A stretch of 56,741 bases of DNA, from IMG/VR virus record IMGVR_UViG_3300042691_019044, positions 1-56,741 of that record; one strand, 5' to 3'. The notes beneath the pieces are model-generated. The model was given only the letters and a program-made list of their open reading frames with translations, did no database searches and had not been told where the DNA came from. Source of the stretch: a virus. Shown here piece after piece: positions 1-56,741 of this stretch. The first letter of the stretch is position 1. Each line of letters starts with the position of its first letter. The position numbers were made by a program, and so were the translations under genes.

Positions 1-2
1 GT

Positions 3-1403
3 AAAGCTGGTTTTAGTTTAATGGGTTTAGAAGAAGAGGATCGTTTAGGTATTGCAAGTTTAATGCAATTGAACCAACAGGGTAAATACGAAATAAGAAT
101 GTCTGATGGTACTACAAAATTACTTGAAAATATCACAGATAAAAACCAATTAAAAGCAATAATTGACGCTAGAAAGAAAAACGAAGATGCTGCAATACAA
201 AGAAAAAATCTTCTTGAAAGATTATCAATGATTGTTGATAGATTTATGTTAGGATTTTCAACTGTTTTTAGCAAACTATTCGGTTCAACTGAATTTGAAT
301 CTTTTTTACAAATGGTTGAAAAGGGTGGTGAAAAAATAGCTAAATTTATAATGCAAGACATAATGGGATCTGATGGTCTAGCAAATGGTTTTAAAGGTTT
401 ATTAGCTAAAGCAACTGAAATATTCAAAACAATTGAGGGTATTTTTACCGATAAAAATAAAACTTTAGGTACTAAAATAGCTGAAACATTAAAAGTTTTA
501 TTTAAAGATGTTGCAAAACCAATTATTACAGAAATTATTAATTTTATGATACCTATATTCCAAGCTGGTATCGGTAAATTATTAGAAATTCTTGGAAATG
601 CTATACCAGATATGCTTGGTGGTAAAAAGATAAAGAATTATGGACTTGAGATGCAAGCTAATGCAATTGCAAAAAGCGATGTTCTTAAAACAATATATGG
701 ACAAGATGGTCAATCTGCTATCACATCTCAAATGGGCCCAACGGGTAAAGGATCTTTTTTACAAGGTGCTGGATTGTATAGTAAAGCCGCACTTATGGGT
801 ACAAAATCAATTGGAAAAGGGGTGCCACAATTAGCAAAGGGAGCTTTAACAAAAACATTAGGTAAAAATGCTTTAAAATTGGGTGGTGGTCAATTACTTA
901 AAAGAATACCCGTTATTGGCGCTTTGGCTAGTGTTGGTTTTGCGATACAAGATGCCATCGAAGGTGATTGGACTGGTTTCGGTTTAAATCTAGCATCTGG
1001 TGCGGCTAACGTTGGTAATATTTTTGTACCAGGTGTTGGATCCGCTGTATCAACAGCAATTGATGTTGCAAATGGGGCTAGAGAAATGGGTGCTTTTGAT
1101 GATGGTGTTATTTATAAAGATGGTTCTTATGCTAAGTTTAACAAAGGTGATATGGTACAATTTATAGATCAAGCTGCTGCTGAAAGAGCCGCAGGTTCTG
1201 GTGGTGGCGGGTCAACAAATACCGTACAACACGGTGGGGTTATTACAATAAAATCAGATGATGGTAAGGTTGTTACTTGGGATCAGATGTATGGTGCTAG
1301 AGATTTAATTGGTTCTAGGCTTAAATCAATTACTGATTCATATGATAGAGGATTTGGTAATTTCCAAAATGGAAACGTTGCACCAATACAACCGTTAATA
1401 TAA
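3..1403 (+). CDS. Probable tail tape measure protein, C-terminal part (5' end outside window)
   Basis: The frame is open to the left edge of the window, so this is the end of a longer gene; the ATG at 21 is only an internal methionine. The visible ~467 residues include an amphipathic, Lys-rich helical stretch. A Gly/Ala-rich hydrophobic region follows (about residues 285-355, counted from the ATG at 21), with the pattern RIPVIGALASVGFAI...GDWTGFGLNLASGAANVGNIFVPGVGSA. That pattern is typical of the tail end of many phage tape measure proteins. After it comes DGVIYKDGSYAKFNKGDMV and a short GSGGGGS linker. Tape measure proteins sit inside the tail tube and set its length. The next gene, 13 bases downstream, begins a run of baseplate/tail genes, which fits. 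The function is inferred from composition and context; a membrane-active or other internal virion protein is the alternative. Confidence 0.6.
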   Translation, partial: KAGFSLMGLEEEDRLGIASLMQLNQQGKYEIRMSDGTTKLLENITDKNQLKAIIDARKKNEDAAIQRKNLLERLSMIVDRFMLGFSTVFSKLFGSTEFESFLQMVEKGGEKIAKFIMQDIMGSDGLANGFKGLLAKATEIFKTIEGIFTDKNKTLGTKIAETLKVLFKDVAKPIITEIINFMIPIFQAGIGKLLEILGNAIPDMLGGKKIKNYGLEMQANAIAKSDVLKTIYGQDGQSAITSQMGPTGKGSFLQGAGLYSKAALMGTKSIGKGVPQLAKGALTKTLGKNALKLGGGQLLKRIPVIGALASVGFAIQDAIEGDWTGFGLNLASGAANVGNIFVPGVGSAVSTAIDVANGAREMGAFDDGVIYKDGSYAKFNKGDMVQFIDQAAAERAAGSGGGGSTNTVQHGGVITIKSDDGKVVTWDQMYGARDLIGSRLKSITDSYDRGFGNFQNGNVAPIQPLI

Positions 1404-1416
1404 AAAAATTAATAAA

Positions 1417-4400
1417 ATGGGTCTTAAGATATTTTCTGAGCAATTTAGAGACGAAGTTCTAAAATTAAACTTAAAAACACCACCAGATATTGTTCTTGGT
1501 TTGGTTGATTTAAGTGGTTCTGCTTTATATGCAGCATACATTGATGCTCTTGGTAAAGATGCTATTATTAGAACGGACAAAGCTTCGGTTAAATTAACCG
1601 ATCCTGGTAATGTTGTAACCGATTCTATTAACCCAAGACAAAAAAACTTAAATAAAAATTTACAAACACCTAATGAGATTGCCACTGGTATTGGTAATAT
1701 TACAGCAAATCAGAGTTTAACGCAACAATATCTTTCTGGCAGAGGACAACCAACAGATATTAACGATTATAATGTAACAAATCCAGGTGACGTTGTTAGT
1801 GATTCAGTTAACCCAAGACAAAAAAACTTAAATAGAAATTTACAAACACCACCAGATATTTTAGCGAATATATCGTCTGGGTACCTTAGTGGTATAGGAC
1901 AAGACACATCAATTGGTGATAGTGCTGTATTAAATCCAGGTAGTGTTGACGATGCCGCAAATATACAAAGACCAAAACTCTTTAATAAAAACAAACCAAT
2001 TAATATTAGTGACCCATCTGAGAATGATCCATTATATGATTATTTAAGTCAGGGTGGTTATACGTACACATCATTATTACAATCGGTTGGTAAGTTAACA
2101 TTAATTAATGACTTAAATATACCCAATGCGATAAGTGTATCAACACAATCAAATCAAACACCAGAGGTTGCTTTACAATTACAACTGCAACAAAATAGAT
2201 ATTTCCCAGTTGAAATTAATGAATTTGAATCAACAGTTTTAAGTTTAAAACCAGATGCGTTTACCAAACCATATGTTGACGCATATGCTTCTGGAGTTTT
2301 TAATTATGCTGGCCCACAAGAATATGAACCGAGTTCATTTTTAAATATTCAAACATCAATAAATCCGTTGGCTATTATGACAAACTCAGCGGATCCAATG
2401 TCTTTTTTATTAAATGGTGGTACACCGCCTCTTACAAATGAAACTTTGTTAATGAACATCGCTGCTTTGGAGTTAAAATTTAACTTTGAAAGTAGAATAA
2501 AAAGAGCACTAGAAAGAAAAACATTAGGTGGTACAAACTTAGATGAAGCTTTAACAAATCCAATAGCCGCTGCTAATATTGTTAGAAATCCGTTTGGTTG
2601 GTTTAATTTATTTGAAAGAAATTATGAGATTAGCGTAGCGTCTACCACATTAGGTAAAGCCGCTGAGTTTGCTGGTAGTTTGGCTGGCGTAACAAATCCG
2701 ATTGCATTTGATTTTGCGATGAGTACTGATGATGACTTGGCACCTAAATGTTTTGGTAATGTTATTGAGTTTAATTCAGATGGTGAACCAAAAAGTGGTT
2801 TTGCTAAATTTGTTGACGCTTTATTAGGTAAGCAAGTTACAAGAAAACAAGATAGAGATGGTTACTTTATAAGAAGAACTGGTGCTGGACAAAGATATTC
2901 TTTATTTTATAATGTTGGTAAAAACAAATACCAACCAGATTATTTAGCCGATCAAGAAACAACCTTATTTCTGGGCCAAGAAGAATTACAAGCATTAAGA
3001 AAAATTGGTGGTTATTTTGGTATAGGTGCTGGTGAAACACCAGAAGGTAGATATTACATTGGTAATAAAGGTAAATTTGACGATCCTTTTTATTTACTAC
3101 AAGACGCTGATGGGCATCAGGTTAGAAGTAATCAGGCTATTGTTGAGGCGATCAAAAACAAACAATACGAAGAACCAGGTTATAGTGGATCCGACACAGA
3201 AGGGATTAATAGACCGCAGGGTGTTAGTGAATACGGTTCGGTTAAAACGCATTTTATTTGGAAGTCATCAACAGCACAAGACAAGGCTTTTGATTTTAAA
3301 ACAAATCAAAAATCACAACCAGTGCCAATTAATATCGATAGTACTAGTTCACTATTAAGTGTTAACAAATATAAACAAGCTAAATTTAGAGAATGTTCAA
3401 TTTTATACACAACAAGCCAACTACTTGAAAAAGGAATTCAAACTGAATTTGGTGTATTTAATTCACCAATCGACCAAACCATAACCAAATTTTATGATGG
3501 TTATGATTTTATGTCAAGGGCTAATGCAACAATATTACCTAAAAAAGTTGAAAGGTTAAATAAACAAGGTGATGTTATTGGTTATCGATATTTAGTACCA
3601 GGTTTAGACCCAACAGGTAAAAGAAGTGATAGAGAATTATATAATGAAGCTGAGCTTTGTCGTGTTTGGACAAAAATTAAACCTTACAACAAGGTAACTG
3701 ATTTAGTAAGATACAAAGAATTAATTAGAAGAGAAAGAAATTCAGTTATTGATAGATTTGGTAACTACAACATATTCCCATCAGAATTAAACGTTAATAC
3801 GGGATATGGTAGATTAGGTGACGGATCTGGTGATGCTGTTGTTGAGTATTTTGGTGAAAGACGTGCTAGAAAATATATGTTTTCAATTGAAAACTTAGCT
3901 TGGAGAGATTATAAAGCAAATAACTATTATGGTAAAACGGATTTACCAGCTTGTGAAAAAGGGCCAAACGGTGGTAGAGTTATGTGGTTCCCCCCATACG
4001 ATATTAAATTTACAGATAACACAACCGCTAATTGGACAACTCACCAGTTTTTAGGTAGACCAGAACCAATTTATACATATAACAATTCAGAAAGAACTGG
4101 AACATTAAGTTGGAAAATTGTAGTGGATCACCCATCAATATTGAACCTTTTAACTCAGAAGGAATTAGCGAGACTAACAGACGGTGAGGTTGATGAATTA
4201 CTTGCAGCTTTTTGGGCTGGGTGCTTGGATTTTGATGTATTTGAATTGGCTAGAATATGGAATCAATTCACACAATCCGATATTGATTATTTTAAAAAAG
4301 TTATTGGTGATTTGGATTTAACAAAATCAAATGAAAAATTAAAACCTAGATTTGAAAAAATAATAACTTACAAACAACCAGAAGGTGAACAAACAATCAC

Positions 4401-7400
4401 AATTGATAGAGAAAAACCAAAATCATTAATTAATGGTGATTGTTTATTTTTTGAAAATGACGTGCCGTTAAGACCAAATGATTACGATAAAAAAACCAGT
4501 CCAATTTATGATACTGGTAAAATAGAGTCATTTGATATACTCTTTAAAAGATATTATGAGCTAACAAAAGGACTAGACACAGCAAATAATGCTGAGGCTA
4601 CAAAAAACAAATACAAATCTTCTGGTATAATACCACCAGAATGGATGCGATATAATTACACAGTAGGAAAAGATTCTGCTGAAAATTATATGGAATCTGT
4701 CGAGGCTAACAAACCAAAATGGTATGGTATGGAAAAACAATATCAAACCATTGAACAAGATTTATCCGATCCAAAATACAAAGGGTTTGATTTGAAAATT
4801 ACAGTTGAAACACACGCATCACCATTGGGGCCAGATCAAGGAACATCAACTTATAATAATATTTTATCGAGAAGAAGATTCATATCAACAATTAAGTGGC
4901 TAATAACCAAGGTTATGAATAAAGGTGATCTTGGTCAAATTTATTATGATAACGATGATCCAGTTGAGGTTAACGATTGGCTTGACACTTATTTGGAACA
5001 ATTGTACACTGGAACACAGTCTATTGTTGCGTTTAAACGAGATGGTGCAAAACAAAATACAAAAGATACAATAACATTTGTTTTAACTGAGGCTAGCGGA
5101 ATAGGTTCAACTGAAGCGATAAAAGAAATTATACCAAACCCACAAACAGCTGGGCCAAATAATAATATTTTTTATACTGTTGACGCACCAGACCCTAATA
5201 GCACAACAAAGGTTAAATATTGTTGTTTTGAAACTGATGCTTTGGCTAAAAAAGCAATCACTGGTAATTGGATACCTGATGTCGATGCGAATCATATTGG
5301 TACAATCGAGGCTAAAATTGATAGACCGTATAAGGATGTTGTTTGCGGTGCATTGTCAATTGTAAGTTCGTATGCGAGAAGAGCTGAAGTTAAAGTCGAG
5401 GTTATTAATAAACCAGAAGAAATTAAAAAACCAAAAGAACCAATAGCGGAAGAACAAACAATATTGGTACAAGAAGAATCACCGTTAACATATGAAAATG
5501 TAACAAAAAGAGAAATCGCTCAAAGGATTATTAATAAAATGATCACCGAATGTGATTATTTTGAATTACTTAGAGCCGATACACCCCTTATGTATGATTC
5601 TTTAAAACAAAAATTAAAGTATTTCCAACCAGCATTTCACGCAATCACACCTGAAGGTTTAAATGCGAGATTAACTTTTTTACAGCAATGTTTAAGGCCT
5701 GGTGAGACAATAAAAAGAAAAAATGGTGAGGATTCTTGTGATGCGTCTAATACCGCATTTGGTAAACCACCTATTTGTGTTTTAAGAATTGGTGATTTTT
5801 ATCACACAAAGATCGTTATTGATAATTTAAATATATCATATGAACCTTTAGTGTGGGATTTAAATCCAGAAGGTATTGGTGCACAACCAATGATAGCGGA
5901 TGTTCAATTAAGTTTTAAATATATTGGTGGTTCTGGTTTAAGAAAATATGTCGATGAATTACAAAATGCACTGTCATTTAACTATTATGCAAACGCGGAT
6001 GTTTATGATGATAGAACTTTTGCAAATAAAGATTTATTTGAAAGAAACTTAATTAACTTAGAAAGAAGCTTTTTCGATAATAACACATTGGATTTGATAC
6101 CAATTGTTGCGGCTGCTGAAAGAATAGTACCAGCTGATTTCTTAGACGATGTTCCGTATGGTACGATTGGTATAATAACTAAGAAAAGAATACCAACAAC
6201 ACCAGGTGGAAACTATTCCATGGATTTATTTACAGCAAATGCTTATAACCAGTCCAGTATCTACCAACCATATGAGATTGTAAGTGAAAACGGTAAATTT
6301 TATTTAAGAAAAGCTGACAATGAAAAAGATTTATTAACACCTAATACGTTAAATGGTACACAAGCCCCAGTAACAAATAAAACATATTGGGAAGAGATAA
6401 AATGGAGAAATTACGGTGAACAAGCATTCGTTTTAGAATTTAGTAATGTATCAAAAGACCCAAATAACCCAGACCAATATTTAGATAAATCTTATTTTAA
6501 CTGGTATGAAGTGCAATATAGGGATTTATTTAAACAACTTTATGAAACTTATGCTGAGGTGTTTAATGGAAATACAAATTTTAATTCCATATCCGACCCA
6601 AATACAGTATTAATGAATTTGATTTTGAATAAAAACTATAATAAAACATTAACAAAAACAAATACAAATAATATTATTACTGGTAATACAACTGGCGCAA
6701 CACAAGCACCAGGTGTTGATTTGACAGATCCATTTAATGAAATGGGTTTATTACCAATTAGCGATGATATTTTTAATGATATAACTGGTACAACAACTGG
6801 TACCACAAATGGTAAGTATAGTTTATTTACAATTTTTGATAAAGAGGCTATTGAAAGAAATTATGTTGAATATGGTTCATATGATATATTAAATAAAAAT
6901 TTATCAGATCAAATGAAAACCGCAAAATTATCACCTCTAAAATTACATCTTAATCCACAAAATTACATGTATAAAATTGGTGATGGTAACAGTTTAATTT
7001 CAGTTGGTGGAACATTTGATGATTTTAATAGATTTGACCCTGGTAATTTTACTGGTGGATATAAAAATAATACAACCAAAACCAATGCTGAGGTTGCTGG
7101 ATTTTATTTTAAAAACTATACAGATTATAGTCAAAATATAAATGAAATTGTATCAGCTTTAAGTCAAGAAATGGCGGCTAAAATAAAATTAAACTTATGT
7201 CATTTTTGGCATCTAAACCAAAAAAGCAAAAGTATATTTGATCAATACCTACAAAATTTTGAGTCAACACACCAAAAAATATTTACAGACTTTTTAGTTG
7301 ATAAATTATCTGAGTATGTTGGAACCGTTACGGAAGAAAAAACAGTAACTTTACGTGATCTAGAAAGAAACACGGGTAAACTTGTTAGTTTATTAAACGG

Positions 7401-8856
7401 TATGTCTGTTGTTTTAGACGGTTATGACATCAAGACCGATGAAACAAAAACGTATCGTTACGAGGTAATACCAAATGAATATAAATTAAAAACATCGGCT
7501 GAAACACTTTTTGGTTACGATCCGTACTATCAGTATAAAACATTATCATTCAATAATTATGAATTATTACAATTTGCGGATGTTAAAATTGTGATTGATG
7601 ATTCTGAATTAAATTACGGAAATAAACTTAAATTTTTATCATTGGGTAACGGAACTTATTTCTTTAAACAAATTTCTAAAGACACAAAAATACAACAAAT
7701 TTCTGGTAGCGGTTATACATTTAATAATAGTTTTCCAGAGTCAATAGCAATTAAAGATTTTGTTTCACTATCACCAACAACCCCAAATTTTGAAGTCACT
7801 AGTGGTATTACATTAAATTCATCATATGACAAAGATGCAAAACCTGGAACCACAACAACATTAAACATACAACCAACTGGTAACGAAGACAAAGCGGGAT
7901 CATATGCCGAACATTATCCAATGACTTATACGTTTGAAAAATTAAATTATGAATTTTTTGAATTTTCAAATAAAGCCTTAGACGTTATGTTAAACGATAA
8001 TTTTATGTCCAAAAAATTCGATTTGGATATAAAATTTGATGAGGACAATGATTTTTATACACAAGTTACAGCTAGCGGTTTAACTAGTTTATTTTATTAC
8101 GTTGGTAACGAAAAATATGTAAACACCAATATCGGTTATTATATTTTAAGTAGTGGTAGTACCGCAAATACTGTGACAGAAAATATAATTAATAATATTA
8201 ACTCATTTATACCATACACCTATGTAGTAACAAAAAGTTTGGTACAATATGTACCAAAACAAAATTTGGTAAATTATAATACAATGAGTGGTGATACAAT
8301 AAACTTAAGTGGTTTAATAGACTTATTCTTTATTAAAGTATTCGCTGATTTAACTGATGCTGATAAAGCTGATTTATCCAAAAGAATTTTAGCGGAAAAA
8401 CCAACAAAGGGTATTACTGGTAATGAAAAGGCTAAAAAACAACAACAAGATAAAAAATTGGTTAAGATCAATAATATATTAACTTCTATATTTACAAGTA
8501 TAAAAGATTATGTAACAGCTGCAAATCAAAAAACAAATCCGCTGTATGATGAATATATTAAAAATGAAGAAAACGTTGTTAAAAAATTAAATAAAATATT
8601 AATTGATAATGAGACATATGCTTCCTTCAAACCTTCTTTTATTTCCGAAAAGCTATTAAAGGGTGGGGTTGATGATTATACTGTTGTCATAAAAGACACT
8701 TATGAGGTTAAAGGTAGTTCCTTATATAACTATATTTTATTTACAAACACAAGAGGTTTGTTTAATATTATATCTCAAAGCGAGGATCCAGAAATTATTG
8801 ATAAAGCAACTGAAACGGAATTTAATAAATATCAAAAAGAATTAGGTATAATATAA
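1417..8856 (+). CDS. Giant tail/baseplate structural protein (2479 aa)
   Basis: One uninterrupted reading frame starts in an A-rich context (AATAAAATGGG). Near the N-terminus (about residues 18-180) three degenerate ~60-residue repeats share the cores TPPDI and NPRQKNLN. About residues 858-910 (WFPPYDIKFTD... then FLGRPEPIYTYNNSERTG) resemble a segment found in virion structural proteins of large myophages. About residues 1475-1535 (LNPEGIGAQPMIADVQLSFK) form another such conserved block. Residues ~1606-1663 contain a short chitin-binding-like W/Y module ending in YWEEIKW. No enzymatic motif was seen. It lies between the tape measure and the LysM/gp53-like gene, which has only one base of spacing, so it is probably part of the baseplate or tail terminus. 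The exact role is not known. The frame itself is certain. Confidence 0.6.
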   Translation: MGLKIFSEQFRDEVLKLNLKTPPDIVLGLVDLSGSALYAAYIDALGKDAIIRTDKASVKLTDPGNVVTDSINPRQKNLNKNLQTPNEIATGIGNITANQSLTQQYLSGRGQPTDINDYNVTNPGDVVSDSVNPRQKNLNRNLQTPPDILANISSGYLSGIGQDTSIGDSAVLNPGSVDDAANIQRPKLFNKNKPINISDPSENDPLYDYLSQGGYTYTSLLQSVGKLTLINDLNIPNAISVSTQSNQTPEVALQLQLQQNRYFPVEINEFESTVLSLKPDAFTKPYVDAYASGVFNYAGPQEYEPSSFLNIQTSINPLAIMTNSADPMSFLLNGGTPPLTNETLLMNIAALELKFNFESRIKRALERKTLGGTNLDEALTNPIAAANIVRNPFGWFNLFERNYEISVASTTLGKAAEFAGSLAGVTNPIAFDFAMSTDDDLAPKCFGNVIEFNSDGEPKSGFAKFVDALLGKQVTRKQDRDGYFIRRTGAGQRYSLFYNVGKNKYQPDYLADQETTLFLGQEELQALRKIGGYFGIGAGETPEGRYYIGNKGKFDDPFYLLQDADGHQVRSNQAIVEAIKNKQYEEPGYSGSDTEGINRPQGVSEYGSVKTHFIWKSSTAQDKAFDFKTNQKSQPVPINIDSTSSLLSVNKYKQAKFRECSILYTTSQLLEKGIQTEFGVFNSPIDQTITKFYDGYDFMSRANATILPKKVERLNKQGDVIGYRYLVPGLDPTGKRSDRELYNEAELCRVWTKIKPYNKVTDLVRYKELIRRERNSVIDRFGNYNIFPSELNVNTGYGRLGDGSGDAVVEYFGERRARKYMFSIENLAWRDYKANNYYGKTDLPACEKGPNGGRVMWFPPYDIKFTDNTTANWTTHQFLGRPEPIYTYNNSERTGTLSWKIVVDHPSILNLLTQKELARLTDGEVDELLAAFWAGCLDFDVFELARIWNQFTQSDIDYFKKVIGDLDLTKSNEKLKPRFEKIITYKQPEGEQTITIDREKPKSLINGDCLFFENDVPLRPNDYDKKTSPIYDTGKIESFDILFKRYYELTKGLDTANNAEATKNKYKSSGIIPPEWMRYNYTVGKDSAENYMESVEANKPKWYGMEKQYQTIEQDLSDPKYKGFDLKITVETHASPLGPDQGTSTYNNILSRRRFISTIKWLITKVMNKGDLGQIYYDNDDPVEVNDWLDTYLEQLYTGTQSIVAFKRDGAKQNTKDTITFVLTEASGIGSTEAIKEIIPNPQTAGPNNNIFYTVDAPDPNSTTKVKYCCFETDALAKKAITGNWIPDVDANHIGTIEAKIDRPYKDVVCGALSIVSSYARRAEVKVEVINKPEEIKKPKEPIAEEQTILVQEESPLTYENVTKREIAQRIINKMITECDYFELLRADTPLMYDSLKQKLKYFQPAFHAITPEGLNARLTFLQQCLRPGETIKRKNGEDSCDASNTAFGKPPICVLRIGDFYHTKIVIDNLNISYEPLVWDLNPEGIGAQPMIADVQLSFKYIGGSGLRKYVDELQNALSFNYYANADVYDDRTFANKDLFERNLINLERSFFDNNTLDLIPIVAAAERIVPADFLDDVPYGTIGIITKKRIPTTPGGNYSMDLFTANAYNQSSIYQPYEIVSENGKFYLRKADNEKDLLTPNTLNGTQAPVTNKTYWEEIKWRNYGEQAFVLEFSNVSKDPNNPDQYLDKSYFNWYEVQYRDLFKQLYETYAEVFNGNTNFNSISDPNTVLMNLILNKNYNKTLTKTNTNNIITGNTTGATQAPGVDLTDPFNEMGLLPISDDIFNDITGTTTGTTNGKYSLFTIFDKEAIERNYVEYGSYDILNKNLSDQMKTAKLSPLKLHLNPQNYMYKIGDGNSLISVGGTFDDFNRFDPGNFTGGYKNNTTKTNAEVAGFYFKNYTDYSQNINEIVSALSQEMAAKIKLNLCHFWHLNQKSKSIFDQYLQNFESTHQKIFTDFLVDKLSEYVGTVTEEKTVTLRDLERNTGKLVSLLNGMSVVLDGYDIKTDETKTYRYEVIPNEYKLKTSAETLFGYDPYYQYKTLSFNNYELLQFADVKIVIDDSELNYGNKLKFLSLGNGTYFFKQISKDTKIQQISGSGYTFNNSFPESIAIKDFVSLSPTTPNFEVTSGITLNSSYDKDAKPGTTTTLNIQPTGNEDKAGSYAEHYPMTYTFEKLNYEFFEFSNKALDVMLNDNFMSKKFDLDIKFDEDNDFYTQVTASGLTSLFYYVGNEKYVNTNIGYYILSSGSTANTVTENIINNINSFIPYTYVVTKSLVQYVPKQNLVNYNTMSGDTINLSGLIDLFFIKVFADLTDADKADLSKRILAEKPTKGITGNEKAKKQQQDKKLVKINNILTSIFTSIKDYVTAANQKTNPLYDEYIKNEENVVKKLNKILIDNETYASFKPSFISEKLLKGGVDDYTVVIKDTYEVKGSSLYNYILFTNTRGLFNIISQSEDPEIIDKATETEFNKYQKELGII
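1468..1960 (+). repeat. Three degenerate ~180-bp in-frame repeats
   Basis: Within the 2479-aa gene, the TPP/TPN codons recur at 1477, 1666 and 1846, with spacings of 189 and 180 bases. The block encoding NPRQKNLN followed by (K/R)NLQTP is nearly identical at 1630-1670 and 1810-1850, including the run cccaagacaaaaaaactta. A third, diverged copy of the LNPG start occurs at 1930. These are protein repeats of about 60 residues and could be expanded or lost by recombination. Confidence 0.8.
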
Positions 8857-8857
8857 A

Positions 8858-9178
8858 ATGTCAGGGTATTACAATAGATATAAGAAATTAAATAATGACG
8901 AAACGATCATATCACCACCTTTCATCAAATTAGATGAAAAGAGTACGGATACTATGATAATATACGACATTAGAAAAACCAGGTTAGATAAAGTTAGTCA
9001 GGAGTATTACGGTGTACCCTATTATTCTTGGTTAATATTAATGGCAAATCCAGAATTTGGTGGTTTAGAATGGAATATTAAAGACGGCCAAGCCGTTAGG
9101 ATACCACAACCGCTTGATGTAACCTTAAGGGAATATGAAAGAAAGTTAGTTCAACGATTAGATTACTATGGCGATTAA
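8858..9178 (+). CDS. LysM-like / gp53-type baseplate protein
   Basis: This 106-aa protein has the core DKVSQEYYGVPYYSWLILMANP (given here as DKVSQEYYGV then PYYSWLILMA; about residues 43-66), followed by GQAVRIPQP. This is the arrangement of small LysM-like baseplate proteins such as tail protein X and the N-terminal part of T4 gp53. In T4 gp53 an 'AIYGNPQLYWVLLMCN' segment plays the same part. Gp53-family proteins join baseplate wedges around the hub. The gene starts one base after the preceding stop, and its last 11 bases overlap the next gene, so the three are surely co-translated. It is shorter than T4 gp53 (about 196 aa) and lacks its C-terminal half. Assignment to a LysM-like fold is likely; the wedge role is an inference. 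Confidence 0.65.
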   Translation: MSGYYNRYKKLNNDETIISPPFIKLDEKSTDTMIIYDIRKTRLDKVSQEYYGVPYYSWLILMANPEFGGLEWNIKDGQAVRIPQPLDVTLREYERKLVQRLDYYGD

Positions 9179-12092
9179 TGGCATTAACGAAAAAATATTA
9201 TTTCAAAGAGGGGGTAATTCTGTTGATGGTGCGGCTAGTATCACAACAAACCCTTATTTAACAAAACCCAAAGATCTAAAACGAAAAGATAATCAGGGTG
9301 TATTGGTTATTGACCCAAATAAAGTTGTTAATCAATACAATGAAATTGTCGATAGATACGTCAAGCAAGAAGACTTGATGATTTATGCATCATTGAAAGT
9401 TTATAAAAGACCACAATCTGCCGTTGTTAGCAAAAGAGGTGAAACAAGAAGAAATGAAAATATATCCGAAGCGATAAATATAAATTTTTTAAATCCGTTA
9501 AAAAATGAAAAAAGAGCTGACGGTACATATAAAAACAAAGGTAAGTTTACATCTGAATGGACTGATTTTTTTACAAGCGATTCCGCAAATGACAAAAAAA
9601 GTAGCGATTATTTATTAGACCCAGAAACTTTTGGAATTACAAACATCAACATTAGGATTAATGCGAATAACTTACCATTAATAACAATACAATTTACGGA
9701 TATACAAGGTAGAATGTTGTTTGAACGTGGTAACGAAAAAGACAACCCCTATAATATTTTCTTCACATACCCTTACCCAAAATTTTTATTAACATACAAA
9801 GGTTATTATGGTAAAGCTGTTGAGGTTCCAATGGTTTTATTAAAATCAAATACAAAATTTGATCCATCAACTGGAAACTATAATGTGACCGCTGAATTTC
9901 AAAGCGAGATATTTGCTTTGTTCAACACTTTTTTAATAATATACGCATATGTGGCCCCATATATGTATCAACTTGAAAATGGTACTTATTTAGGTCAAAA
10001 AATATTGGAATCGTTATATGATAAACAAAACGCTAAGATAAAAGAATCTCTTAGTAACAGTAATCAAATAAACCAATATGAAAATTATAAAATAGATAAC
10101 TACCCAACGTTATTTGACTTAGCCAGAGCGTTAAAAATAATACCAACTGATGTGATTAACGGTATTAGAACAGATGAGGCAGTCGATTCAAACGAACTCT
10201 TATTAAAAGAAAAAAATACACTAGAAAATTACGATCCATCTGTTAGAAATTTTATTTCAAATTCGCCCGATAATTATAGAATAGCGCAAAATAATAACGA
10301 TTTAGTATTATATGAACCAATACCTAATGACGGTGAATATGTGATATCCGATACAACGGAGTCACCATCCCAACTTTTTGATTATTTAAAAACAATGAAT
10401 GAGGCTATAAAAAACATAGCCGATATTAAAAAAGGTGGCGGTAAAGATACAACATTTTCAGCTGATTTGTTAAATGAAATTGAACAAAAAAAATCTACAA
10501 CCAATACAAATAGTGATCTTTTTGTAAAATACGTTAACAGTAAAAAAAACAAAGGTGGTATAAAAATAGAAAAAATATTGACTGGTGATTTATTTGCTTA
10601 TAATGGTAATGATGCGAATGATTTTGTAAACCCTGTTTTTTTGGATAACTACAATGAAATGATGTCGATTGTTTTTAAAAATATATCAAAACTACAATCG
10701 GAAATTGAAGAGGATTATGTGACGGAACAAATAACTAATTTGGGTGAAAAATTGGGTTACAAACCAAATATGAGTAACATATTAAGGATTTTATCCAATA
10801 ATATGCAAACATTTTTAATACTATTAGATATAACTGGTAAAAGTGCTTTAAGACAACTTGAAACGAACCTACAAAGGGTAAAAATACAAGAAAAATTTAG
10901 TGATTATAAAAAGGAATTTGATAAATTAATACACACACCTTTTCCAAATTACTATAAAACAAAACCAGAATACATTAATGGAAAAACTGTTGATAGAGTT
11001 ACTTTAGCATATCCAGGTAATGAATCAATTAATAACGAATGGTTTGAGGTTAATTTTGTAGAAGAAATTTATAAAGCTTTAGACAGAATAAATCTACTCG
11101 CAAATCCCAAAAAAACTGGGGTAACACAATCAACACCAACTGGTATATTATCATTATTTCAGTTAGGCGAAGCGGATTTATCGACATACCCATCAAAAGA
11201 AACTGGTAGAATTTTAGGTGAAATGTATAGCAAGTATTCGATATTTTCGGCATACTCTGGTTTACCTTACAGATCAATAACTAATTTTGGTACAAATGTT
11301 TCTGGTAAATTAGCTGATTTTGAGGCAACTGGTGTGACGAGAAATGTTTTAAGTAAAATGAGTAACATATTTGTTATAGCAAATGAATTAGCTAGAGCAA
11401 CAAGAACCTTTACGGATGAAACGGATGGTGTAAATTATACAAATGTTGGTAATTTTGGCTTAAAACATATTAAGTTTGGTGATGGGACTGTTGCAAATGC
11501 AAAAGCTGTATTAACCCCAATGTTTTCTGAGTTGTCAAACTATACAAGCGGCGCTTACACATCGGCTAATTATAACGCTAGTATAAATAAATTGAATAAA
11601 CTTTTTGAACCACCAGCTAATAGGGATGATGGGACTGGTAAATTAATTGGTGTTGGTAATAAAAGTTTATATGAAACAATAAAATATAAACCGTCAGGTA
11701 ATGACATAAATTTTTATTCCACACATGCGGAAAAAAAACCAGGTGAATTAAAACATTACATTGATTTAAAACCAAACGCTAATTATTATTGTGATATACC
11801 AATCACTTTAACGGTGGACGCGATTGATAGCGATAAATATAAGGGTGTATTCGATGGTTTAACGGGTAATATAAATCCTTTTGAAGGTTTTTATTTTTCA
11901 ATGAATGATAATTTACGTAAGATAACAATCAATTCAGATTTTAGTAGAAGTTTAAGTTATGCTAGATCTGAAGATTTACCATCATTAACATTTAACACAA
12001 TAACAGACGATTATACAAACATGGGCGACTATCAACCATTTAAAAAAATAACAAAACCCACAGAGGATTTTACACAAACGTTTAATATATAA
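9168..12092 (+). CDS. Tail/baseplate structural protein (974 aa)
   Basis: The gene overlaps the LysM-like gene by 11 bases. The clearest block is about residues 163-265: INANNLPLITIQFTDIQGR, then LFERG, NPYNIFFTYPYP, LLTYKGYYGKA and a strongly hydrophobic stretch FALFNTFLIIYAYVAPYM. This pattern recurs in virion structural proteins of large myophages near the baseplate hub. The rest is Asn/Lys-rich with no catalytic signature, and there is no signal peptide. Spacing to the next (hub) gene is four bases. It is probably a hub- or tube-proximal baseplate component, but I do not recognise a T4 counterpart with confidence. Confidence 0.55.
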   Translation: MAINGINEKILFQRGGNSVDGAASITTNPYLTKPKDLKRKDNQGVLVIDPNKVVNQYNEIVDRYVKQEDLMIYASLKVYKRPQSAVVSKRGETRRNENISEAININFLNPLKNEKRADGTYKNKGKFTSEWTDFFTSDSANDKKSSDYLLDPETFGITNINIRINANNLPLITIQFTDIQGRMLFERGNEKDNPYNIFFTYPYPKFLLTYKGYYGKAVEVPMVLLKSNTKFDPSTGNYNVTAEFQSEIFALFNTFLIIYAYVAPYMYQLENGTYLGQKILESLYDKQNAKIKESLSNSNQINQYENYKIDNYPTLFDLARALKIIPTDVINGIRTDEAVDSNELLLKEKNTLENYDPSVRNFISNSPDNYRIAQNNNDLVLYEPIPNDGEYVISDTTESPSQLFDYLKTMNEAIKNIADIKKGGGKDTTFSADLLNEIEQKKSTTNTNSDLFVKYVNSKKNKGGIKIEKILTGDLFAYNGNDANDFVNPVFLDNYNEMMSIVFKNISKLQSEIEEDYVTEQITNLGEKLGYKPNMSNILRILSNNMQTFLILLDITGKSALRQLETNLQRVKIQEKFSDYKKEFDKLIHTPFPNYYKTKPEYINGKTVDRVTLAYPGNESINNEWFEVNFVEEIYKALDRINLLANPKKTGVTQSTPTGILSLFQLGEADLSTYPSKETGRILGEMYSKYSIFSAYSGLPYRSITNFGTNVSGKLADFEATGVTRNVLSKMSNIFVIANELARATRTFTDETDGVNYTNVGNFGLKHIKFGDGTVANAKAVLTPMFSELSNYTSGAYTSANYNASINKLNKLFEPPANRDDGTGKLIGVGNKSLYETIKYKPSGNDINFYSTHAEKKPGELKHYIDLKPNANYYCDIPITLTVDAIDSDKYKGVFDGLTGNINPFEGFYFSMNDNLRKITINSDFSRSLSYARSEDLPSLTFNTITDDYTNMGDYQPFKKITKPTEDFTQTFNI

Positions 12093-12096
12093 GATA

Positions 12097-15000
12097 ATGG
12101 ATTTTAATACATATTTAGAAAACTACTGTAAATTCTACAACTATTGTGAACCAAATAACGGCATTATTAACAATAGCCAATTTGAGCCGTTTTTTGAAAG
12201 CGATGCGTCTGTTCAAACCGCTCTTAACGAAGACATCAACTATCAATATCAAAATAGTAAGTTTTTTGCTGGATATAGGTCTATACTTAACACATCAGCG
12301 ATGCCAGATTCATTGTGTTCTAGAATCGATAAAGGGGATAATAATTTTTTCCCCGAAATGGCTCTCATGTTTTTAAAATCATATGGTTCTAGTTTGATAA
12401 AAGAGACGGATTGTGCTTTAAATCCAAAAAGGTTAATATCAATATTTAATAAAAACCAAGAGTTAGTTGAAATACCATACCCAATTGCATTACTACTGGG
12501 TGGTTTATATTATTTTCAAGAAAACAAATTAGAAATAACAGATCAGAGTGGCCCACAAGTTTTTAGTAGGATTAATGGTGTCAAAGTGCTTGCTGATGGG
12601 TTTTATGAAAAAGATATATATCAAATAAATGATCTTATAAGAAAACCAGGTAGTTACTTAAGTTATAAACAAGCCATTATCTCAAATAAAGCCTCAGAAC
12701 AAATGGTAGAAGAACTTACTTTTCCAAATGTAAGAATTCTTAATAGATCGGTTTTATCTAAATCTGGCCCAGGATTTAACAATCCCATACAAGCTGTTCG
12801 TTTTAACATAAAAAATGGTGTTAATAATAATGGTCAAGATGAGTTTGAATCTTGGAATCTTAGTACATTTACTACAATGCCAGCGGTTGGATATGGTATA
12901 CAAAATAAGTTTCTTAATGATTATAATAAAACATTATTTGGTGAATATTTAAATGGGTTGAAAACAAAAACAGATGAAGACGATGGAAAACCACATGTGT
13001 TATCTGGTGGATTTTCTGGTATATTAAAACCATTTAAAACATACAACTCTAATTTTATTGAATTTACGGCTTTTTACAGAAATTTATGTGTAAAAAATGT
13101 TACTTATGATATAAACGCATTGGTTGAGGAGTTAAAAACAGCAACCAAAGATCTTAAGAAAAGTAATACAAACTCAAATACTTTATTAACTGGTTATATA
13201 AAATCATTTATCGTATATTCAAAATTAAAAGCTGCGTTTTTGGCTGGTCAATTTGGTACAAAAGCTTTATTAAAAGAAGGTATAAAATCATTGTGTGAAG
13301 TAAACAATATTGATAGTGCCTATAATGATTCGTTGTCAAGTTCTGAAAAAATGTGTGATTTTTATTATTTAGTTTCACATGTTTTTTTTACATCATTTAG
13401 AGAACAAATACAAAAAAGTGTTGTTAAAAATAAAACAGCAACCCCGCATGAGGCTAGTTTACTAAACAGGTTAAATTTTACCAATTATAAAGTATCAATT
13501 GGTAACGGTAAAACCGAAGATAGCATTGCCTATCTACAAGAAGAAACTGTGGGTAGAAGTAAAGGTAGTCCTGGTTATTTATTAAATAATGACCCATCGA
13601 CAAAAGAAAAACAAATAGATAATTTAACAAATTTTTTATATAAAATATGGGGTATTGAAAAAGCAAATTTAAAAACAGATAATTCTTATAAAAATATCAG
13701 TCCAACATCTTTTGGTATATTTGCTTTGTACCCTTCCGCTGGTGGGTTTCTAACCCCAAATAATTTAATTTTATCAACTTCAAAACAAGGTGGTCAAGAT
13801 TTGAACATTTTTGATTACAAAACAGCTGTTTATACAAGTACAACATGGGACAAAGATGCTAAAAAATATGTACTAAATGCGGCACCAAATCTTTATAGTA
13901 TTAACGATGAGCCAACGTGGAATCCAGCAAGGGGTGTTAGCGGCTTGGATGAAAGATATCAAGTTAGTGGTAAAGTCGTTGACCCGCTAGATGGTAAAGA
14001 AGAAACTCTATTTAGCGATTTTAAAAGTATCGCTGACGAAAGTACATACATGGCCGACCCAGAACAAAAAAGATACATTATTCACGCTGGATTTGATAGA
14101 CTTGATTTTTTAAAAAGAAGTAACTTTAATAATACTAGTATTTTAAAAAATACAACAAGATTTTTATGGTTTGAAAGCACACTTATTGGCACACAACTAA
14201 GTATGGATAGTATTAACACTCAAGAAGGTGTTTTGGAAAAATTTGATTTTGATGATGGTGTAACATTATCTATATATCCAGGGGAAAATAATGTAAGTTA
14301 TTTTAGAAATATAACACCACAATTAATTAGTTACGATGGATTAAAGGTTGCTATCGAAAGTGGGTATATAAACAATTATGATTTTAGCAGAATATTAGAT
14401 TCTGTTAATGTGGAAAAATTAGAAGAATTCTCAACTCTTTTTCAAGATTTTGCAAAATTATCACCAAATAATAATTTAAATACTTTTAATTTAAATTCGT
14501 TAGTTAAATCATCAACAATACTAGCATCAGAACACATAAAAGATGCTTTTAGTGGTGGTAAATTTAAAGACCCACAAACTAGTATTGAATTAACAACTGA
14601 TGAAATATCTTACATGTTAATAGGTAATTCATGGTGGAATTATGAATTTACCGCTGAAGCTAATATATCAAAATTTTTTAATGTCGCTTTAACACAAACA
14701 CAGAAAAAAAGATGTGAAACGGTTGCTGACCAATTTTGTTCTTATGATATTACAATAGCAAATAAATCAACAATTGATTCTGTAACAAAATTAGGTGATT
14801 TTCAACTATCATTACATAATTTTCATTCGTCACCCGAGGTATTGTTTACAAACGCAAAAACTTATGATGATTTAAAAACAACATTAAAAGATAGTAGCGT
14901 TTCTGATGAAAGTTTTAATAAATTAATCGCTAGAAGAATATTATTTGGTGATCAGTATGTACCTTCATATGAAAACGTTGATAGTCTTAAAGGCGAAATA

Positions 15001-18000
15001 ATTGAGTTAAATAAGTCGTATTTATACAGCAGAATACATCATTTAGTTTCGGTTGGTAATATTGATACAACAGACTTAGCCTTCAACAATTTTTATTTCG
15101 ATTGTGTAAAAACATTTTTTAAATATTTAAATATTAAATATACTAAAAATAATTATAAACAATTATTAAAGTTATTAAGATCCTATATAAGATATATTGG
15201 GTACCAATTAAATTACGAGTTTTTACCAAATAATGGTATAATATCACAAGAGTCATTTTTGCAAAATTATTACAATGAAGTTACTAGAGACAATACTTTT
15301 AAACAACTTCAAACAACCAGACTACAAGAAATTAATTCAACACCAGCTGATAAAACCAGAGTTGTTATTTTACCACCAATCAATCCGATTATAACTAAAG
15401 AAGAAGATCTTGAATACCCAGAACCTAGTTTCACCGAAGATAACCAATACAAGGTATCTGATTTAGAGTCAGATTGTAGTAAGTTCTTTGAACATTTTAA
15501 CACGGAAATATTTGAATCAACAGTTGGCGGTTTAAATTCATTTTTAAATAGGTTCAGTGAGATTATGAACGAAAAAACTGTACCAAACGACACCGCAACA
15601 CCATATACCACACAATCCGAAGAAGAGAATTTAAAAGATGAGATAAAAAAACGAACATATTATAATATCAAATCAATGTATGAAAAAACATCAACAAGCT
15701 TTGTTGAGGAAACTAGGAGTTCGCCAATATTCATACCGACAAAGATTGAGGATATAAGATTGCTAGAAGTTTCAGATTTAAAAAACACTAAATTATTTTA
15801 TAACTACGCGATTGACCCAGGGTATTGTGATGATAACAAAAAAGAAGACACAAACTACGATTTATATGAAATATTCAAAGTGGTTGATAGAGGTAATAAT
15901 GATATCGGTGTAAATGTTCTTGCGGATTTATCGTTCTTTTACCAAAACCTTTACGCTGATTTTGACAACAACCCAAACAAGGGTCAAGAGAACCAATATG
16001 CGTCAATGGAAAATTTAACGAATAAAAGTTTTACCAATTTATTTAGCGGTTTAGCTAGTAATAACGGATTTTTATTTCAACAAATACCAAATTACATAAA
16101 TCTTAATGGTGCTATATCAGCAACAGATAATGATGAAGAATCGATCTACGACATTGTTGATCAATTATTTGGTGTTCACACAGATACAGACTTACTTGGT
16201 ACATCAAGTAGAAATTCACAAAAATTTGGCGGATTAACTGGTTACCCTGGTTACATTTTTCAGTTAGGTACAATAGGATCTAAACTAGATACCAATGGTG
16301 GTGTTGTGCAGTCTATGAAAAATGATAATTTAAATTCATTTTGTTTGGATGTTGGGTATGATAATAATAGAGAAATTTCAGTTAAATCAGAAAATGCACC
16401 AGATGATATCAAGAAATCAAATGTGACTTGTTTTACTGTTGATTTTGGTACACAAAAACAACAAATGTTTACTAGTGTACAATTAGATACCGCTGAATTT
16501 TACGATACGGAAGAAAGTATAAGAACTTGGGTTGATATTGTAAATAATACCCAACAATCATTACAGACAACAAATCTATTTCCAATTTTAGAAAAAAGAG
16601 CGTATACATGTACAGTAACTAGTTTAGGTAACTCAACAATACAACCTTTAAGTTATTTTTATCTTAGAAACGTACCATTGTTTTATGGAACGTACTGGAT
16701 AACAAACGTGGCTCATGACATACAACCCAATACGATGGTAACCACATTCAAAGGGGCAAGACAACCGATATCATCAAAAACCGATGTTAGGAGAGAATTA
16801 TTAGCATTAATGAGAAAAAATGCGGCAAAAATAGCAGAAGAATCAGTTGCGGCAAATACAATAGTTTCAACAGAAATACCAAATACAAGTGGAAAAGTTT
16901 ATACTGATGATTCAAGTAGTGATAATCCATTTGGTGATGTTTTGCAGGGTCTTTCTAGCGATGCGACCAAATATTACAAATACGATGGAATAAATGTTAT
17001 TGGTACTTTTATCTTTAGTGTGACAAAAAGTAATGCTAGTAATGACGCAAATCTTGGGTTAATTAACGTATTATATAACTATTCAAAAGCCATGTTGGGT
17101 AATACCGAATCACCAGCTGAGATTGTTAAAAACATGAAAACAGTTGCTATTGGTATAATGAATGAAAAAGCAAATGGTGGTGATGGTAGATACAGTGGTA
17201 GCCCATTGTCATTATCTAAAGTGTTTAAAGAAAACTCATCTTATTCATTGACTGGTGAACTTGGTGGATTATTAAATAAAATTGGAGTTGAGGCTAAAAC
17301 AAATAGTGACACAACATTAAATGACTCAAAATTATTTGACGGAACCATATTTGACGTATCTGCAAAAGATGAAAGCGGTGCCGTTATAGCCGATAATAGT
17401 AATAGGGTTACATTTAAAATGGAAACCGATCAGGGTAAGAAGGGTAGTCAAATTTCCATAAGAAATGCCACATTCTTTTTTGATAATAAAGATAATAGTA
17501 TATTTGCCAATACCGAGTTATATGGTATTGGTGTTACAAATGAAAATGAAACTACGCATTCTGATGTATATGACGTGTTTAAATCACTGGGGGGTGATAG
17601 TGGTACAATACAAAAATTCGATGCCGCACCAATTAAAAAAACCACAACAGAGACACAAACAACTGGAACACCAGAACCAAAACTAAAAACTCAAGAGGAA
17701 ATTCAAGATATACTTAGCTTCCTGGATGAATGTTCACCTGGTGCCGCTCATTTCTTTTTATTTTATTCGAATGGGTCACAATCACAAGCTGATTATGAAA
17801 AATACATAAGTGATTATAATCGTGAACCAAGTGATGATGATGGGGATGATGCTTGGGATGGGGCGCCAAGAAACCCATTAACATCAAGTAGGATCTATGC
17901 CAAAGAAGCGATTTATTACGGTTTGGTTGAAGATCCAAGTACGATAACGGTAACAGATATTGGTAGCGCTGACACAATACTTGAATTTAATTTAAATGAT

Positions 18001-20118
18001 GGTAAAGGAACCGTTAGTTATGAAGATTTGGGTAGTGATGAGGGTGTAAACAAAAGATTTTACGATCAATATAAAGCATATTTTGATGGAAAACTTAAAG
18101 AGTGGAAGGATAAAAATACCACTAAGGAAACACAAACTGACACTGGTATTAATGTGCAATATTTAGGTGCGATAAGAGGGTCAACAGACGATTACAAAGT
18201 TGCATTCTTTACAGCTGATTCTGGTGGTTCGTTTGGTAAAATAAAGCTAAGTTCGAAAGCAAAAAATGCATATAAATTAGATCCAGCTGGTCAAGACCAA
18301 CTATCAAATATTTATACGCCACAAACCAATTCTGGTCAATCATCTGATGCTGTTAGATTTGCAAACGAATTAGTTAGAGTGGCTGATCAAGAAAGAGAAA
18401 AGTGGGTTGACTTAACAGAATGTGATACAAATGCACAACCTTTATTAAAACAATATTGGGCAGCTGTTAATTGGACAACATTTAGTTGCTCTGATAATCC
18501 ATGGTCGGCTGCTTTTATAAGTTATATTATTAAAACAGCAGCACCAAACCCAAATGATTTTCCTTATAGTGCGAGTCATAATGTTTATGTGAACACAATC
18601 AGGAAAACAAAAACTTCTTGGAAAGCTTATTCAAGTAAAGACACACCTATTCAAATTGGTGATATTCTTTGCTATGCCCAAGATTCAAATTACAAAGAAA
18701 TAGTTGTTCAATTAAATGATTGGGATTCTGTTGGACATTCACACTGTGATTGTGTTACAAATATTGATCAAAATAGTAAAACTGTAAATGTTATTGGTGG
18801 TAATCTTTCACAAAAAGTTACCAATGGTAATTATTCTAATGGGGCTACATTAACAATAGATAATGATGGTAAAATAGCTAATCCAACAAGAACTGTTATT
18901 TTAAGATTTGAACCAGCTGGTGACCCAGCCAATGCTAACATCGACTTGACATTATCGAGTGGATTTACTCAGTATCAAAAATATCCAAATTTAGCGGGTG
19001 TTGTATTAAAATTTGAGGGTGGTTATAACGACTATAACTATGGTAGTAATGGTAGCAAAGCATTCTTTGAGGGTAAATCACCAGAATCGGCTAGACTATT
19101 AACAAAAAAATTAACTGAACTTACAGTATCTGAGGTGTTAGAAGCCCAAAAAACTAAAGGTTTATTTGCTGTTGGTAGATATCAAATGATACCAGACACA
19201 TTAAACGGTCAGTTAAATGCGAATAAATATGGTGTAACAAAATCGGATTTATTCACACCTGAAACACAAGATAAACTTGGTATGGGATTATGGGATAAGT
19301 CTGTTGTTGATTATATAGAGGGTACGGTGTCTGATACACAACAAAATATTGAAAAAGCGGCCTATGAGATAGCTGGTGTTTGGGCTGCTGTTGGTGTACC
19401 GTATGCGGTCGGTAAAGGCCAACGCGGAGGTGGTTATCCAAAAAGAGATATTGTTAAAAACGAAAGCATGTATTCTGGTGCTGGTGTTAATAAATCTAAC
19501 GCACCAACCACAACTGAACAAGTACAGGCGGCGTTAAAGTACGAAAGAAATGGGGGTTCAGCAATATCATCAAATCCACCATCAAGTAACAACACAACAA
19601 CTGCTGGGGCTGCTTCAATTGTAATTGGCGACTCATTGTACGCATCAATACAACACGCAAATCCAAAAATAAGACAAGTAACCGATGTGGCACCACAAGT
19701 GGGTAAACATTTATCAGTGGATGGGGGTAATGGGCCAAATGCTGGTGGTAAATCGTTAATAAATCAATTAACCGCCGCTAAAGTTTATAACGATGTTAAA
19801 CACGTTGTTGTCACAATTGGCGCTAACGACCTTTGGGCAGCTAACACAGCTAAACAAAATGAAGCTATTTACTTAATTAAACAAAAATTCCCTAAAGCAA
19901 AATATTATATAATGAATGGTAATTATGGTTGGGGCGGATTAGAAGTTAAGGGTGTTAAAACTGATATTTATTGGCAAAACTTAATAAACAGTTACATTAA
20001 CGTCTTTAAAAATGCTGATTTTACCGTTGTTGGTAGTGTCACAAAAGTATTATCACATCCAGGTGCAAATGATGCTTTTTATAACACATACAAAGATACA
20101 TTAAAAACATTACCATAA
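12097..20118 (+). CDS. Giant baseplate hub protein with DUF2272/CHAP-like, lysozyme-like and SGNH-like C-terminal domains (2673 aa)
   Basis: The first ~1450 residues are structural, with no motif recognised. About residues 1457-1560 look like the end of a gpD/hub-type domain (LSYFYLRNVPLFYGTYWITN, then FKGARQP). Three enzyme-like domains follow. (1) Residues ~2085-2270 are DUF2272-like (NPWSAAFISYII, FPYSASHNVYV, GHSH); S2137 sits where CHAP enzymes have their Cys. (2) Residues ~2295-2480 are lysozyme/transglycosylase-like, with E2307 in KFEGGYNDYN and AVGRYQMIPDTL at 2358-2369. (3) Residues ~2505-2673 are SGNH-esterase-like, with block I GDS (S2513), block III GAND (N2577) and a late HPG (H2654). 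Hub-attached lysozymes open the cell wall during injection, like T4 gp5. Here several bonds could be targets, for example peptide, glycan and ester bonds of peptidoglycan or surface polysaccharide. Domain calls come from motif reading; catalytic activity is untested. A short Asp-rich loop near residue 1915 might bind Ca2+. Confidence 0.65.
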   Translation: MDFNTYLENYCKFYNYCEPNNGIINNSQFEPFFESDASVQTALNEDINYQYQNSKFFAGYRSILNTSAMPDSLCSRIDKGDNNFFPEMALMFLKSYGSSLIKETDCALNPKRLISIFNKNQELVEIPYPIALLLGGLYYFQENKLEITDQSGPQVFSRINGVKVLADGFYEKDIYQINDLIRKPGSYLSYKQAIISNKASEQMVEELTFPNVRILNRSVLSKSGPGFNNPIQAVRFNIKNGVNNNGQDEFESWNLSTFTTMPAVGYGIQNKFLNDYNKTLFGEYLNGLKTKTDEDDGKPHVLSGGFSGILKPFKTYNSNFIEFTAFYRNLCVKNVTYDINALVEELKTATKDLKKSNTNSNTLLTGYIKSFIVYSKLKAAFLAGQFGTKALLKEGIKSLCEVNNIDSAYNDSLSSSEKMCDFYYLVSHVFFTSFREQIQKSVVKNKTATPHEASLLNRLNFTNYKVSIGNGKTEDSIAYLQEETVGRSKGSPGYLLNNDPSTKEKQIDNLTNFLYKIWGIEKANLKTDNSYKNISPTSFGIFALYPSAGGFLTPNNLILSTSKQGGQDLNIFDYKTAVYTSTTWDKDAKKYVLNAAPNLYSINDEPTWNPARGVSGLDERYQVSGKVVDPLDGKEETLFSDFKSIADESTYMADPEQKRYIIHAGFDRLDFLKRSNFNNTSILKNTTRFLWFESTLIGTQLSMDSINTQEGVLEKFDFDDGVTLSIYPGENNVSYFRNITPQLISYDGLKVAIESGYINNYDFSRILDSVNVEKLEEFSTLFQDFAKLSPNNNLNTFNLNSLVKSSTILASEHIKDAFSGGKFKDPQTSIELTTDEISYMLIGNSWWNYEFTAEANISKFFNVALTQTQKKRCETVADQFCSYDITIANKSTIDSVTKLGDFQLSLHNFHSSPEVLFTNAKTYDDLKTTLKDSSVSDESFNKLIARRILFGDQYVPSYENVDSLKGEIIELNKSYLYSRIHHLVSVGNIDTTDLAFNNFYFDCVKTFFKYLNIKYTKNNYKQLLKLLRSYIRYIGYQLNYEFLPNNGIISQESFLQNYYNEVTRDNTFKQLQTTRLQEINSTPADKTRVVILPPINPIITKEEDLEYPEPSFTEDNQYKVSDLESDCSKFFEHFNTEIFESTVGGLNSFLNRFSEIMNEKTVPNDTATPYTTQSEEENLKDEIKKRTYYNIKSMYEKTSTSFVEETRSSPIFIPTKIEDIRLLEVSDLKNTKLFYNYAIDPGYCDDNKKEDTNYDLYEIFKVVDRGNNDIGVNVLADLSFFYQNLYADFDNNPNKGQENQYASMENLTNKSFTNLFSGLASNNGFLFQQIPNYINLNGAISATDNDEESIYDIVDQLFGVHTDTDLLGTSSRNSQKFGGLTGYPGYIFQLGTIGSKLDTNGGVVQSMKNDNLNSFCLDVGYDNNREISVKSENAPDDIKKSNVTCFTVDFGTQKQQMFTSVQLDTAEFYDTEESIRTWVDIVNNTQQSLQTTNLFPILEKRAYTCTVTSLGNSTIQPLSYFYLRNVPLFYGTYWITNVAHDIQPNTMVTTFKGARQPISSKTDVRRELLALMRKNAAKIAEESVAANTIVSTEIPNTSGKVYTDDSSSDNPFGDVLQGLSSDATKYYKYDGINVIGTFIFSVTKSNASNDANLGLINVLYNYSKAMLGNTESPAEIVKNMKTVAIGIMNEKANGGDGRYSGSPLSLSKVFKENSSYSLTGELGGLLNKIGVEAKTNSDTTLNDSKLFDGTIFDVSAKDESGAVIADNSNRVTFKMETDQGKKGSQISIRNATFFFDNKDNSIFANTELYGIGVTNENETTHSDVYDVFKSLGGDSGTIQKFDAAPIKKTTTETQTTGTPEPKLKTQEEIQDILSFLDECSPGAAHFFLFYSNGSQSQADYEKYISDYNREPSDDDGDDAWDGAPRNPLTSSRIYAKEAIYYGLVEDPSTITVTDIGSADTILEFNLNDGKGTVSYEDLGSDEGVNKRFYDQYKAYFDGKLKEWKDKNTTKETQTDTGINVQYLGAIRGSTDDYKVAFFTADSGGSFGKIKLSSKAKNAYKLDPAGQDQLSNIYTPQTNSGQSSDAVRFANELVRVADQEREKWVDLTECDTNAQPLLKQYWAAVNWTTFSCSDNPWSAAFISYIIKTAAPNPNDFPYSASHNVYVNTIRKTKTSWKAYSSKDTPIQIGDILCYAQDSNYKEIVVQLNDWDSVGHSHCDCVTNIDQNSKTVNVIGGNLSQKVTNGNYSNGATLTIDNDGKIANPTRTVILRFEPAGDPANANIDLTLSSGFTQYQKYPNLAGVVLKFEGGYNDYNYGSNGSKAFFEGKSPESARLLTKKLTELTVSEVLEAQKTKGLFAVGRYQMIPDTLNGQLNANKYGVTKSDLFTPETQDKLGMGLWDKSVVDYIEGTVSDTQQNIEKAAYEIAGVWAAVGVPYAVGKGQRGGGYPKRDIVKNESMYSGAGVNKSNAPTTTEQVQAALKYERNGGSAISSNPPSSNNTTTAGAASIVIGDSLYASIQHANPKIRQVTDVAPQVGKHLSVDGGNGPNAGGKSLINQLTAAKVYNDVKHVVVTIGANDLWAANTAKQNEAIYLIKQKFPKAKYYIMNGNYGWGGLEVKGVKTDIYWQNLINSYINVFKNADFTVVGSVTKVLSHPGANDAFYNTYKDTLKTLP

Positions 20119-20141
20119 TTAATACTTTTATAAACTTGTAG

Positions 20142-20156
20142 ATATTTATAGTAAAA
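20142..20156 (+). promoter_or_regulatory. Putative late promoter motif
   Basis: The sequence ATATTTATAGTAAAA matches [CA]TATTTAT-N-[AG]-[AT]-[AT]-AAA, seen at four places before structural gene blocks. It ends six bases before the ATG at 20163. It resembles a variant of the T4 late -10 box TATAAATA. The leader would be only a few bases long. The assignment rests on recurrence and position. Confidence 0.45.
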
Positions 20157-20162
20157 CCATTT

Positions 20163-20381
20163 ATGGACAGAATTGACAATAAAATAGAAGAGTTTCTTGG
20201 TAATGAACCCAAGGTTGGTGAGGAAGTTTGTGACCTTAAATCTGGCGTTTGCTATATAAAAACCGCTGACGGTTTAATTGAAAGAAAAATAATCGAAAAA
20301 AAATTAGTGGTTGAGGATGGTAGAGAACTTTTAAGAGAAGAAACACCGATTAGCCACTCAAATAGAATGTTTCTAAGATGA
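20163..20381 (+). CDS. Hypothetical 72-aa protein
   Basis: A short, charged protein with VCDLKSGVCYIKTADGLIER (residues 21-40), which has two cysteines seven residues apart, followed by an alternating Lys/Glu/Val segment that looks like beta strands. It has no membrane segment or signal peptide. It is the first gene behind a putative late promoter, and its stop overlaps the start of the next gene (ATGA), so the two are probably translationally coupled. I do not recognise the family. A small structural or assembly protein is the likeliest class from context. Confidence 0.6.
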   Translation: MDRIDNKIEEFLGNEPKVGEEVCDLKSGVCYIKTADGLIERKIIEKKLVVEDGRELLREETPISHSNRMFLR

Positions 20382-21079
20382 GTAAGAAATTAAATACCCT
20401 ATTGGAGAGCGAAATTAATCGCTTTAATGCTATTATAGCATATCAAGATAAAATGGCGATTGACGAGGTTTCTTATAGATTCTATAATGAAGCTGAAGAA
20501 GTCGCACCAGCTGAAGAGCCAATTGACGCAGCTCCAGTTGACGCCGCTGTCGATGCAACAGCTGAGGTACCAGCTGAGGAACCAATGGCAACAGAACCAA
20601 CAGACGTTGCTACGGATGCACCAGTTGATGCACCAGTGGAAGAGCCAGCTCTAGCTGAAGATGTTACTGAGGTTGATGTGACAGAATTGGTTAATAGCAC
20701 AAACGACATCAAAAGTAAGATTGAAGGTTTGGCTGGCGGTATAGAAAAAATCAACGACATTATGGGTAAAGTTTCCGAAATAGAAACAAATTTAACCAAA
20801 ATGGATGATTTAATTGGTAAAATGGAATCATTGGCAAAACAAGTTGAGCTTATGAGACCACCAACTGAAGAAGAAAGAAGAAAAGCTCTTACTCAAGATT
20901 CATACCCTTTTAATATATCGATTGATGATTACAATAAAGGTACTGGGGCTAAAACACAAACCGATTTGGAAAATTCGTCAAAAATGTCTATGTTTGATAC
21001 CATAATGAACGATTATAGTGATATGGACGTTAAAAAAAGCTTCAATATACCAACAGAAAACCCATTTAATAGACTATGA
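20378..21079 (+). CDS. Acidic low-complexity coiled-coil protein (233 aa), possible assembly/core protein
   Basis: The start overlaps the previous gene by four bases. Residues ~38-100 are Ala/Pro/Glu/Asp/Val-rich low complexity with repeated APVDA- and AEEP-like units. Residues ~105-165 form a predicted coiled coil (heptad-like Leu/Ile/Met in KSKIEGLAGGIEKINDIMGK and after). The C-terminus ends NPFNRL. There is no enzymatic motif. Acidic, helical proteins of this sort occur as prohead core or scaffold proteins in T4-like phages, so that role is possible. The evidence is composition and late-gene context only, and no family is recognised. Confidence 0.55.
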   Translation: MSKKLNTLLESEINRFNAIIAYQDKMAIDEVSYRFYNEAEEVAPAEEPIDAAPVDAAVDATAEVPAEEPMATEPTDVATDAPVDAPVEEPALAEDVTEVDVTELVNSTNDIKSKIEGLAGGIEKINDIMGKVSEIETNLTKMDDLIGKMESLAKQVELMRPPTEEERRKALTQDSYPFNISIDDYNKGTGAKTQTDLENSSKMSMFDTIMNDYSDMDVKKSFNIPTENPFNRL

Positions 21080-21360
21080 TACAAGCTGAATTATATACAG
21101 AAAAACTAACATCTGGTGGAACCCAATCGGTTGCATTACTACAAGCGGCGGATACGGGTCATACGTATTCAATACATAGTATAATTTTTTTAGGTGCTTA
21201 TGATGATGTCACCACTTTAACAGTTAACGGTACCCAATTGGTATTACCTGGGGCATTTGTTTTAAATCAGTACCCAATAAGCTCTGTTTCAGTTACAACA
21301 AGCCCACATGGTGTGCTATTGGTGGGTAAAAAAGTAAAGAGACAATTGTTCAACACGTAA
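21076..21360 (+). CDS. Hypothetical 94-aa beta-rich protein, possibly virion-associated
   Basis: The gene overlaps the previous one by four bases (ATGA). The sequence is almost entirely short beta-type segments with Gly/Thr turns (GGTQSVALLQAADTGHTYSI, TTLTVNGTQLVLPGAF). It has no cysteine, no membrane helix and a basic C-terminus (KKVKRQLF). Small all-beta proteins like this are often head-decoration or tail-accessory proteins, but nothing specific identifies it. It closes the three-gene late cluster, and the next gene (SSB) has its own promoter. Confidence 0.55.
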   Translation: MIQAELYTEKLTSGGTQSVALLQAADTGHTYSIHSIIFLGAYDDVTTLTVNGTQLVLPGAFVLNQYPISSVSVTTSPHGVLLVGKKVKRQLFNT

Positions 21361-21378
21361 ATTTTTTTTGTCAGGCAC

Positions 21379-21409
21379 TTGACTTTTTGAAAATCGTTGC
21401 CTAATATTG
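21379..21409 (+). promoter_or_regulatory. Sigma70-type promoter for the SSB gene
   Basis: TTGACT at 21379-21384 is followed after exactly 17 bases by TAATAT (21402-21407), extended to TAATATTG. The latter is one base off the Bacteroidota -7 box TAnnTTTG, with TTG 20 bases upstream. The ATG of the SSB gene is at 21438, which leaves a short AT-rich leader. A 5-bp inverted repeat (AGGCA 21373-21377 / TGCCT 21398-21402) flanks the -35 region and might be an operator. Confidence 0.65.
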
Positions 21410-21437
21410 TACCATAATAAACTTAAATTTTTTAATT

Positions 21438-22358
21438 ATGGACTTTAAAAACATCGATTGGAACAAGGCCGTTCAAAACTCACTGGCCGACTACGAAAAA
21501 TCAAAAAACTCTGCAACAACCACAGAAAAAAAAGAGGTTGACTTAACTAAGTATTTTACATTAGCATTAGGTGACAAGGAAAATTCAGGACAGCGTGTCT
21601 TCAGAATTTTACCTTTGGATACCGAGGGTAAATGGTACGACATTGTTAAATTCCACAATCTTAAGATTGGTAAAAAATGGAATAAACTGTACGATCCAGC
21701 TCAAGATGGTGAAGAATCACCACTTAATGACATGTACAAACTTTTAATCAAGGGTGATGCTGAAGATAAAAAAATCGCAAGCAATTACCGTTCACGTGAC
21801 TTCTATATTGTTAGAGGTATTGAACGTGGAAAAGAACACGAGGGAGTTAAATTCTGGAGATTCCCTAAAGTAAATGATGGTTCAGGAATCATGGATAAAA
21901 TCCAACCCATGATGAAATTCATGAACGATAAAAATCCAGGCTCTGGTGCATTCTTCAATCCTATCGCTGGAAAAGATCTTGTCATCAGTGTTGTTCGTGA
22001 CCAATCTAAAGGTTACACAAAAGTTTCACAAATCATTTTTGATGAGACATCACCAGTTAGTCAAGATCCAGCACAAATGGAACTTTGGTTAAACGACCAA
22101 CAAACTTGGAGAGATGTTTACAGAAAAAAACCTATTGAGTTTTTGAGAATTGTTGCTGAAGGTTCTGAACCTGTTTGGGATAGCGAATCAAAGCAATTTG
22201 TTGCTAGAATTGATGACGCTGGTACGCCATCATATGCACCACAATCCACAAATTATTCACAACCAGTAAGTGAACCAGTACCAACATCTTTGAATGATAC
22301 CATGACATTAACCGATGCGGAACCAATGTCGTTGGATACTGATGATCTACCGTTCTAA
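21438..22358 (+). CDS. 32: gp32-like single-stranded DNA-binding protein, no zinc motif
   Basis: This 306-aa protein aligns by eye with the core of T4 gp32. It has FRILPLDTEGKWYDIVKFHN and a strand order ending in DFYIVRGIERGKEHEGVKFWRF, matching the T4 '[23 protein letters not shown]' region. It has the typical acidic SSB tail, ending SLDTDDLPF, which in this family recruits replication partners. It coats ssDNA during replication and recombination. No cysteine occurs anywhere in the protein, so the His-Cys3 zinc site of T4 gp32 is absent. It stands alone between its own promoter and a strong terminator, directly before uvsX, so it can be made in large amounts independently of its neighbours. 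The assignment is strong from sequence plus the neighbouring UvsX and helicase. Confidence 0.85.
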   Translation: MDFKNIDWNKAVQNSLADYEKSKNSATTTEKKEVDLTKYFTLALGDKENSGQRVFRILPLDTEGKWYDIVKFHNLKIGKKWNKLYDPAQDGEESPLNDMYKLLIKGDAEDKKIASNYRSRDFYIVRGIERGKEHEGVKFWRFPKVNDGSGIMDKIQPMMKFMNDKNPGSGAFFNPIAGKDLVISVVRDQSKGYTKVSQIIFDETSPVSQDPAQMELWLNDQQTWRDVYRKKPIEFLRIVAEGSEPVWDSESKQFVARIDDAGTPSYAPQSTNYSQPVSEPVPTSLNDTMTLTDAEPMSLDTDDLPF

Positions 22359-22372
22359 TTAAACAAACATAT

Positions 22373-22415
22373 GGGCATTATAGGAGATTTTACGCTCTTA
22401 TAGTGCCCTTTTTTT
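22373..22415 (+). terminator. Rho-independent terminator after the SSB gene
   Basis: A 14-bp stem pairs GGGCATTATAGGAG (22373-22386) with CTCTTATAGTGCCC (22395-22408). All positions pair, with two G-U wobbles. The loop is 8 bases and is followed by seven T (22409-22415). This is a textbook intrinsic terminator. It separates the SSB gene from uvsX. Confidence 0.9.
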
Positions 22416-22443
22416 CACAATTAATTTTTAAAAATATATCAAT

Positions 22444-23457
22444 ATGGCAGTAAAGAAAAAAGAATTTTCTTTTGATGATCTTCAGAAGAAAATGAGTACG
22501 ACAACAAAATATAAACCAGATTTGTTTCTATCTTGCGGTGAAGCATTTTTAGAGGCATCTGGTGTACCTGGCCCTTGTATGGGTCACATTAACATGTTAC
22601 TTGGACATACCAACACGGGAAAGACAAGTGCATTAATCGCATCGTCCATTGATGCACAGAAAAAGGGAATTTTACCAATATTTTTGGTTACCGAGAAAAA
22701 ATGGAGTTTTGAACATTGCAAATTAATGGGTTTGGATTGTTACAAGGATGATCAGGGTGAGTGGAAAGGGTTTTTCTTTTATCGTGATGATTTTGAATAC
22801 GTGGAACAAATTACCGATTACATAAATTATGTATTGGATGAACAAGCTAAAGGGAATGTCCCTTACGATATTTGTTTCTTCTGGGATTCAGTTGGTTCTG
22901 TACCTTGTAAAATGACCTGGGAGGGTAAAGGTGGTAAACAACATACCGCTGGCGTTCTTGCAGAAAAGATTAACATGGGTATTAATCAAAGAATCAACAA
23001 TAGTAGAAAAGAAAACTCACAATACTTGAATGGTTTGGTTATTTGTAACCTACCTTGGGTTAAATTACCAGATTCACCAATGGGCCAACCAAAAATTAAA
23101 CCAAAAGGTGGTGAGGCTGTTTACCAAGCTGCTACATTGGTTTTCCGTTTTGGTAATGAAGCCGATGGTGGTATTTCTAAAATTGATGCCACTAAGAATG
23201 GTAGAAAGATTAATTTTGCCACAAGAACAAAAGTTACCGTTGACAAGAATCACATCAACGGACTAGGATACGCTGATTCACAAATTGTAGTTACACCACA
23301 TGGTTTTATCACAAGTGATAAACGAGATAATAAAGAAGCCTTGGAAAAGTACAAGAAAGAAACAGCTGATTACTGGGCATCAAAAATGGGTGATACAAAT
23401 TTTGAATTAGAGGAGTATGAAGTTAAACAGGCCATTGCCTACTCGGACGAAGATTAA
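22444..23457 (+). CDS. uvsX: UvsX-like RecA-family recombinase
   Basis: The protein has Walker A GHTNTGKTS at residues 54-62 and Walker B YDICFFWDS (D148) in a RecA/UvsX-type core. A GINQRINNSRKENSQYLNGL segment and VICNLPWVKLPDSP follow, in the position of the DNA-binding loop region. T4 UvsX is 391 aa; this one is 337. It forms filaments on ssDNA and drives strand invasion for recombination-dependent replication, displacing the SSB encoded just upstream. It follows the SSB terminator by 28 bases, and I see no convincing promoter there, so it may depend on read-through. Its last 41 bases overlap the next gene. Another RecA-like ATPase is the alternative, but the SSB and helicase neighbours favour UvsX. 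Confidence 0.82.
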   Translation: MAVKKKEFSFDDLQKKMSTTTKYKPDLFLSCGEAFLEASGVPGPCMGHINMLLGHTNTGKTSALIASSIDAQKKGILPIFLVTEKKWSFEHCKLMGLDCYKDDQGEWKGFFFYRDDFEYVEQITDYINYVLDEQAKGNVPYDICFFWDSVGSVPCKMTWEGKGGKQHTAGVLAEKINMGINQRINNSRKENSQYLNGLVICNLPWVKLPDSPMGQPKIKPKGGEAVYQAATLVFRFGNEADGGISKIDATKNGRKINFATRTKVTVDKNHINGLGYADSQIVVTPHGFITSDKRDNKEALEKYKKETADYWASKMGDTNFELEEYEVKQAIAYSDED

Positions 23458-24457
23458 TACGTTACTGATTGATGGTGAGGCTTTATTAAAACAGGGGTTT
23501 TATGGTGCCAAACAAGTGCAAACTAAACACGGAAGCGTTGGCACCATATTTCACTTTGTTAACACAATCAAAAAATTTTACCAAGACTTTGGTATAACTA
23601 AAGTTGTTGTTTTCTGGGAGGGTGAAAACTCAAAAGTTTACCGTCAAGGTTACTATCCATACTATAAAATGAATAGGAATGATAAGGTAACTATCGATGA
23701 ACGACACGACTTGGATAGACAAAGAATTAGGATAAAACAATATCTTGAAGAATTGTTTATAAGACAAGTTGAGATTGATGGTTGTGAGGCCGATGACGGT
23801 ATTGCTCATTACGTGAAAAATTCACCAAATGAAAATAAAATCATCTACACAAATGACAGGGATTTACTTCAGTTAATTGCACCAGACACGAAGGTGTACC
23901 TATACGGTAAAAAGGCTGTTATTAATAAAGATAACTTCAAAAATTATTTTGATTACCATTATTCGAATGTTGGTTTGATTAAAATGATTGCTGGTGACAC
24001 ATCAGATAATATATCTGGTCTTGAGGGTATAGGTGAAGAAACCGTACTTAAAATGTTTCCTGAATTAAAAAAGGGGCCAAAAGATCATGAGTGGGTTATT
24101 AACAGAGTCAATGAGTTGTTGACCGAATCTCCAGATAGTAAAAAACTTCTTACAATAAAAGAGGGTAAAACAAAATGGGGAACATACGGTACCGACTACT
24201 TTAGCGTTATGGGTAAAGTTATTAACCTAGAAACACCAAACGTAACGGAAGATTTACAAAATGCTATAACTGAAATGGTCAACGAACCATTGTCACCTGA
24301 AGGTCGTGGTGGTATAAATAAGATCATGGAAATGATGAAAGAAGATCAATTATTAAATTTTTTGCCAAAATATGATGACGGTTTCTTTGTTTTCTGGTCA
24401 ACTTTTATTACTATTATAAACAAGGAAAAAAAGATTTACGAACAAACAAAAAATTAG
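23417..24457 (+). CDS. 5'-3' exonuclease / RNase H-type FEN nuclease (T4 Rnh-like)
   Basis: This 346-aa protein shows the acidic clusters of the PolA-type 5'-nuclease family: D19 in LLIDGEALL, E124/D126/D127 in CEADDGIAHY, D147/D149 in YTNDRDLLQL, and D194/D197 in AGDTSDNISGLEGIGEET. The last is the helix-hairpin-helix with metal ligands. Such enzymes remove RNA primers and 5' flaps from lagging-strand fragments; T4 RNase H (305 aa) is the phage counterpart. The ATG at 23417 is chosen because the conserved strand begins at residue 13 and no later in-frame ATG precedes it. The gene thus overlaps uvsX by 41 bases. It has an unusual AGAGGAG purine stretch just before the start, unlike most genes here. 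Confidence in the nuclease fold is high. Confidence 0.85.
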   Translation: MKLNRPLPTRTKINTLLIDGEALLKQGFYGAKQVQTKHGSVGTIFHFVNTIKKFYQDFGITKVVVFWEGENSKVYRQGYYPYYKMNRNDKVTIDERHDLDRQRIRIKQYLEELFIRQVEIDGCEADDGIAHYVKNSPNENKIIYTNDRDLLQLIAPDTKVYLYGKKAVINKDNFKNYFDYHYSNVGLIKMIAGDTSDNISGLEGIGEETVLKMFPELKKGPKDHEWVINRVNELLTESPDSKKLLTIKEGKTKWGTYGTDYFSVMGKVINLETPNVTEDLQNAITEMVNEPLSPEGRGGINKIMEMMKEDQLLNFLPKYDDGFFVFWSTFITIINKEKKIYEQTKN

Positions 24458-24461
24458 AATT

Positions 24462-24926
24462 ATGAACACAAAAAAAGAAATTAAAAAAGAACAAAGAAAA
24501 TTTGAATTTACGATTTATCTCAACGACAATATTATTGTTCAGCGTTATTTCAACGTGATTGGATTTAATAACCGTGCAATCAATTCTTTAAACTTTAAAG
24601 ATGCGATTGATTACAATCAGTACACAATCCAACACCACATGAAAAACAAAACCTTGGATTTCATGACAGAAAACAGAAGATCTTTTTATGAAAATCCGTT
24701 GTTTGAGAAAAACGATATGAATGACAAAATGAAAATTGTTGTTAAAATGGATGATAAAGTCATAGCACATAGACAGTGGGATGCAACAATTTATCCAGTA
24801 AAAGTTAGATACACCGTTGATGTTCGTGAACACATTTATGAGATGATAACCAGAATACAGAAATGTTTATCTGAGAGAAATGACAGACTAGAAACAAAAT
24901 ATTTACAGTACGATTTAGCAGTTTAA
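24462..24926 (+). CDS. Unknown 154-aa protein in the replication cluster
   Basis: It lies four bases after the nuclease gene and four bases before the helicase gene, so it is surely co-expressed with them. Two similar beta-type segments are visible: FEFTIYLNDNIIVQRYFNV (residues ~14-32) and MKIVVKMDDKVIAHRQWDA (~90-108). This suggests an internal duplication. The C-terminus is helical and basic/acidic mixed (EMITRIQKCLSERNDRLETK). I do not recognise the family. The position would suit a helicase-loading or recombination-mediator role (T4 gp59 or UvsY analogue), but that is a guess from gene order only. Confidence 0.6.
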   Translation: MNTKKEIKKEQRKFEFTIYLNDNIIVQRYFNVIGFNNRAINSLNFKDAIDYNQYTIQHHMKNKTLDFMTENRRSFYENPLFEKNDMNDKMKIVVKMDDKVIAHRQWDATIYPVKVRYTVDVREHIYEMITRIQKCLSERNDRLETKYLQYDLAV

Positions 24927-24930
24927 TATC

Positions 24931-26361
24931 ATGATACAAAAATCTACACAATTAGAGGACTTCGGGCCAGATTTCCAATTAGATTTGTTTCATGAAATAA
25001 TAGTCGATCCAAAATTTGGTGAAACCGTAGTTGAGACATTGGATACGGTTCACTTTAAAACCGAAGCCTTTCAAAAAATAATCTCCCTGATTAAAAAGTA
25101 TTATACAAAACATAATGCTATTATAAATTTTCCAGGTTTAAGAACTGAGATTAATGTTGAAATTCCAGACCCCACATTTAAAACACAAGTTTTAGATACC
25201 CTACAAGAGGTTGAGAGCAGATCAGTTACAAATAAAAACGTACAAGATTACGTTGTTAAGTTCTGTAAAATGCAATCTCTTAAAAGTGTGATTCAAGAAA
25301 TATCTAAAAAAGTTGAAAAGGGTGTTATTGAGGATTACGACCAAATCGAAAAAAGGTTAAAGGATGCGTTGATTTTTAAGGACACTCAAGATTCTATAAC
25401 ACTTTTCCAGGATATGGAAAATGTACTTTCTGATGAGTTCAGGGATCCAATAGAATGTGGTATTAGTGGTATTGATGAAATTATGGGTGGTGGTATAGCT
25501 AGTGGTGAACTCGCTTTGGTTATTGCGCCACTTGGCGTTGGTAAAACAACCTTTTTAACAAAGGTGGCTAACCAGGCTTATCAGGATGGTAGAAATGTTT
25601 TACAAGTGTTTTTTGAGGATAAAGAAAAATCCATACAAAGAAAACATTATACACTAATAACCGATGTTCCACTTAATAAATTAGCTGACGAGGAAAGCGT
25701 TTCTTTGGTTAAATCTAGATTAGAAGCTTTTAAGAATAGAAAAGTTGATGGTCAGGAACCTAAGAATAACTTATTCCTACAAAAATTACCCGCTGATGGT
25801 GTTACAATAACAAAAATCAAAAACATCATAAAGAAATTAAATTCAAGAGGTCATAAAATTGATTTATTGGTTTTAGACTACATTGATTGTATATCACTTG
25901 AAAAAGAATATAGTTCAACCACAAATGATGAATGGGCTAGTGAGGGTAGAGTTATGCGACTTCTTGAAACAATGATTGAAGAGGTTGGTGTCGCTTGTTG
26001 GACAGCAACTCAAGGTAACCGAGCCTCAACAAGTGTTGAGGTGGTTAAAACCGAAAATATGGGTGGTTCACTTAAAAAAGCTCAGATCGCACACTTTATA
26101 ATGAGTATTGGTAAAACATTGGAACAAAAAGAAGCCAGTGTCGCAACAATCTCAATATTAAAGAATCGATTGGGTCGTGATGGTATGGTTTTCCCAAATT
26201 GCAAATTTGACAATGGTACGTTAAAGATTAATACCGATGATCAATTAACTGAAAAGGGTTTTGAAAGCCAAAAGGCTAAGGAACAAGTAGATAAACGTAA
26301 GAATCTTTACAGAGGGTTTTTAGAATCTAGGGAAAGCGAAAATAATACCGAAAATCAGTAA
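24931..26361 (+). CDS. 41: DnaB-like replicative helicase (T4 gp41-type)
   Basis: This 476-aa protein has a helical N-terminal domain (residues ~1-165) and a RecA-fold ATPase with CGISGIDEIMGGGIASGELA. Walker A is APLGVGKTT (199-207) and Walker B is LLVLDYIDC (D316). A Gln/Arg motif occurs in ACWTATQGNRAS, and late KNRLGRDG fits the arginine-finger region of the DnaB/gp41 family. Length matches T4 gp41 (475 aa). It unwinds DNA ahead of the fork as a hexamer on the lagging strand and works with primase, a candidate for which lies at the window's end. It is the last gene of the SSB-to-helicase block; a 75-base gap with promoter-like signals follows. Confidence 0.87.
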   Translation: MIQKSTQLEDFGPDFQLDLFHEIIVDPKFGETVVETLDTVHFKTEAFQKIISLIKKYYTKHNAIINFPGLRTEINVEIPDPTFKTQVLDTLQEVESRSVTNKNVQDYVVKFCKMQSLKSVIQEISKKVEKGVIEDYDQIEKRLKDALIFKDTQDSITLFQDMENVLSDEFRDPIECGISGIDEIMGGGIASGELALVIAPLGVGKTTFLTKVANQAYQDGRNVLQVFFEDKEKSIQRKHYTLITDVPLNKLADEESVSLVKSRLEAFKNRKVDGQEPKNNLFLQKLPADGVTITKIKNIIKKLNSRGHKIDLLVLDYIDCISLEKEYSSTTNDEWASEGRVMRLLETMIEEVGVACWTATQGNRASTSVEVVKTENMGGSLKKAQIAHFIMSIGKTLEQKEASVATISILKNRLGRDGMVFPNCKFDNGTLKINTDDQLTEKGFESQKAKEQVDKRKNLYRGFLESRESENNTENQ

Positions 26362-26391
26362 AATTTTTTACCAACATTAACCCCAAATAAG

Positions 26392-26410
26392 TATATTTGC
26401 AAATATTTAT
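26392..26410 (+). promoter_or_regulatory. Promoter region of nrdB with palindrome over the -7 box
   Basis: TATATTTG (26392-26399) is a perfect match to the Bacteroidota -7 box TAnnTTTG; the expected upstream TTTG is poor (only T-rich sequence near 26364-26370). A perfect 14-bp palindrome ATATTTGCAAATAT covers 26393-26406. TATTTAT (26404-26410), the core of the late motif, overlaps its right edge. The nrdB ATG is at 26437. This stretch may combine a middle promoter, an operator and a weak late promoter. Confidence 0.5.
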
Positions 26411-26436
26411 TTTAACCTAACGCAATATAAAAAAAG

Positions 26437-27384
26437 ATGAATTTAAAAAGTAACGATTTAACAAAAAGGTATTCGATTTTCCCTATAACACACCCAGATT
26501 TATGGGAGTTTTATAAAAAAGCCGAAAAACAAACCTGGGTAGCCGAGGAAGTTGACCTATCAAAGGACAAATACAATGAATTAACTGATTCTGAAAAACA
26601 ATATTTAAAAAACATTTTAGCGTTTTTTGCTATTTCAGATGGATTGGTGATCGATAATTTGGCGACAAATTTTATGGCTGAGGTTGATTTATTGGAAGCT
26701 CAATATTTTTATGGTCATCAAACATTTATTGAACAAGTACATGCTAACGGATATTCGCTTTTAATTGAATCGTATGTAAAAGATGAGAAAGAAAAACTTG
26801 ACTTATTTAATTCCATGGAAACAAGCCCATCTGTTGCGGCAAAAGCTTCTTGGGCTGAAAAATGGATAAGTCACCCATCTTTTGTACACAGATTGATCGC
26901 ATTTGCTTGCGTTGAGGGAATTTCTTTTAGTTCTGTTTTTGCTGGAGTTTTTTGGTACCGCTCAAGAAATAAAATGGAGGGTTTAGCGGGTATGAATGAA
27001 TTAATTATTCGTGACGAAACATTACATTACGAATTTGCGGTTAATTTATATAACAATTACGTTGCAAACAAATTACCAAAAGAAGAAGTGCGTGAAATTA
27101 TTTTATCTTGCTGCCAGGTGGAAGAGGTTTTTGTTAGAGAAAGTATGCCAAATGGACTTATGGGTTTAACAACAGACATGATGGTACAATATGTTAGATA
27201 TGTTGCTGATGTTGTTTTAAAGGACTTTGGTATTGAACCTGAGTTTAATATGAACAACCCTTTGGATTATATGGCAAGAATTGGTTTGTCCGCTAAAAAT
27301 AATTTCTTTGAACAAAGAATAGGGCAATATACCAGAGTGGACATCCCAACCACAACAGATGGTATTTTTGATGATGATTTTTAA
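26437..27384 (+). CDS. nrdB: Class I ribonucleotide reductase small subunit
   Basis: This 315-aa protein carries all six diiron ligands: D68, E99, H102, E160, E194 and H197. They lie in AISDG, EQVH, CVEG and RDETLH. The radical tyrosine is Y106 (VHANGYSLLIESYV), seven residues after E99 as in E. coli NrdB. The wording EEVDLSKD and HxxxYSLLI is closer to the eukaryotic-type R2 lineage, also common in Bacteroidota, than to E. coli. It generates the tyrosyl radical used by NrdA to reduce ribonucleotides, supplying dNTPs for phage replication. NrdA follows after 12 bases. The protein appears complete and active by motif. Confidence 0.95.
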   Translation: MNLKSNDLTKRYSIFPITHPDLWEFYKKAEKQTWVAEEVDLSKDKYNELTDSEKQYLKNILAFFAISDGLVIDNLATNFMAEVDLLEAQYFYGHQTFIEQVHANGYSLLIESYVKDEKEKLDLFNSMETSPSVAAKASWAEKWISHPSFVHRLIAFACVEGISFSSVFAGVFWYRSRNKMEGLAGMNELIIRDETLHYEFAVNLYNNYVANKLPKEEVREIILSCCQVEEVFVRESMPNGLMGLTTDMMVQYVRYVADVVLKDFGIEPEFNMNNPLDYMARIGLSAKNNFFEQRIGQYTRVDIPTTTDGIFDDDF

Positions 27385-27396
27385 AAAAAAATAGAG

Positions 27397-29550
27397 ATGA
27401 GGATTAAAAAAAGAAACGGTGATTTTCAGGCTTTTATGCCTAATAAAATTTTGAGTAGAATAAAAAATAATTCGAAAGATTTAAATGTTGATGGTGATGC
27501 GTTATTCAAAGAAGTTATTCCTTTGATATACGATGGTATGACAACCACGGAATTGGATGAACTAATTGCGTTTAAGGCCGCTGATAAAGTAATAAACCAC
27601 CCAGATTATTCGACCTTAGGTGGTAGATTACTTTTGAGTAGACAGTCAAAGTTAATTGGTAAGGAATTACAACCAGTTGATTTAACCTATGATTTCTTTG
27701 CGGCAACAACATTCCTGAAAAAATATTCGATGAAAGAGGGTAGTATGCCAATAGAATTACCCTCTTGTATGTACAATAGAGTGGCAAAACACCTATCAAG
27801 TTCGGATAAAGATTTTAAAATGTTTGTTGAGGAATTGACAAATAAAAGAATGAACTTTGCCACACCGATATACACAAATGCTGGTATAGATAAAAGAAAC
27901 GGTATGATTTCTTGCAATTTGACCACGTTACATAGTGATAGCATCGATGGGATTGAAGAGACACTTACAAAAATATCATACGCCTCAAAAGAGGGTGCGG
28001 GTATTGGTATGTTAATTGACCCATTAAGAAGTCGCCATTCTATGGTCGGTTCATTCAATGGAAACGCTGGTGGTGTTGTTAGATTGGCGGATATGGTGCA
28101 AAGCAAGATGCGTTTTTACAAGCAAGGTAGTCGTTCTGGTAGTTGTGCTTTATATCTTTCAGTTTGGCATAGAGATATTATGGATTTCTTAGAATTGACA
28201 TTACCTATTGGTGATGAGCAAATGAGAACCAGAGATTTATTCACAGCGGTTGTTGTGAACGATTTATTCATGGATAAACTAACAAACAATGAAGATTGGC
28301 ATCTATTCTGTCCAAATGACATCGAAAAAGCTGGTTTAAAACCACTACATGAAACATGGGGTGATGAATTCGTTGAATTGTACAACAAAGCTGTTGAGTT
28401 AGGTATTGGTACACCAATAAACCCAAAAACAATCTGGGATGCGATTATTAAGGCCCAAGTTGAAAGTGGTAGACCGTATGTTTTCTTTAAAGACAACGCA
28501 AATAAAAGAAACATGCAAAACAACATTGGTGTTGTTAAACAGAGTAATCTTTGTATTGAAATTACAAATGTATCAAAACCTGGTTACACATCCCAATGCA
28601 CATTAGGTTCAATTAACTTAGCTGAGCATGAAGATTTAAAAAGTATAGCAAAAAGCACAAGGGTTATGGTACGAGCGCTAAATGCTGTTATCGATAAAAA
28701 TAAATGGAGTGACGATTGGAGTGAGTTGGCTGGATTAGATCAAAGATCCTTGGCCATTGGTGTAGCTGGGTTAGCTGATTTCTTTGCTAAGAAAAAGATT
28801 TCTTTTGAAAGCGAAGAGGCTAAAAAATGGAATAACGACATTTTTGAGGCAATGTATAAAGCTGCGGTTACCGAGTCTATGAATATGGCTAATGAACAAG
28901 GTAGAAATTACCCATCCTGGGATGGTAGTCCTTACTCAAAAGGAGAAACATACATTGAGGGTTGGAGCCCATTACCCGCTGGTGAACCAATACCCATGTT
29001 AAATTCATTATTATTGGGTTTAATGCCAACAGCTTCATCAGCAATATTATTGGGTGTTTTTGAGTCGTTTGAACCCGTTACATCTAATTTGTTTACCAGA
29101 AGAGTTGGTCAAGGTGAGTTTTTGGTTATAAATAAACACCTTGTTAATGAGTTGGATGAGTTAGGTATTTGGGATAATGATATTAAAAATAAGATTATTT
29201 CAAATGGTGGTAGCGTTCAAATGATTAATGAGATACCACAAGATATCAGATACAGATACAAAGATGTTTGGGAGATCTCACAAAGAGTCTTATTGGATTT
29301 ATCCGCGATTAGGAACAAGTATGTCGATCAATCACAATCTCTAAATGTTTATCATTCTGACGCAAAATATTCTAAAATATCAAGTGCATTAATGTATGCT
29401 TGGAAGGTTGGTTTAAAGTCTGGTGCATACTACACAAGAACTAAATCCAAGATAGAAAATAACTCTAAGTTATCGTCTGGAAGTACATCTGAAGTAATAC
29501 CCAAAAAACCAGAAAACAGTCAATTTGAGTGTTTTGGGTGCTCAAGTTAA
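27397..29550 (+). CDS. nrdA: Class I ribonucleotide reductase large subunit
   Basis: This 717-aa protein has an N-terminal ATP-cone (residues ~1-90, KKRNGDFQAF... then YDGMTTTELDEL), so allosteric activity control is probably kept. All key residues are visible: active-site cysteines C173 (MISCNLTT) and C401 (SQCTLGSINL), radical C386 with N384 and E388 (NLCIEI), the tyrosine pair Y678/Y679 (GAYYTRT), and the C-terminal redox pair C712/C715 (ECFGC). Nothing is missing and no intein or intron interrupts it. It is co-transcribed with nrdB, and a strong terminator ends the unit right after the stop. Confidence 0.96.
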   Translation: MRIKKRNGDFQAFMPNKILSRIKNNSKDLNVDGDALFKEVIPLIYDGMTTTELDELIAFKAADKVINHPDYSTLGGRLLLSRQSKLIGKELQPVDLTYDFFAATTFLKKYSMKEGSMPIELPSCMYNRVAKHLSSSDKDFKMFVEELTNKRMNFATPIYTNAGIDKRNGMISCNLTTLHSDSIDGIEETLTKISYASKEGAGIGMLIDPLRSRHSMVGSFNGNAGGVVRLADMVQSKMRFYKQGSRSGSCALYLSVWHRDIMDFLELTLPIGDEQMRTRDLFTAVVVNDLFMDKLTNNEDWHLFCPNDIEKAGLKPLHETWGDEFVELYNKAVELGIGTPINPKTIWDAIIKAQVESGRPYVFFKDNANKRNMQNNIGVVKQSNLCIEITNVSKPGYTSQCTLGSINLAEHEDLKSIAKSTRVMVRALNAVIDKNKWSDDWSELAGLDQRSLAIGVAGLADFFAKKKISFESEEAKKWNNDIFEAMYKAAVTESMNMANEQGRNYPSWDGSPYSKGETYIEGWSPLPAGEPIPMLNSLLLGLMPTASSAILLGVFESFEPVTSNLFTRRVGQGEFLVINKHLVNELDELGIWDNDIKNKIISNGGSVQMINEIPQDIRYRYKDVWEISQRVLLDLSAIRNKYVDQSQSLNVYHSDAKYSKISSALMYAWKVGLKSGAYYTRTKSKIENNSKLSSGSTSEVIPKKPENSQFECFGCSS

Positions 29551-29555
29551 TAAGT

Positions 29556-29581
29556 AAAGCCACCGTTTAGGTGGCTTTTTT
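29556..29581 (+). terminator. Rho-independent terminator after nrdA
   Basis: A perfect 9-bp stem pairs AAAGCCACC (29556-29564) with GGTGGCTTT (29570-29578), with loop GTTTA and a T run to 29581. It closes the replication/nucleotide block before the baseplate block. Confidence 0.9.
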
Positions 29582-29606
29582 GTTTACAATAAAATAATTT
29601 TTCTTA

Positions 29607-29621
29607 CTATTTATGAATAAA
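29607..29621 (+). promoter_or_regulatory. Putative late promoter motif before the baseplate wedge genes
   Basis: CTATTTATGAATAAA matches the recurrent motif [CA]TATTTAT-N-[AG]-[AT]-[AT]-AAA. It ends eight bases before the gp25-like ATG at 29630 and lies just downstream of the nrdA terminator, where a new promoter is needed for the structural genes. Confidence 0.5.
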
Positions 29622-29629
29622 TAAAAATC

Positions 29630-30046
29630 ATGAATATTAGGAAACCAACATATGGTATTAATTTTCCTTTTGCTGAGGGTATTAACGGTGATTTTATTAA
29701 ATTAACAGAAACCCCAGAGTTAGAGATTAAATCAAATTTAATACACCTTTTATTAACTAGAAAAGGCAGTAGGTATTACTTACCAGATTTCGGTACAAAC
29801 TTATATCAGTATATTTTTGAACCACTGGATGACATCACAATGGGTAAAATTGAAGATGAAATTACCGATGCTGTTGAAAAATATATACCAAATTTAACCA
29901 TAAATAAAATTATCATAAATAAATTTTATGATCAAATAGAATTTGTTGCTGATGATAAATTACAGCACACAATAAAAATAAATCTTGATTACACTGTAAA
30001 TTCAAGAACATTTCAATCGTCTGGTACGGTAACATTATTATTATAA
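29630..30046 (+). CDS. 25: gp25-like baseplate wedge protein
   Basis: This 138-aa protein has the GPW/gp25 family order. An N-terminal strand INFPFAEG is followed by the helix SNLIHLLLTRKGSRYYLPDFG, then LYQYIFEPLDD with the family's conserved EP (normally EPR). Helices and a C-terminal beta sheet complete it. T4 gp25 is 132 aa. Gp25 sits at the baseplate core, where it helps nucleate the sheath with gp6 and gp53. The gp6-like gene follows after one base, the usual order in contractile systems. This is the most secure structural call in the window. Confidence 0.88.
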   Translation: MNIRKPTYGINFPFAEGINGDFIKLTETPELEIKSNLIHLLLTRKGSRYYLPDFGTNLYQYIFEPLDDITMGKIEDEITDAVEKYIPNLTINKIIINKFYDQIEFVADDKLQHTIKINLDYTVNSRTFQSSGTVTLLL

Positions 30047-30047
30047 A

Positions 30048-31868
30048 ATGGCTAAACAAATTAATTACAGCAAACGTGACTTTTCATCGTTAAAAACTGA
30101 ACAAATAAATTTCATTAAACAGTACTATCCAAATTTAGTACAAAACTTTAATGACTCATCAATATTATCCGTATTCTTGGATTTAAATGCGGCCATTGCG
30201 GATAACTTACATTTTCATATCGATAGAGCGTTACAGGAAACTGTATTGGATTATGCACAAGAAAGACAATCTCTTTTTAATATTGCAAAAACCTATGGTT
30301 TAAAATTACCAACCAGATCAGCTAGTGTGGCTGTTTGTCAGTTTAGTGTTCAGGTACCTGTTAGAGGTGATGCTGAGGATAGACGATACCTACCATTAAT
30401 GTATGCTGGTTCTCAGTTTTTATCTGGGGATGTTAGTTTTGAATTACTTTACGATGTTGATTTTGCATCCAATTTTAATATATCTGGTAGAATTGATAGA
30501 ACCAAAGTCCCAGTATACACAAATGGAATTTTAACCGCATATAGAATCACAAAGACTGGTATTGTCGTTGCTGGTGCCACTAGAATATTTACACAAAAAA
30601 TTTCAAACACAAGATCATTTTATCAAATCACGTTACCAGAAAATAATGTATTATCTGTTGACTCAATTATACATAAAAATGGCGTGTCATTTCAAACAGT
30701 ACCCACAAATTTAGAGTTTAACTCAAACACGAATAAATGGTATGAAGTTGCATCTTTAGCTGAGGATACAATCTTTGTTGAAGACAGAACTGTTGCACCC
30801 GTAAATGGTGTTTATAAAGGGGGTTATTCAAAAGTGGATAGGCGTTTTGTTAAAGAATACACACCAAACGGATTTTGTGTATTGACATTTGGTTCTATGA
30901 CGGATCAAGGTTTGGATATATTGGATGATTTTGTGGATGCTAATACATTTGATCTTAGAAGTTTTTTAACTAACCCTGGTTTGGGGTTAGCGCCAATTAA
31001 TAATACCACTATGTACATTAAATATAGGATTGGCGGCGGTGAGGATACAAATGTTGGTGTTGGAACCATAGACACAACTGGGTTAGTATCTATGCAATTA
31101 AATGGCCCAGAACCGCAAATTAATTCAATTGTACAAGGTTCACTTACAGTTATAAACGTAACCCCAGCGATTGGTGGTGGTGATGCGCCAGGTATTGAGG
31201 AATTAAGAAATTATATATCGTATAATTTTGCGGCACAAAATAGAGCTGTTACATTACAAGATTATAAGGCTATTTTATTAGGTATGCCAGCAAAATTTGG
31301 TGTACCAACTAAAGTCAGCGTGTCACAAATCCAAAATAAAATCAATATTGGCGTTCTATCAACAGACACAAACGGTGCGTTAAGTAATGTTGTTTCGTCA
31401 ACCGTTTTAGAAAATGTAGCAAATTATTTATCTAGATATAGAATGATAAATGATTACGTTGTTGTTAAACCAGCGGATGTAATTGATTTATCTTTTGAAA
31501 TTTCTATTTTAAGTGAGGCTGGTTCACAAATAAACGCCATTGCTAATATCGCCGCTATTTTAAGAGATGAGTTTTCTAAGGACAAAATGCAATTAGGCCA
31601 AAGCTATCTTGTGGGTGATTTAATTAAAAAATTATCTCAGGTTGATGGTGTTTTAAATATAAATTATATTAAAGCATTTAATAAAGTTGGTGGAGATTAT
31701 TCATCAAGTAAATTAGATGATTCTTTATATATTAATGTTAACAGTGGTGAAATTGATATAACTGGTGGTGTTATTCGCGTGAATGCGGATCAAATTTTAC
31801 AACTAAGAACACCAGAAAAAGACATTGCTGTTATACCAACCACACAAAACTCATTATTAGGCGCTTAA
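30048..31868 (+). CDS. 6: gp6-like (Baseplate J family) wedge protein
   Basis: This 606-aa protein starts one base after the gp25-like gene. The N-terminal part (SILSVFLDLNAAIADNLHFH, residues ~44-63) and RQSLFNIAKTYGLKLP are typical of gp6/Baseplate_J proteins. The C-terminal half includes a GGDAPGIEELRNYISYNFAA segment (about 375-394) and AVTLQDYKAILLGMPA, also characteristic of this family (the AVT..DY motif). Gp6 dimers make the inner ring of the baseplate. T4 gp6 is 660 aa, so length agrees. Position beside gp25 strongly supports the call. Confidence 0.85.
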   Translation: MAKQINYSKRDFSSLKTEQINFIKQYYPNLVQNFNDSSILSVFLDLNAAIADNLHFHIDRALQETVLDYAQERQSLFNIAKTYGLKLPTRSASVAVCQFSVQVPVRGDAEDRRYLPLMYAGSQFLSGDVSFELLYDVDFASNFNISGRIDRTKVPVYTNGILTAYRITKTGIVVAGATRIFTQKISNTRSFYQITLPENNVLSVDSIIHKNGVSFQTVPTNLEFNSNTNKWYEVASLAEDTIFVEDRTVAPVNGVYKGGYSKVDRRFVKEYTPNGFCVLTFGSMTDQGLDILDDFVDANTFDLRSFLTNPGLGLAPINNTTMYIKYRIGGGEDTNVGVGTIDTTGLVSMQLNGPEPQINSIVQGSLTVINVTPAIGGGDAPGIEELRNYISYNFAAQNRAVTLQDYKAILLGMPAKFGVPTKVSVSQIQNKINIGVLSTDTNGALSNVVSSTVLENVANYLSRYRMINDYVVVKPADVIDLSFEISILSEAGSQINAIANIAAILRDEFSKDKMQLGQSYLVGDLIKKLSQVDGVLNINYIKAFNKVGGDYSSSKLDDSLYINVNSGEIDITGGVIRVNADQILQLRTPEKDIAVIPTTQNSLLGA

Positions 31869-31869
31869 T

Positions 31870-34188
31870 ATGGATAGAAACATCAGAATTCCAGTAGATT
31901 TTTCTAAGGATGACAAAGTAATACAATTTAATTTAGAGCAAGAGTTTGATAATCTTGAAATTCTTAGTTTAAAGATAACTAATTCTGAAGCCTATACCAG
32001 ACAATGCTCAAATTTTGGGGTTGTTGTTGGTAGGGTAATGTTAAATAGCGGATTCGGTGTGCAAAACGCTAAGGTTAATATCTTTATCCCATTAAAAGAT
32101 GAGGATAAAGAAAGACCAGAAATTTTAGAGTTATATCCATTTGAAACTGTTAACGATACATATCCTAACGGTGTTAGGTATAATCTTTTCCCAAGAGTTA
32201 AAAACGGTAGAAATCCAAGTCACAAGGCTATTGGTAACTTCCCACATGAGACTGATTTTACCCATTATCCGCAATATCTTGAGATAATGGATAAATATTA
32301 CAAATACACGACAACAACTAACGAATCTGGTGATTTTATGATATTTGGGGTACCAACAGGTCAACACGATATCATAATGGATTTTGACCTTTTTGATACA
32401 AAATCTTTTGAGTTGACCGCGAATGATTTGGTTGAACAAATTTCTTTAAACAATAGTATTGAGGAAATAAGATCTTTATTACTTAGTAACTCAATTGATG
32501 CGGAAGAACAAACAATCAATAGAAATAAAGTACCTAATTTTGTTTATTTGGGTAACAATAATTTTGACGTTGAGGTTAAAACCAATATAGATGAAATGCC
32601 AAACATATTTCATCAGGTAAAACAAATAACCGTATCACCATTTTGGGGGGATGACGATCAATGTGATGTTGGTATAACCAGATGCGATTTCAAGATAAAC
32701 TTTAAATATACACCAACAGCGATATTCTTTGGTTACATACATTCACCAAGCGGCGGGTTTACAATAAACCCAGATTATAATTACAACATAACAACAAGAA
32801 GACCAGAAATTCACGCAAATGATAAATCAAAGGGGTACGTAACTGGTGACATTTACCCGTATCAGAAAATGGAAGTTGTTGTTTATCGTTTAGATGACAA
32901 ATTAAATCCTGGTTCCAGAAAACGTTTAGGTGTATTCACAGGTTCTTATTATAATGGTGTTTTTCGGTTATCGTTACCGATGTACATGGATTATTATATA
33001 ACCAATGAATTTGGTGATTTGGTACCAACAAACGATACGACAAATGGTATACCAACAAAAGGCTACTATGCTTTTGAGATATACGATACTGATGATAGAT
33101 GGACTGGTCGAAGACTACCGTGGGGTGGTTTTGCAAACCAAATTCTACCTGGAGTAAGAATACCAACAAATGGCAATGGTGATGTTTGGCTTGGCGGTTG
33201 GGGTGGAACCTGGGGTGGCCTTTTTGAATATGATATTTTAAAAAGACGTAGAAAATTCTATACAGTAAAAACAATACATAAAAAACATTCATTATCGAAT
33301 GCCTTATTACCTGGTAATTTTGTTGGTTATTTTCCCCAATACAATCCAAATAAATCGGACGCCACATGGAATTTTCCGTTACATTACAATCAGGTCACAA
33401 ATATAGATGAACCTACGATAATAGGATCAATATTGATACCAAGATTTTATATTAATTATGAAGATAATACATTAAAAAGACCACACAAATTTTTGACAGA
33501 ACCGTGGAAAGATAAAAGCGACACGTATAACGAATGGGTTGGTGATTGGGAAATGTACTTAGGTTTGGGTGTTAAAAAAGAAGGTGGTAAAAATTCTGGA
33601 TCCGTTTATTCCGATTTGTTTAATGTTGATGATTTTATCGGTGATGACGGTAATAATATATTTGGTGATAACGATACCTGGAATTTTGGAGATAATACAA
33701 ATGTTGTTTTTAACGCTAGTTTGTATGCTACCGAACTATCTAAAAAGAAAGGGTCAAACGCAAACGGATCGGCAGTACATAAAGCCTATAATCAAGTTGC
33801 TGATGACGGAAGAACATATGGCGTATTTATAAATTCAGTTGAATACAACGGGAAAGAACCGATATTAGAAGTTTATATTGATGAGATAACCGATGAGTTA
33901 CCTGATTTAATAAAAGATCAAGTATACTCTTCGTTTAGAAAAGGACAAACATCTAGTATTAGAGCGCAAATAATTGAAAGTTCCGCAACAGCAAAAAACA
34001 CTGCGGTGGCAAAAAGTATTACCGAATCTTCAGATATTTTTGTTGAGGGGCCAGAACAATTTATAACCACAACAAATGAGGAAACCGCCACATCTAATAA
34101 TAGTTATAAAGGTAAATACTACTATTTTGGTTTATGGAAGGGCGCTAACGCATTATATGATATTGAAACAAATTATTTTGTAAAATGA
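31870..34188 (+). CDS. Tail/baseplate structural protein with a carboxypeptidase-regulatory-like fold (772 aa)
   Basis: The gene begins one base after gp6-like. Residues ~44-72 (VVVGRVMLNSGFGVQNAKVN) and ~142-175 (TTTTNESGDFMIFGVPTGQH) look like the two halves of a beta-sandwich CarboxypepD-reg/CNA-B-like domain. About 70 residues are inserted between them. A Gly/Trp-rich stretch follows at about 418-455 (VWLGGWGGTWGGLFEYD). The C-terminus is Ser/Thr-rich. The position right after gp6 would correspond to gp7 in T4, but no similarity to gp7 can be claimed. It is probably a peripheral wedge protein. Its last four bases overlap the next gene. Confidence 0.55.
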   Translation: MDRNIRIPVDFSKDDKVIQFNLEQEFDNLEILSLKITNSEAYTRQCSNFGVVVGRVMLNSGFGVQNAKVNIFIPLKDEDKERPEILELYPFETVNDTYPNGVRYNLFPRVKNGRNPSHKAIGNFPHETDFTHYPQYLEIMDKYYKYTTTTNESGDFMIFGVPTGQHDIIMDFDLFDTKSFELTANDLVEQISLNNSIEEIRSLLLSNSIDAEEQTINRNKVPNFVYLGNNNFDVEVKTNIDEMPNIFHQVKQITVSPFWGDDDQCDVGITRCDFKINFKYTPTAIFFGYIHSPSGGFTINPDYNYNITTRRPEIHANDKSKGYVTGDIYPYQKMEVVVYRLDDKLNPGSRKRLGVFTGSYYNGVFRLSLPMYMDYYITNEFGDLVPTNDTTNGIPTKGYYAFEIYDTDDRWTGRRLPWGGFANQILPGVRIPTNGNGDVWLGGWGGTWGGLFEYDILKRRRKFYTVKTIHKKHSLSNALLPGNFVGYFPQYNPNKSDATWNFPLHYNQVTNIDEPTIIGSILIPRFYINYEDNTLKRPHKFLTEPWKDKSDTYNEWVGDWEMYLGLGVKKEGGKNSGSVYSDLFNVDDFIGDDGNNIFGDNDTWNFGDNTNVVFNASLYATELSKKKGSNANGSAVHKAYNQVADDGRTYGVFINSVEYNGKEPILEVYIDEITDELPDLIKDQVYSSFRKGQTSSIRAQIIESSATAKNTAVAKSITESSDIFVEGPEQFITTTNEETATSNNSYKGKYYYFGLWKGANALYDIETNYFVK

Positions 34189-35870
34189 GTGATATTATAG
34201 AAATATTAGGGCAAAAAAAATTTTCTGGTTCAAAAAATAAAGAACTGAAAACTAGAGTCGTATTCGAAGAAAGTAAAAAAATTCAATACGAACAAAATTT
34301 ATTTTATGATGTCTCTCAACAAACACAATACATTACTGAAAAAAGAGAATCAAATAAATTTAGGATATACGGTAAATTAAATTCATACATGAATTTAACG
34401 ATACACCAAAGATTGACTAACAATACGGACAGATTAATCCAAGTCGACACCGATTTATTTGATATGAATTTAAATAATTGGTCTATCGTAATATTAAAAT
34501 CAAAAAGGTTTGAATCAAATGTCGATGCTAACGGTGTACAACAATATATAAAAGGTATCAAAAAACTCGAAAAAATATCAAACAATAACGTTGTGATTGA
34601 TTTGGATTTTAAACGTGGTTTACCAGCAAGACAATTTTCATCCACAATAAACCCAGACAATTTTTGTATGTTTTTACCACTCGGACATAATTTTGAAATC
34701 GGTGATAAAATAAAAATTGACAGTTTAGATGACACTTTATTAGATTCTAAAATATACGATGTTGTTGATGTAATACAAAACAAAGTTTTTATAAACACAA
34801 AACCAGTAAAACGTTTTTTAAGAAAAGAAGCTGTATTAAATGTAACAGCCGCCGCAAAAAATATTTCTGAATTTGTATCAGTTAATAAAAATAACACACA
34901 ACTTGTTGAAGATAATTCGAAACAAAAACTTAAAAATTTATTTTTTAAACCAGAAGAAGTTCCAGGTATAATTAACACACCAAGACCACGAATACAAAAT
35001 TTAATTCGCCCAGATTTTTATGCATCAAAAGTTGTTGAAAAAGAGCTGTTGGAATATTATATAAAAGGTTTGGAGGTGATTGAAATAATAGATCAATTAG
35101 ATGATTGTGCATTTTCGATTAACAATTATAATCAACAAATACAGAATTTTTTCACAAACAGAGATTTAAGTATAAACAACTTATACAACAATTTAAACGA
35201 ACCCATAAGTGATTTGTACATTGGCATTATTAAAAATACAGCTCCCGCACAAAACACAATAAGCAACGTAGAATCGCATTTTTTAAATTATATTGAAAGC
35301 GCTGGTAATGGGTTTGGTTTGGAGGTTATATCAGATAATTTAAAGGGCGTAAACGCAAAACCAAAATTAGGTGATATTTTTTACCATTCAATATGCGAAT
35401 ACACCACAGAAAATTTAATGGAAAAAGAAATATCGTACATTAGTCATAGATTTATCTATAATAATATTTTATTTCATTATAAACCATTTTCAAAGATCGA
35501 TATAAAATTAAAATCACCGTATATTGAAGATAGTGAAAACACAAATATTAAACCAGATTACGCTGTTTACAGTCGAGAAAGAGAAAAATATATTTGGAGA
35601 GATATATTTGACATTGGAATATCAGATGAAAATGGTGATCTTGTTGATTTTCCTTTTATGAATGGTTCATTCTATGTTTTTTCTGATATAAACTTCTTTT
35701 TGGTACCCGAAGCTAGATCGGTTAGAAAATACAAATTAAATGTAAATGATATCACATCAAGCGGTAATCAGTTTACAAATGAATTTGATGATGCGTTTAA
35801 AAATCTAGATTTAACGGACGACCCTAATGGAATAAAACCATTTAACCAATATAAAGACGAAAAATGTTAA
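34185..35870 (+). CDS. Structural protein of unknown fold (561 aa)
   Basis: It overlaps its neighbours at both ends (ATGA at the start, 7 bases at the end), so it belongs to the wedge operon. About residues 165-205 (NFEIGDKIKIDSLDDTLLDS, then KIYDVVDVIQNKVFIN) look like a small beta barrel. The middle is helical and Asn-rich. No catalytic or membrane motif is seen. I do not recognise the family. Given its place between wedge and fibre-like genes, it is presumably a baseplate or fibre-attachment protein. Confidence 0.5.
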   Translation: MSDIIEILGQKKFSGSKNKELKTRVVFEESKKIQYEQNLFYDVSQQTQYITEKRESNKFRIYGKLNSYMNLTIHQRLTNNTDRLIQVDTDLFDMNLNNWSIVILKSKRFESNVDANGVQQYIKGIKKLEKISNNNVVIDLDFKRGLPARQFSSTINPDNFCMFLPLGHNFEIGDKIKIDSLDDTLLDSKIYDVVDVIQNKVFINTKPVKRFLRKEAVLNVTAAAKNISEFVSVNKNNTQLVEDNSKQKLKNLFFKPEEVPGIINTPRPRIQNLIRPDFYASKVVEKELLEYYIKGLEVIEIIDQLDDCAFSINNYNQQIQNFFTNRDLSINNLYNNLNEPISDLYIGIIKNTAPAQNTISNVESHFLNYIESAGNGFGLEVISDNLKGVNAKPKLGDIFYHSICEYTTENLMEKEISYISHRFIYNNILFHYKPFSKIDIKLKSPYIEDSENTNIKPDYAVYSREREKYIWRDIFDIGISDENGDLVDFPFMNGSFYVFSDINFFLVPEARSVRKYKLNVNDITSSGNQFTNEFDDAFKNLDLTDDPNGIKPFNQYKDEKC

Positions 35871-38395
35871 AAACAAGAACACCAAATAATGATATAGTTT
35901 TATCAACTAATATTTTAGGTGAAGATTATTCATCTGATAGGGATTTCTATAACCAAAAACTATTAAATTTTACAAGAAATAGTGTTGTTAATGGTGTTAC
36001 GGATTCAGAAGTTTATGAATATAAACCAAATAATATCAGTGAGATAAATTTTAATATATTCTTTTTGCATTATGTGCAAAATAACGAATTAGTGGAGTTG
36101 AGAAAATATATTGAATCGGGGTTTGACGCACAATATAATAAATCAAAAGTAGCTTTTGGTTTAACAAATACGAGTAATATTGAAATAGCTAAAGCTTTTA
36201 ATAATGTTTATGAAACAAGACAATCAAATGGTCTAAGAGAAGAACCAGTTTTAAGTGAAAGATCGCTAACCAAGTTCCAAGCGTTAAAACAGAAACCATA
36301 TGTTGTTAGGGATTTTATCGGAGAAAGTTTTTTAAAAAAACCAATAAAATCTGGAATACCTATTTTTTACAATACATTTACACTACCATTTTGGCCATCA
36401 AAAGATAAGTGGTTAAATGAGCCATTGCTTTTTACAAATAAACCGTATTTTTATAATTCATTTTTATTGATGGAAGTTTATGATTCAACATCAATTACCT
36501 CACAAAATAGAATACAATCAATACCAGTTTTTGTTAATAGCAGATATAATATAACCGAAAAAAATATAACAAACAATTTTCATTACGAAAGACCGTGCTT
36601 TAAGTTAACGGATGGTGTGGATGGTTTTTCATTTTTCTTTATGAACAATTATATCACAAATGAATTTTATGTAAAATATTCATTCTGGGATGCACTAAAC
36701 GGTAAGAAAATTAGCTTGATACCATCATCAAATTTAGATGCCAATAAAAAATGGCTACAAGACCCAGATAACTTTAATCAGAATTTAAGATATTTGAAAT
36801 ATGTTTTAGATTACGATAATAAAACTTATAAGATATACGAATATAATCCGATCACAAAAGAATATGATAGTGAAAGAAGTAATTTTGATCTTTATCAAAT
36901 AGAATTTGATTCTTATTATAAAGGAAAAATCGTACCAAATGAAAAACCAAAAGACTCTAAGTTATCTGTAACAACTCAAGAAATTTTAAATCCTTTAACG
37001 TTTACTATAAAAAATTTGTATACAACAAATTTTGTCACCGATATAACGGGTAAGTATATGACGTTAAATAATAATGACATATCTAATATACCAACATTTT
37101 TAGGTACAACTAGTGGTTTTATTAGCACTTTTAATACTTATTTATCAAGCTTAAATACGGAAGTTTTTGGTGAGCGAACTGAGCAAAATTTTACATTACC
37201 AGTTTTAAATAGAAACGTTAAGACATATCGTGTACCGATAAAGTCATTTCTAATTAAAAATGTTGATAAAAAAACATGGATCGTTAGAAATTTAGAATTT
37301 AAGGATATTAGTATCAGTGTTAATAACACTGTCACAAGTAATGTTGTTTATAACCAAAGACAAAGTTTATGGAACGAAAAACCAAGCTATCGTGTTGGTG
37401 AGGCTTTGATGTTATTAACGGCTGACCAGTCCAGTAATAAACCAACTTTGATTACATCGAATGATTCGGTGCTTTTTACTAAAAAAGTTTTAACAAAATA
37501 CATGGAAAGTCCAGTTGTTTTTAAAGAATTATTGAGTGCAATTGAGCGTGAAAGATATAGTCTTATCACATATGGTTCATCCTACACGGAAAATTTTATA
37601 GCAAACTTTATAACAAATTGCTTTAAAAAATTAGGGGTTAATTTTTATAACAGTTATGGGCACTCACCAAAATATATTGGCTACGCTTTAAACCCAGCGA
37701 ATATTTCAGCTGGTCAGAATACTAATTACAGTGAAATATATTTTTATATAAACACTTTAACAGAAAAATACACAACATTAAAAAATAAAAACAGACAACA
37801 ATTTGAACAATTAAGAGATGAGGCCGTGGCACTTTTATCTTCTTATAAACAATTAACTCAAGATGAAAACGGTATTGTTTTTACGGTTGTCGACAAAATT
37901 TCAAAAGTATTACAACCAAAAGACAATCAAGAATTAATTGATGATTTTATTTTATTAACAACACAAAAAAATATTACCGCACAAGATAAAGATATCTTAA
38001 TTAATAAATTAACACCAAAAACAGCGGCGGCTAATTTGGATACAAATGTTAGTGAACTTGGTTATGAAATTAGAAACTACGCTATGACAATGTATGCAAT
38101 ACAAAGTGGTGATAAATTCATAATACCAAACGAGAGTAATAAAATAGATATTTATTTTAGTGTTGGTGAAAAAGTGAATTTTGTAATCGCTAATGCTAGT
38201 GAAATCACAATAAGGGGTAAGTTAAGGTTATCAATTATTGACGATACGGGTGAGATAAAAAATATAGTGATACCAATAAAATCTTCAATAAAAGCTAAAA
38301 TAAAATCGGATACACCGAAAGGTAACACACCAAAATATAAGGTCGAAAAAGAACCTGGTGGGGGTAAAATGAAAGGGTTAAATCAAATTGTATGA
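35864..38395 (+). CDS. Structural protein of unknown function (843 aa)
   Basis: It overlaps the previous gene by 7 bases and the next by 4. Aromatic-rich beta-type sequence dominates (for example IFYNTFTLPFWPSKDKWLNE at ~167-186). A helical part around 635-735 and a final beta domain follow from about 750 (FIIPNESNKIDIYFSVGEKV). The tail is very basic (SSIKAKIKSDTPKGNTPKYK). No known motif was found. The context is entirely baseplate/tail, so a virion protein is the natural reading. The basic tail might contact a polyanionic partner, but that is speculation. Confidence 0.5.
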   Translation: MLKTRTPNNDIVLSTNILGEDYSSDRDFYNQKLLNFTRNSVVNGVTDSEVYEYKPNNISEINFNIFFLHYVQNNELVELRKYIESGFDAQYNKSKVAFGLTNTSNIEIAKAFNNVYETRQSNGLREEPVLSERSLTKFQALKQKPYVVRDFIGESFLKKPIKSGIPIFYNTFTLPFWPSKDKWLNEPLLFTNKPYFYNSFLLMEVYDSTSITSQNRIQSIPVFVNSRYNITEKNITNNFHYERPCFKLTDGVDGFSFFFMNNYITNEFYVKYSFWDALNGKKISLIPSSNLDANKKWLQDPDNFNQNLRYLKYVLDYDNKTYKIYEYNPITKEYDSERSNFDLYQIEFDSYYKGKIVPNEKPKDSKLSVTTQEILNPLTFTIKNLYTTNFVTDITGKYMTLNNNDISNIPTFLGTTSGFISTFNTYLSSLNTEVFGERTEQNFTLPVLNRNVKTYRVPIKSFLIKNVDKKTWIVRNLEFKDISISVNNTVTSNVVYNQRQSLWNEKPSYRVGEALMLLTADQSSNKPTLITSNDSVLFTKKVLTKYMESPVVFKELLSAIERERYSLITYGSSYTENFIANFITNCFKKLGVNFYNSYGHSPKYIGYALNPANISAGQNTNYSEIYFYINTLTEKYTTLKNKNRQQFEQLRDEAVALLSSYKQLTQDENGIVFTVVDKISKVLQPKDNQELIDDFILLTTQKNITAQDKDILINKLTPKTAAANLDTNVSELGYEIRNYAMTMYAIQSGDKFIIPNESNKIDIYFSVGEKVNFVIANASEITIRGKLRLSIIDDTGEIKNIVIPIKSSIKAKIKSDTPKGNTPKYKVEKEPGGGKMKGLNQIV

Positions 38396-39219
38396 AACAA
38401 GTATTAATGTCAAATAGTTACGATAACAGTATAGTTATTAATTTGGAGGCGAATACGGTTATACCTGGTTCTTATATAAATGCGGAGTATAATGTACCAG
38501 AAGAATATAAATTATTGCAATTGGAGGAAATTGCAAATAAGTTTGATCAAAAATCCGTTAAACCAAAACCATCTTTTTCGTATTTAACAAACACAAAAAT
38601 TATATCAACTTATGATGATGTAATAAGTCATTTTACACCGTCACCTAATAAGTATTTTGTAACAGGAATAACTGAAAGTAAATCAAATTTAATAACAAAA
38701 TATTTTAAAAAAGTTAATTTTATAAAATCAGCTGAATCTTTAAAACCGCTACAAAAATTAAATTTTAAAAAAATTGTTGGAAATATTGATAACACCCCAG
38801 CTGAAGTTGAAGAAAAGTTTGATACAAATCACAATTTAAGAAATAAAGTTAAGTTAGATATACCAGGTTTAGATATATTCGCCATGATCATAAGTGAAAA
38901 TAATGCTGGTTTAATTGAATATGTTTTGTATTTAGAGACAGAAAATCCCATAAAGTATGTTGATTTAGGTGACGGATTTGCTAGATTTACATATATGAGA
39001 TCTCATTATGAGGAAACCCCAACAGCAAACATGGTTATATACGATGGAATAGTTGAAGAACCAAAAATCATATCGGAAGTATTTATTGATAGAGGTTTAA
39101 ATAGCGCTTTTGAGCGAGTTAAAAAACTTAAAAATGTTAAAGATATGAATGAATTAACTAAAACTGGATTGGGTTACTATAAAATAAACACAAAGGGATA
39201 CAATTTTAAAACAAGATAA
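38392..39219 (+). CDS. Structural protein of unknown function (275 aa)
   Basis: It starts with a four-base ATGA overlap. The N-terminal third is beta-type and the middle is Lys/Asn-rich. The C-terminus has an ordered block EVFIDRGLNSAFERVKKLKN, then DMNELTKTGLGYYKINTKGY (about residues 226-268), which looks like a compact conserved helix-turn-strand unit. No enzyme motif is seen. Its tight placement between two virion-like genes suggests a small connector or accessory protein of the baseplate. Confidence 0.5.
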   Translation: MKQVLMSNSYDNSIVINLEANTVIPGSYINAEYNVPEEYKLLQLEEIANKFDQKSVKPKPSFSYLTNTKIISTYDDVISHFTPSPNKYFVTGITESKSNLITKYFKKVNFIKSAESLKPLQKLNFKKIVGNIDNTPAEVEEKFDTNHNLRNKVKLDIPGLDIFAMIISENNAGLIEYVLYLETENPIKYVDLGDGFARFTYMRSHYEETPTANMVIYDGIVEEPKIISEVFIDRGLNSAFERVKKLKNVKDMNELTKTGLGYYKINTKGYNFKTR

Positions 39220-39223
39220 TAAA

Positions 39224-40129
39224 ATGGCAATTGGATTATATGGTGTAAAAAGACCTGCGGATGTTGATCCAACGGACATTGAAGTTATTGTTATATACAC
39301 CAAAACAAGAAATGCAACCGAAGCTCAAACTGTAACAAAATTGTTTGGTAATCAGGTAATTAAACCAATGATGTCAAGTTCCGCACTCGGCGGTACGGAT
39401 GTTGAATTATTGGGTGGTTTATATAATTTAACTTTACCGAGAAACGTTTTTGGTCAAAAAGGTTTTTATACAATTTATTTAAGACCAGCTCAAATCAGGG
39501 TTAAAATTGAGGATTGTGCCGAATTGGCCACATACCCTGACGTTAAGGGTTTGGTTTTTAATATTGATCAGGCGCCTATTGATTTTAGTAATAAATTTAC
39601 AAACAACGGATTAGATGGGTATAGGGTTGAATATTTAAATAATGATGGTACAAAAATACCTAATCTTTATAGAGTTATCACATCTTCATTTATATCCGAA
39701 CCCGTTCAGATAAACACACCAAACTCTTCACAGAAAACAATAAAATACATTTATAATAATGTTGGTAATTTATTGTTTTGTACGGTGACACCAAACGCAG
39801 CTCCAAGTTTTAAACCAACATCAGCGCCTTTTATTGGTAGAAAAGACCAAAATGTTATTCTAACAAATACTAGTTTTTCACCACAAATGATTGAACTGGA
39901 GATGGTAAATTATGATGTTGAAAGTTTAGCTATTGGTTTATTCGCGGATCAAACAAAATCTATGGACGATGGTATCTATACAATTTATGATTTTGATGGT
40001 AATATCTATGCTCAGTATGATTTATATGAGATTAGAGATAGTGTTAATAAAAAACTTTATGAGGTTAGACGAAAAAGAACAACCGTTGATACAACAAAAT
40101 CTTTAAATAATATAGTGAGAAATGGCTGA
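39224..40129 (+). CDS. Structural protein of unknown function (301 aa)
   Basis: The start context is AATAAAATGGCA. The sequence is predominantly beta: MAIGLYGVKRPADVDPTDIE at the N-terminus, NVFGQKGFYTIYLRPAQIRV about residues 77-96, and GIYTIYDFDGNIYAQYDLYE near 245-264. The C-terminus is basic. It overlaps the 2551-aa gene by 8 bases, suggesting translational coupling and perhaps assembly together. No family is recognised, and no cysteine pair, membrane segment or catalytic motif stands out. Confidence 0.5.
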   Translation: MAIGLYGVKRPADVDPTDIEVIVIYTKTRNATEAQTVTKLFGNQVIKPMMSSSALGGTDVELLGGLYNLTLPRNVFGQKGFYTIYLRPAQIRVKIEDCAELATYPDVKGLVFNIDQAPIDFSNKFTNNGLDGYRVEYLNNDGTKIPNLYRVITSSFISEPVQINTPNSSQKTIKYIYNNVGNLLFCTVTPNAAPSFKPTSAPFIGRKDQNVILTNTSFSPQMIELEMVNYDVESLAIGLFADQTKSMDDGIYTIYDFDGNIYAQYDLYEIRDSVNKKLYEVRRKRTTVDTTKSLNNIVRNG

Positions 40130-43100
40130 TCTTAGTTTTACAACAAATAATCAAATTATTAGGGACTTATATGATACACCACAAGGTGCAATTGATGCGT
40201 CTAAGGAACTTGGTTGTGATGGATATCGTACATATATCATAAATGGTGATGTTAAATATGTACCATGTTCATCGTTTTTACAATACGAAAGAGCCTTAAG
40301 ATACAGAACTGTACAAGGTAAAATTGGTGCGTTTGGTGATGATACATTTGGTAGTAAATTAGTTGGTTTGCAATTTGCAAACGCTAAAGATGAAATACAA
40401 GGTGACCCATTTTTCACCCTGGGTAATTTTTCGATTCAAAAAAGTGTACAACAAGGGGCTCAGGCGTCACAGTTACAAATACAAACAAACGAAAGTACAC
40501 AAAATGATGCTGTAAAAAGTTTTACGGTTGAAAGTATCGCACAAAGAAATTTACCATATTTTGAGGGTAAAGAATATATTGAGGCATTAAAACAAAAGGT
40601 TACAGAAAATTTAACTGTAAAGGTTTTATTTGATAGAAGAAAATTAGATAATTACGTTTTATTTTCTTCGTTAAAAGAACGCTTAAAAAATGTTATTATT
40701 GAAATATACAATAATTTCCCAGCTGCAATAAAAGCTGAACCTATATCGATAACAACACCTTCGGTATCAAACTACGTCATTTACCCATTAGAAAATAGAT
40801 CTTCTTTAAAGGTAAATCTTTATGGGTTATTTAATCCATATGCTGTTGAATATAATTCATCGGGCACCACATTAAATGATAGTGAAACTGTAACAAAATA
40901 TAGGAATTTTGCAAAAACATATAAGGATTATGTGTTATTTTATAATGGCGTTGAATACCCAATAATTAGCGTACAATTACCACAGAATAGTAACGATGAT
41001 GCTACGGGCGTACAATTAACTGTGGATGGTAATCCTTTTGGAAATATTGTTGACGTTAATGGTGTTGTGAATGTTAGATTTTATATAAAACCAAAAAATA
41101 AGGTTTATAATGATTTTTTTAACAATTTAACCGACTTAGCTGCTTTTTTATTAAATAAAGACTCAAATACAGGTGAATATATAAGCGAGTTTGTTTATCC
41201 GTCAGAAGATGATAATGGTCAGATAAGAACTGTAAAAGAAACATTAATATTTCCGATGTATGATGAGTTCAACATCGATATGTTTAGTAGTAAGTTTGAT
41301 GATTATACAACAACTTTAAATGATTTCGCCGATTCTTACGATAGTATTAAAACTAACTTAATAACCAGATTTTTAACAACAGATTCTTTAAAAGAATTTG
41401 ATACAACAGACCGTAAAGCTAATTTAATATTCCAGTTATACGGTAAAACATTTGACGATATTAAAAGATATATTGATGGTATAACATTCATGAGAAATGT
41501 TAGTTATGATAAAATTGAAAACGTACCAGATCTTTTAATTAAAAACTACGCAACTATGCTCGGTTTCAATACTTTTGAAATCGAAGATGAAAATACGTTA
41601 ATTGATTCTCTATTTTCAACGGAGTTGGATAATGTTGAAAAAAGCACAACACCAGCAGAGATTGATATTGAATTATGGAGAAGAATTTTGATAAATTCTT
41701 TTTACCTATACAAATCAAAGGGAACTAGAAAATCAATTGAATTTATACTAAGATTGGTTGGTTTACCAGATGAAATTTTTGAACTTAATGAGTACATTTA
41801 TCTTGCTGAAAGACCACTAAACACCCCAGAGGTTTTGAATAAAATTTATGGACAAAGCATAATTGACGATCCAGAGATATTAGTAAAAAGAGTTCCGTTT
41901 GATACAAAAGGTTTCCCAACCGTCCCAATAAATGTAAAATACCAAGAAGATGGTGGATATCTCACCGAAAACAAAGTTAATATCGGTAAATTCGATTTCG
42001 GCCAAAGATATATTAATCAATACAAAAAATATGAAAAAACATTTTTGTTTGATGTATACAGAACAATAGACAATGTTAAAAGCTGGGTATATAACGAGGT
42101 ACCAACCACATATTATAAAGACGATAGAAATGGTTTTACCGAATACGAATCAAACGATATAAGATTATCAATTAACTCAAAAGAAATTGAAGCTTATTTA
42201 TCGGTTAATAGAATATTTGATGTTCCCGTTTATAGACAATATGCGAGAAATATAGGAATAGTTAATGCTGATTTAAATATCTTGAATAAATTTGATTCAA
42301 CCAATCTGACGTTTAATCAATTTATTAAAAATTCATTGGATACATTTATAAATCCAAAGAATAGAAAAACAATTAAAACATACCCAACATTATCAAAAAT
42401 ATATTTTGATTATTTAAAAACGACTAATACACCAATCGACAACATGAGGAGTTTGGAATTTTTAAATAAATTCGATTCTTCTTGGGTTAAATTAATTCAG
42501 CAATTTGTTCCAGCAACATCTATTATTAACGCTGGTAAAAAAATACAAAACTCCAATTTTTTAGATAACAAATTTGTATACAAACATGGTTTAAATAACG
42601 ATGTATCTTGGTTAGGTACCGATGGATCGGAATTTCAACAAAAAGCTCTTAAACCAGTTTATCTTGGTAGTACTAATGTGACAGAAAATGTTGGTATAGT
42701 TGGTGATAAACTTGAAGGTCAACCAATAACATTTAATGTTTCGGGAAAACCAGGTTCAAAAATAATTGGAACAGACCCAACTATCAATGAATATTTTGGT
42801 GTCCACTACACAATGTTTGAATATTGTGATGAGAGTGAGGGTAGGTATTATATTTGGCAAAGTGGTGTTGATTATGGTGACGATACCATATTTAACGGTA
42901 ATATAAATAAATCACTATATGCGACAACAGAACAAAGATATGGCGTTTTTGTGGTTTATGATAACAAATTATATAGATTAAACACTAGATATTTGTTTCA
43001 AGGGACTGGCCATATCCCATATATACACACAGCTGGAACAGGATCAACAATTGAAAGTAGGTACCCACCAAATAAAGCCACTGTAACAAATTCATTAAGT

Positions 43101-46100
43101 GTAACAAAAATGATATGGGAACATATCCCAATTGACGCCGATTCGAGAACAATTACGTTCGGTGATACATTATCATTAAATATTAGATCGGCTGAAAGAT
43201 CGTTTTATATGAACTCAATCGGTCGTGGTTTAGCTTATTTGGGTATTGGTGTTGAATTTGATTGCCCGCCACCAAAACCTCACGTTTGTTATTATGACTT
43301 TACTGGTAGAACGATTTCACCAGCGCTTATACATAACACTTTTAAAACCTTTGTTGATGAAGAGGGTACGACACAAACTATTAAACAACCAAGATTTTAT
43401 GGTTACAGCAGAGATTACACCCCGTTAAAACCAACTGGTCTAGTTTATGGTGAGATATCAAAATGGGCTACGCCTTATAAAAAACGTTTTAAGTGGGAAG
43501 ATGGTAAAATTTATTTTAAAAATGATATAATTGCTAATATACACGCAACTAATAAAGATAATTTAGTTGCAAATAGTAATGTCTATATTGTAACTGGTGA
43601 CACGGTAACGGGTACAACAACATACCCATCATCAGCTGGTAGTGGTTTAAAAACTCTGGGCACAGCATTAAGCACCACAAGTGGTGCAACAGTAGACCCA
43701 GCTTCAATTATTACGGGCACTCCAGGTGGTATGTATGAAAGATACCAGGATAGAACGAAAACGGATCCATTCATGCACATAGATCCAGCTTATATCTCAA
43801 AAATTAAATTAAATCCGAACAGAGCATCATATTCTGTTAACTTAACCAAGTCGCTAAATTTATCCCATATATTTAGCGGAGCTACATCTGAAACAACATA
43901 TAAAGCAAAAGATAATATCATAAACGGAGAATTATTTATTTCAGATTCTATTACAGTAAATTTTGATGGTTTTTATGGGTTAGATTCAACAAAAATAGGC
44001 CCATTCTATACGTTAAATGAAGATGGCGTATTCGTTCACACATTAGAAAATAGCATTTTATTACAACCAAACACAAATAATTATATATCAATTCAATCTT
44101 TAAATGAAAATTTTACCACAACGGGTAATGATTTAAGTTTGGTTAACACAAACCCAGGTAATTATCTAGTCGCAAAAAATAGTTTTCTTAATTTTAAATT
44201 TGAATTGTATTTTGAGTCTATCGAAAACGTTGACCAAACGGTTAATATAAAACTAATTAACTCATTAGGTTTTGTTTATGATACGCAACCATTTATATTT
44301 AATGGTTCTGATGATGCAGATTTAAGACAATACACTTTTGAATATACGGGTTTCTTTAACTCAGGCGAAAGAATTTATTTAGTCATCGAACCAATAGATT
44401 TATCGTGTACATTGTCCAGATACGAAGAAATAGATTATATACATGAAGAGGTTACTGAAGCTGAGTTCAATCAATTAAATGATCCAAGATTTAGGGTGCT
44501 ATTTAATTCTGGTTTTAGTGGTAGGGGTGAATATTTAGATGGCTACTCCATAAAACCAATTTATAATTTATCTAATTTAGATACAAATAATTTGATTTTA
44601 AGAAGTGATGTAAACAAGTACATTAATGTTCCATTTTTAAATATAGCACACTCAGTTGACCCCAATTATTATCACAACAAATTATTTTTAACTTATTTTC
44701 AAACAAATGCACAAAACACAGTTGTTTTTGATTCGTCCGAATATGATAAAAAAATTAATTTTGATAAAATTAATTTTACATTTAAAGTAAGAAGTAAAAG
44801 TGATAATTTTTCAACAACAGGATTAGTAACTGGAGTTGGTGGTAAAAATTTAGGTTATAAAACGGCTATTGTTGAGCATGAACTTAATTTTAATGATTAT
44901 TATCTCGGAAATTCTGTTAGACAAACAGATTACAATGATGTGACAAATGCGATAACAATAGGTAAAAATATTCGAGTAAGAAAAAATACACATAATAGAG
45001 AATTTACATACGCACCAAAACATAGTTTTTATGATAATGTGCAACTTGGAACAGCAACTGGTAACACATTAGGTGCATTTAAAGGCTACGATAATGGTTT
45101 AAATGATTATACGATATTCGATTATAGTCAAAATATTATATCGGAATTAAGAAACAAAAAGAGATATGTTTACGGAACATTAGGTACGTCAAACTATAAC
45201 ATATATAAATTGGAAAATGATATATACGAAACGGAGATATATCAAAAAATCTTAGGACTCGTACCAGAATTTAATTCACAAGTTGTGAATTACGAATTAA
45301 ACGATGTTGTAAAAGTCTTAATTGAAGATTATAAAATTGTCGTTAATACACCAACTGGTCAAACAGTGCAAACTAAAGAGGTTTACAGATTATATGTTTG
45401 CGTTAACGATATTAATGTTGATCATTGTTATAGATTATACGACAGTAACTCTGCTACTTATATTCAGGGTGAAATACACGAAATTTACAGACCCATGGGT
45501 GCTAGATCGTGTTTCGTTGAAATTGAAAAATACAACCCAGCTAATTTTACACCTTGGGGATACGATCAAATTCCATTGCAGACGACAAATAACCCTAATT
45601 TAACTGATTACGTAAATAAGGGGCTTGTGAGTTATGACCCAACAATTGTCAGTGAATATAATTTTGGTGATATAATTTTAGGAAAATATCCGAACACATC
45701 AGGTAATGATGAGTTTTTTAGATTCATTTACCAAAAACCACTAAAATGGGATTCAACTAGACAATATTATAAAGGTGATTTTGTATTATCTGGTGTTACC
45801 GATGAAACTTCATTGGCCCCAACTGTGTATAGATTTTTTATTGCCAGAAAAGATAATATTAATGCGGCGCCATATTTGGCAACCGTTTCAACACCAACAG
45901 CCAACTGGAGACGTATAACCAGTGTTGATGATTTATTTGATCATAAATCACTTGCGGGTCTTACAAACTGGGTTGATTCAATAGGTACAAGTTGGTTAAC
46001 AATGGATTCTTATACAGCTTATTGCACAACAGCCGCAAGATTACCAAGAACATTACCTGTTAGTGATGGTGGTATGCCATTTATCGCGACAGGAAACACA

Positions 46101-47777
46101 GTTTCGGGTATAACGTTTAGTAACAGGTGGAACAATGTTCTTAAATCACAATATTGTTTTGTTGATAATGCGCATATATCTTTTAATGAATATGATGTTA
46201 GTGTTGTTAAAAAAATTAACAGACCGTGGAATTTAGACCCACTTGTTGGTTCAACATCTCCTTTTTCCAGATATTATGGCTCTGATATGTATAGTGTATT
46301 AGCAATACCAGCTGCGGGGTATAATAATGCAACAACATATGCCGCTGGTGATGTTGTTGAATATAATGCTTTGACATATAGAAGACTTATTGCTGGATCT
46401 GGTGTTACCCCAGCTGTTGGAAATACTTGGGAGTTATACTACCCTGGTATGGTTGGTTCTAACGGTTATTATGAAACGGATAATTACAAAGATTATTTTG
46501 AACAAAGTAGGTTAAATAAAACAAATATTAAGTTAACACCAGCTTTTCCATTTTATACTAACGTTTGTTTGTATTTACTACCATTCTTAACCGATACAAC
46601 ATCCGTGTATCCGTTATTTGAAAGACTTTGTAGAATATCAGAAAAAAATAACCCAACTTTATTCGTTGCGGATCAAACAACTGGTGTAACATACAATAAC
46701 GCATCAAAATATATTGGTTATAAGTATACGGTTAATAGAGGTGCTTTATATAAATTTATTGGGGACACACCGATTAGTACGTATCCAGCACAACCATTTG
46801 AGGATACATCAAATTGGACTGAGTATGATTTTTGTTTGGTTAATAATTTTAAATTTTTTAAAGATAGGACTAAAGTTACTGTTTATGAAGCTAAAATAGA
46901 AAGCTTAACTGATTCGGTTAAAAATTCGTTTTACTTTTTTAAACCAAATTTATTGTTGAAAAATGGGTTCACGAATAGATCATTTAGTGGTTCAACTATT
47001 AATAACAAGTTAGTTACTGCTTTGGATAAACTTTATGATGCGACAGACCCAAATAGAGTTTCAATTACAACAACAGGTTTAGTTGATTTTAGAGTTGTTG
47101 GGAATGACGTTATAATGGATTATTTCCCACAAAAAGATGAAGTTGGTTACCCATTAACTGGTGAGTTTATTGGTAAATTAAGAATTTCAAACCCTTGTGG
47201 TAAAACAGCATCTACTGTTTTTGGGGTGTTGTTTGATACAGATGTTAATGCGTTGGATAGGCAACAGGGTATAACACAAACAGCAAACTTCACACCAGAA
47301 AATGTTGAAGTTTTACCATATGTTGTAAGAGTTGTGGTTACACAAAACGGACAAGCAAATGCTACATTAACGATTAAACAAACTGATAGCACATTGGCTC
47401 AAAAAACAACATCGACAAGTATAAATAAAAATAGTGTGTTTGATACAAAGTATGATGTTATACCAGAAACTAATTTTGAAATACAAATAAGTTATTCAAC
47501 ACAAAGAAAACAAACAAAATTTGGTTCGGCGTTCGTTGATTCAACACCATTGTTTGTTAACAACCAAGTCGTTAATACAAATACCATACAAACAACTTTC
47601 GCACAAACAGCGAGTTCTGAGACTAGGGTTATTACATTGAAGAACGTTACAGAAAACAAAACTGTATTTATCAATCTTAGTGGTATTGTTTCAATTACCG
47701 ATGTTAAAAATGATATTGTTGAAGCGAAATCTATTTTTAACGTAAGATCAATTAATATAAACACAGCAACACTATAA
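40122..47777 (+). CDS. Giant tail/baseplate protein with P2 gpI-like region and carbohydrate-binding-like modules (2551 aa)
   Basis: One uninterrupted frame. About residues 433-562 include DDIKRYIDGITFMRN, then LYKSKGTRKSIEFILRLVGL. This resembles the SKGT-type motif of P2 gpI-family baseplate proteins, which connect the baseplate to tail fibres. Further on are short modules of the W/Y chitin-binding (CBM5/12-like) type. The clearest is YNNATTYAAGDVVEYNALTY with a later W (residues ~2067-2105). Others, more diverged, are near 944-1006, 1873-1933 and 2205-2236. The C-terminal ~150 residues are Thr/Val/Asn-rich beta sequence. It probably bridges the baseplate to the receptor-binding genes downstream and itself touches surface glycans. 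The role is inferred; no catalytic site was seen. Confidence 0.6.
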   Translation: MADLSFTTNNQIIRDLYDTPQGAIDASKELGCDGYRTYIINGDVKYVPCSSFLQYERALRYRTVQGKIGAFGDDTFGSKLVGLQFANAKDEIQGDPFFTLGNFSIQKSVQQGAQASQLQIQTNESTQNDAVKSFTVESIAQRNLPYFEGKEYIEALKQKVTENLTVKVLFDRRKLDNYVLFSSLKERLKNVIIEIYNNFPAAIKAEPISITTPSVSNYVIYPLENRSSLKVNLYGLFNPYAVEYNSSGTTLNDSETVTKYRNFAKTYKDYVLFYNGVEYPIISVQLPQNSNDDATGVQLTVDGNPFGNIVDVNGVVNVRFYIKPKNKVYNDFFNNLTDLAAFLLNKDSNTGEYISEFVYPSEDDNGQIRTVKETLIFPMYDEFNIDMFSSKFDDYTTTLNDFADSYDSIKTNLITRFLTTDSLKEFDTTDRKANLIFQLYGKTFDDIKRYIDGITFMRNVSYDKIENVPDLLIKNYATMLGFNTFEIEDENTLIDSLFSTELDNVEKSTTPAEIDIELWRRILINSFYLYKSKGTRKSIEFILRLVGLPDEIFELNEYIYLAERPLNTPEVLNKIYGQSIIDDPEILVKRVPFDTKGFPTVPINVKYQEDGGYLTENKVNIGKFDFGQRYINQYKKYEKTFLFDVYRTIDNVKSWVYNEVPTTYYKDDRNGFTEYESNDIRLSINSKEIEAYLSVNRIFDVPVYRQYARNIGIVNADLNILNKFDSTNLTFNQFIKNSLDTFINPKNRKTIKTYPTLSKIYFDYLKTTNTPIDNMRSLEFLNKFDSSWVKLIQQFVPATSIINAGKKIQNSNFLDNKFVYKHGLNNDVSWLGTDGSEFQQKALKPVYLGSTNVTENVGIVGDKLEGQPITFNVSGKPGSKIIGTDPTINEYFGVHYTMFEYCDESEGRYYIWQSGVDYGDDTIFNGNINKSLYATTEQRYGVFVVYDNKLYRLNTRYLFQGTGHIPYIHTAGTGSTIESRYPPNKATVTNSLSVTKMIWEHIPIDADSRTITFGDTLSLNIRSAERSFYMNSIGRGLAYLGIGVEFDCPPPKPHVCYYDFTGRTISPALIHNTFKTFVDEEGTTQTIKQPRFYGYSRDYTPLKPTGLVYGEISKWATPYKKRFKWEDGKIYFKNDIIANIHATNKDNLVANSNVYIVTGDTVTGTTTYPSSAGSGLKTLGTALSTTSGATVDPASIITGTPGGMYERYQDRTKTDPFMHIDPAYISKIKLNPNRASYSVNLTKSLNLSHIFSGATSETTYKAKDNIINGELFISDSITVNFDGFYGLDSTKIGPFYTLNEDGVFVHTLENSILLQPNTNNYISIQSLNENFTTTGNDLSLVNTNPGNYLVAKNSFLNFKFELYFESIENVDQTVNIKLINSLGFVYDTQPFIFNGSDDADLRQYTFEYTGFFNSGERIYLVIEPIDLSCTLSRYEEIDYIHEEVTEAEFNQLNDPRFRVLFNSGFSGRGEYLDGYSIKPIYNLSNLDTNNLILRSDVNKYINVPFLNIAHSVDPNYYHNKLFLTYFQTNAQNTVVFDSSEYDKKINFDKINFTFKVRSKSDNFSTTGLVTGVGGKNLGYKTAIVEHELNFNDYYLGNSVRQTDYNDVTNAITIGKNIRVRKNTHNREFTYAPKHSFYDNVQLGTATGNTLGAFKGYDNGLNDYTIFDYSQNIISELRNKKRYVYGTLGTSNYNIYKLENDIYETEIYQKILGLVPEFNSQVVNYELNDVVKVLIEDYKIVVNTPTGQTVQTKEVYRLYVCVNDINVDHCYRLYDSNSATYIQGEIHEIYRPMGARSCFVEIEKYNPANFTPWGYDQIPLQTTNNPNLTDYVNKGLVSYDPTIVSEYNFGDIILGKYPNTSGNDEFFRFIYQKPLKWDSTRQYYKGDFVLSGVTDETSLAPTVYRFFIARKDNINAAPYLATVSTPTANWRRITSVDDLFDHKSLAGLTNWVDSIGTSWLTMDSYTAYCTTAARLPRTLPVSDGGMPFIATGNTVSGITFSNRWNNVLKSQYCFVDNAHISFNEYDVSVVKKINRPWNLDPLVGSTSPFSRYYGSDMYSVLAIPAAGYNNATTYAAGDVVEYNALTYRRLIAGSGVTPAVGNTWELYYPGMVGSNGYYETDNYKDYFEQSRLNKTNIKLTPAFPFYTNVCLYLLPFLTDTTSVYPLFERLCRISEKNNPTLFVADQTTGVTYNNASKYIGYKYTVNRGALYKFIGDTPISTYPAQPFEDTSNWTEYDFCLVNNFKFFKDRTKVTVYEAKIESLTDSVKNSFYFFKPNLLLKNGFTNRSFSGSTINNKLVTALDKLYDATDPNRVSITTTGLVDFRVVGNDVIMDYFPQKDEVGYPLTGEFIGKLRISNPCGKTASTVFGVLFDTDVNALDRQQGITQTANFTPENVEVLPYVVRVVVTQNGQANATLTIKQTDSTLAQKTTSTSINKNSVFDTKYDVIPETNFEIQISYSTQRKQTKFGSAFVDSTPLFVNNQVVNTNTIQTTFAQTASSETRVITLKNVTENKTVFINLSGIVSITDVKNDIVEAKSIFNVRSININTATL

Positions 47778-47790
47778 AAGTAAAATAAAT

Positions 47791-47805
47791 CTATTTATTG
47801 TAAAA
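47791..47805 (+). promoter_or_regulatory. Putative late promoter motif before the fibre module
   Basis: CTATTTATTGTAAAA matches the recurrent late motif and ends seven bases before the ATG at 47813. The gap between the two genes is only 35 bases and holds nothing else recognisable. Confidence 0.5.
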
Positions 47806-47812
47806 AATATAA

Positions 47813-50524
47813 ATGAGCTACGTTATAAAAAAAACCGAACCTTTAGTTAATTTAAAACTAACCGATACTGGTAGAAAAAATTTATCATCTGGGGGATTAG
47901 ATTTCTCAGCATTTGCACTAGGTGATGGTGAAATGGATTATAGTTCGGATAATCCAGCACTAATAAACATATTAAGACCAGTTGATAGACAACACGATAT
48001 ACAATATAAGGTGCCTTATGAGGGTACAATATATGAACAACCAATATCGCTATTAACTTCTTTGCAGAATGAAGTATTCACACCAGCCAAAGAAAGAGGC
48101 TTCTTTAGTTTTAACTTAAATACCAATGTAACTGAATTGGATACAACACTTTGGTCAATAGGTAATTTAACGGGCTCAACACACACAACAGCAACAGAAA
48201 TTGTATTATTCGATACAGCTAGAACTGTTGTTAACTCATATAAAGAAAGCATCAATGCGGGTGACTTTTTATTTATGAAATTTAAAACAAGTGGATATAC
48301 AAATTCTTATGTATCAAATGATTTAACAGAGGAAATTACAACATACCCAGTACCTTATTTGATGTATATTATTCAGAACATCAACGGAAACCCCAGTTTT
48401 AATATAAGCGGGTTAACCACTGGAACAACAACTGGATTTACAACTGGATTTACAACTGGCGTTACATTTGAATTAGATAGAGAATTACCAAATTTTAGTT
48501 CTTATGTTGTCGATGCTTTTATTTACCCAGGTAAGAATACCATAAAAGATTACTACGATAACGATACACCAATTGCTTATTGGAGTGGTGGTTTATTGGA
48601 TTTCACATCAAATTGTACATTATCAAATGATGATGTACCAGTTTGGAATATGAATATAATCACAATTGAAGATGTTGTCGGTTTAGACAACACAATTTAT
48701 AAGGGAAAATACACTAACGAATCTAGGAATTATTGGGGAACTGCTATTAATTATGATTATTTTTTAAATAATACAACAAATAAAGTTGGTGTTATTCATT
48801 ATACAAATAATTCTGTTAGTAATTACTACGCCGAAGGGTTTTACAAAAATACTTTAAAATTAAAAATACCCCACATAATGTGGCATAAACAACAATTTGG
48901 GGGTGTTGGTTTAGCTGATTCAGTTGGATATACATTTGTTTGCGACTCCGTGTTAAAAACAATGGGTGCCAATAATACTATTAGGTATTATGATCTGGTT
49001 GACCAAGAAACCACAAAAACCGTTGTTGGTAAAGTTTTAATCGACCAAAAAATCATAATTATTGAGGATCAAGAGTTATTAACTGTTATGTCATATAAGG
49101 CCAATAGAAACTGGACTTTACCGACTCCAAAATTAACATTAACCGAACCTGGTGTATGCCCAGGATCAAATTTAACGGGATGTTTGTTGAATAATGAGTC
49201 ATTACATATGACTTATTTATTTACCGATAATAATGGTTTAACGGGTTTGCATTGTGAAAATTATGCAACAATTAATAATACTAGTGGTGGTGTTAAAGAT
49301 GTTATTTTTGAATTTCCTAAAAATCCCAATGACCCGAATTATAGTGAATTTGGTTATTTAATGGATTTTAATGATACCGAAGGGTATGGTTATAGAGCTG
49401 GTTCTATTTTACTTATATGGCAAAAAACGCCAGTAAATGGTAAACCAGATCCATCTGATTGGAATTATTTAAATGTTAATAGTTTTATCGGTGGTAACGG
49501 TTGTTTAAGTAACATAACATCGCTTTGTGATAATTTTGAGTTGCAAAACGAAACAACAATATACCCAACAGCATTCACATCAAACCAATACACATTATCT
49601 GAACAAGAAATAGGCGATGTTATTGTTTCACAAAACGGTCTGATTTTAAAACAAGCGACATCTTTAGCAAATTTAGGTGTTGATGGTGATTATTGGAAAT
49701 ACCCTTTGAATGTGCTTAGCGGGCCAAACAACACTTCGGTTATAGAATTTACATCTGGCGTTTTAACATCAGGTGATGTTATACAATTTCACTATTTAAT
49801 TGGGGAAACAAATACATCATCAACGATAAGACAAGATATTACGGTTCCAATTGGTGGGGTACCAGCTGGTAATGATTATAACGATGGTATATATTTAATT
49901 GGTTCAACGGTTTGCTTGACTTTAAACAAACAACCTAATAATAATGTTGTTTATTTATTCTATAACGGTCAGTTAATTAGTGCAAACAATTATGGGGTGA
50001 TACCAACTGGTACAACCGCAACAAGAAGGGTTCAATTAACTTTTACACCAGCCGATGGCTCAATATTATCTTTATTTTATTTAGATAATGCTGGAGCTGG
50101 TAATAACCCAATTAGTAACACACTAACCGCAGCTAATATACAGAATTTAAGAGTTAATTTAGATAAGAGTTTGTTAGATGTGAGTGAGGGTACAAAATAT
50201 GATATAAATGACTTTATTTCTTTACCATCATTTAGTACTATTACAGGGCATACATTTGGTGATGAAACTTTCTTTTTTGGTAATATTGAAACGGATATTA
50301 AAGCAACGATTTATAAGAGCTTAATAACCTGTAATGTATTACCGAACAAATACATAAACACATCAAACCCAACCTTTAATCCAGATCAGGATAAAGTTGC
50401 GTTTACAGAAATGGGTGTTTACGATTCTGATGGTGATTTAGTTGCGATAGGCAAATTTAGTCAACCATTAACTAGAAAATATAATTCAGATGTATTAATA
50501 ATACAAGCGACAATAGATTTTTAA
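47813..50524 (+). CDS. Fibre/adhesin-like tail protein (903 aa)
   Basis: The N-terminus (residues ~10-45) carries VNLKLTDTGRKNLSSGG, then FALGDGEMDY, a short module shared with two downstream genes. The C-terminus (KVAFTEMGVYDSDGDLVAIG, then KFSQPLTRKY) closely matches the end of the gene at 53468. The middle is Thr/Asn/Gly-rich beta sequence, including a four-copy 12-base tandem repeat encoding TTGF-type units (~202-217) and a Cys-containing region ~445-500 and 563-578. This looks like a trimeric fibre or adhesin attached by its N-terminal module. The first gene behind a putative late promoter. Receptor binding is inferred. Confidence 0.55.
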   Translation: MSYVIKKTEPLVNLKLTDTGRKNLSSGGLDFSAFALGDGEMDYSSDNPALINILRPVDRQHDIQYKVPYEGTIYEQPISLLTSLQNEVFTPAKERGFFSFNLNTNVTELDTTLWSIGNLTGSTHTTATEIVLFDTARTVVNSYKESINAGDFLFMKFKTSGYTNSYVSNDLTEEITTYPVPYLMYIIQNINGNPSFNISGLTTGTTTGFTTGFTTGVTFELDRELPNFSSYVVDAFIYPGKNTIKDYYDNDTPIAYWSGGLLDFTSNCTLSNDDVPVWNMNIITIEDVVGLDNTIYKGKYTNESRNYWGTAINYDYFLNNTTNKVGVIHYTNNSVSNYYAEGFYKNTLKLKIPHIMWHKQQFGGVGLADSVGYTFVCDSVLKTMGANNTIRYYDLVDQETTKTVVGKVLIDQKIIIIEDQELLTVMSYKANRNWTLPTPKLTLTEPGVCPGSNLTGCLLNNESLHMTYLFTDNNGLTGLHCENYATINNTSGGVKDVIFEFPKNPNDPNYSEFGYLMDFNDTEGYGYRAGSILLIWQKTPVNGKPDPSDWNYLNVNSFIGGNGCLSNITSLCDNFELQNETTIYPTAFTSNQYTLSEQEIGDVIVSQNGLILKQATSLANLGVDGDYWKYPLNVLSGPNNTSVIEFTSGVLTSGDVIQFHYLIGETNTSSTIRQDITVPIGGVPAGNDYNDGIYLIGSTVCLTLNKQPNNNVVYLFYNGQLISANNYGVIPTGTTATRRVQLTFTPADGSILSLFYLDNAGAGNNPISNTLTAANIQNLRVNLDKSLLDVSEGTKYDINDFISLPSFSTITGHTFGDETFFFGNIETDIKATIYKSLITCNVLPNKYINTSNPTFNPDQDKVAFTEMGVYDSDGDLVAIGKFSQPLTRKYNSDVLIIQATIDF
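48416..48463 (+). repeat. Four tandem 12-bp units in the fibre gene
   Basis: Units are accactggaaca, acaactggattt, acaactggattt and acaactggcgtt. The middle two are identical. They encode Thr/Gly/Phe repeats in frame, so gain or loss of a unit would keep the frame. Confidence 0.85.
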
Positions 50525-50525
50525 A

Positions 50526-51110
50526 ATGGGGTTTATTTACGATAATACAAATACTTTTGAGGTTTACTTAACAGATTTAGGTAAGCAAAAATTTTTTGAT
50601 GGTGGATTTAAAGATTCGGCGGTGTATTTCTCTTTAATTGATTCAGATGCAAATTATGATATTTTTGATCCAGCTCAAAATGAAATTTTAACTTGGGTGA
50701 CTGGGACAACATATTCTGTTGGAGATGTTGTTAAATATTCAAATAATTTTTATAGAAAAGTATCTGTCAACCCAGTATCACCATCAACCGAATACATACC
50801 AACAAACTCGACTTATTGGGATAAGATAAGAGTATTTGATCCAACGAATATTTCCGTGCAACCAATACCAACTATAAACCACGTTAGTGGATATAAAACT
50901 TCATTGGCAAACGGTACCTCACAAGATGACGATTATATAAATGATGTCTTTGTGCAAGTTCCATTAAGGGGTAAAAAGGTTGATAATTTGATTTATAAAA
51001 GAGCTTTATTTGGTATTAAATCTTCCACACAAAAAGAATATATAATGTATGAACCAGATTTAACCTCAAACCAATCACTTGAGGTTTTAACATATATCAA
51101 TAATGGGTAA
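50526..51110 (+). CDS. Short tail protein with shared N-terminal module and chitin-binding-like module (194 aa)
   Basis: It starts one base after the fibre gene. Residues ~10-40 (FEVYLTDLGKQKFFDGGF, then LIDSDANYD) repeat the LTD.G module of its neighbours. Residues ~58-107 form the best CBM5/12-like module of the window: WVTGTTYSVGDVVKYSNNFY followed by TYWDKI. The remainder is beta-type (VFVQVPLRGKKVDNLIYKRA). The module is normally associated with chitin or other glycan binding, so this may be an adhesin or decoration on the tail tip. The last 8 bases overlap the next gene. Confidence 0.55.
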   Translation: MGFIYDNTNTFEVYLTDLGKQKFFDGGFKDSAVYFSLIDSDANYDIFDPAQNEILTWVTGTTYSVGDVVKYSNNFYRKVSVNPVSPSTEYIPTNSTYWDKIRVFDPTNISVQPIPTINHVSGYKTSLANGTSQDDDYINDVFVQVPLRGKKVDNLIYKRALFGIKSSTQKEYIMYEPDLTSNQSLEVLTYINNG

Positions 51111-51945
51111 ACAATTTAACATAAAAGGCGTCAATGGTTTGTATTTAACATACAAACCTCAAATTACTTTAACAACAGCTAATTATGCGAATCAATTGTT
51201 GCTTGACGAAGATTTTTTTCCAGCGACAAGGTCGGAATCAAATTTGTTTGATCTTAAAAACGCGAGATATCAAGAACCATCGAGTTTTATTGGATCAAAT
51301 TCTCTACAAAAATCAAACTCTTTATACAAATATTCAGAAATTACTATAAAAGATGGTTTGGTTGCAAATAAAATGTACTACAATAAATTTAAATTTTATT
51401 TTAGATTTTTTGGGTCAAGTTTAAGTGGTTATAAATTACCAGGATTAAACGCAACAAATAGTAAGAAAATATTAGATAGATTACGTGTTAAAATATATGT
51501 CGTGATTGGTGGAAATGTAATACCAATGGAACTATCAAATTTACAAAAATATTCTGGCGGTTCATGGGTTAATATTACTTCAACATCCGATGTAACAAGC
51601 TCTGGTTCCATTTCTGCTGGTAATTATGGAATTCATTTGGCGAGTGGTTTAAATAGTGAAGACTGTATTGACATGGCATATACTGGAACCACAACAGTTA
51701 ATACTTTATTTAATGGTTATTTAAATGCACCAGATAATTATAATTTTAGGGTTGATGCGGAATTCCCAAATTTTAATCAAATTGCTGTAAATGGTAAAGG
51801 TTATAAAATAATAGTAAGATATTTTAATGTTGGTGTATCAGGTACTGGAACGTATGCAACATCGGAAGCTGTTGAATTAATGTCAAACACTTTCGTTTAT
51901 TACGAAGCAGCACAATCATCAGCAGGTAATCCTAACGTTTCATAA
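51103..51945 (+). CDS. Structural protein of unknown function (280 aa)
   Basis: It overlaps the preceding gene by 8 bases. The sequence is beta-rich with Gly/Ser turns: residues ~128-160 include RVKIYVVIGGNVIPMELSNL, and ~215-250 include APDNYNFRVDAEFPNFNQIA. The end is Ser/Ala-rich. No motif or family was recognised. Co-translation with the chitin-binding-like protein upstream and tight spacing (one base) to the next gene suggest a part of the same tail-tip complex. Confidence 0.5.
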   Translation: MGKQFNIKGVNGLYLTYKPQITLTTANYANQLLLDEDFFPATRSESNLFDLKNARYQEPSSFIGSNSLQKSNSLYKYSEITIKDGLVANKMYYNKFKFYFRFFGSSLSGYKLPGLNATNSKKILDRLRVKIYVVIGGNVIPMELSNLQKYSGGSWVNITSTSDVTSSGSISAGNYGIHLASGLNSEDCIDMAYTGTTTVNTLFNGYLNAPDNYNFRVDAEFPNFNQIAVNGKGYKIIVRYFNVGVSGTGTYATSEAVELMSNTFVYYEAAQSSAGNPNVS

Positions 51946-51946
51946 T

Positions 51947-52603
51947 ATGGGTGCAATAGTATATACCGACTTATATAGTAGAAAAGCTGAGAAACAACCA
52001 GTTTTTGATTTTATGATTAAAAAATCCGATTTTTATATTAACACACATGGTGTTAGTGTTACGGAATTATCCAAATCATATACATCTTATACTGATGGTT
52101 TATTTTATGTTTTAAATAAAAATAGCAAACCAATTTATTTTAACGGTTTATATCTTTCATCCGTAAGAATGAGGAGGGAAACTGGATACCCCGCAATATC
52201 CTTAGTTGTATCATTAAACAATACAAGAGTTATCGGTAATTATACTTACGAGGATTATTCTTTAAAATTTAGGGGCCAACAAATCGGGGAATTAACAATT
52301 AGTAGGTTAAATAAATTTGTTAACGGTAATAATGAAATGTTAAATCCGTTTCAATCTATTGAAATGTCGGCAACTTACGCCGTTTTTAATTTAAATAAAT
52401 TGGATATTCAATATTTTGGCAAATCAAATTTAAACCCAAATAGAAAAAAGGGTACGATTGATGTAACTTTTAATATAAAATGTTTCGCTGATAAAGAATA
52501 TACACAACAAGTCAATGATACTTTAGTTATTACAATAAATACAATTAACACTGGTTACATACCAATAGCATTAACACCTCCTAGCCTCGGATATGGTTAT
52601 TAA
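51947..52603 (+). CDS. Structural protein of unknown function (218 aa)
   Basis: It starts one base after the previous stop in context AATATGGG. The sequence is beta-rich with aromatic strands (YINTHGVSVTELSKSYTSYT, then GLFYVLNKN, about residues 31-60). It includes SVRMRRETGYPAISLVVSLN at ~71-90, and its final ~40 residues are Thr/Ile-rich. No enzymatic motif or membrane segment was seen, and no family is recognised. The placement suggests an accessory protein of the fibre module. Confidence 0.5.
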   Translation: MGAIVYTDLYSRKAEKQPVFDFMIKKSDFYINTHGVSVTELSKSYTSYTDGLFYVLNKNSKPIYFNGLYLSSVRMRRETGYPAISLVVSLNNTRVIGNYTYEDYSLKFRGQQIGELTISRLNKFVNGNNEMLNPFQSIEMSATYAVFNLNKLDIQYFGKSNLNPNRKKGTIDVTFNIKCFADKEYTQQVNDTLVITINTINTGYIPIALTPPSLGYGY

Positions 52604-52608
52604 ATTAT

Positions 52609-53169
52609 ATGAGATATACATATTACTTTAAAGATACTAATGATGTTATAATAAGTGATCCACTCACAAAAAATGAGTATGATAACTTTATGGTCGATTT
52701 TAAAAAATTAAACGACAATTATAACTTTGAAATTTACTTAGTTGGTAGTTATTTATCGTATTTAACTAAAGAATCCACAAAATATAATGATATTGATTTT
52801 TTTATTATGGCTGAAAAAATTATTGACTTAGATGAGTTGACTGAATTTTTTAAATTATTTCACGAATTGGCCAAAAAATACAAATTCGCATACGATTTAA
52901 TTTATTTTATGGATGCCACCGCAGACGATTTAAATATGAACCCTAAAACCCCGTATATTTTCAACATTGAAAGTAGTAGGACAATAAAACTATATCATAC
53001 TAAATTAGAAGAAAATAGTCAATTATTACCACCAAAAGAAATAAGTGACTCATTGATTCCAGATACGGTTTTATTCCAAAGTGTTTTTAGTGGTAAAACA
53101 CAATCAGAAAGGTTTAGAAATAAAAATCAAACAAAATCGGTTTTTCAAAAACCAATAAAAATCTCATAA
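52609..53169 (+). CDS. Nucleotidyltransferase-fold (Pol beta superfamily-like) protein (186 aa)
   Basis: Residues 42-66 fit the family signature G-[GS]-x(n)-[DE]-h-[DE]-h: VGS at 45-47, then D61-I-D63 in YNDIDFFIM. A third carboxylate, D96, lies on a following strand (FAYDLIYFMD). This is the metal-binding triad arrangement of minimal nucleotidyltransferases, which transfer NMP from NTP to proteins, small molecules or nucleic acids. The remaining ~80 residues are not recognised and end in a basic tail (SERFRNKNQTKSVFQK). It is encoded between tail genes, five bases after one and before a late-promoter-like site, which is an unexpected place for an enzyme. Activity and substrate are unknown; the fold is inferred from the motif alone. 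Confidence 0.6.
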   Translation: MRYTYYFKDTNDVIISDPLTKNEYDNFMVDFKKLNDNYNFEIYLVGSYLSYLTKESTKYNDIDFFIMAEKIIDLDELTEFFKLFHELAKKYKFAYDLIYFMDATADDLNMNPKTPYIFNIESSRTIKLYHTKLEENSQLLPPKEISDSLIPDTVLFQSVFSGKTQSERFRNKNQTKSVFQKPIKIS

Positions 53170-53173
53170 TAAA

Positions 53174-53188
53174 CTATTTATTAATAAA
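53174..53188 (+). promoter_or_regulatory. Putative late promoter motif before the split fibre genes
   Basis: CTATTTATTAATAAA matches the recurrent late motif. It lies 31 bases before the ATG at 53220, farther than at the other three sites, and the leader between is almost pure A/T. Confidence 0.45.
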
Positions 53189-53219
53189 AAAGAATAACTA
53201 AAATTAAAAAAACGATAAA

Positions 53220-53462
53220 ATGGGTTTAATAGATACAGGAACTACCGTTGAAATGAAAGTTTACCTAACGGATTTGGGTCGAAGAAGACTTCTAGAACAA
53301 GGGTTTATCCCAAGTTCATTTTCAATATCGGATGAGGATGTTAACTATAATGCTAGTCTATTTGTAACACAGATGGTTAGTGATTTAACTGGAGATTACA
53401 ATGATAATGTCTACTCTTTGTCCAAAAATGTTACAATAAAAAATCAAATTATTAGACAATAA
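53220..53462 (+). CDS. Small tail protein consisting of the shared N-terminal module (80 aa)
   Basis: Residues ~10-42 (VEMKVYLTDLGRRRLLEQGF, then ISDEDVNYN) repeat the module found at the N-termini of the 903-aa and 194-aa proteins. Here it stands almost alone and ends IKNQIIRQ. The next gene starts five bases later in another frame and matches the 903-aa protein's C-terminus, so the pair looks like a split version of that gene. The module may be the part that docks fibres on the baseplate. The start context CGATAAAATGGG is typical for this genome. Confidence 0.65.
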   Translation: MGLIDTGTTVEMKVYLTDLGRRRLLEQGFIPSSFSISDEDVNYNASLFVTQMVSDLTGDYNDNVYSLSKNVTIKNQIIRQ

Positions 53463-53467
53463 CTAAA

Positions 53468-55309
53468 ATGAGCGCAATATTAAAAGTAAGAATCCCATTT
53501 TATAGAAGAAAAACAAACAGCGGTACTGATGGTTTAGCAACGTTTTATTTAGAATCGTTACCAACATATGTACCAACTGTGAACCAACAAGTATTAGTTG
53601 TTCATACGGGAGTGCCAACCACAAGTGGTTTAAAGAATAAATTAAATAGTATTTCAACAAACACAGTCCCAGCTTTTTTCCAAAGCGTTGAGCAAAACAC
53701 CACACAAGAATCTGTAACACAATCAGATGGTTTTGCTAATTTTATGGTTTTACAATACCAAGATTTGTCGTTTTCAACATCCCAATTTGGTGGTGATTGT
53801 AGAGGGTATATTGAATATGATGTTAACCCATCGGTATATTCTGTTTTAAAGCCTATCGAAAGTTCTGTTGTTGTTAATGAGTCGGTTCCTTTTGATTTAA
53901 ACGATGGATTAGTTACCGTACAGCATAAAGTTACGGGTAGTTTTCCAACTAATTTTATTCGTGGTATGTTTGTTAAAAGAACTGACACAAATACAATATT
54001 CGCAAACTTACTTAAATCATTAAATTTACCCGTTTCCGATGAGGAAATGAAAAAATATACAAGAAGCCAATATGGTACTTTGGCGTCAACAACTGGTACA
54101 ACTTATGATACCATGATTGATGGCACAAAATATATATGGACAGCACATACAACAACTGGTGCAACAACAGCAGCGTTGGTTGTACACCCAACAACAGGGT
54201 GGACTGGTGAGTATTTTGGTACAGCTTTACAATCAATTGGTTCGTATGATTACACGCCAACAAATAAAGCCGCATTACCAATTCAGAATGAATTATATTT
54301 AATATTTGAAATACCAAATGGGGCTTACGGTGAATTAATTGATGGTAAATCAATTAAATTCCAATTACCATATTACACTGGAACAACATCTAACGTTATT
54401 GATGCAAGACTTGGTTATTACTCTTATGGTGTAACCCCAGTGCAACTAGAGGCTTATGGCACCTATAATAAAAAAAATCTAACAACCAGAAATCTTGATA
54501 GGGTTTTAAGTGAAATTGATTATTCTGTTAAAGACATTGGTATTAGACCAGATTTAACTGCTACCACATATGAAAGTAACGTGGTACCATTATTTTCAGA
54601 TAAAATTAAAATACCATACGGTGCGAATTTCTCATCGTGGTCTGCTGGATACACAGATTTAATTGATGGTACTAGGGTGTTTAACCCAAGTGCACAAGAA
54701 AAAGCCGTTTATGATTATAATAATGATGAATGTATTGGTTTTGCCGCTTTAGATAAAGGATTTATCGTGATCACACACCCTAAAGTTGTTGATTCATACT
54801 TTAGAAATGTATTTAGCGGTACTGTTACAAAGTCAGGGACAGCTTCATTATTTACGGCAAATAAAAATTATGATGTCAACGGTACACCAGCAACTGGAAC
54901 AACAAAAGGTCTGGTAATAACAAACCCATCTCAGATGATAACAACTCTTGATGAAAATTCAAACATTGTTTGGGATAGTACACAATTTGTGTTGACTGGT
55001 ACATCACTTAACTCCAGCGCACAGTATATTAGTTATAATACCGAAAAATCATTAAATATTGTTTGTTTAGCTTCATCGGATGAGTTTTTCAAATCAACAA
55101 ATGATACCGCAAGAGAGTTAATGACAACTCCTATGGCAAATGATTTTTCTAATTTTAAAACAGAAGACCAAAACCTATACCCAGTAATAATAACGCAATT
55201 AGGCATTCACGATGCAGAGGGTAATTTATTAGCCGTATGTAAACCAACACAACCAGTTAAAAAATATTGGTTTGATGTTGTATCGTTTAATGTTAAAATA
55301 AGATTATAA
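53468..55309 (+). CDS. Fibre/adhesin-like tail protein lacking its own N-terminal module (613 aa)
   Basis: It starts five bases after the 80-aa module gene. The C-terminus (VIITQLGIHDAEGNLLAVCK, then PTQPVKKYW) matches the end of the 903-aa protein (EMGVYDSDGDLVAIG, SQP), so both belong to one family. The middle is Thr/Gly-rich beta sequence with TTG linkers (AHTTTGATTAALVVHPTTGW at ~227-246). It probably forms a fibre or adhesin together with the 80-aa protein. No catalytic motif was seen. No terminator was seen after it. Confidence 0.55.
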   Translation: MSAILKVRIPFYRRKTNSGTDGLATFYLESLPTYVPTVNQQVLVVHTGVPTTSGLKNKLNSISTNTVPAFFQSVEQNTTQESVTQSDGFANFMVLQYQDLSFSTSQFGGDCRGYIEYDVNPSVYSVLKPIESSVVVNESVPFDLNDGLVTVQHKVTGSFPTNFIRGMFVKRTDTNTIFANLLKSLNLPVSDEEMKKYTRSQYGTLASTTGTTYDTMIDGTKYIWTAHTTTGATTAALVVHPTTGWTGEYFGTALQSIGSYDYTPTNKAALPIQNELYLIFEIPNGAYGELIDGKSIKFQLPYYTGTTSNVIDARLGYYSYGVTPVQLEAYGTYNKKNLTTRNLDRVLSEIDYSVKDIGIRPDLTATTYESNVVPLFSDKIKIPYGANFSSWSAGYTDLIDGTRVFNPSAQEKAVYDYNNDECIGFAALDKGFIVITHPKVVDSYFRNVFSGTVTKSGTASLFTANKNYDVNGTPATGTTKGLVITNPSQMITTLDENSNIVWDSTQFVLTGTSLNSSAQYISYNTEKSLNIVCLASSDEFFKSTNDTARELMTTPMANDFSNFKTEDQNLYPVIITQLGIHDAEGNLLAVCKPTQPVKKYWFDVVSFNVKIRL

Positions 55310-55319
55310 TTTAATTTTT

Positions 55320-55919
55320 ATGCAAAAAGAGATACAAGAAGATTACTACTTACTTGGACTTGACGTATCAACAAAGACAATAGGAATCGCACTGTTTAAC
55401 AATAAAGGGCAGTTATTAGAATTAACACACATTTCACCAAAGGCAAAACCAACACCAGAAAGTAAAACGGAAGAGCTTATTAAAAAAGCGGATTTGTTTT
55501 CCGAATTTATCGCCAAATATTCAAAAATGAATATTAAGCACATTTTAATTGAGGAACCGTTATTAAGATCAAATAATGTAAACACAGTTGGTACATTATT
55601 ACGATTTAACGGTATGGTTACAAAAATATGCTATGATAGACTTGGTATTACACCAGAGTATATTAGTACATATGAGGCCAGAAAGAACGCTTTCCCAGAA
55701 TTAATGCAACCAGGAGCCACTGGTAAGATTGTTTTGTTTGGTGCTTATCCTAAAGAAATAGACAAAAAACGAGTTATTTGGGAGAAAGTATCTAAAAGAG
55801 AACCTAAAATTAGTTGGCTTTTGGACAAAAAGGGTCAATTAAAGAAAGAAAATTTTGATATGAGTGATGCATATACAGTATGTTTATCATTCGCCCATAT
55901 GCAAAATATTTTTGAGTAA
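55320..55919 (+). CDS. RuvC-like Holliday junction resolvase / RNase H-fold nuclease
   Basis: This 199-aa protein has the four-carboxylate pattern of the RuvC group: D15 in LLGLDVSTKTIGIAL, E78/E79 in HILIEEPLL, and D180/D183 in FDMSDAYTVCLSF near the C-terminus. The ribonuclease-H fold strand order around D15 (LDVSTKTIG, then ALFNNKG) is clear. Such enzymes cut branched DNA; in phages they resolve recombination and packaging intermediates, the job T4 endonuclease VII does with an unrelated fold. It follows the last tail gene by ten bases without a visible terminator and precedes a primase, so it may be transcribed with the late genes. Confidence 0.75.
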   Translation: MQKEIQEDYYLLGLDVSTKTIGIALFNNKGQLLELTHISPKAKPTPESKTEELIKKADLFSEFIAKYSKMNIKHILIEEPLLRSNNVNTVGTLLRFNGMVTKICYDRLGITPEYISTYEARKNAFPELMQPGATGKIVLFGAYPKEIDKKRVIWEKVSKREPKISWLLDKKGQLKKENFDMSDAYTVCLSFAHMQNIFE

Positions 55920-55921
55920 GA

Positions 55922-55953
55922 TTTGGTTTTTTGGTAATAATTGTGTATTTTTG
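55922..55953 (+). promoter_or_regulatory. Bacteroidota-type promoter for the primase gene
   Basis: TTTG at 55922-55925 and TATTTTTG at 55946-55953 (perfect TAnnTTTG) are separated by 20 bases, the spacing of the Bacteroidota sigma consensus. The primase ATG follows at 55970. A perfect inverted repeat GCCTA-AAA-TAGGC (55953-55965) spans the expected transcription start and could serve as an operator or a hairpin at the start of the mRNA. Confidence 0.65.
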
Positions 55954-55969
55954 CCTAAAATAGGCTTTA

Positions 55970-56741
55970 ATGTACGATTTGGACACTGATAGAAAACACG
56001 AACAACTTATTCAACTTCTTGAGGAATTTCTCGGTGAGCCAAGAAAACACTACACGACCAAGGGTCAGGTTTCCTTTGATTGCCCAAGCTGTTCAGCAAT
56101 GAAAGGTGTTGAATTTGACGGTAAGGGTAATCTCGAGGTTAATTATGACATGGGCGTCTATAATTGTTGGTCATGTGCAGAAACACATGGCACCAAGGGT
56201 AAGATTTATAATTTATTTAAGAATTTTGCTGACAGAGAACTTTTAAGGCGTTTTGTTGGTGGTAAATTTACATTCACTGGCGACTATTATACCGCTAAAG
56301 AATTTGTACCTAAAAAAGAAGTTTTAAAACTACCAAGTGAGTATTTTCAGTTAGTTGGTAAACAAAATTACCGTGATTTTAAACCCGCATTTTCTTATCT
56401 ATATAGTCGAGGTATCACGGATGAGATGATTGAAAAATACCAAATAGGATTTTGCTTAGGTGGTAAATACCAAAATCGAGTTGTTATACCATCTTTTGAC
56501 AAAGAAGGTGATCTTAACTATTTCGTTACAAGGTCAATTTCAAAGTACACAAAAAAATACAAATACCTCAATCCTGAGGTCGATAAAACCGAGATAATTT
56601 TTAATGAGAATTTAATTAACTGGGATAAAGCTATATTTTTGGTTGAGGGTGCCTTTGACCACATAGTAATCCCTAATAGCATTCCATTACTCGGTAAAAA
56701 ACTTTATGATAAATTATTTTCCGAACTTTATTTTAAGGCTA
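55970..56741 (+). CDS. DNA primase, DnaG/gp61-like, N-terminal part (3' end outside window)
   Basis: The frame stays open from the ATG to the window edge (257 codons). A zinc-ribbon with two Cys-x2-Cys pairs is visible: C38/C41 (DCPSCSAMKG) and C66/C69 (YNCWSCAETHG). A DnaG-type core follows (FSYLYSRGITDEMIEKYQIG at ~141-160, NRVVIPSFDKEGDLNYFVTR at ~170-189). The start of a TOPRIM domain is IFLVEGAFDHIVIP (about residues 222-235), with the catalytic Glu in VEG. Primases make RNA primers on the lagging strand and act with the gp41-type helicase encoded earlier in the window. A TOPRIM helicase-primase fusion cannot be excluded because the 3' end is missing. Confidence 0.8.
   Translation, partial: MYDLDTDRKHEQLIQLLEEFLGEPRKHYTTKGQVSFDCPSCSAMKGVEFDGKGNLEVNYDMGVYNCWSCAETHGTKGKIYNLFKNFADRELLRRFVGGKFTFTGDYYTAKEFVPKKEVLKLPSEYFQLVGKQNYRDFKPAFSYLYSRGITDEMIEKYQIGFCLGGKYQNRVVIPSFDKEGDLNYFVTRSISKYTKKYKYLNPEVDKTEIIFNENLINWDKAIFLVEGAFDHIVIPNSIPLLGKKLYDKLFSELYFKA

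Follow-up and report, generated by a model that had tools for sequence, protein, structure and literature searches.

The window, by which we mean the whole stretch of viral DNA that was analysed (56,741 nucleotides), contains an uninterrupted ORF for a tail-tip protein that is probably the baseplate hub (Table 1). Position 18340 corresponds to residue 2082 of this protein and position 20118 is the end of its stop codon. In two relatives, L115 and L125, the protein is split into two adjoining genes with the break near residue 1120. The virus is likely to be a large T4-like myovirus, and its host probably belongs to the Bacteroidota, as the original prediction had supposed: the nearest kin of the RNR gene are in Cellulophaga and Tenacibaculum phages and that of the gp6-like wedge gene is in a Flavobacterium phage. 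NCBIfam and PADLOC searches gave no significant match.

Table 1. Features of the tail-tip gene and its surroundings in the window
Feature	Position	Strand	Basis
Baseplate wedge-like gene (phrog_7145), two genes upstream of the hub ORF	8858..9178	+	PHROG, E=1.3e-7
Tail-tip (probable baseplate hub) protein, 2673 aa	12097..20118	+	Uninterrupted ORF
Best-conserved core block, residues about 1440-1560, ending in TTFKGARQPI; candidate hub barrel domain	16414..16774	+	Alignment A10
DUF2272 domain, papain-like fold family with Ser nucleophile; S2137, H2216, N2236	18337..18918	+	PF10030
Exchangeable 3' cassette, all beyond DUF2272	18919..20118	+	L004/L001 similarity ends here; close-pair swaps
Lysozyme/transglycosylase-like domain, 'LyzA'; candidate catalytic E2307 (KFEGGY), motif VGRYQMIP	18964..19566	+	phrog_37890, tblastn, model, Foldseek
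Small SGNH esterase-like domain; S2513, N2577, H2654; D2659 conserved	19609..20115	+	PF13472, alignment A11, Foldseek
72-aa conserved gene immediately 3' of the cassette	20163..20378	+	Anchor for the architecture survey
gp25-like and gp6/Baseplate_J-like wedge genes	29630..31868	+	PF04965, E=1.5e-12; PF04865, E=4.7e-7; PHROGs

That the protein is a baseplate hub, as in the original prediction, is called probable from its place among the baseplate genes and a single weak match to a PHROG. The ORF sits in a baseplate gene cluster with wedge-like genes on either side and the likely C-terminus of the tape measure protein encoded upstream, and the wedge-like gene ahead of it can be compared with the T4 gene order 53-5. 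The DUF2272 region weakly matched phrog_1259, 'baseplate hub subunit and tail lysozyme' (E=6.5e-4). The core block is present in all relatives, with pairwise identities of 49-94%, and it holds nearly every invariant column of alignment A10. No link from the core to known hubs was found: profile and pairwise comparisons with T4 gp5, Mel-JY01, Flavobacterium phage immuto and cyanophage proteins showed none, the core profile had no meaningful match among PDB sequences, and the AlphaFold2 model of residues 1120-1990, made from a 9-sequence alignment, had a pLDDT of 39 and was unusable. Alternatively, the protein might sit at the tail tip without being the hub, perhaps as a tail-associated lysin of its own or as a central fibre, and 'hub' would then be a misnomer. 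The missing sequence, profile or fold link to gp27/gp5-type hubs fits such a protein, and so does the tape-measure annotation of the PHROGs matched by several of the lytic domains. However, the nearby wedge-like gene, the location downstream of the likely tape-measure C-terminus, the phrog_1259 match and the retention of a strongly conserved core block while the C-terminus varies all argue for a hub, and we regard the alternative as distinctly unlikely.

Three hydrolase-type domains had been predicted at the end of the ORF, in the order DUF2272/CHAP-like, lysozyme/transglycosylase-like and SGNH esterase-like. All three are present in this order and none is a chance match. The DUF2272 domain was recognized by PF10030 at residues 2131-2243 (E=6.9e-16, 59.1 bits against a curated cut-off of 27; with the sub-sequence, E=2.4e-17 and 63.8 bits), and its profile had no meaningful match among PDB sequences. 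Its site follows the papain-like pattern with Ser for Cys, a His and a polar third residue (N2236), and the three residues are invariant in alignment A14, in sequences down to 20-30% identity that include Caulobacter phage Ccr34. Foldseek matched this domain to the Ccr34 DUF2272 (E=9.6e-8, rmsd 3.8). Replacement of the papain-type Cys by Ser is a normal trait of the family, and the hypothesis that the Ser-type families are enzymes has been termed speculative (PMC10318531). Because Ser stands where papain-like enzymes have Cys, cleavage of peptides by DUF2272 is uncertain.

The second domain, LyzA, matched phrog_37890 at residues 2306-2488 (E=4e-11) and by tblastn was 35% identical to proteins of cyanophages Syn2 and Syn19 (E=4e-17); it has 445 relatives in IMG/VR. 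Its predicted model, with a pLDDT of about 90, was matched by Foldseek to viral tail-lysozyme/transglycosylase proteins with E values down to 5e-11. The candidate catalytic Glu lies near the start of the domain, in FEGGY, and is present in almost all of the 20-odd aligned relatives, the exceptions being L093 and L111. No solved classical lysozyme was among the best 50 PDB fold matches of the three-domain model, and among PDB sequences the LyzA profile matched a single entry, in part of its length, namely, 11mn_A, labelled '66 kDa protein' (E=4e-5), and no classical lysozyme.

The last domain is a non-canonical SGNH member, assigned from its motifs and predicted fold and not from a significant family score, the PF13472 match being weak (E=0.002) and under the curated cut-off. 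The blocks found were the Ser in GDS, G2550/2551, the Asn in GxND and the His, and these motifs are kept in six distinct hubs except that L125 has GSNG in place of GxND and the L032 sequence is gapped around its Gly block. No relative has the block-V Asp of DxxH three residues before the His; a conserved Asp is found five residues past it. Foldseek matched a viral SGNH esterase (E=1.7e-3, prob 1.00), and the PDB fold matches included many SGNH esterases, each weak (E 0.04-0.4) but mutually consistent. The SGNH profile had no meaningful match among PDB sequences. Thus, of the Pfam and structural support expected for the three domains, the significant PF10030 match and a tail-lysozyme-like fold were obtained, whereas SGNH was recognized by fold and motifs with PF13472 under its cut-off and no classical lysozyme was matched.

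The predicted active sites are largely present, but with Ser for Cys in DUF2272 and no block-V Asp in SGNH. These two departures would be expected if only LyzA works as an enzyme and DUF2272, SGNH or both are degenerate folds that serve in wall binding or structure. That DUF2272 is missing in L028, L032 and L033, and SGNH in L001, L004, L026 and L127, also fits this explanation. Against it, the Ser-His-Asn site of DUF2272 is invariant even in the most divergent sequences, and in SGNH the Ser and His are invariant in all relatives and the Asn-Asp in all but L125. Degeneration of one or both domains is therefore somewhat unlikely.

The architecture of the relatives was surveyed by anchoring on the 72-aa gene. 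In the related hubs the lysozyme slot holds five kinds of domain, the last slot holds SGNH, VanY or nothing, and DUF2272 is variably present. VanY (PF02557, E=6e-16 and 1e-16) fills the SGNH slot in L028 and L033. The clearest case of exchange is L001 and L004, which are 99.77% identical over 3062 nt upstream and 99.74% identical over 5082 nt downstream and have unrelated C-terminal domains. Two other close pairs also differ at this end, namely, L026/L028 with flanks that are 93.8% and 96.3% identical and L127/L115 with flanks that are 92.8% and 99.0% identical. Between the window and L006 the SGNH domains are 97% identical and the DUF2272 domains 52%. If these differences between near-identical contigs were chimeras of metagenome assembly, the exchange would be an artefact, and it is true that several contigs are short and that, within its lineage, the L001 version is found in a single contig. 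However, five contigs, L002-L005 and L019, which come from different metagenomes, share the L004 cassette without any difference, the L001-type cassette recurs in a separate lineage, L127, and the joins that were inspected keep the reading frame and fall in a linker between domains. Moreover, the order DUF2272-LyzA-SGNH recurs in L125, an independent contig of 141,494 bp, and DUF2272-lysozyme2-SGNH is found in L006, L115 and L116. Chimeric assembly is thus highly improbable. No LyzA/SGNH cassette was found elsewhere in a 298,833-bp relative and therefore no silent-cassette switching system was seen there. The SGNH lineage was not found in GTDB genome contigs and so no bacterial donor was identified.

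Taking these results together, the explanation that we favour, at a probability of roughly 55%, is that the protein is the probable hub of a T4-like myovirus with a C-terminus for envelope penetration and an exchangeable cassette of the lysozyme and last slots. The final 590 residues or so would be the penetration tool of the tail-tip protein, which would enter the periplasm on tail contraction. There LyzA, judged from its family, fold and conserved Glu, would cleave the glycan chains of peptidoglycan, and SGNH would strip O-acetyl groups, most likely those of peptidoglycan, that would obstruct a lysozyme; O-acetylation is described as blocking lysozymes (PMC6174289). DUF2272 may cut or bind peptide or cell wall through its Ser-type site, and this is the least certain step. 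A 3' cassette made up of the lysozyme and last-domain slots is, as the sequence comparison shows, swapped between related phages, presumably by recombination in the conserved flanks, and the exchange plausibly fits the tip to varying wall chemistry of the host. Counting against this explanation are the core, which had a poor model and no detectable relationship to known hubs, the Ser site of DUF2272, the lack of the canonical Asp in SGNH, the GSNG of L125 and the partial PDB match of LyzA to 11mn_A and not to a classical lysozyme.

The substrate of SGNH could instead be a surface polysaccharide, capsule or O-antigen, that is deacetylated on approach, with the wall left to LyzA and DUF2272. Its fold matches include carbohydrate and sialate O-acetylesterases, and SGNH domains on phage tail spikes and fibres are described as polysaccharide deacetylases, for example in Acinetobacter phage Aristophanes (cited in PMC11058221). 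However, each of the six distinct hubs found to carry SGNH has a lysozyme-type domain ahead of it, and SGNH alternates with the peptidoglycan carboxypeptidase VanY; both findings favour a peptidoglycan role. Moreover, SGNH ends a probable central tip protein and not a peripheral spike. Action on a surface polysaccharide is therefore unlikely.

Tail fibres recombine and set host range, whereas the inner, wall-cutting tip is usually regarded as conserved. Here it is precisely in the putative wall-cutting part of the tip protein that near-identical phages differ. Provided that the enzymes work, this points to wall chemistry, for instance O-acetylation, as a further selective force on phages that have already adsorbed. 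A further and doubtful proposal is that in large Bacteroidota phages the 3' tip cassette of the hub gene, including a phage-specific SGNH de-O-acetylase that would remove the acetyl groups obstructing lysozyme, has been swapped recently to track host peptidoglycan chemistry; if true, cell-wall chemistry would be a host-range determinant under diversifying selection, like the receptors of tail fibres. The cassettes also offer sets of muralytic domains that nature has already combined, among them a lysozyme coupled with what may be a phage de-O-acetylase.

The original prediction set the protein against T4 gp5 and so implied too much novelty, enzyme-bearing hubs being already known in A-1(L) gp15 and 80alpha Tal. 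A three-hydrolase hub is thus known in kind, and it is the combinatorial exchange of cassettes that appears from these comparisons to be new. Like our protein, gp15 of the Anabaena myophage A-1(L) is described as a hub with three extra hydrolase-type domains, namely, lysozyme, endoglucanase and peptidase, and two of these were able to lyse host cells when assayed (PMC10966104). Among the PDB fold matches of our model the A-1(L) baseplate chain 8kea_A ranked third (E=0.036, prob 0.91). Unlike in our protein, the lysozyme and endoglucanase of gp15 precede the barrel, the peptidase is last and there is no SGNH domain (PMC10966104); cassette exchange is not known for gp15. Tal (gp59) of the S. aureus phage 80alpha is likewise a hub with a C-terminal SGNH/GDSL hydrolase domain, but this is one putative catalytic domain directly on a gp27-like hub, in a siphovirus of a Gram-positive host (PMC7048315). 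T4 gp5, encoded right after wedge gene 53, is also a tail-tip protein with a lysozyme-type domain, but this single enzyme domain is internal and gp5 has no detectable homology to our core. Tail proteins of cyanophages Syn19, S-CAM7 and ACG-2014d have a homologous lysozyme-like domain (32-35% identity), which in S-CAM7 is in a protein annotated as 'late control gene D' and is followed by a stretch that by eye is CHAP-like; unlike in our protein, DUF2272 and SGNH were not found in them and the rest of the protein has no detectable relationship. Finally, Ccr34 has the same DUF2272 domain, fold and Ser-His-Asn site, but its annotated ORF encodes a stand-alone protein of 232 aa and not a fusion to a hub.

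The original prediction that the 2673-aa protein, encoded by an uninterrupted ORF in this 56,741-base piece of an IMG/VR virus record, ends in DUF2272/CHAP-like, lysozyme-like and SGNH-like domains (18340-20118) was borne out for all three by profile searches, fold matches and conserved motifs. PF10030 (DUF2272) matched residues 2131-2243 with E=6.9e-16, which is over the curated cut-off, and the middle domain matched phrog_37890 (E=4e-11) and is 35% identical to cyanophage Syn2/Syn19 proteins. The match of the last domain to Lipase_GDSL_2 was weak (E=0.002) and under the cut-off and, therefore, independent support was required. An AlphaFold2 model of residues 2018-2673 (28 aligned sequences) had a mean pLDDT of 71, about 90 across the lysozyme-like domain and about 75 for most of DUF2272 and SGNH. 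Among predicted viral structures it matched the Celeribacter phage P12053L tail/lysin protein (E=5e-11), an S-CAM7 'bacteriophage lysin' (6e-11), the Rhizobium phage Paso SAR endolysin transglycosylase (1e-7), the Caulobacter phage Ccr34 DUF2272 protein (E=1e-7, rmsd 3.8) and the Clostridium phage CPS1 SGNH esterase (E=1.7e-3), with several weaker SGNH esterases. PDB fold matches were individually weak (E 0.02-0.4); SGNH esterases, sialate O-acetylesterase and carbohydrate acetylesterase Est24 among them, made up a large share of the top ones and a cyanophage A-1(L) baseplate chain ranked third.

Features of the window
Feature	Position	Match or remark
Likely tape-measure C-terminus, cut-off first ORF	3-1403	Matches PHROGs labelled unknown/endolysin/peptidase (E 8e-12 to 3e-7)
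2479-aa ORF	1417-8856	Upstream of hub gene; very large, no PHROG match
Wedge-like gene	8858-9178	phrog_7145; upstream of hub gene
974-aa ORF		Upstream of hub gene
2673-aa ORF, probable hub	12097-20118 (+)	
DUF2272	18337-18918	
Exchangeable cassette	18919-20118	
Lysozyme-like domain (LyzA)	18964-19566	
SGNH	19609-20115	
SSB-like, UvsX-like, exonuclease, DnaB-like helicase, class I ribonucleotide reductase genes	20378-29550	
gp25 gene	Downstream of replication/nucleotide genes	PF04965
gp6/Baseplate_J gene	Downstream of replication/nucleotide genes	PF04865
2551-aa ORF	40122-47777	Very large, no PHROG match
194-aa protein, tail region	50526-51110	Short chitin-binding-like CBM_5_12 match (PF02839, E=1.7e-4), under cut-off

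Domain orders C-terminal to the conserved core in the window and related metagenome virus contigs (L handles)
Domain order	Found in
DUF2272-LyzA-SGNH	Window, L125 (141,494 bp)
DUF2272-Phage_lysozyme2-SGNH	L006, L115/L116
Phage_lysozyme2-SGNH	L032 (320,934 bp)
Other sequence-LyzA-SGNH	L034
Phage_lysozyme2-VanY	L028
LyzA-VanY	L033
DUF2272 + 'NNPGNL' endolysin-like domain	L001, L127
DUF2272 + about 150-aa domain of no assigned family	L004 (298,833 bp), L002, L003, L005, L019
DUF2272 + domain of no assigned family, lysozyme-like by eye	L026

Judging by their sequences, the related phages exchange these C-terminal domains combinatorially. On the upstream side (3062 nt) L001 and L004 match at 99.77% identity and on the downstream side (5082 nt) at 99.74%, but the final stretch of their hub genes, about 180 codons, is unrelated. 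Likewise, the hub ends differ between L026 and L028 (flanks 93.8% and 96.3% identical) and between L127 and L115 (92.8% and 99.0%). The window and L006 are 97% identical in SGNH and 95% in the DNA after it but 52% in DUF2272, and their lysozyme domains are from different families. L034 is 66% identical to the window in LyzA and 65% in SGNH but only 52% in the core, whereas L125 is 73% identical to the window in the core but about 40% in LyzA and SGNH. On their upstream side, the cassettes join in the linker directly after DUF2272 or, where it is absent, directly before its place. That these differences are assembly chimeras is argued against because the same cassettes recur in independent contigs. 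Past the hub stop codon of L004 (11111-11150), AAATTAAAAACATTCACATAA resembles ACATTAAAAACATTACCATAA, the end of the window's SGNH-type ORF, and is possibly the scar of a replaced cassette.

Candidate active-site residues were present in all three domains, except that the Asp of the SGNH DxxH block was found in none of the relatives compared; a conserved Asp sits five residues past the His. SGNH S2513, N2577 and H2654 are conserved among relatives, and the Gly block is present. In L125, the SGNH copy (residues about 1419-1586 of ORF 1202-5959) is a natural active-site variant in which GSNG replaces GxND. The candidate catalytic E2307 (in FEGGY) of the lysozyme-like domain is retained by nearly all aligned relatives. 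DUF2272 residues S2137, H2216 and N2236 do not vary even in Ccr34, at 20% identity; family-wide, Ser occupies the position of the Cys of papain-like enzymes, and catalysis has been termed speculative (PMC10318531).

The domain families suggest that the tip would enter the periplasm and cut glycan chains. Each of the six distinct hubs that carry SGNH has a lysozyme-type domain ahead of it, and in two other hubs VanY takes the SGNH slot. Since SGNH follows lysozyme-type domains and alternates with VanY, it would act on peptidoglycan, most likely by removing the O-acetyl groups that sterically block lysozymes (PMC6174289). The main rival to this peptidoglycan role is action on a surface polysaccharide. 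Searches for relatives of this SGNH lineage yielded no bacterial one among GTDB contigs and, by tblastn, no phage one in GenBank.

The wedge and tail gene context, comparable to the 53-5 gene order of T4, and a match of phrog_1259 'baseplate hub subunit and tail lysozyme' to the DUF2272 region (E=6.5e-4) support a tail-tip protein. The more specific name, baseplate hub, stays unproven because the predicted core structure was unusable and profile comparisons of the core found no link to known hubs. The replication and nucleotide genes separate the hub gene from the gp25 and gp6 baseplate genes. In L115 (556-8507) and L125 (2-5959) two adjacent genes, split near window residue 1120, correspond to the single ORF and, thus, either the window gene is fused or those of the relatives are split. 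A Bacteroidota host would fit, without being proven, because the closest matches are Cellulophaga and Tenacibaculum phages for the ribonucleotide reductase (37%) and, for the gp6-like gene, Flavobacterium phage immuto (29%).

Combinatorial domain exchange at a hub was not found described in the literature searched, the coverage of which was incomplete. A hub with three hydrolase-type domains and a hub with SGNH are each already known. The A-1(L) hub gp15 combines lysozyme, endoglucanase and peptidase domains, of which the endoglucanase and the peptidase were active in vitro (PMC10966104), and the 80alpha hub Tal has an SGNH domain that is a putative enzyme (PMC7048315). What appears new in the window protein is the tandem of DUF2272, lysozyme-type and SGNH domains at the C-terminus and their exchange within a phage group.
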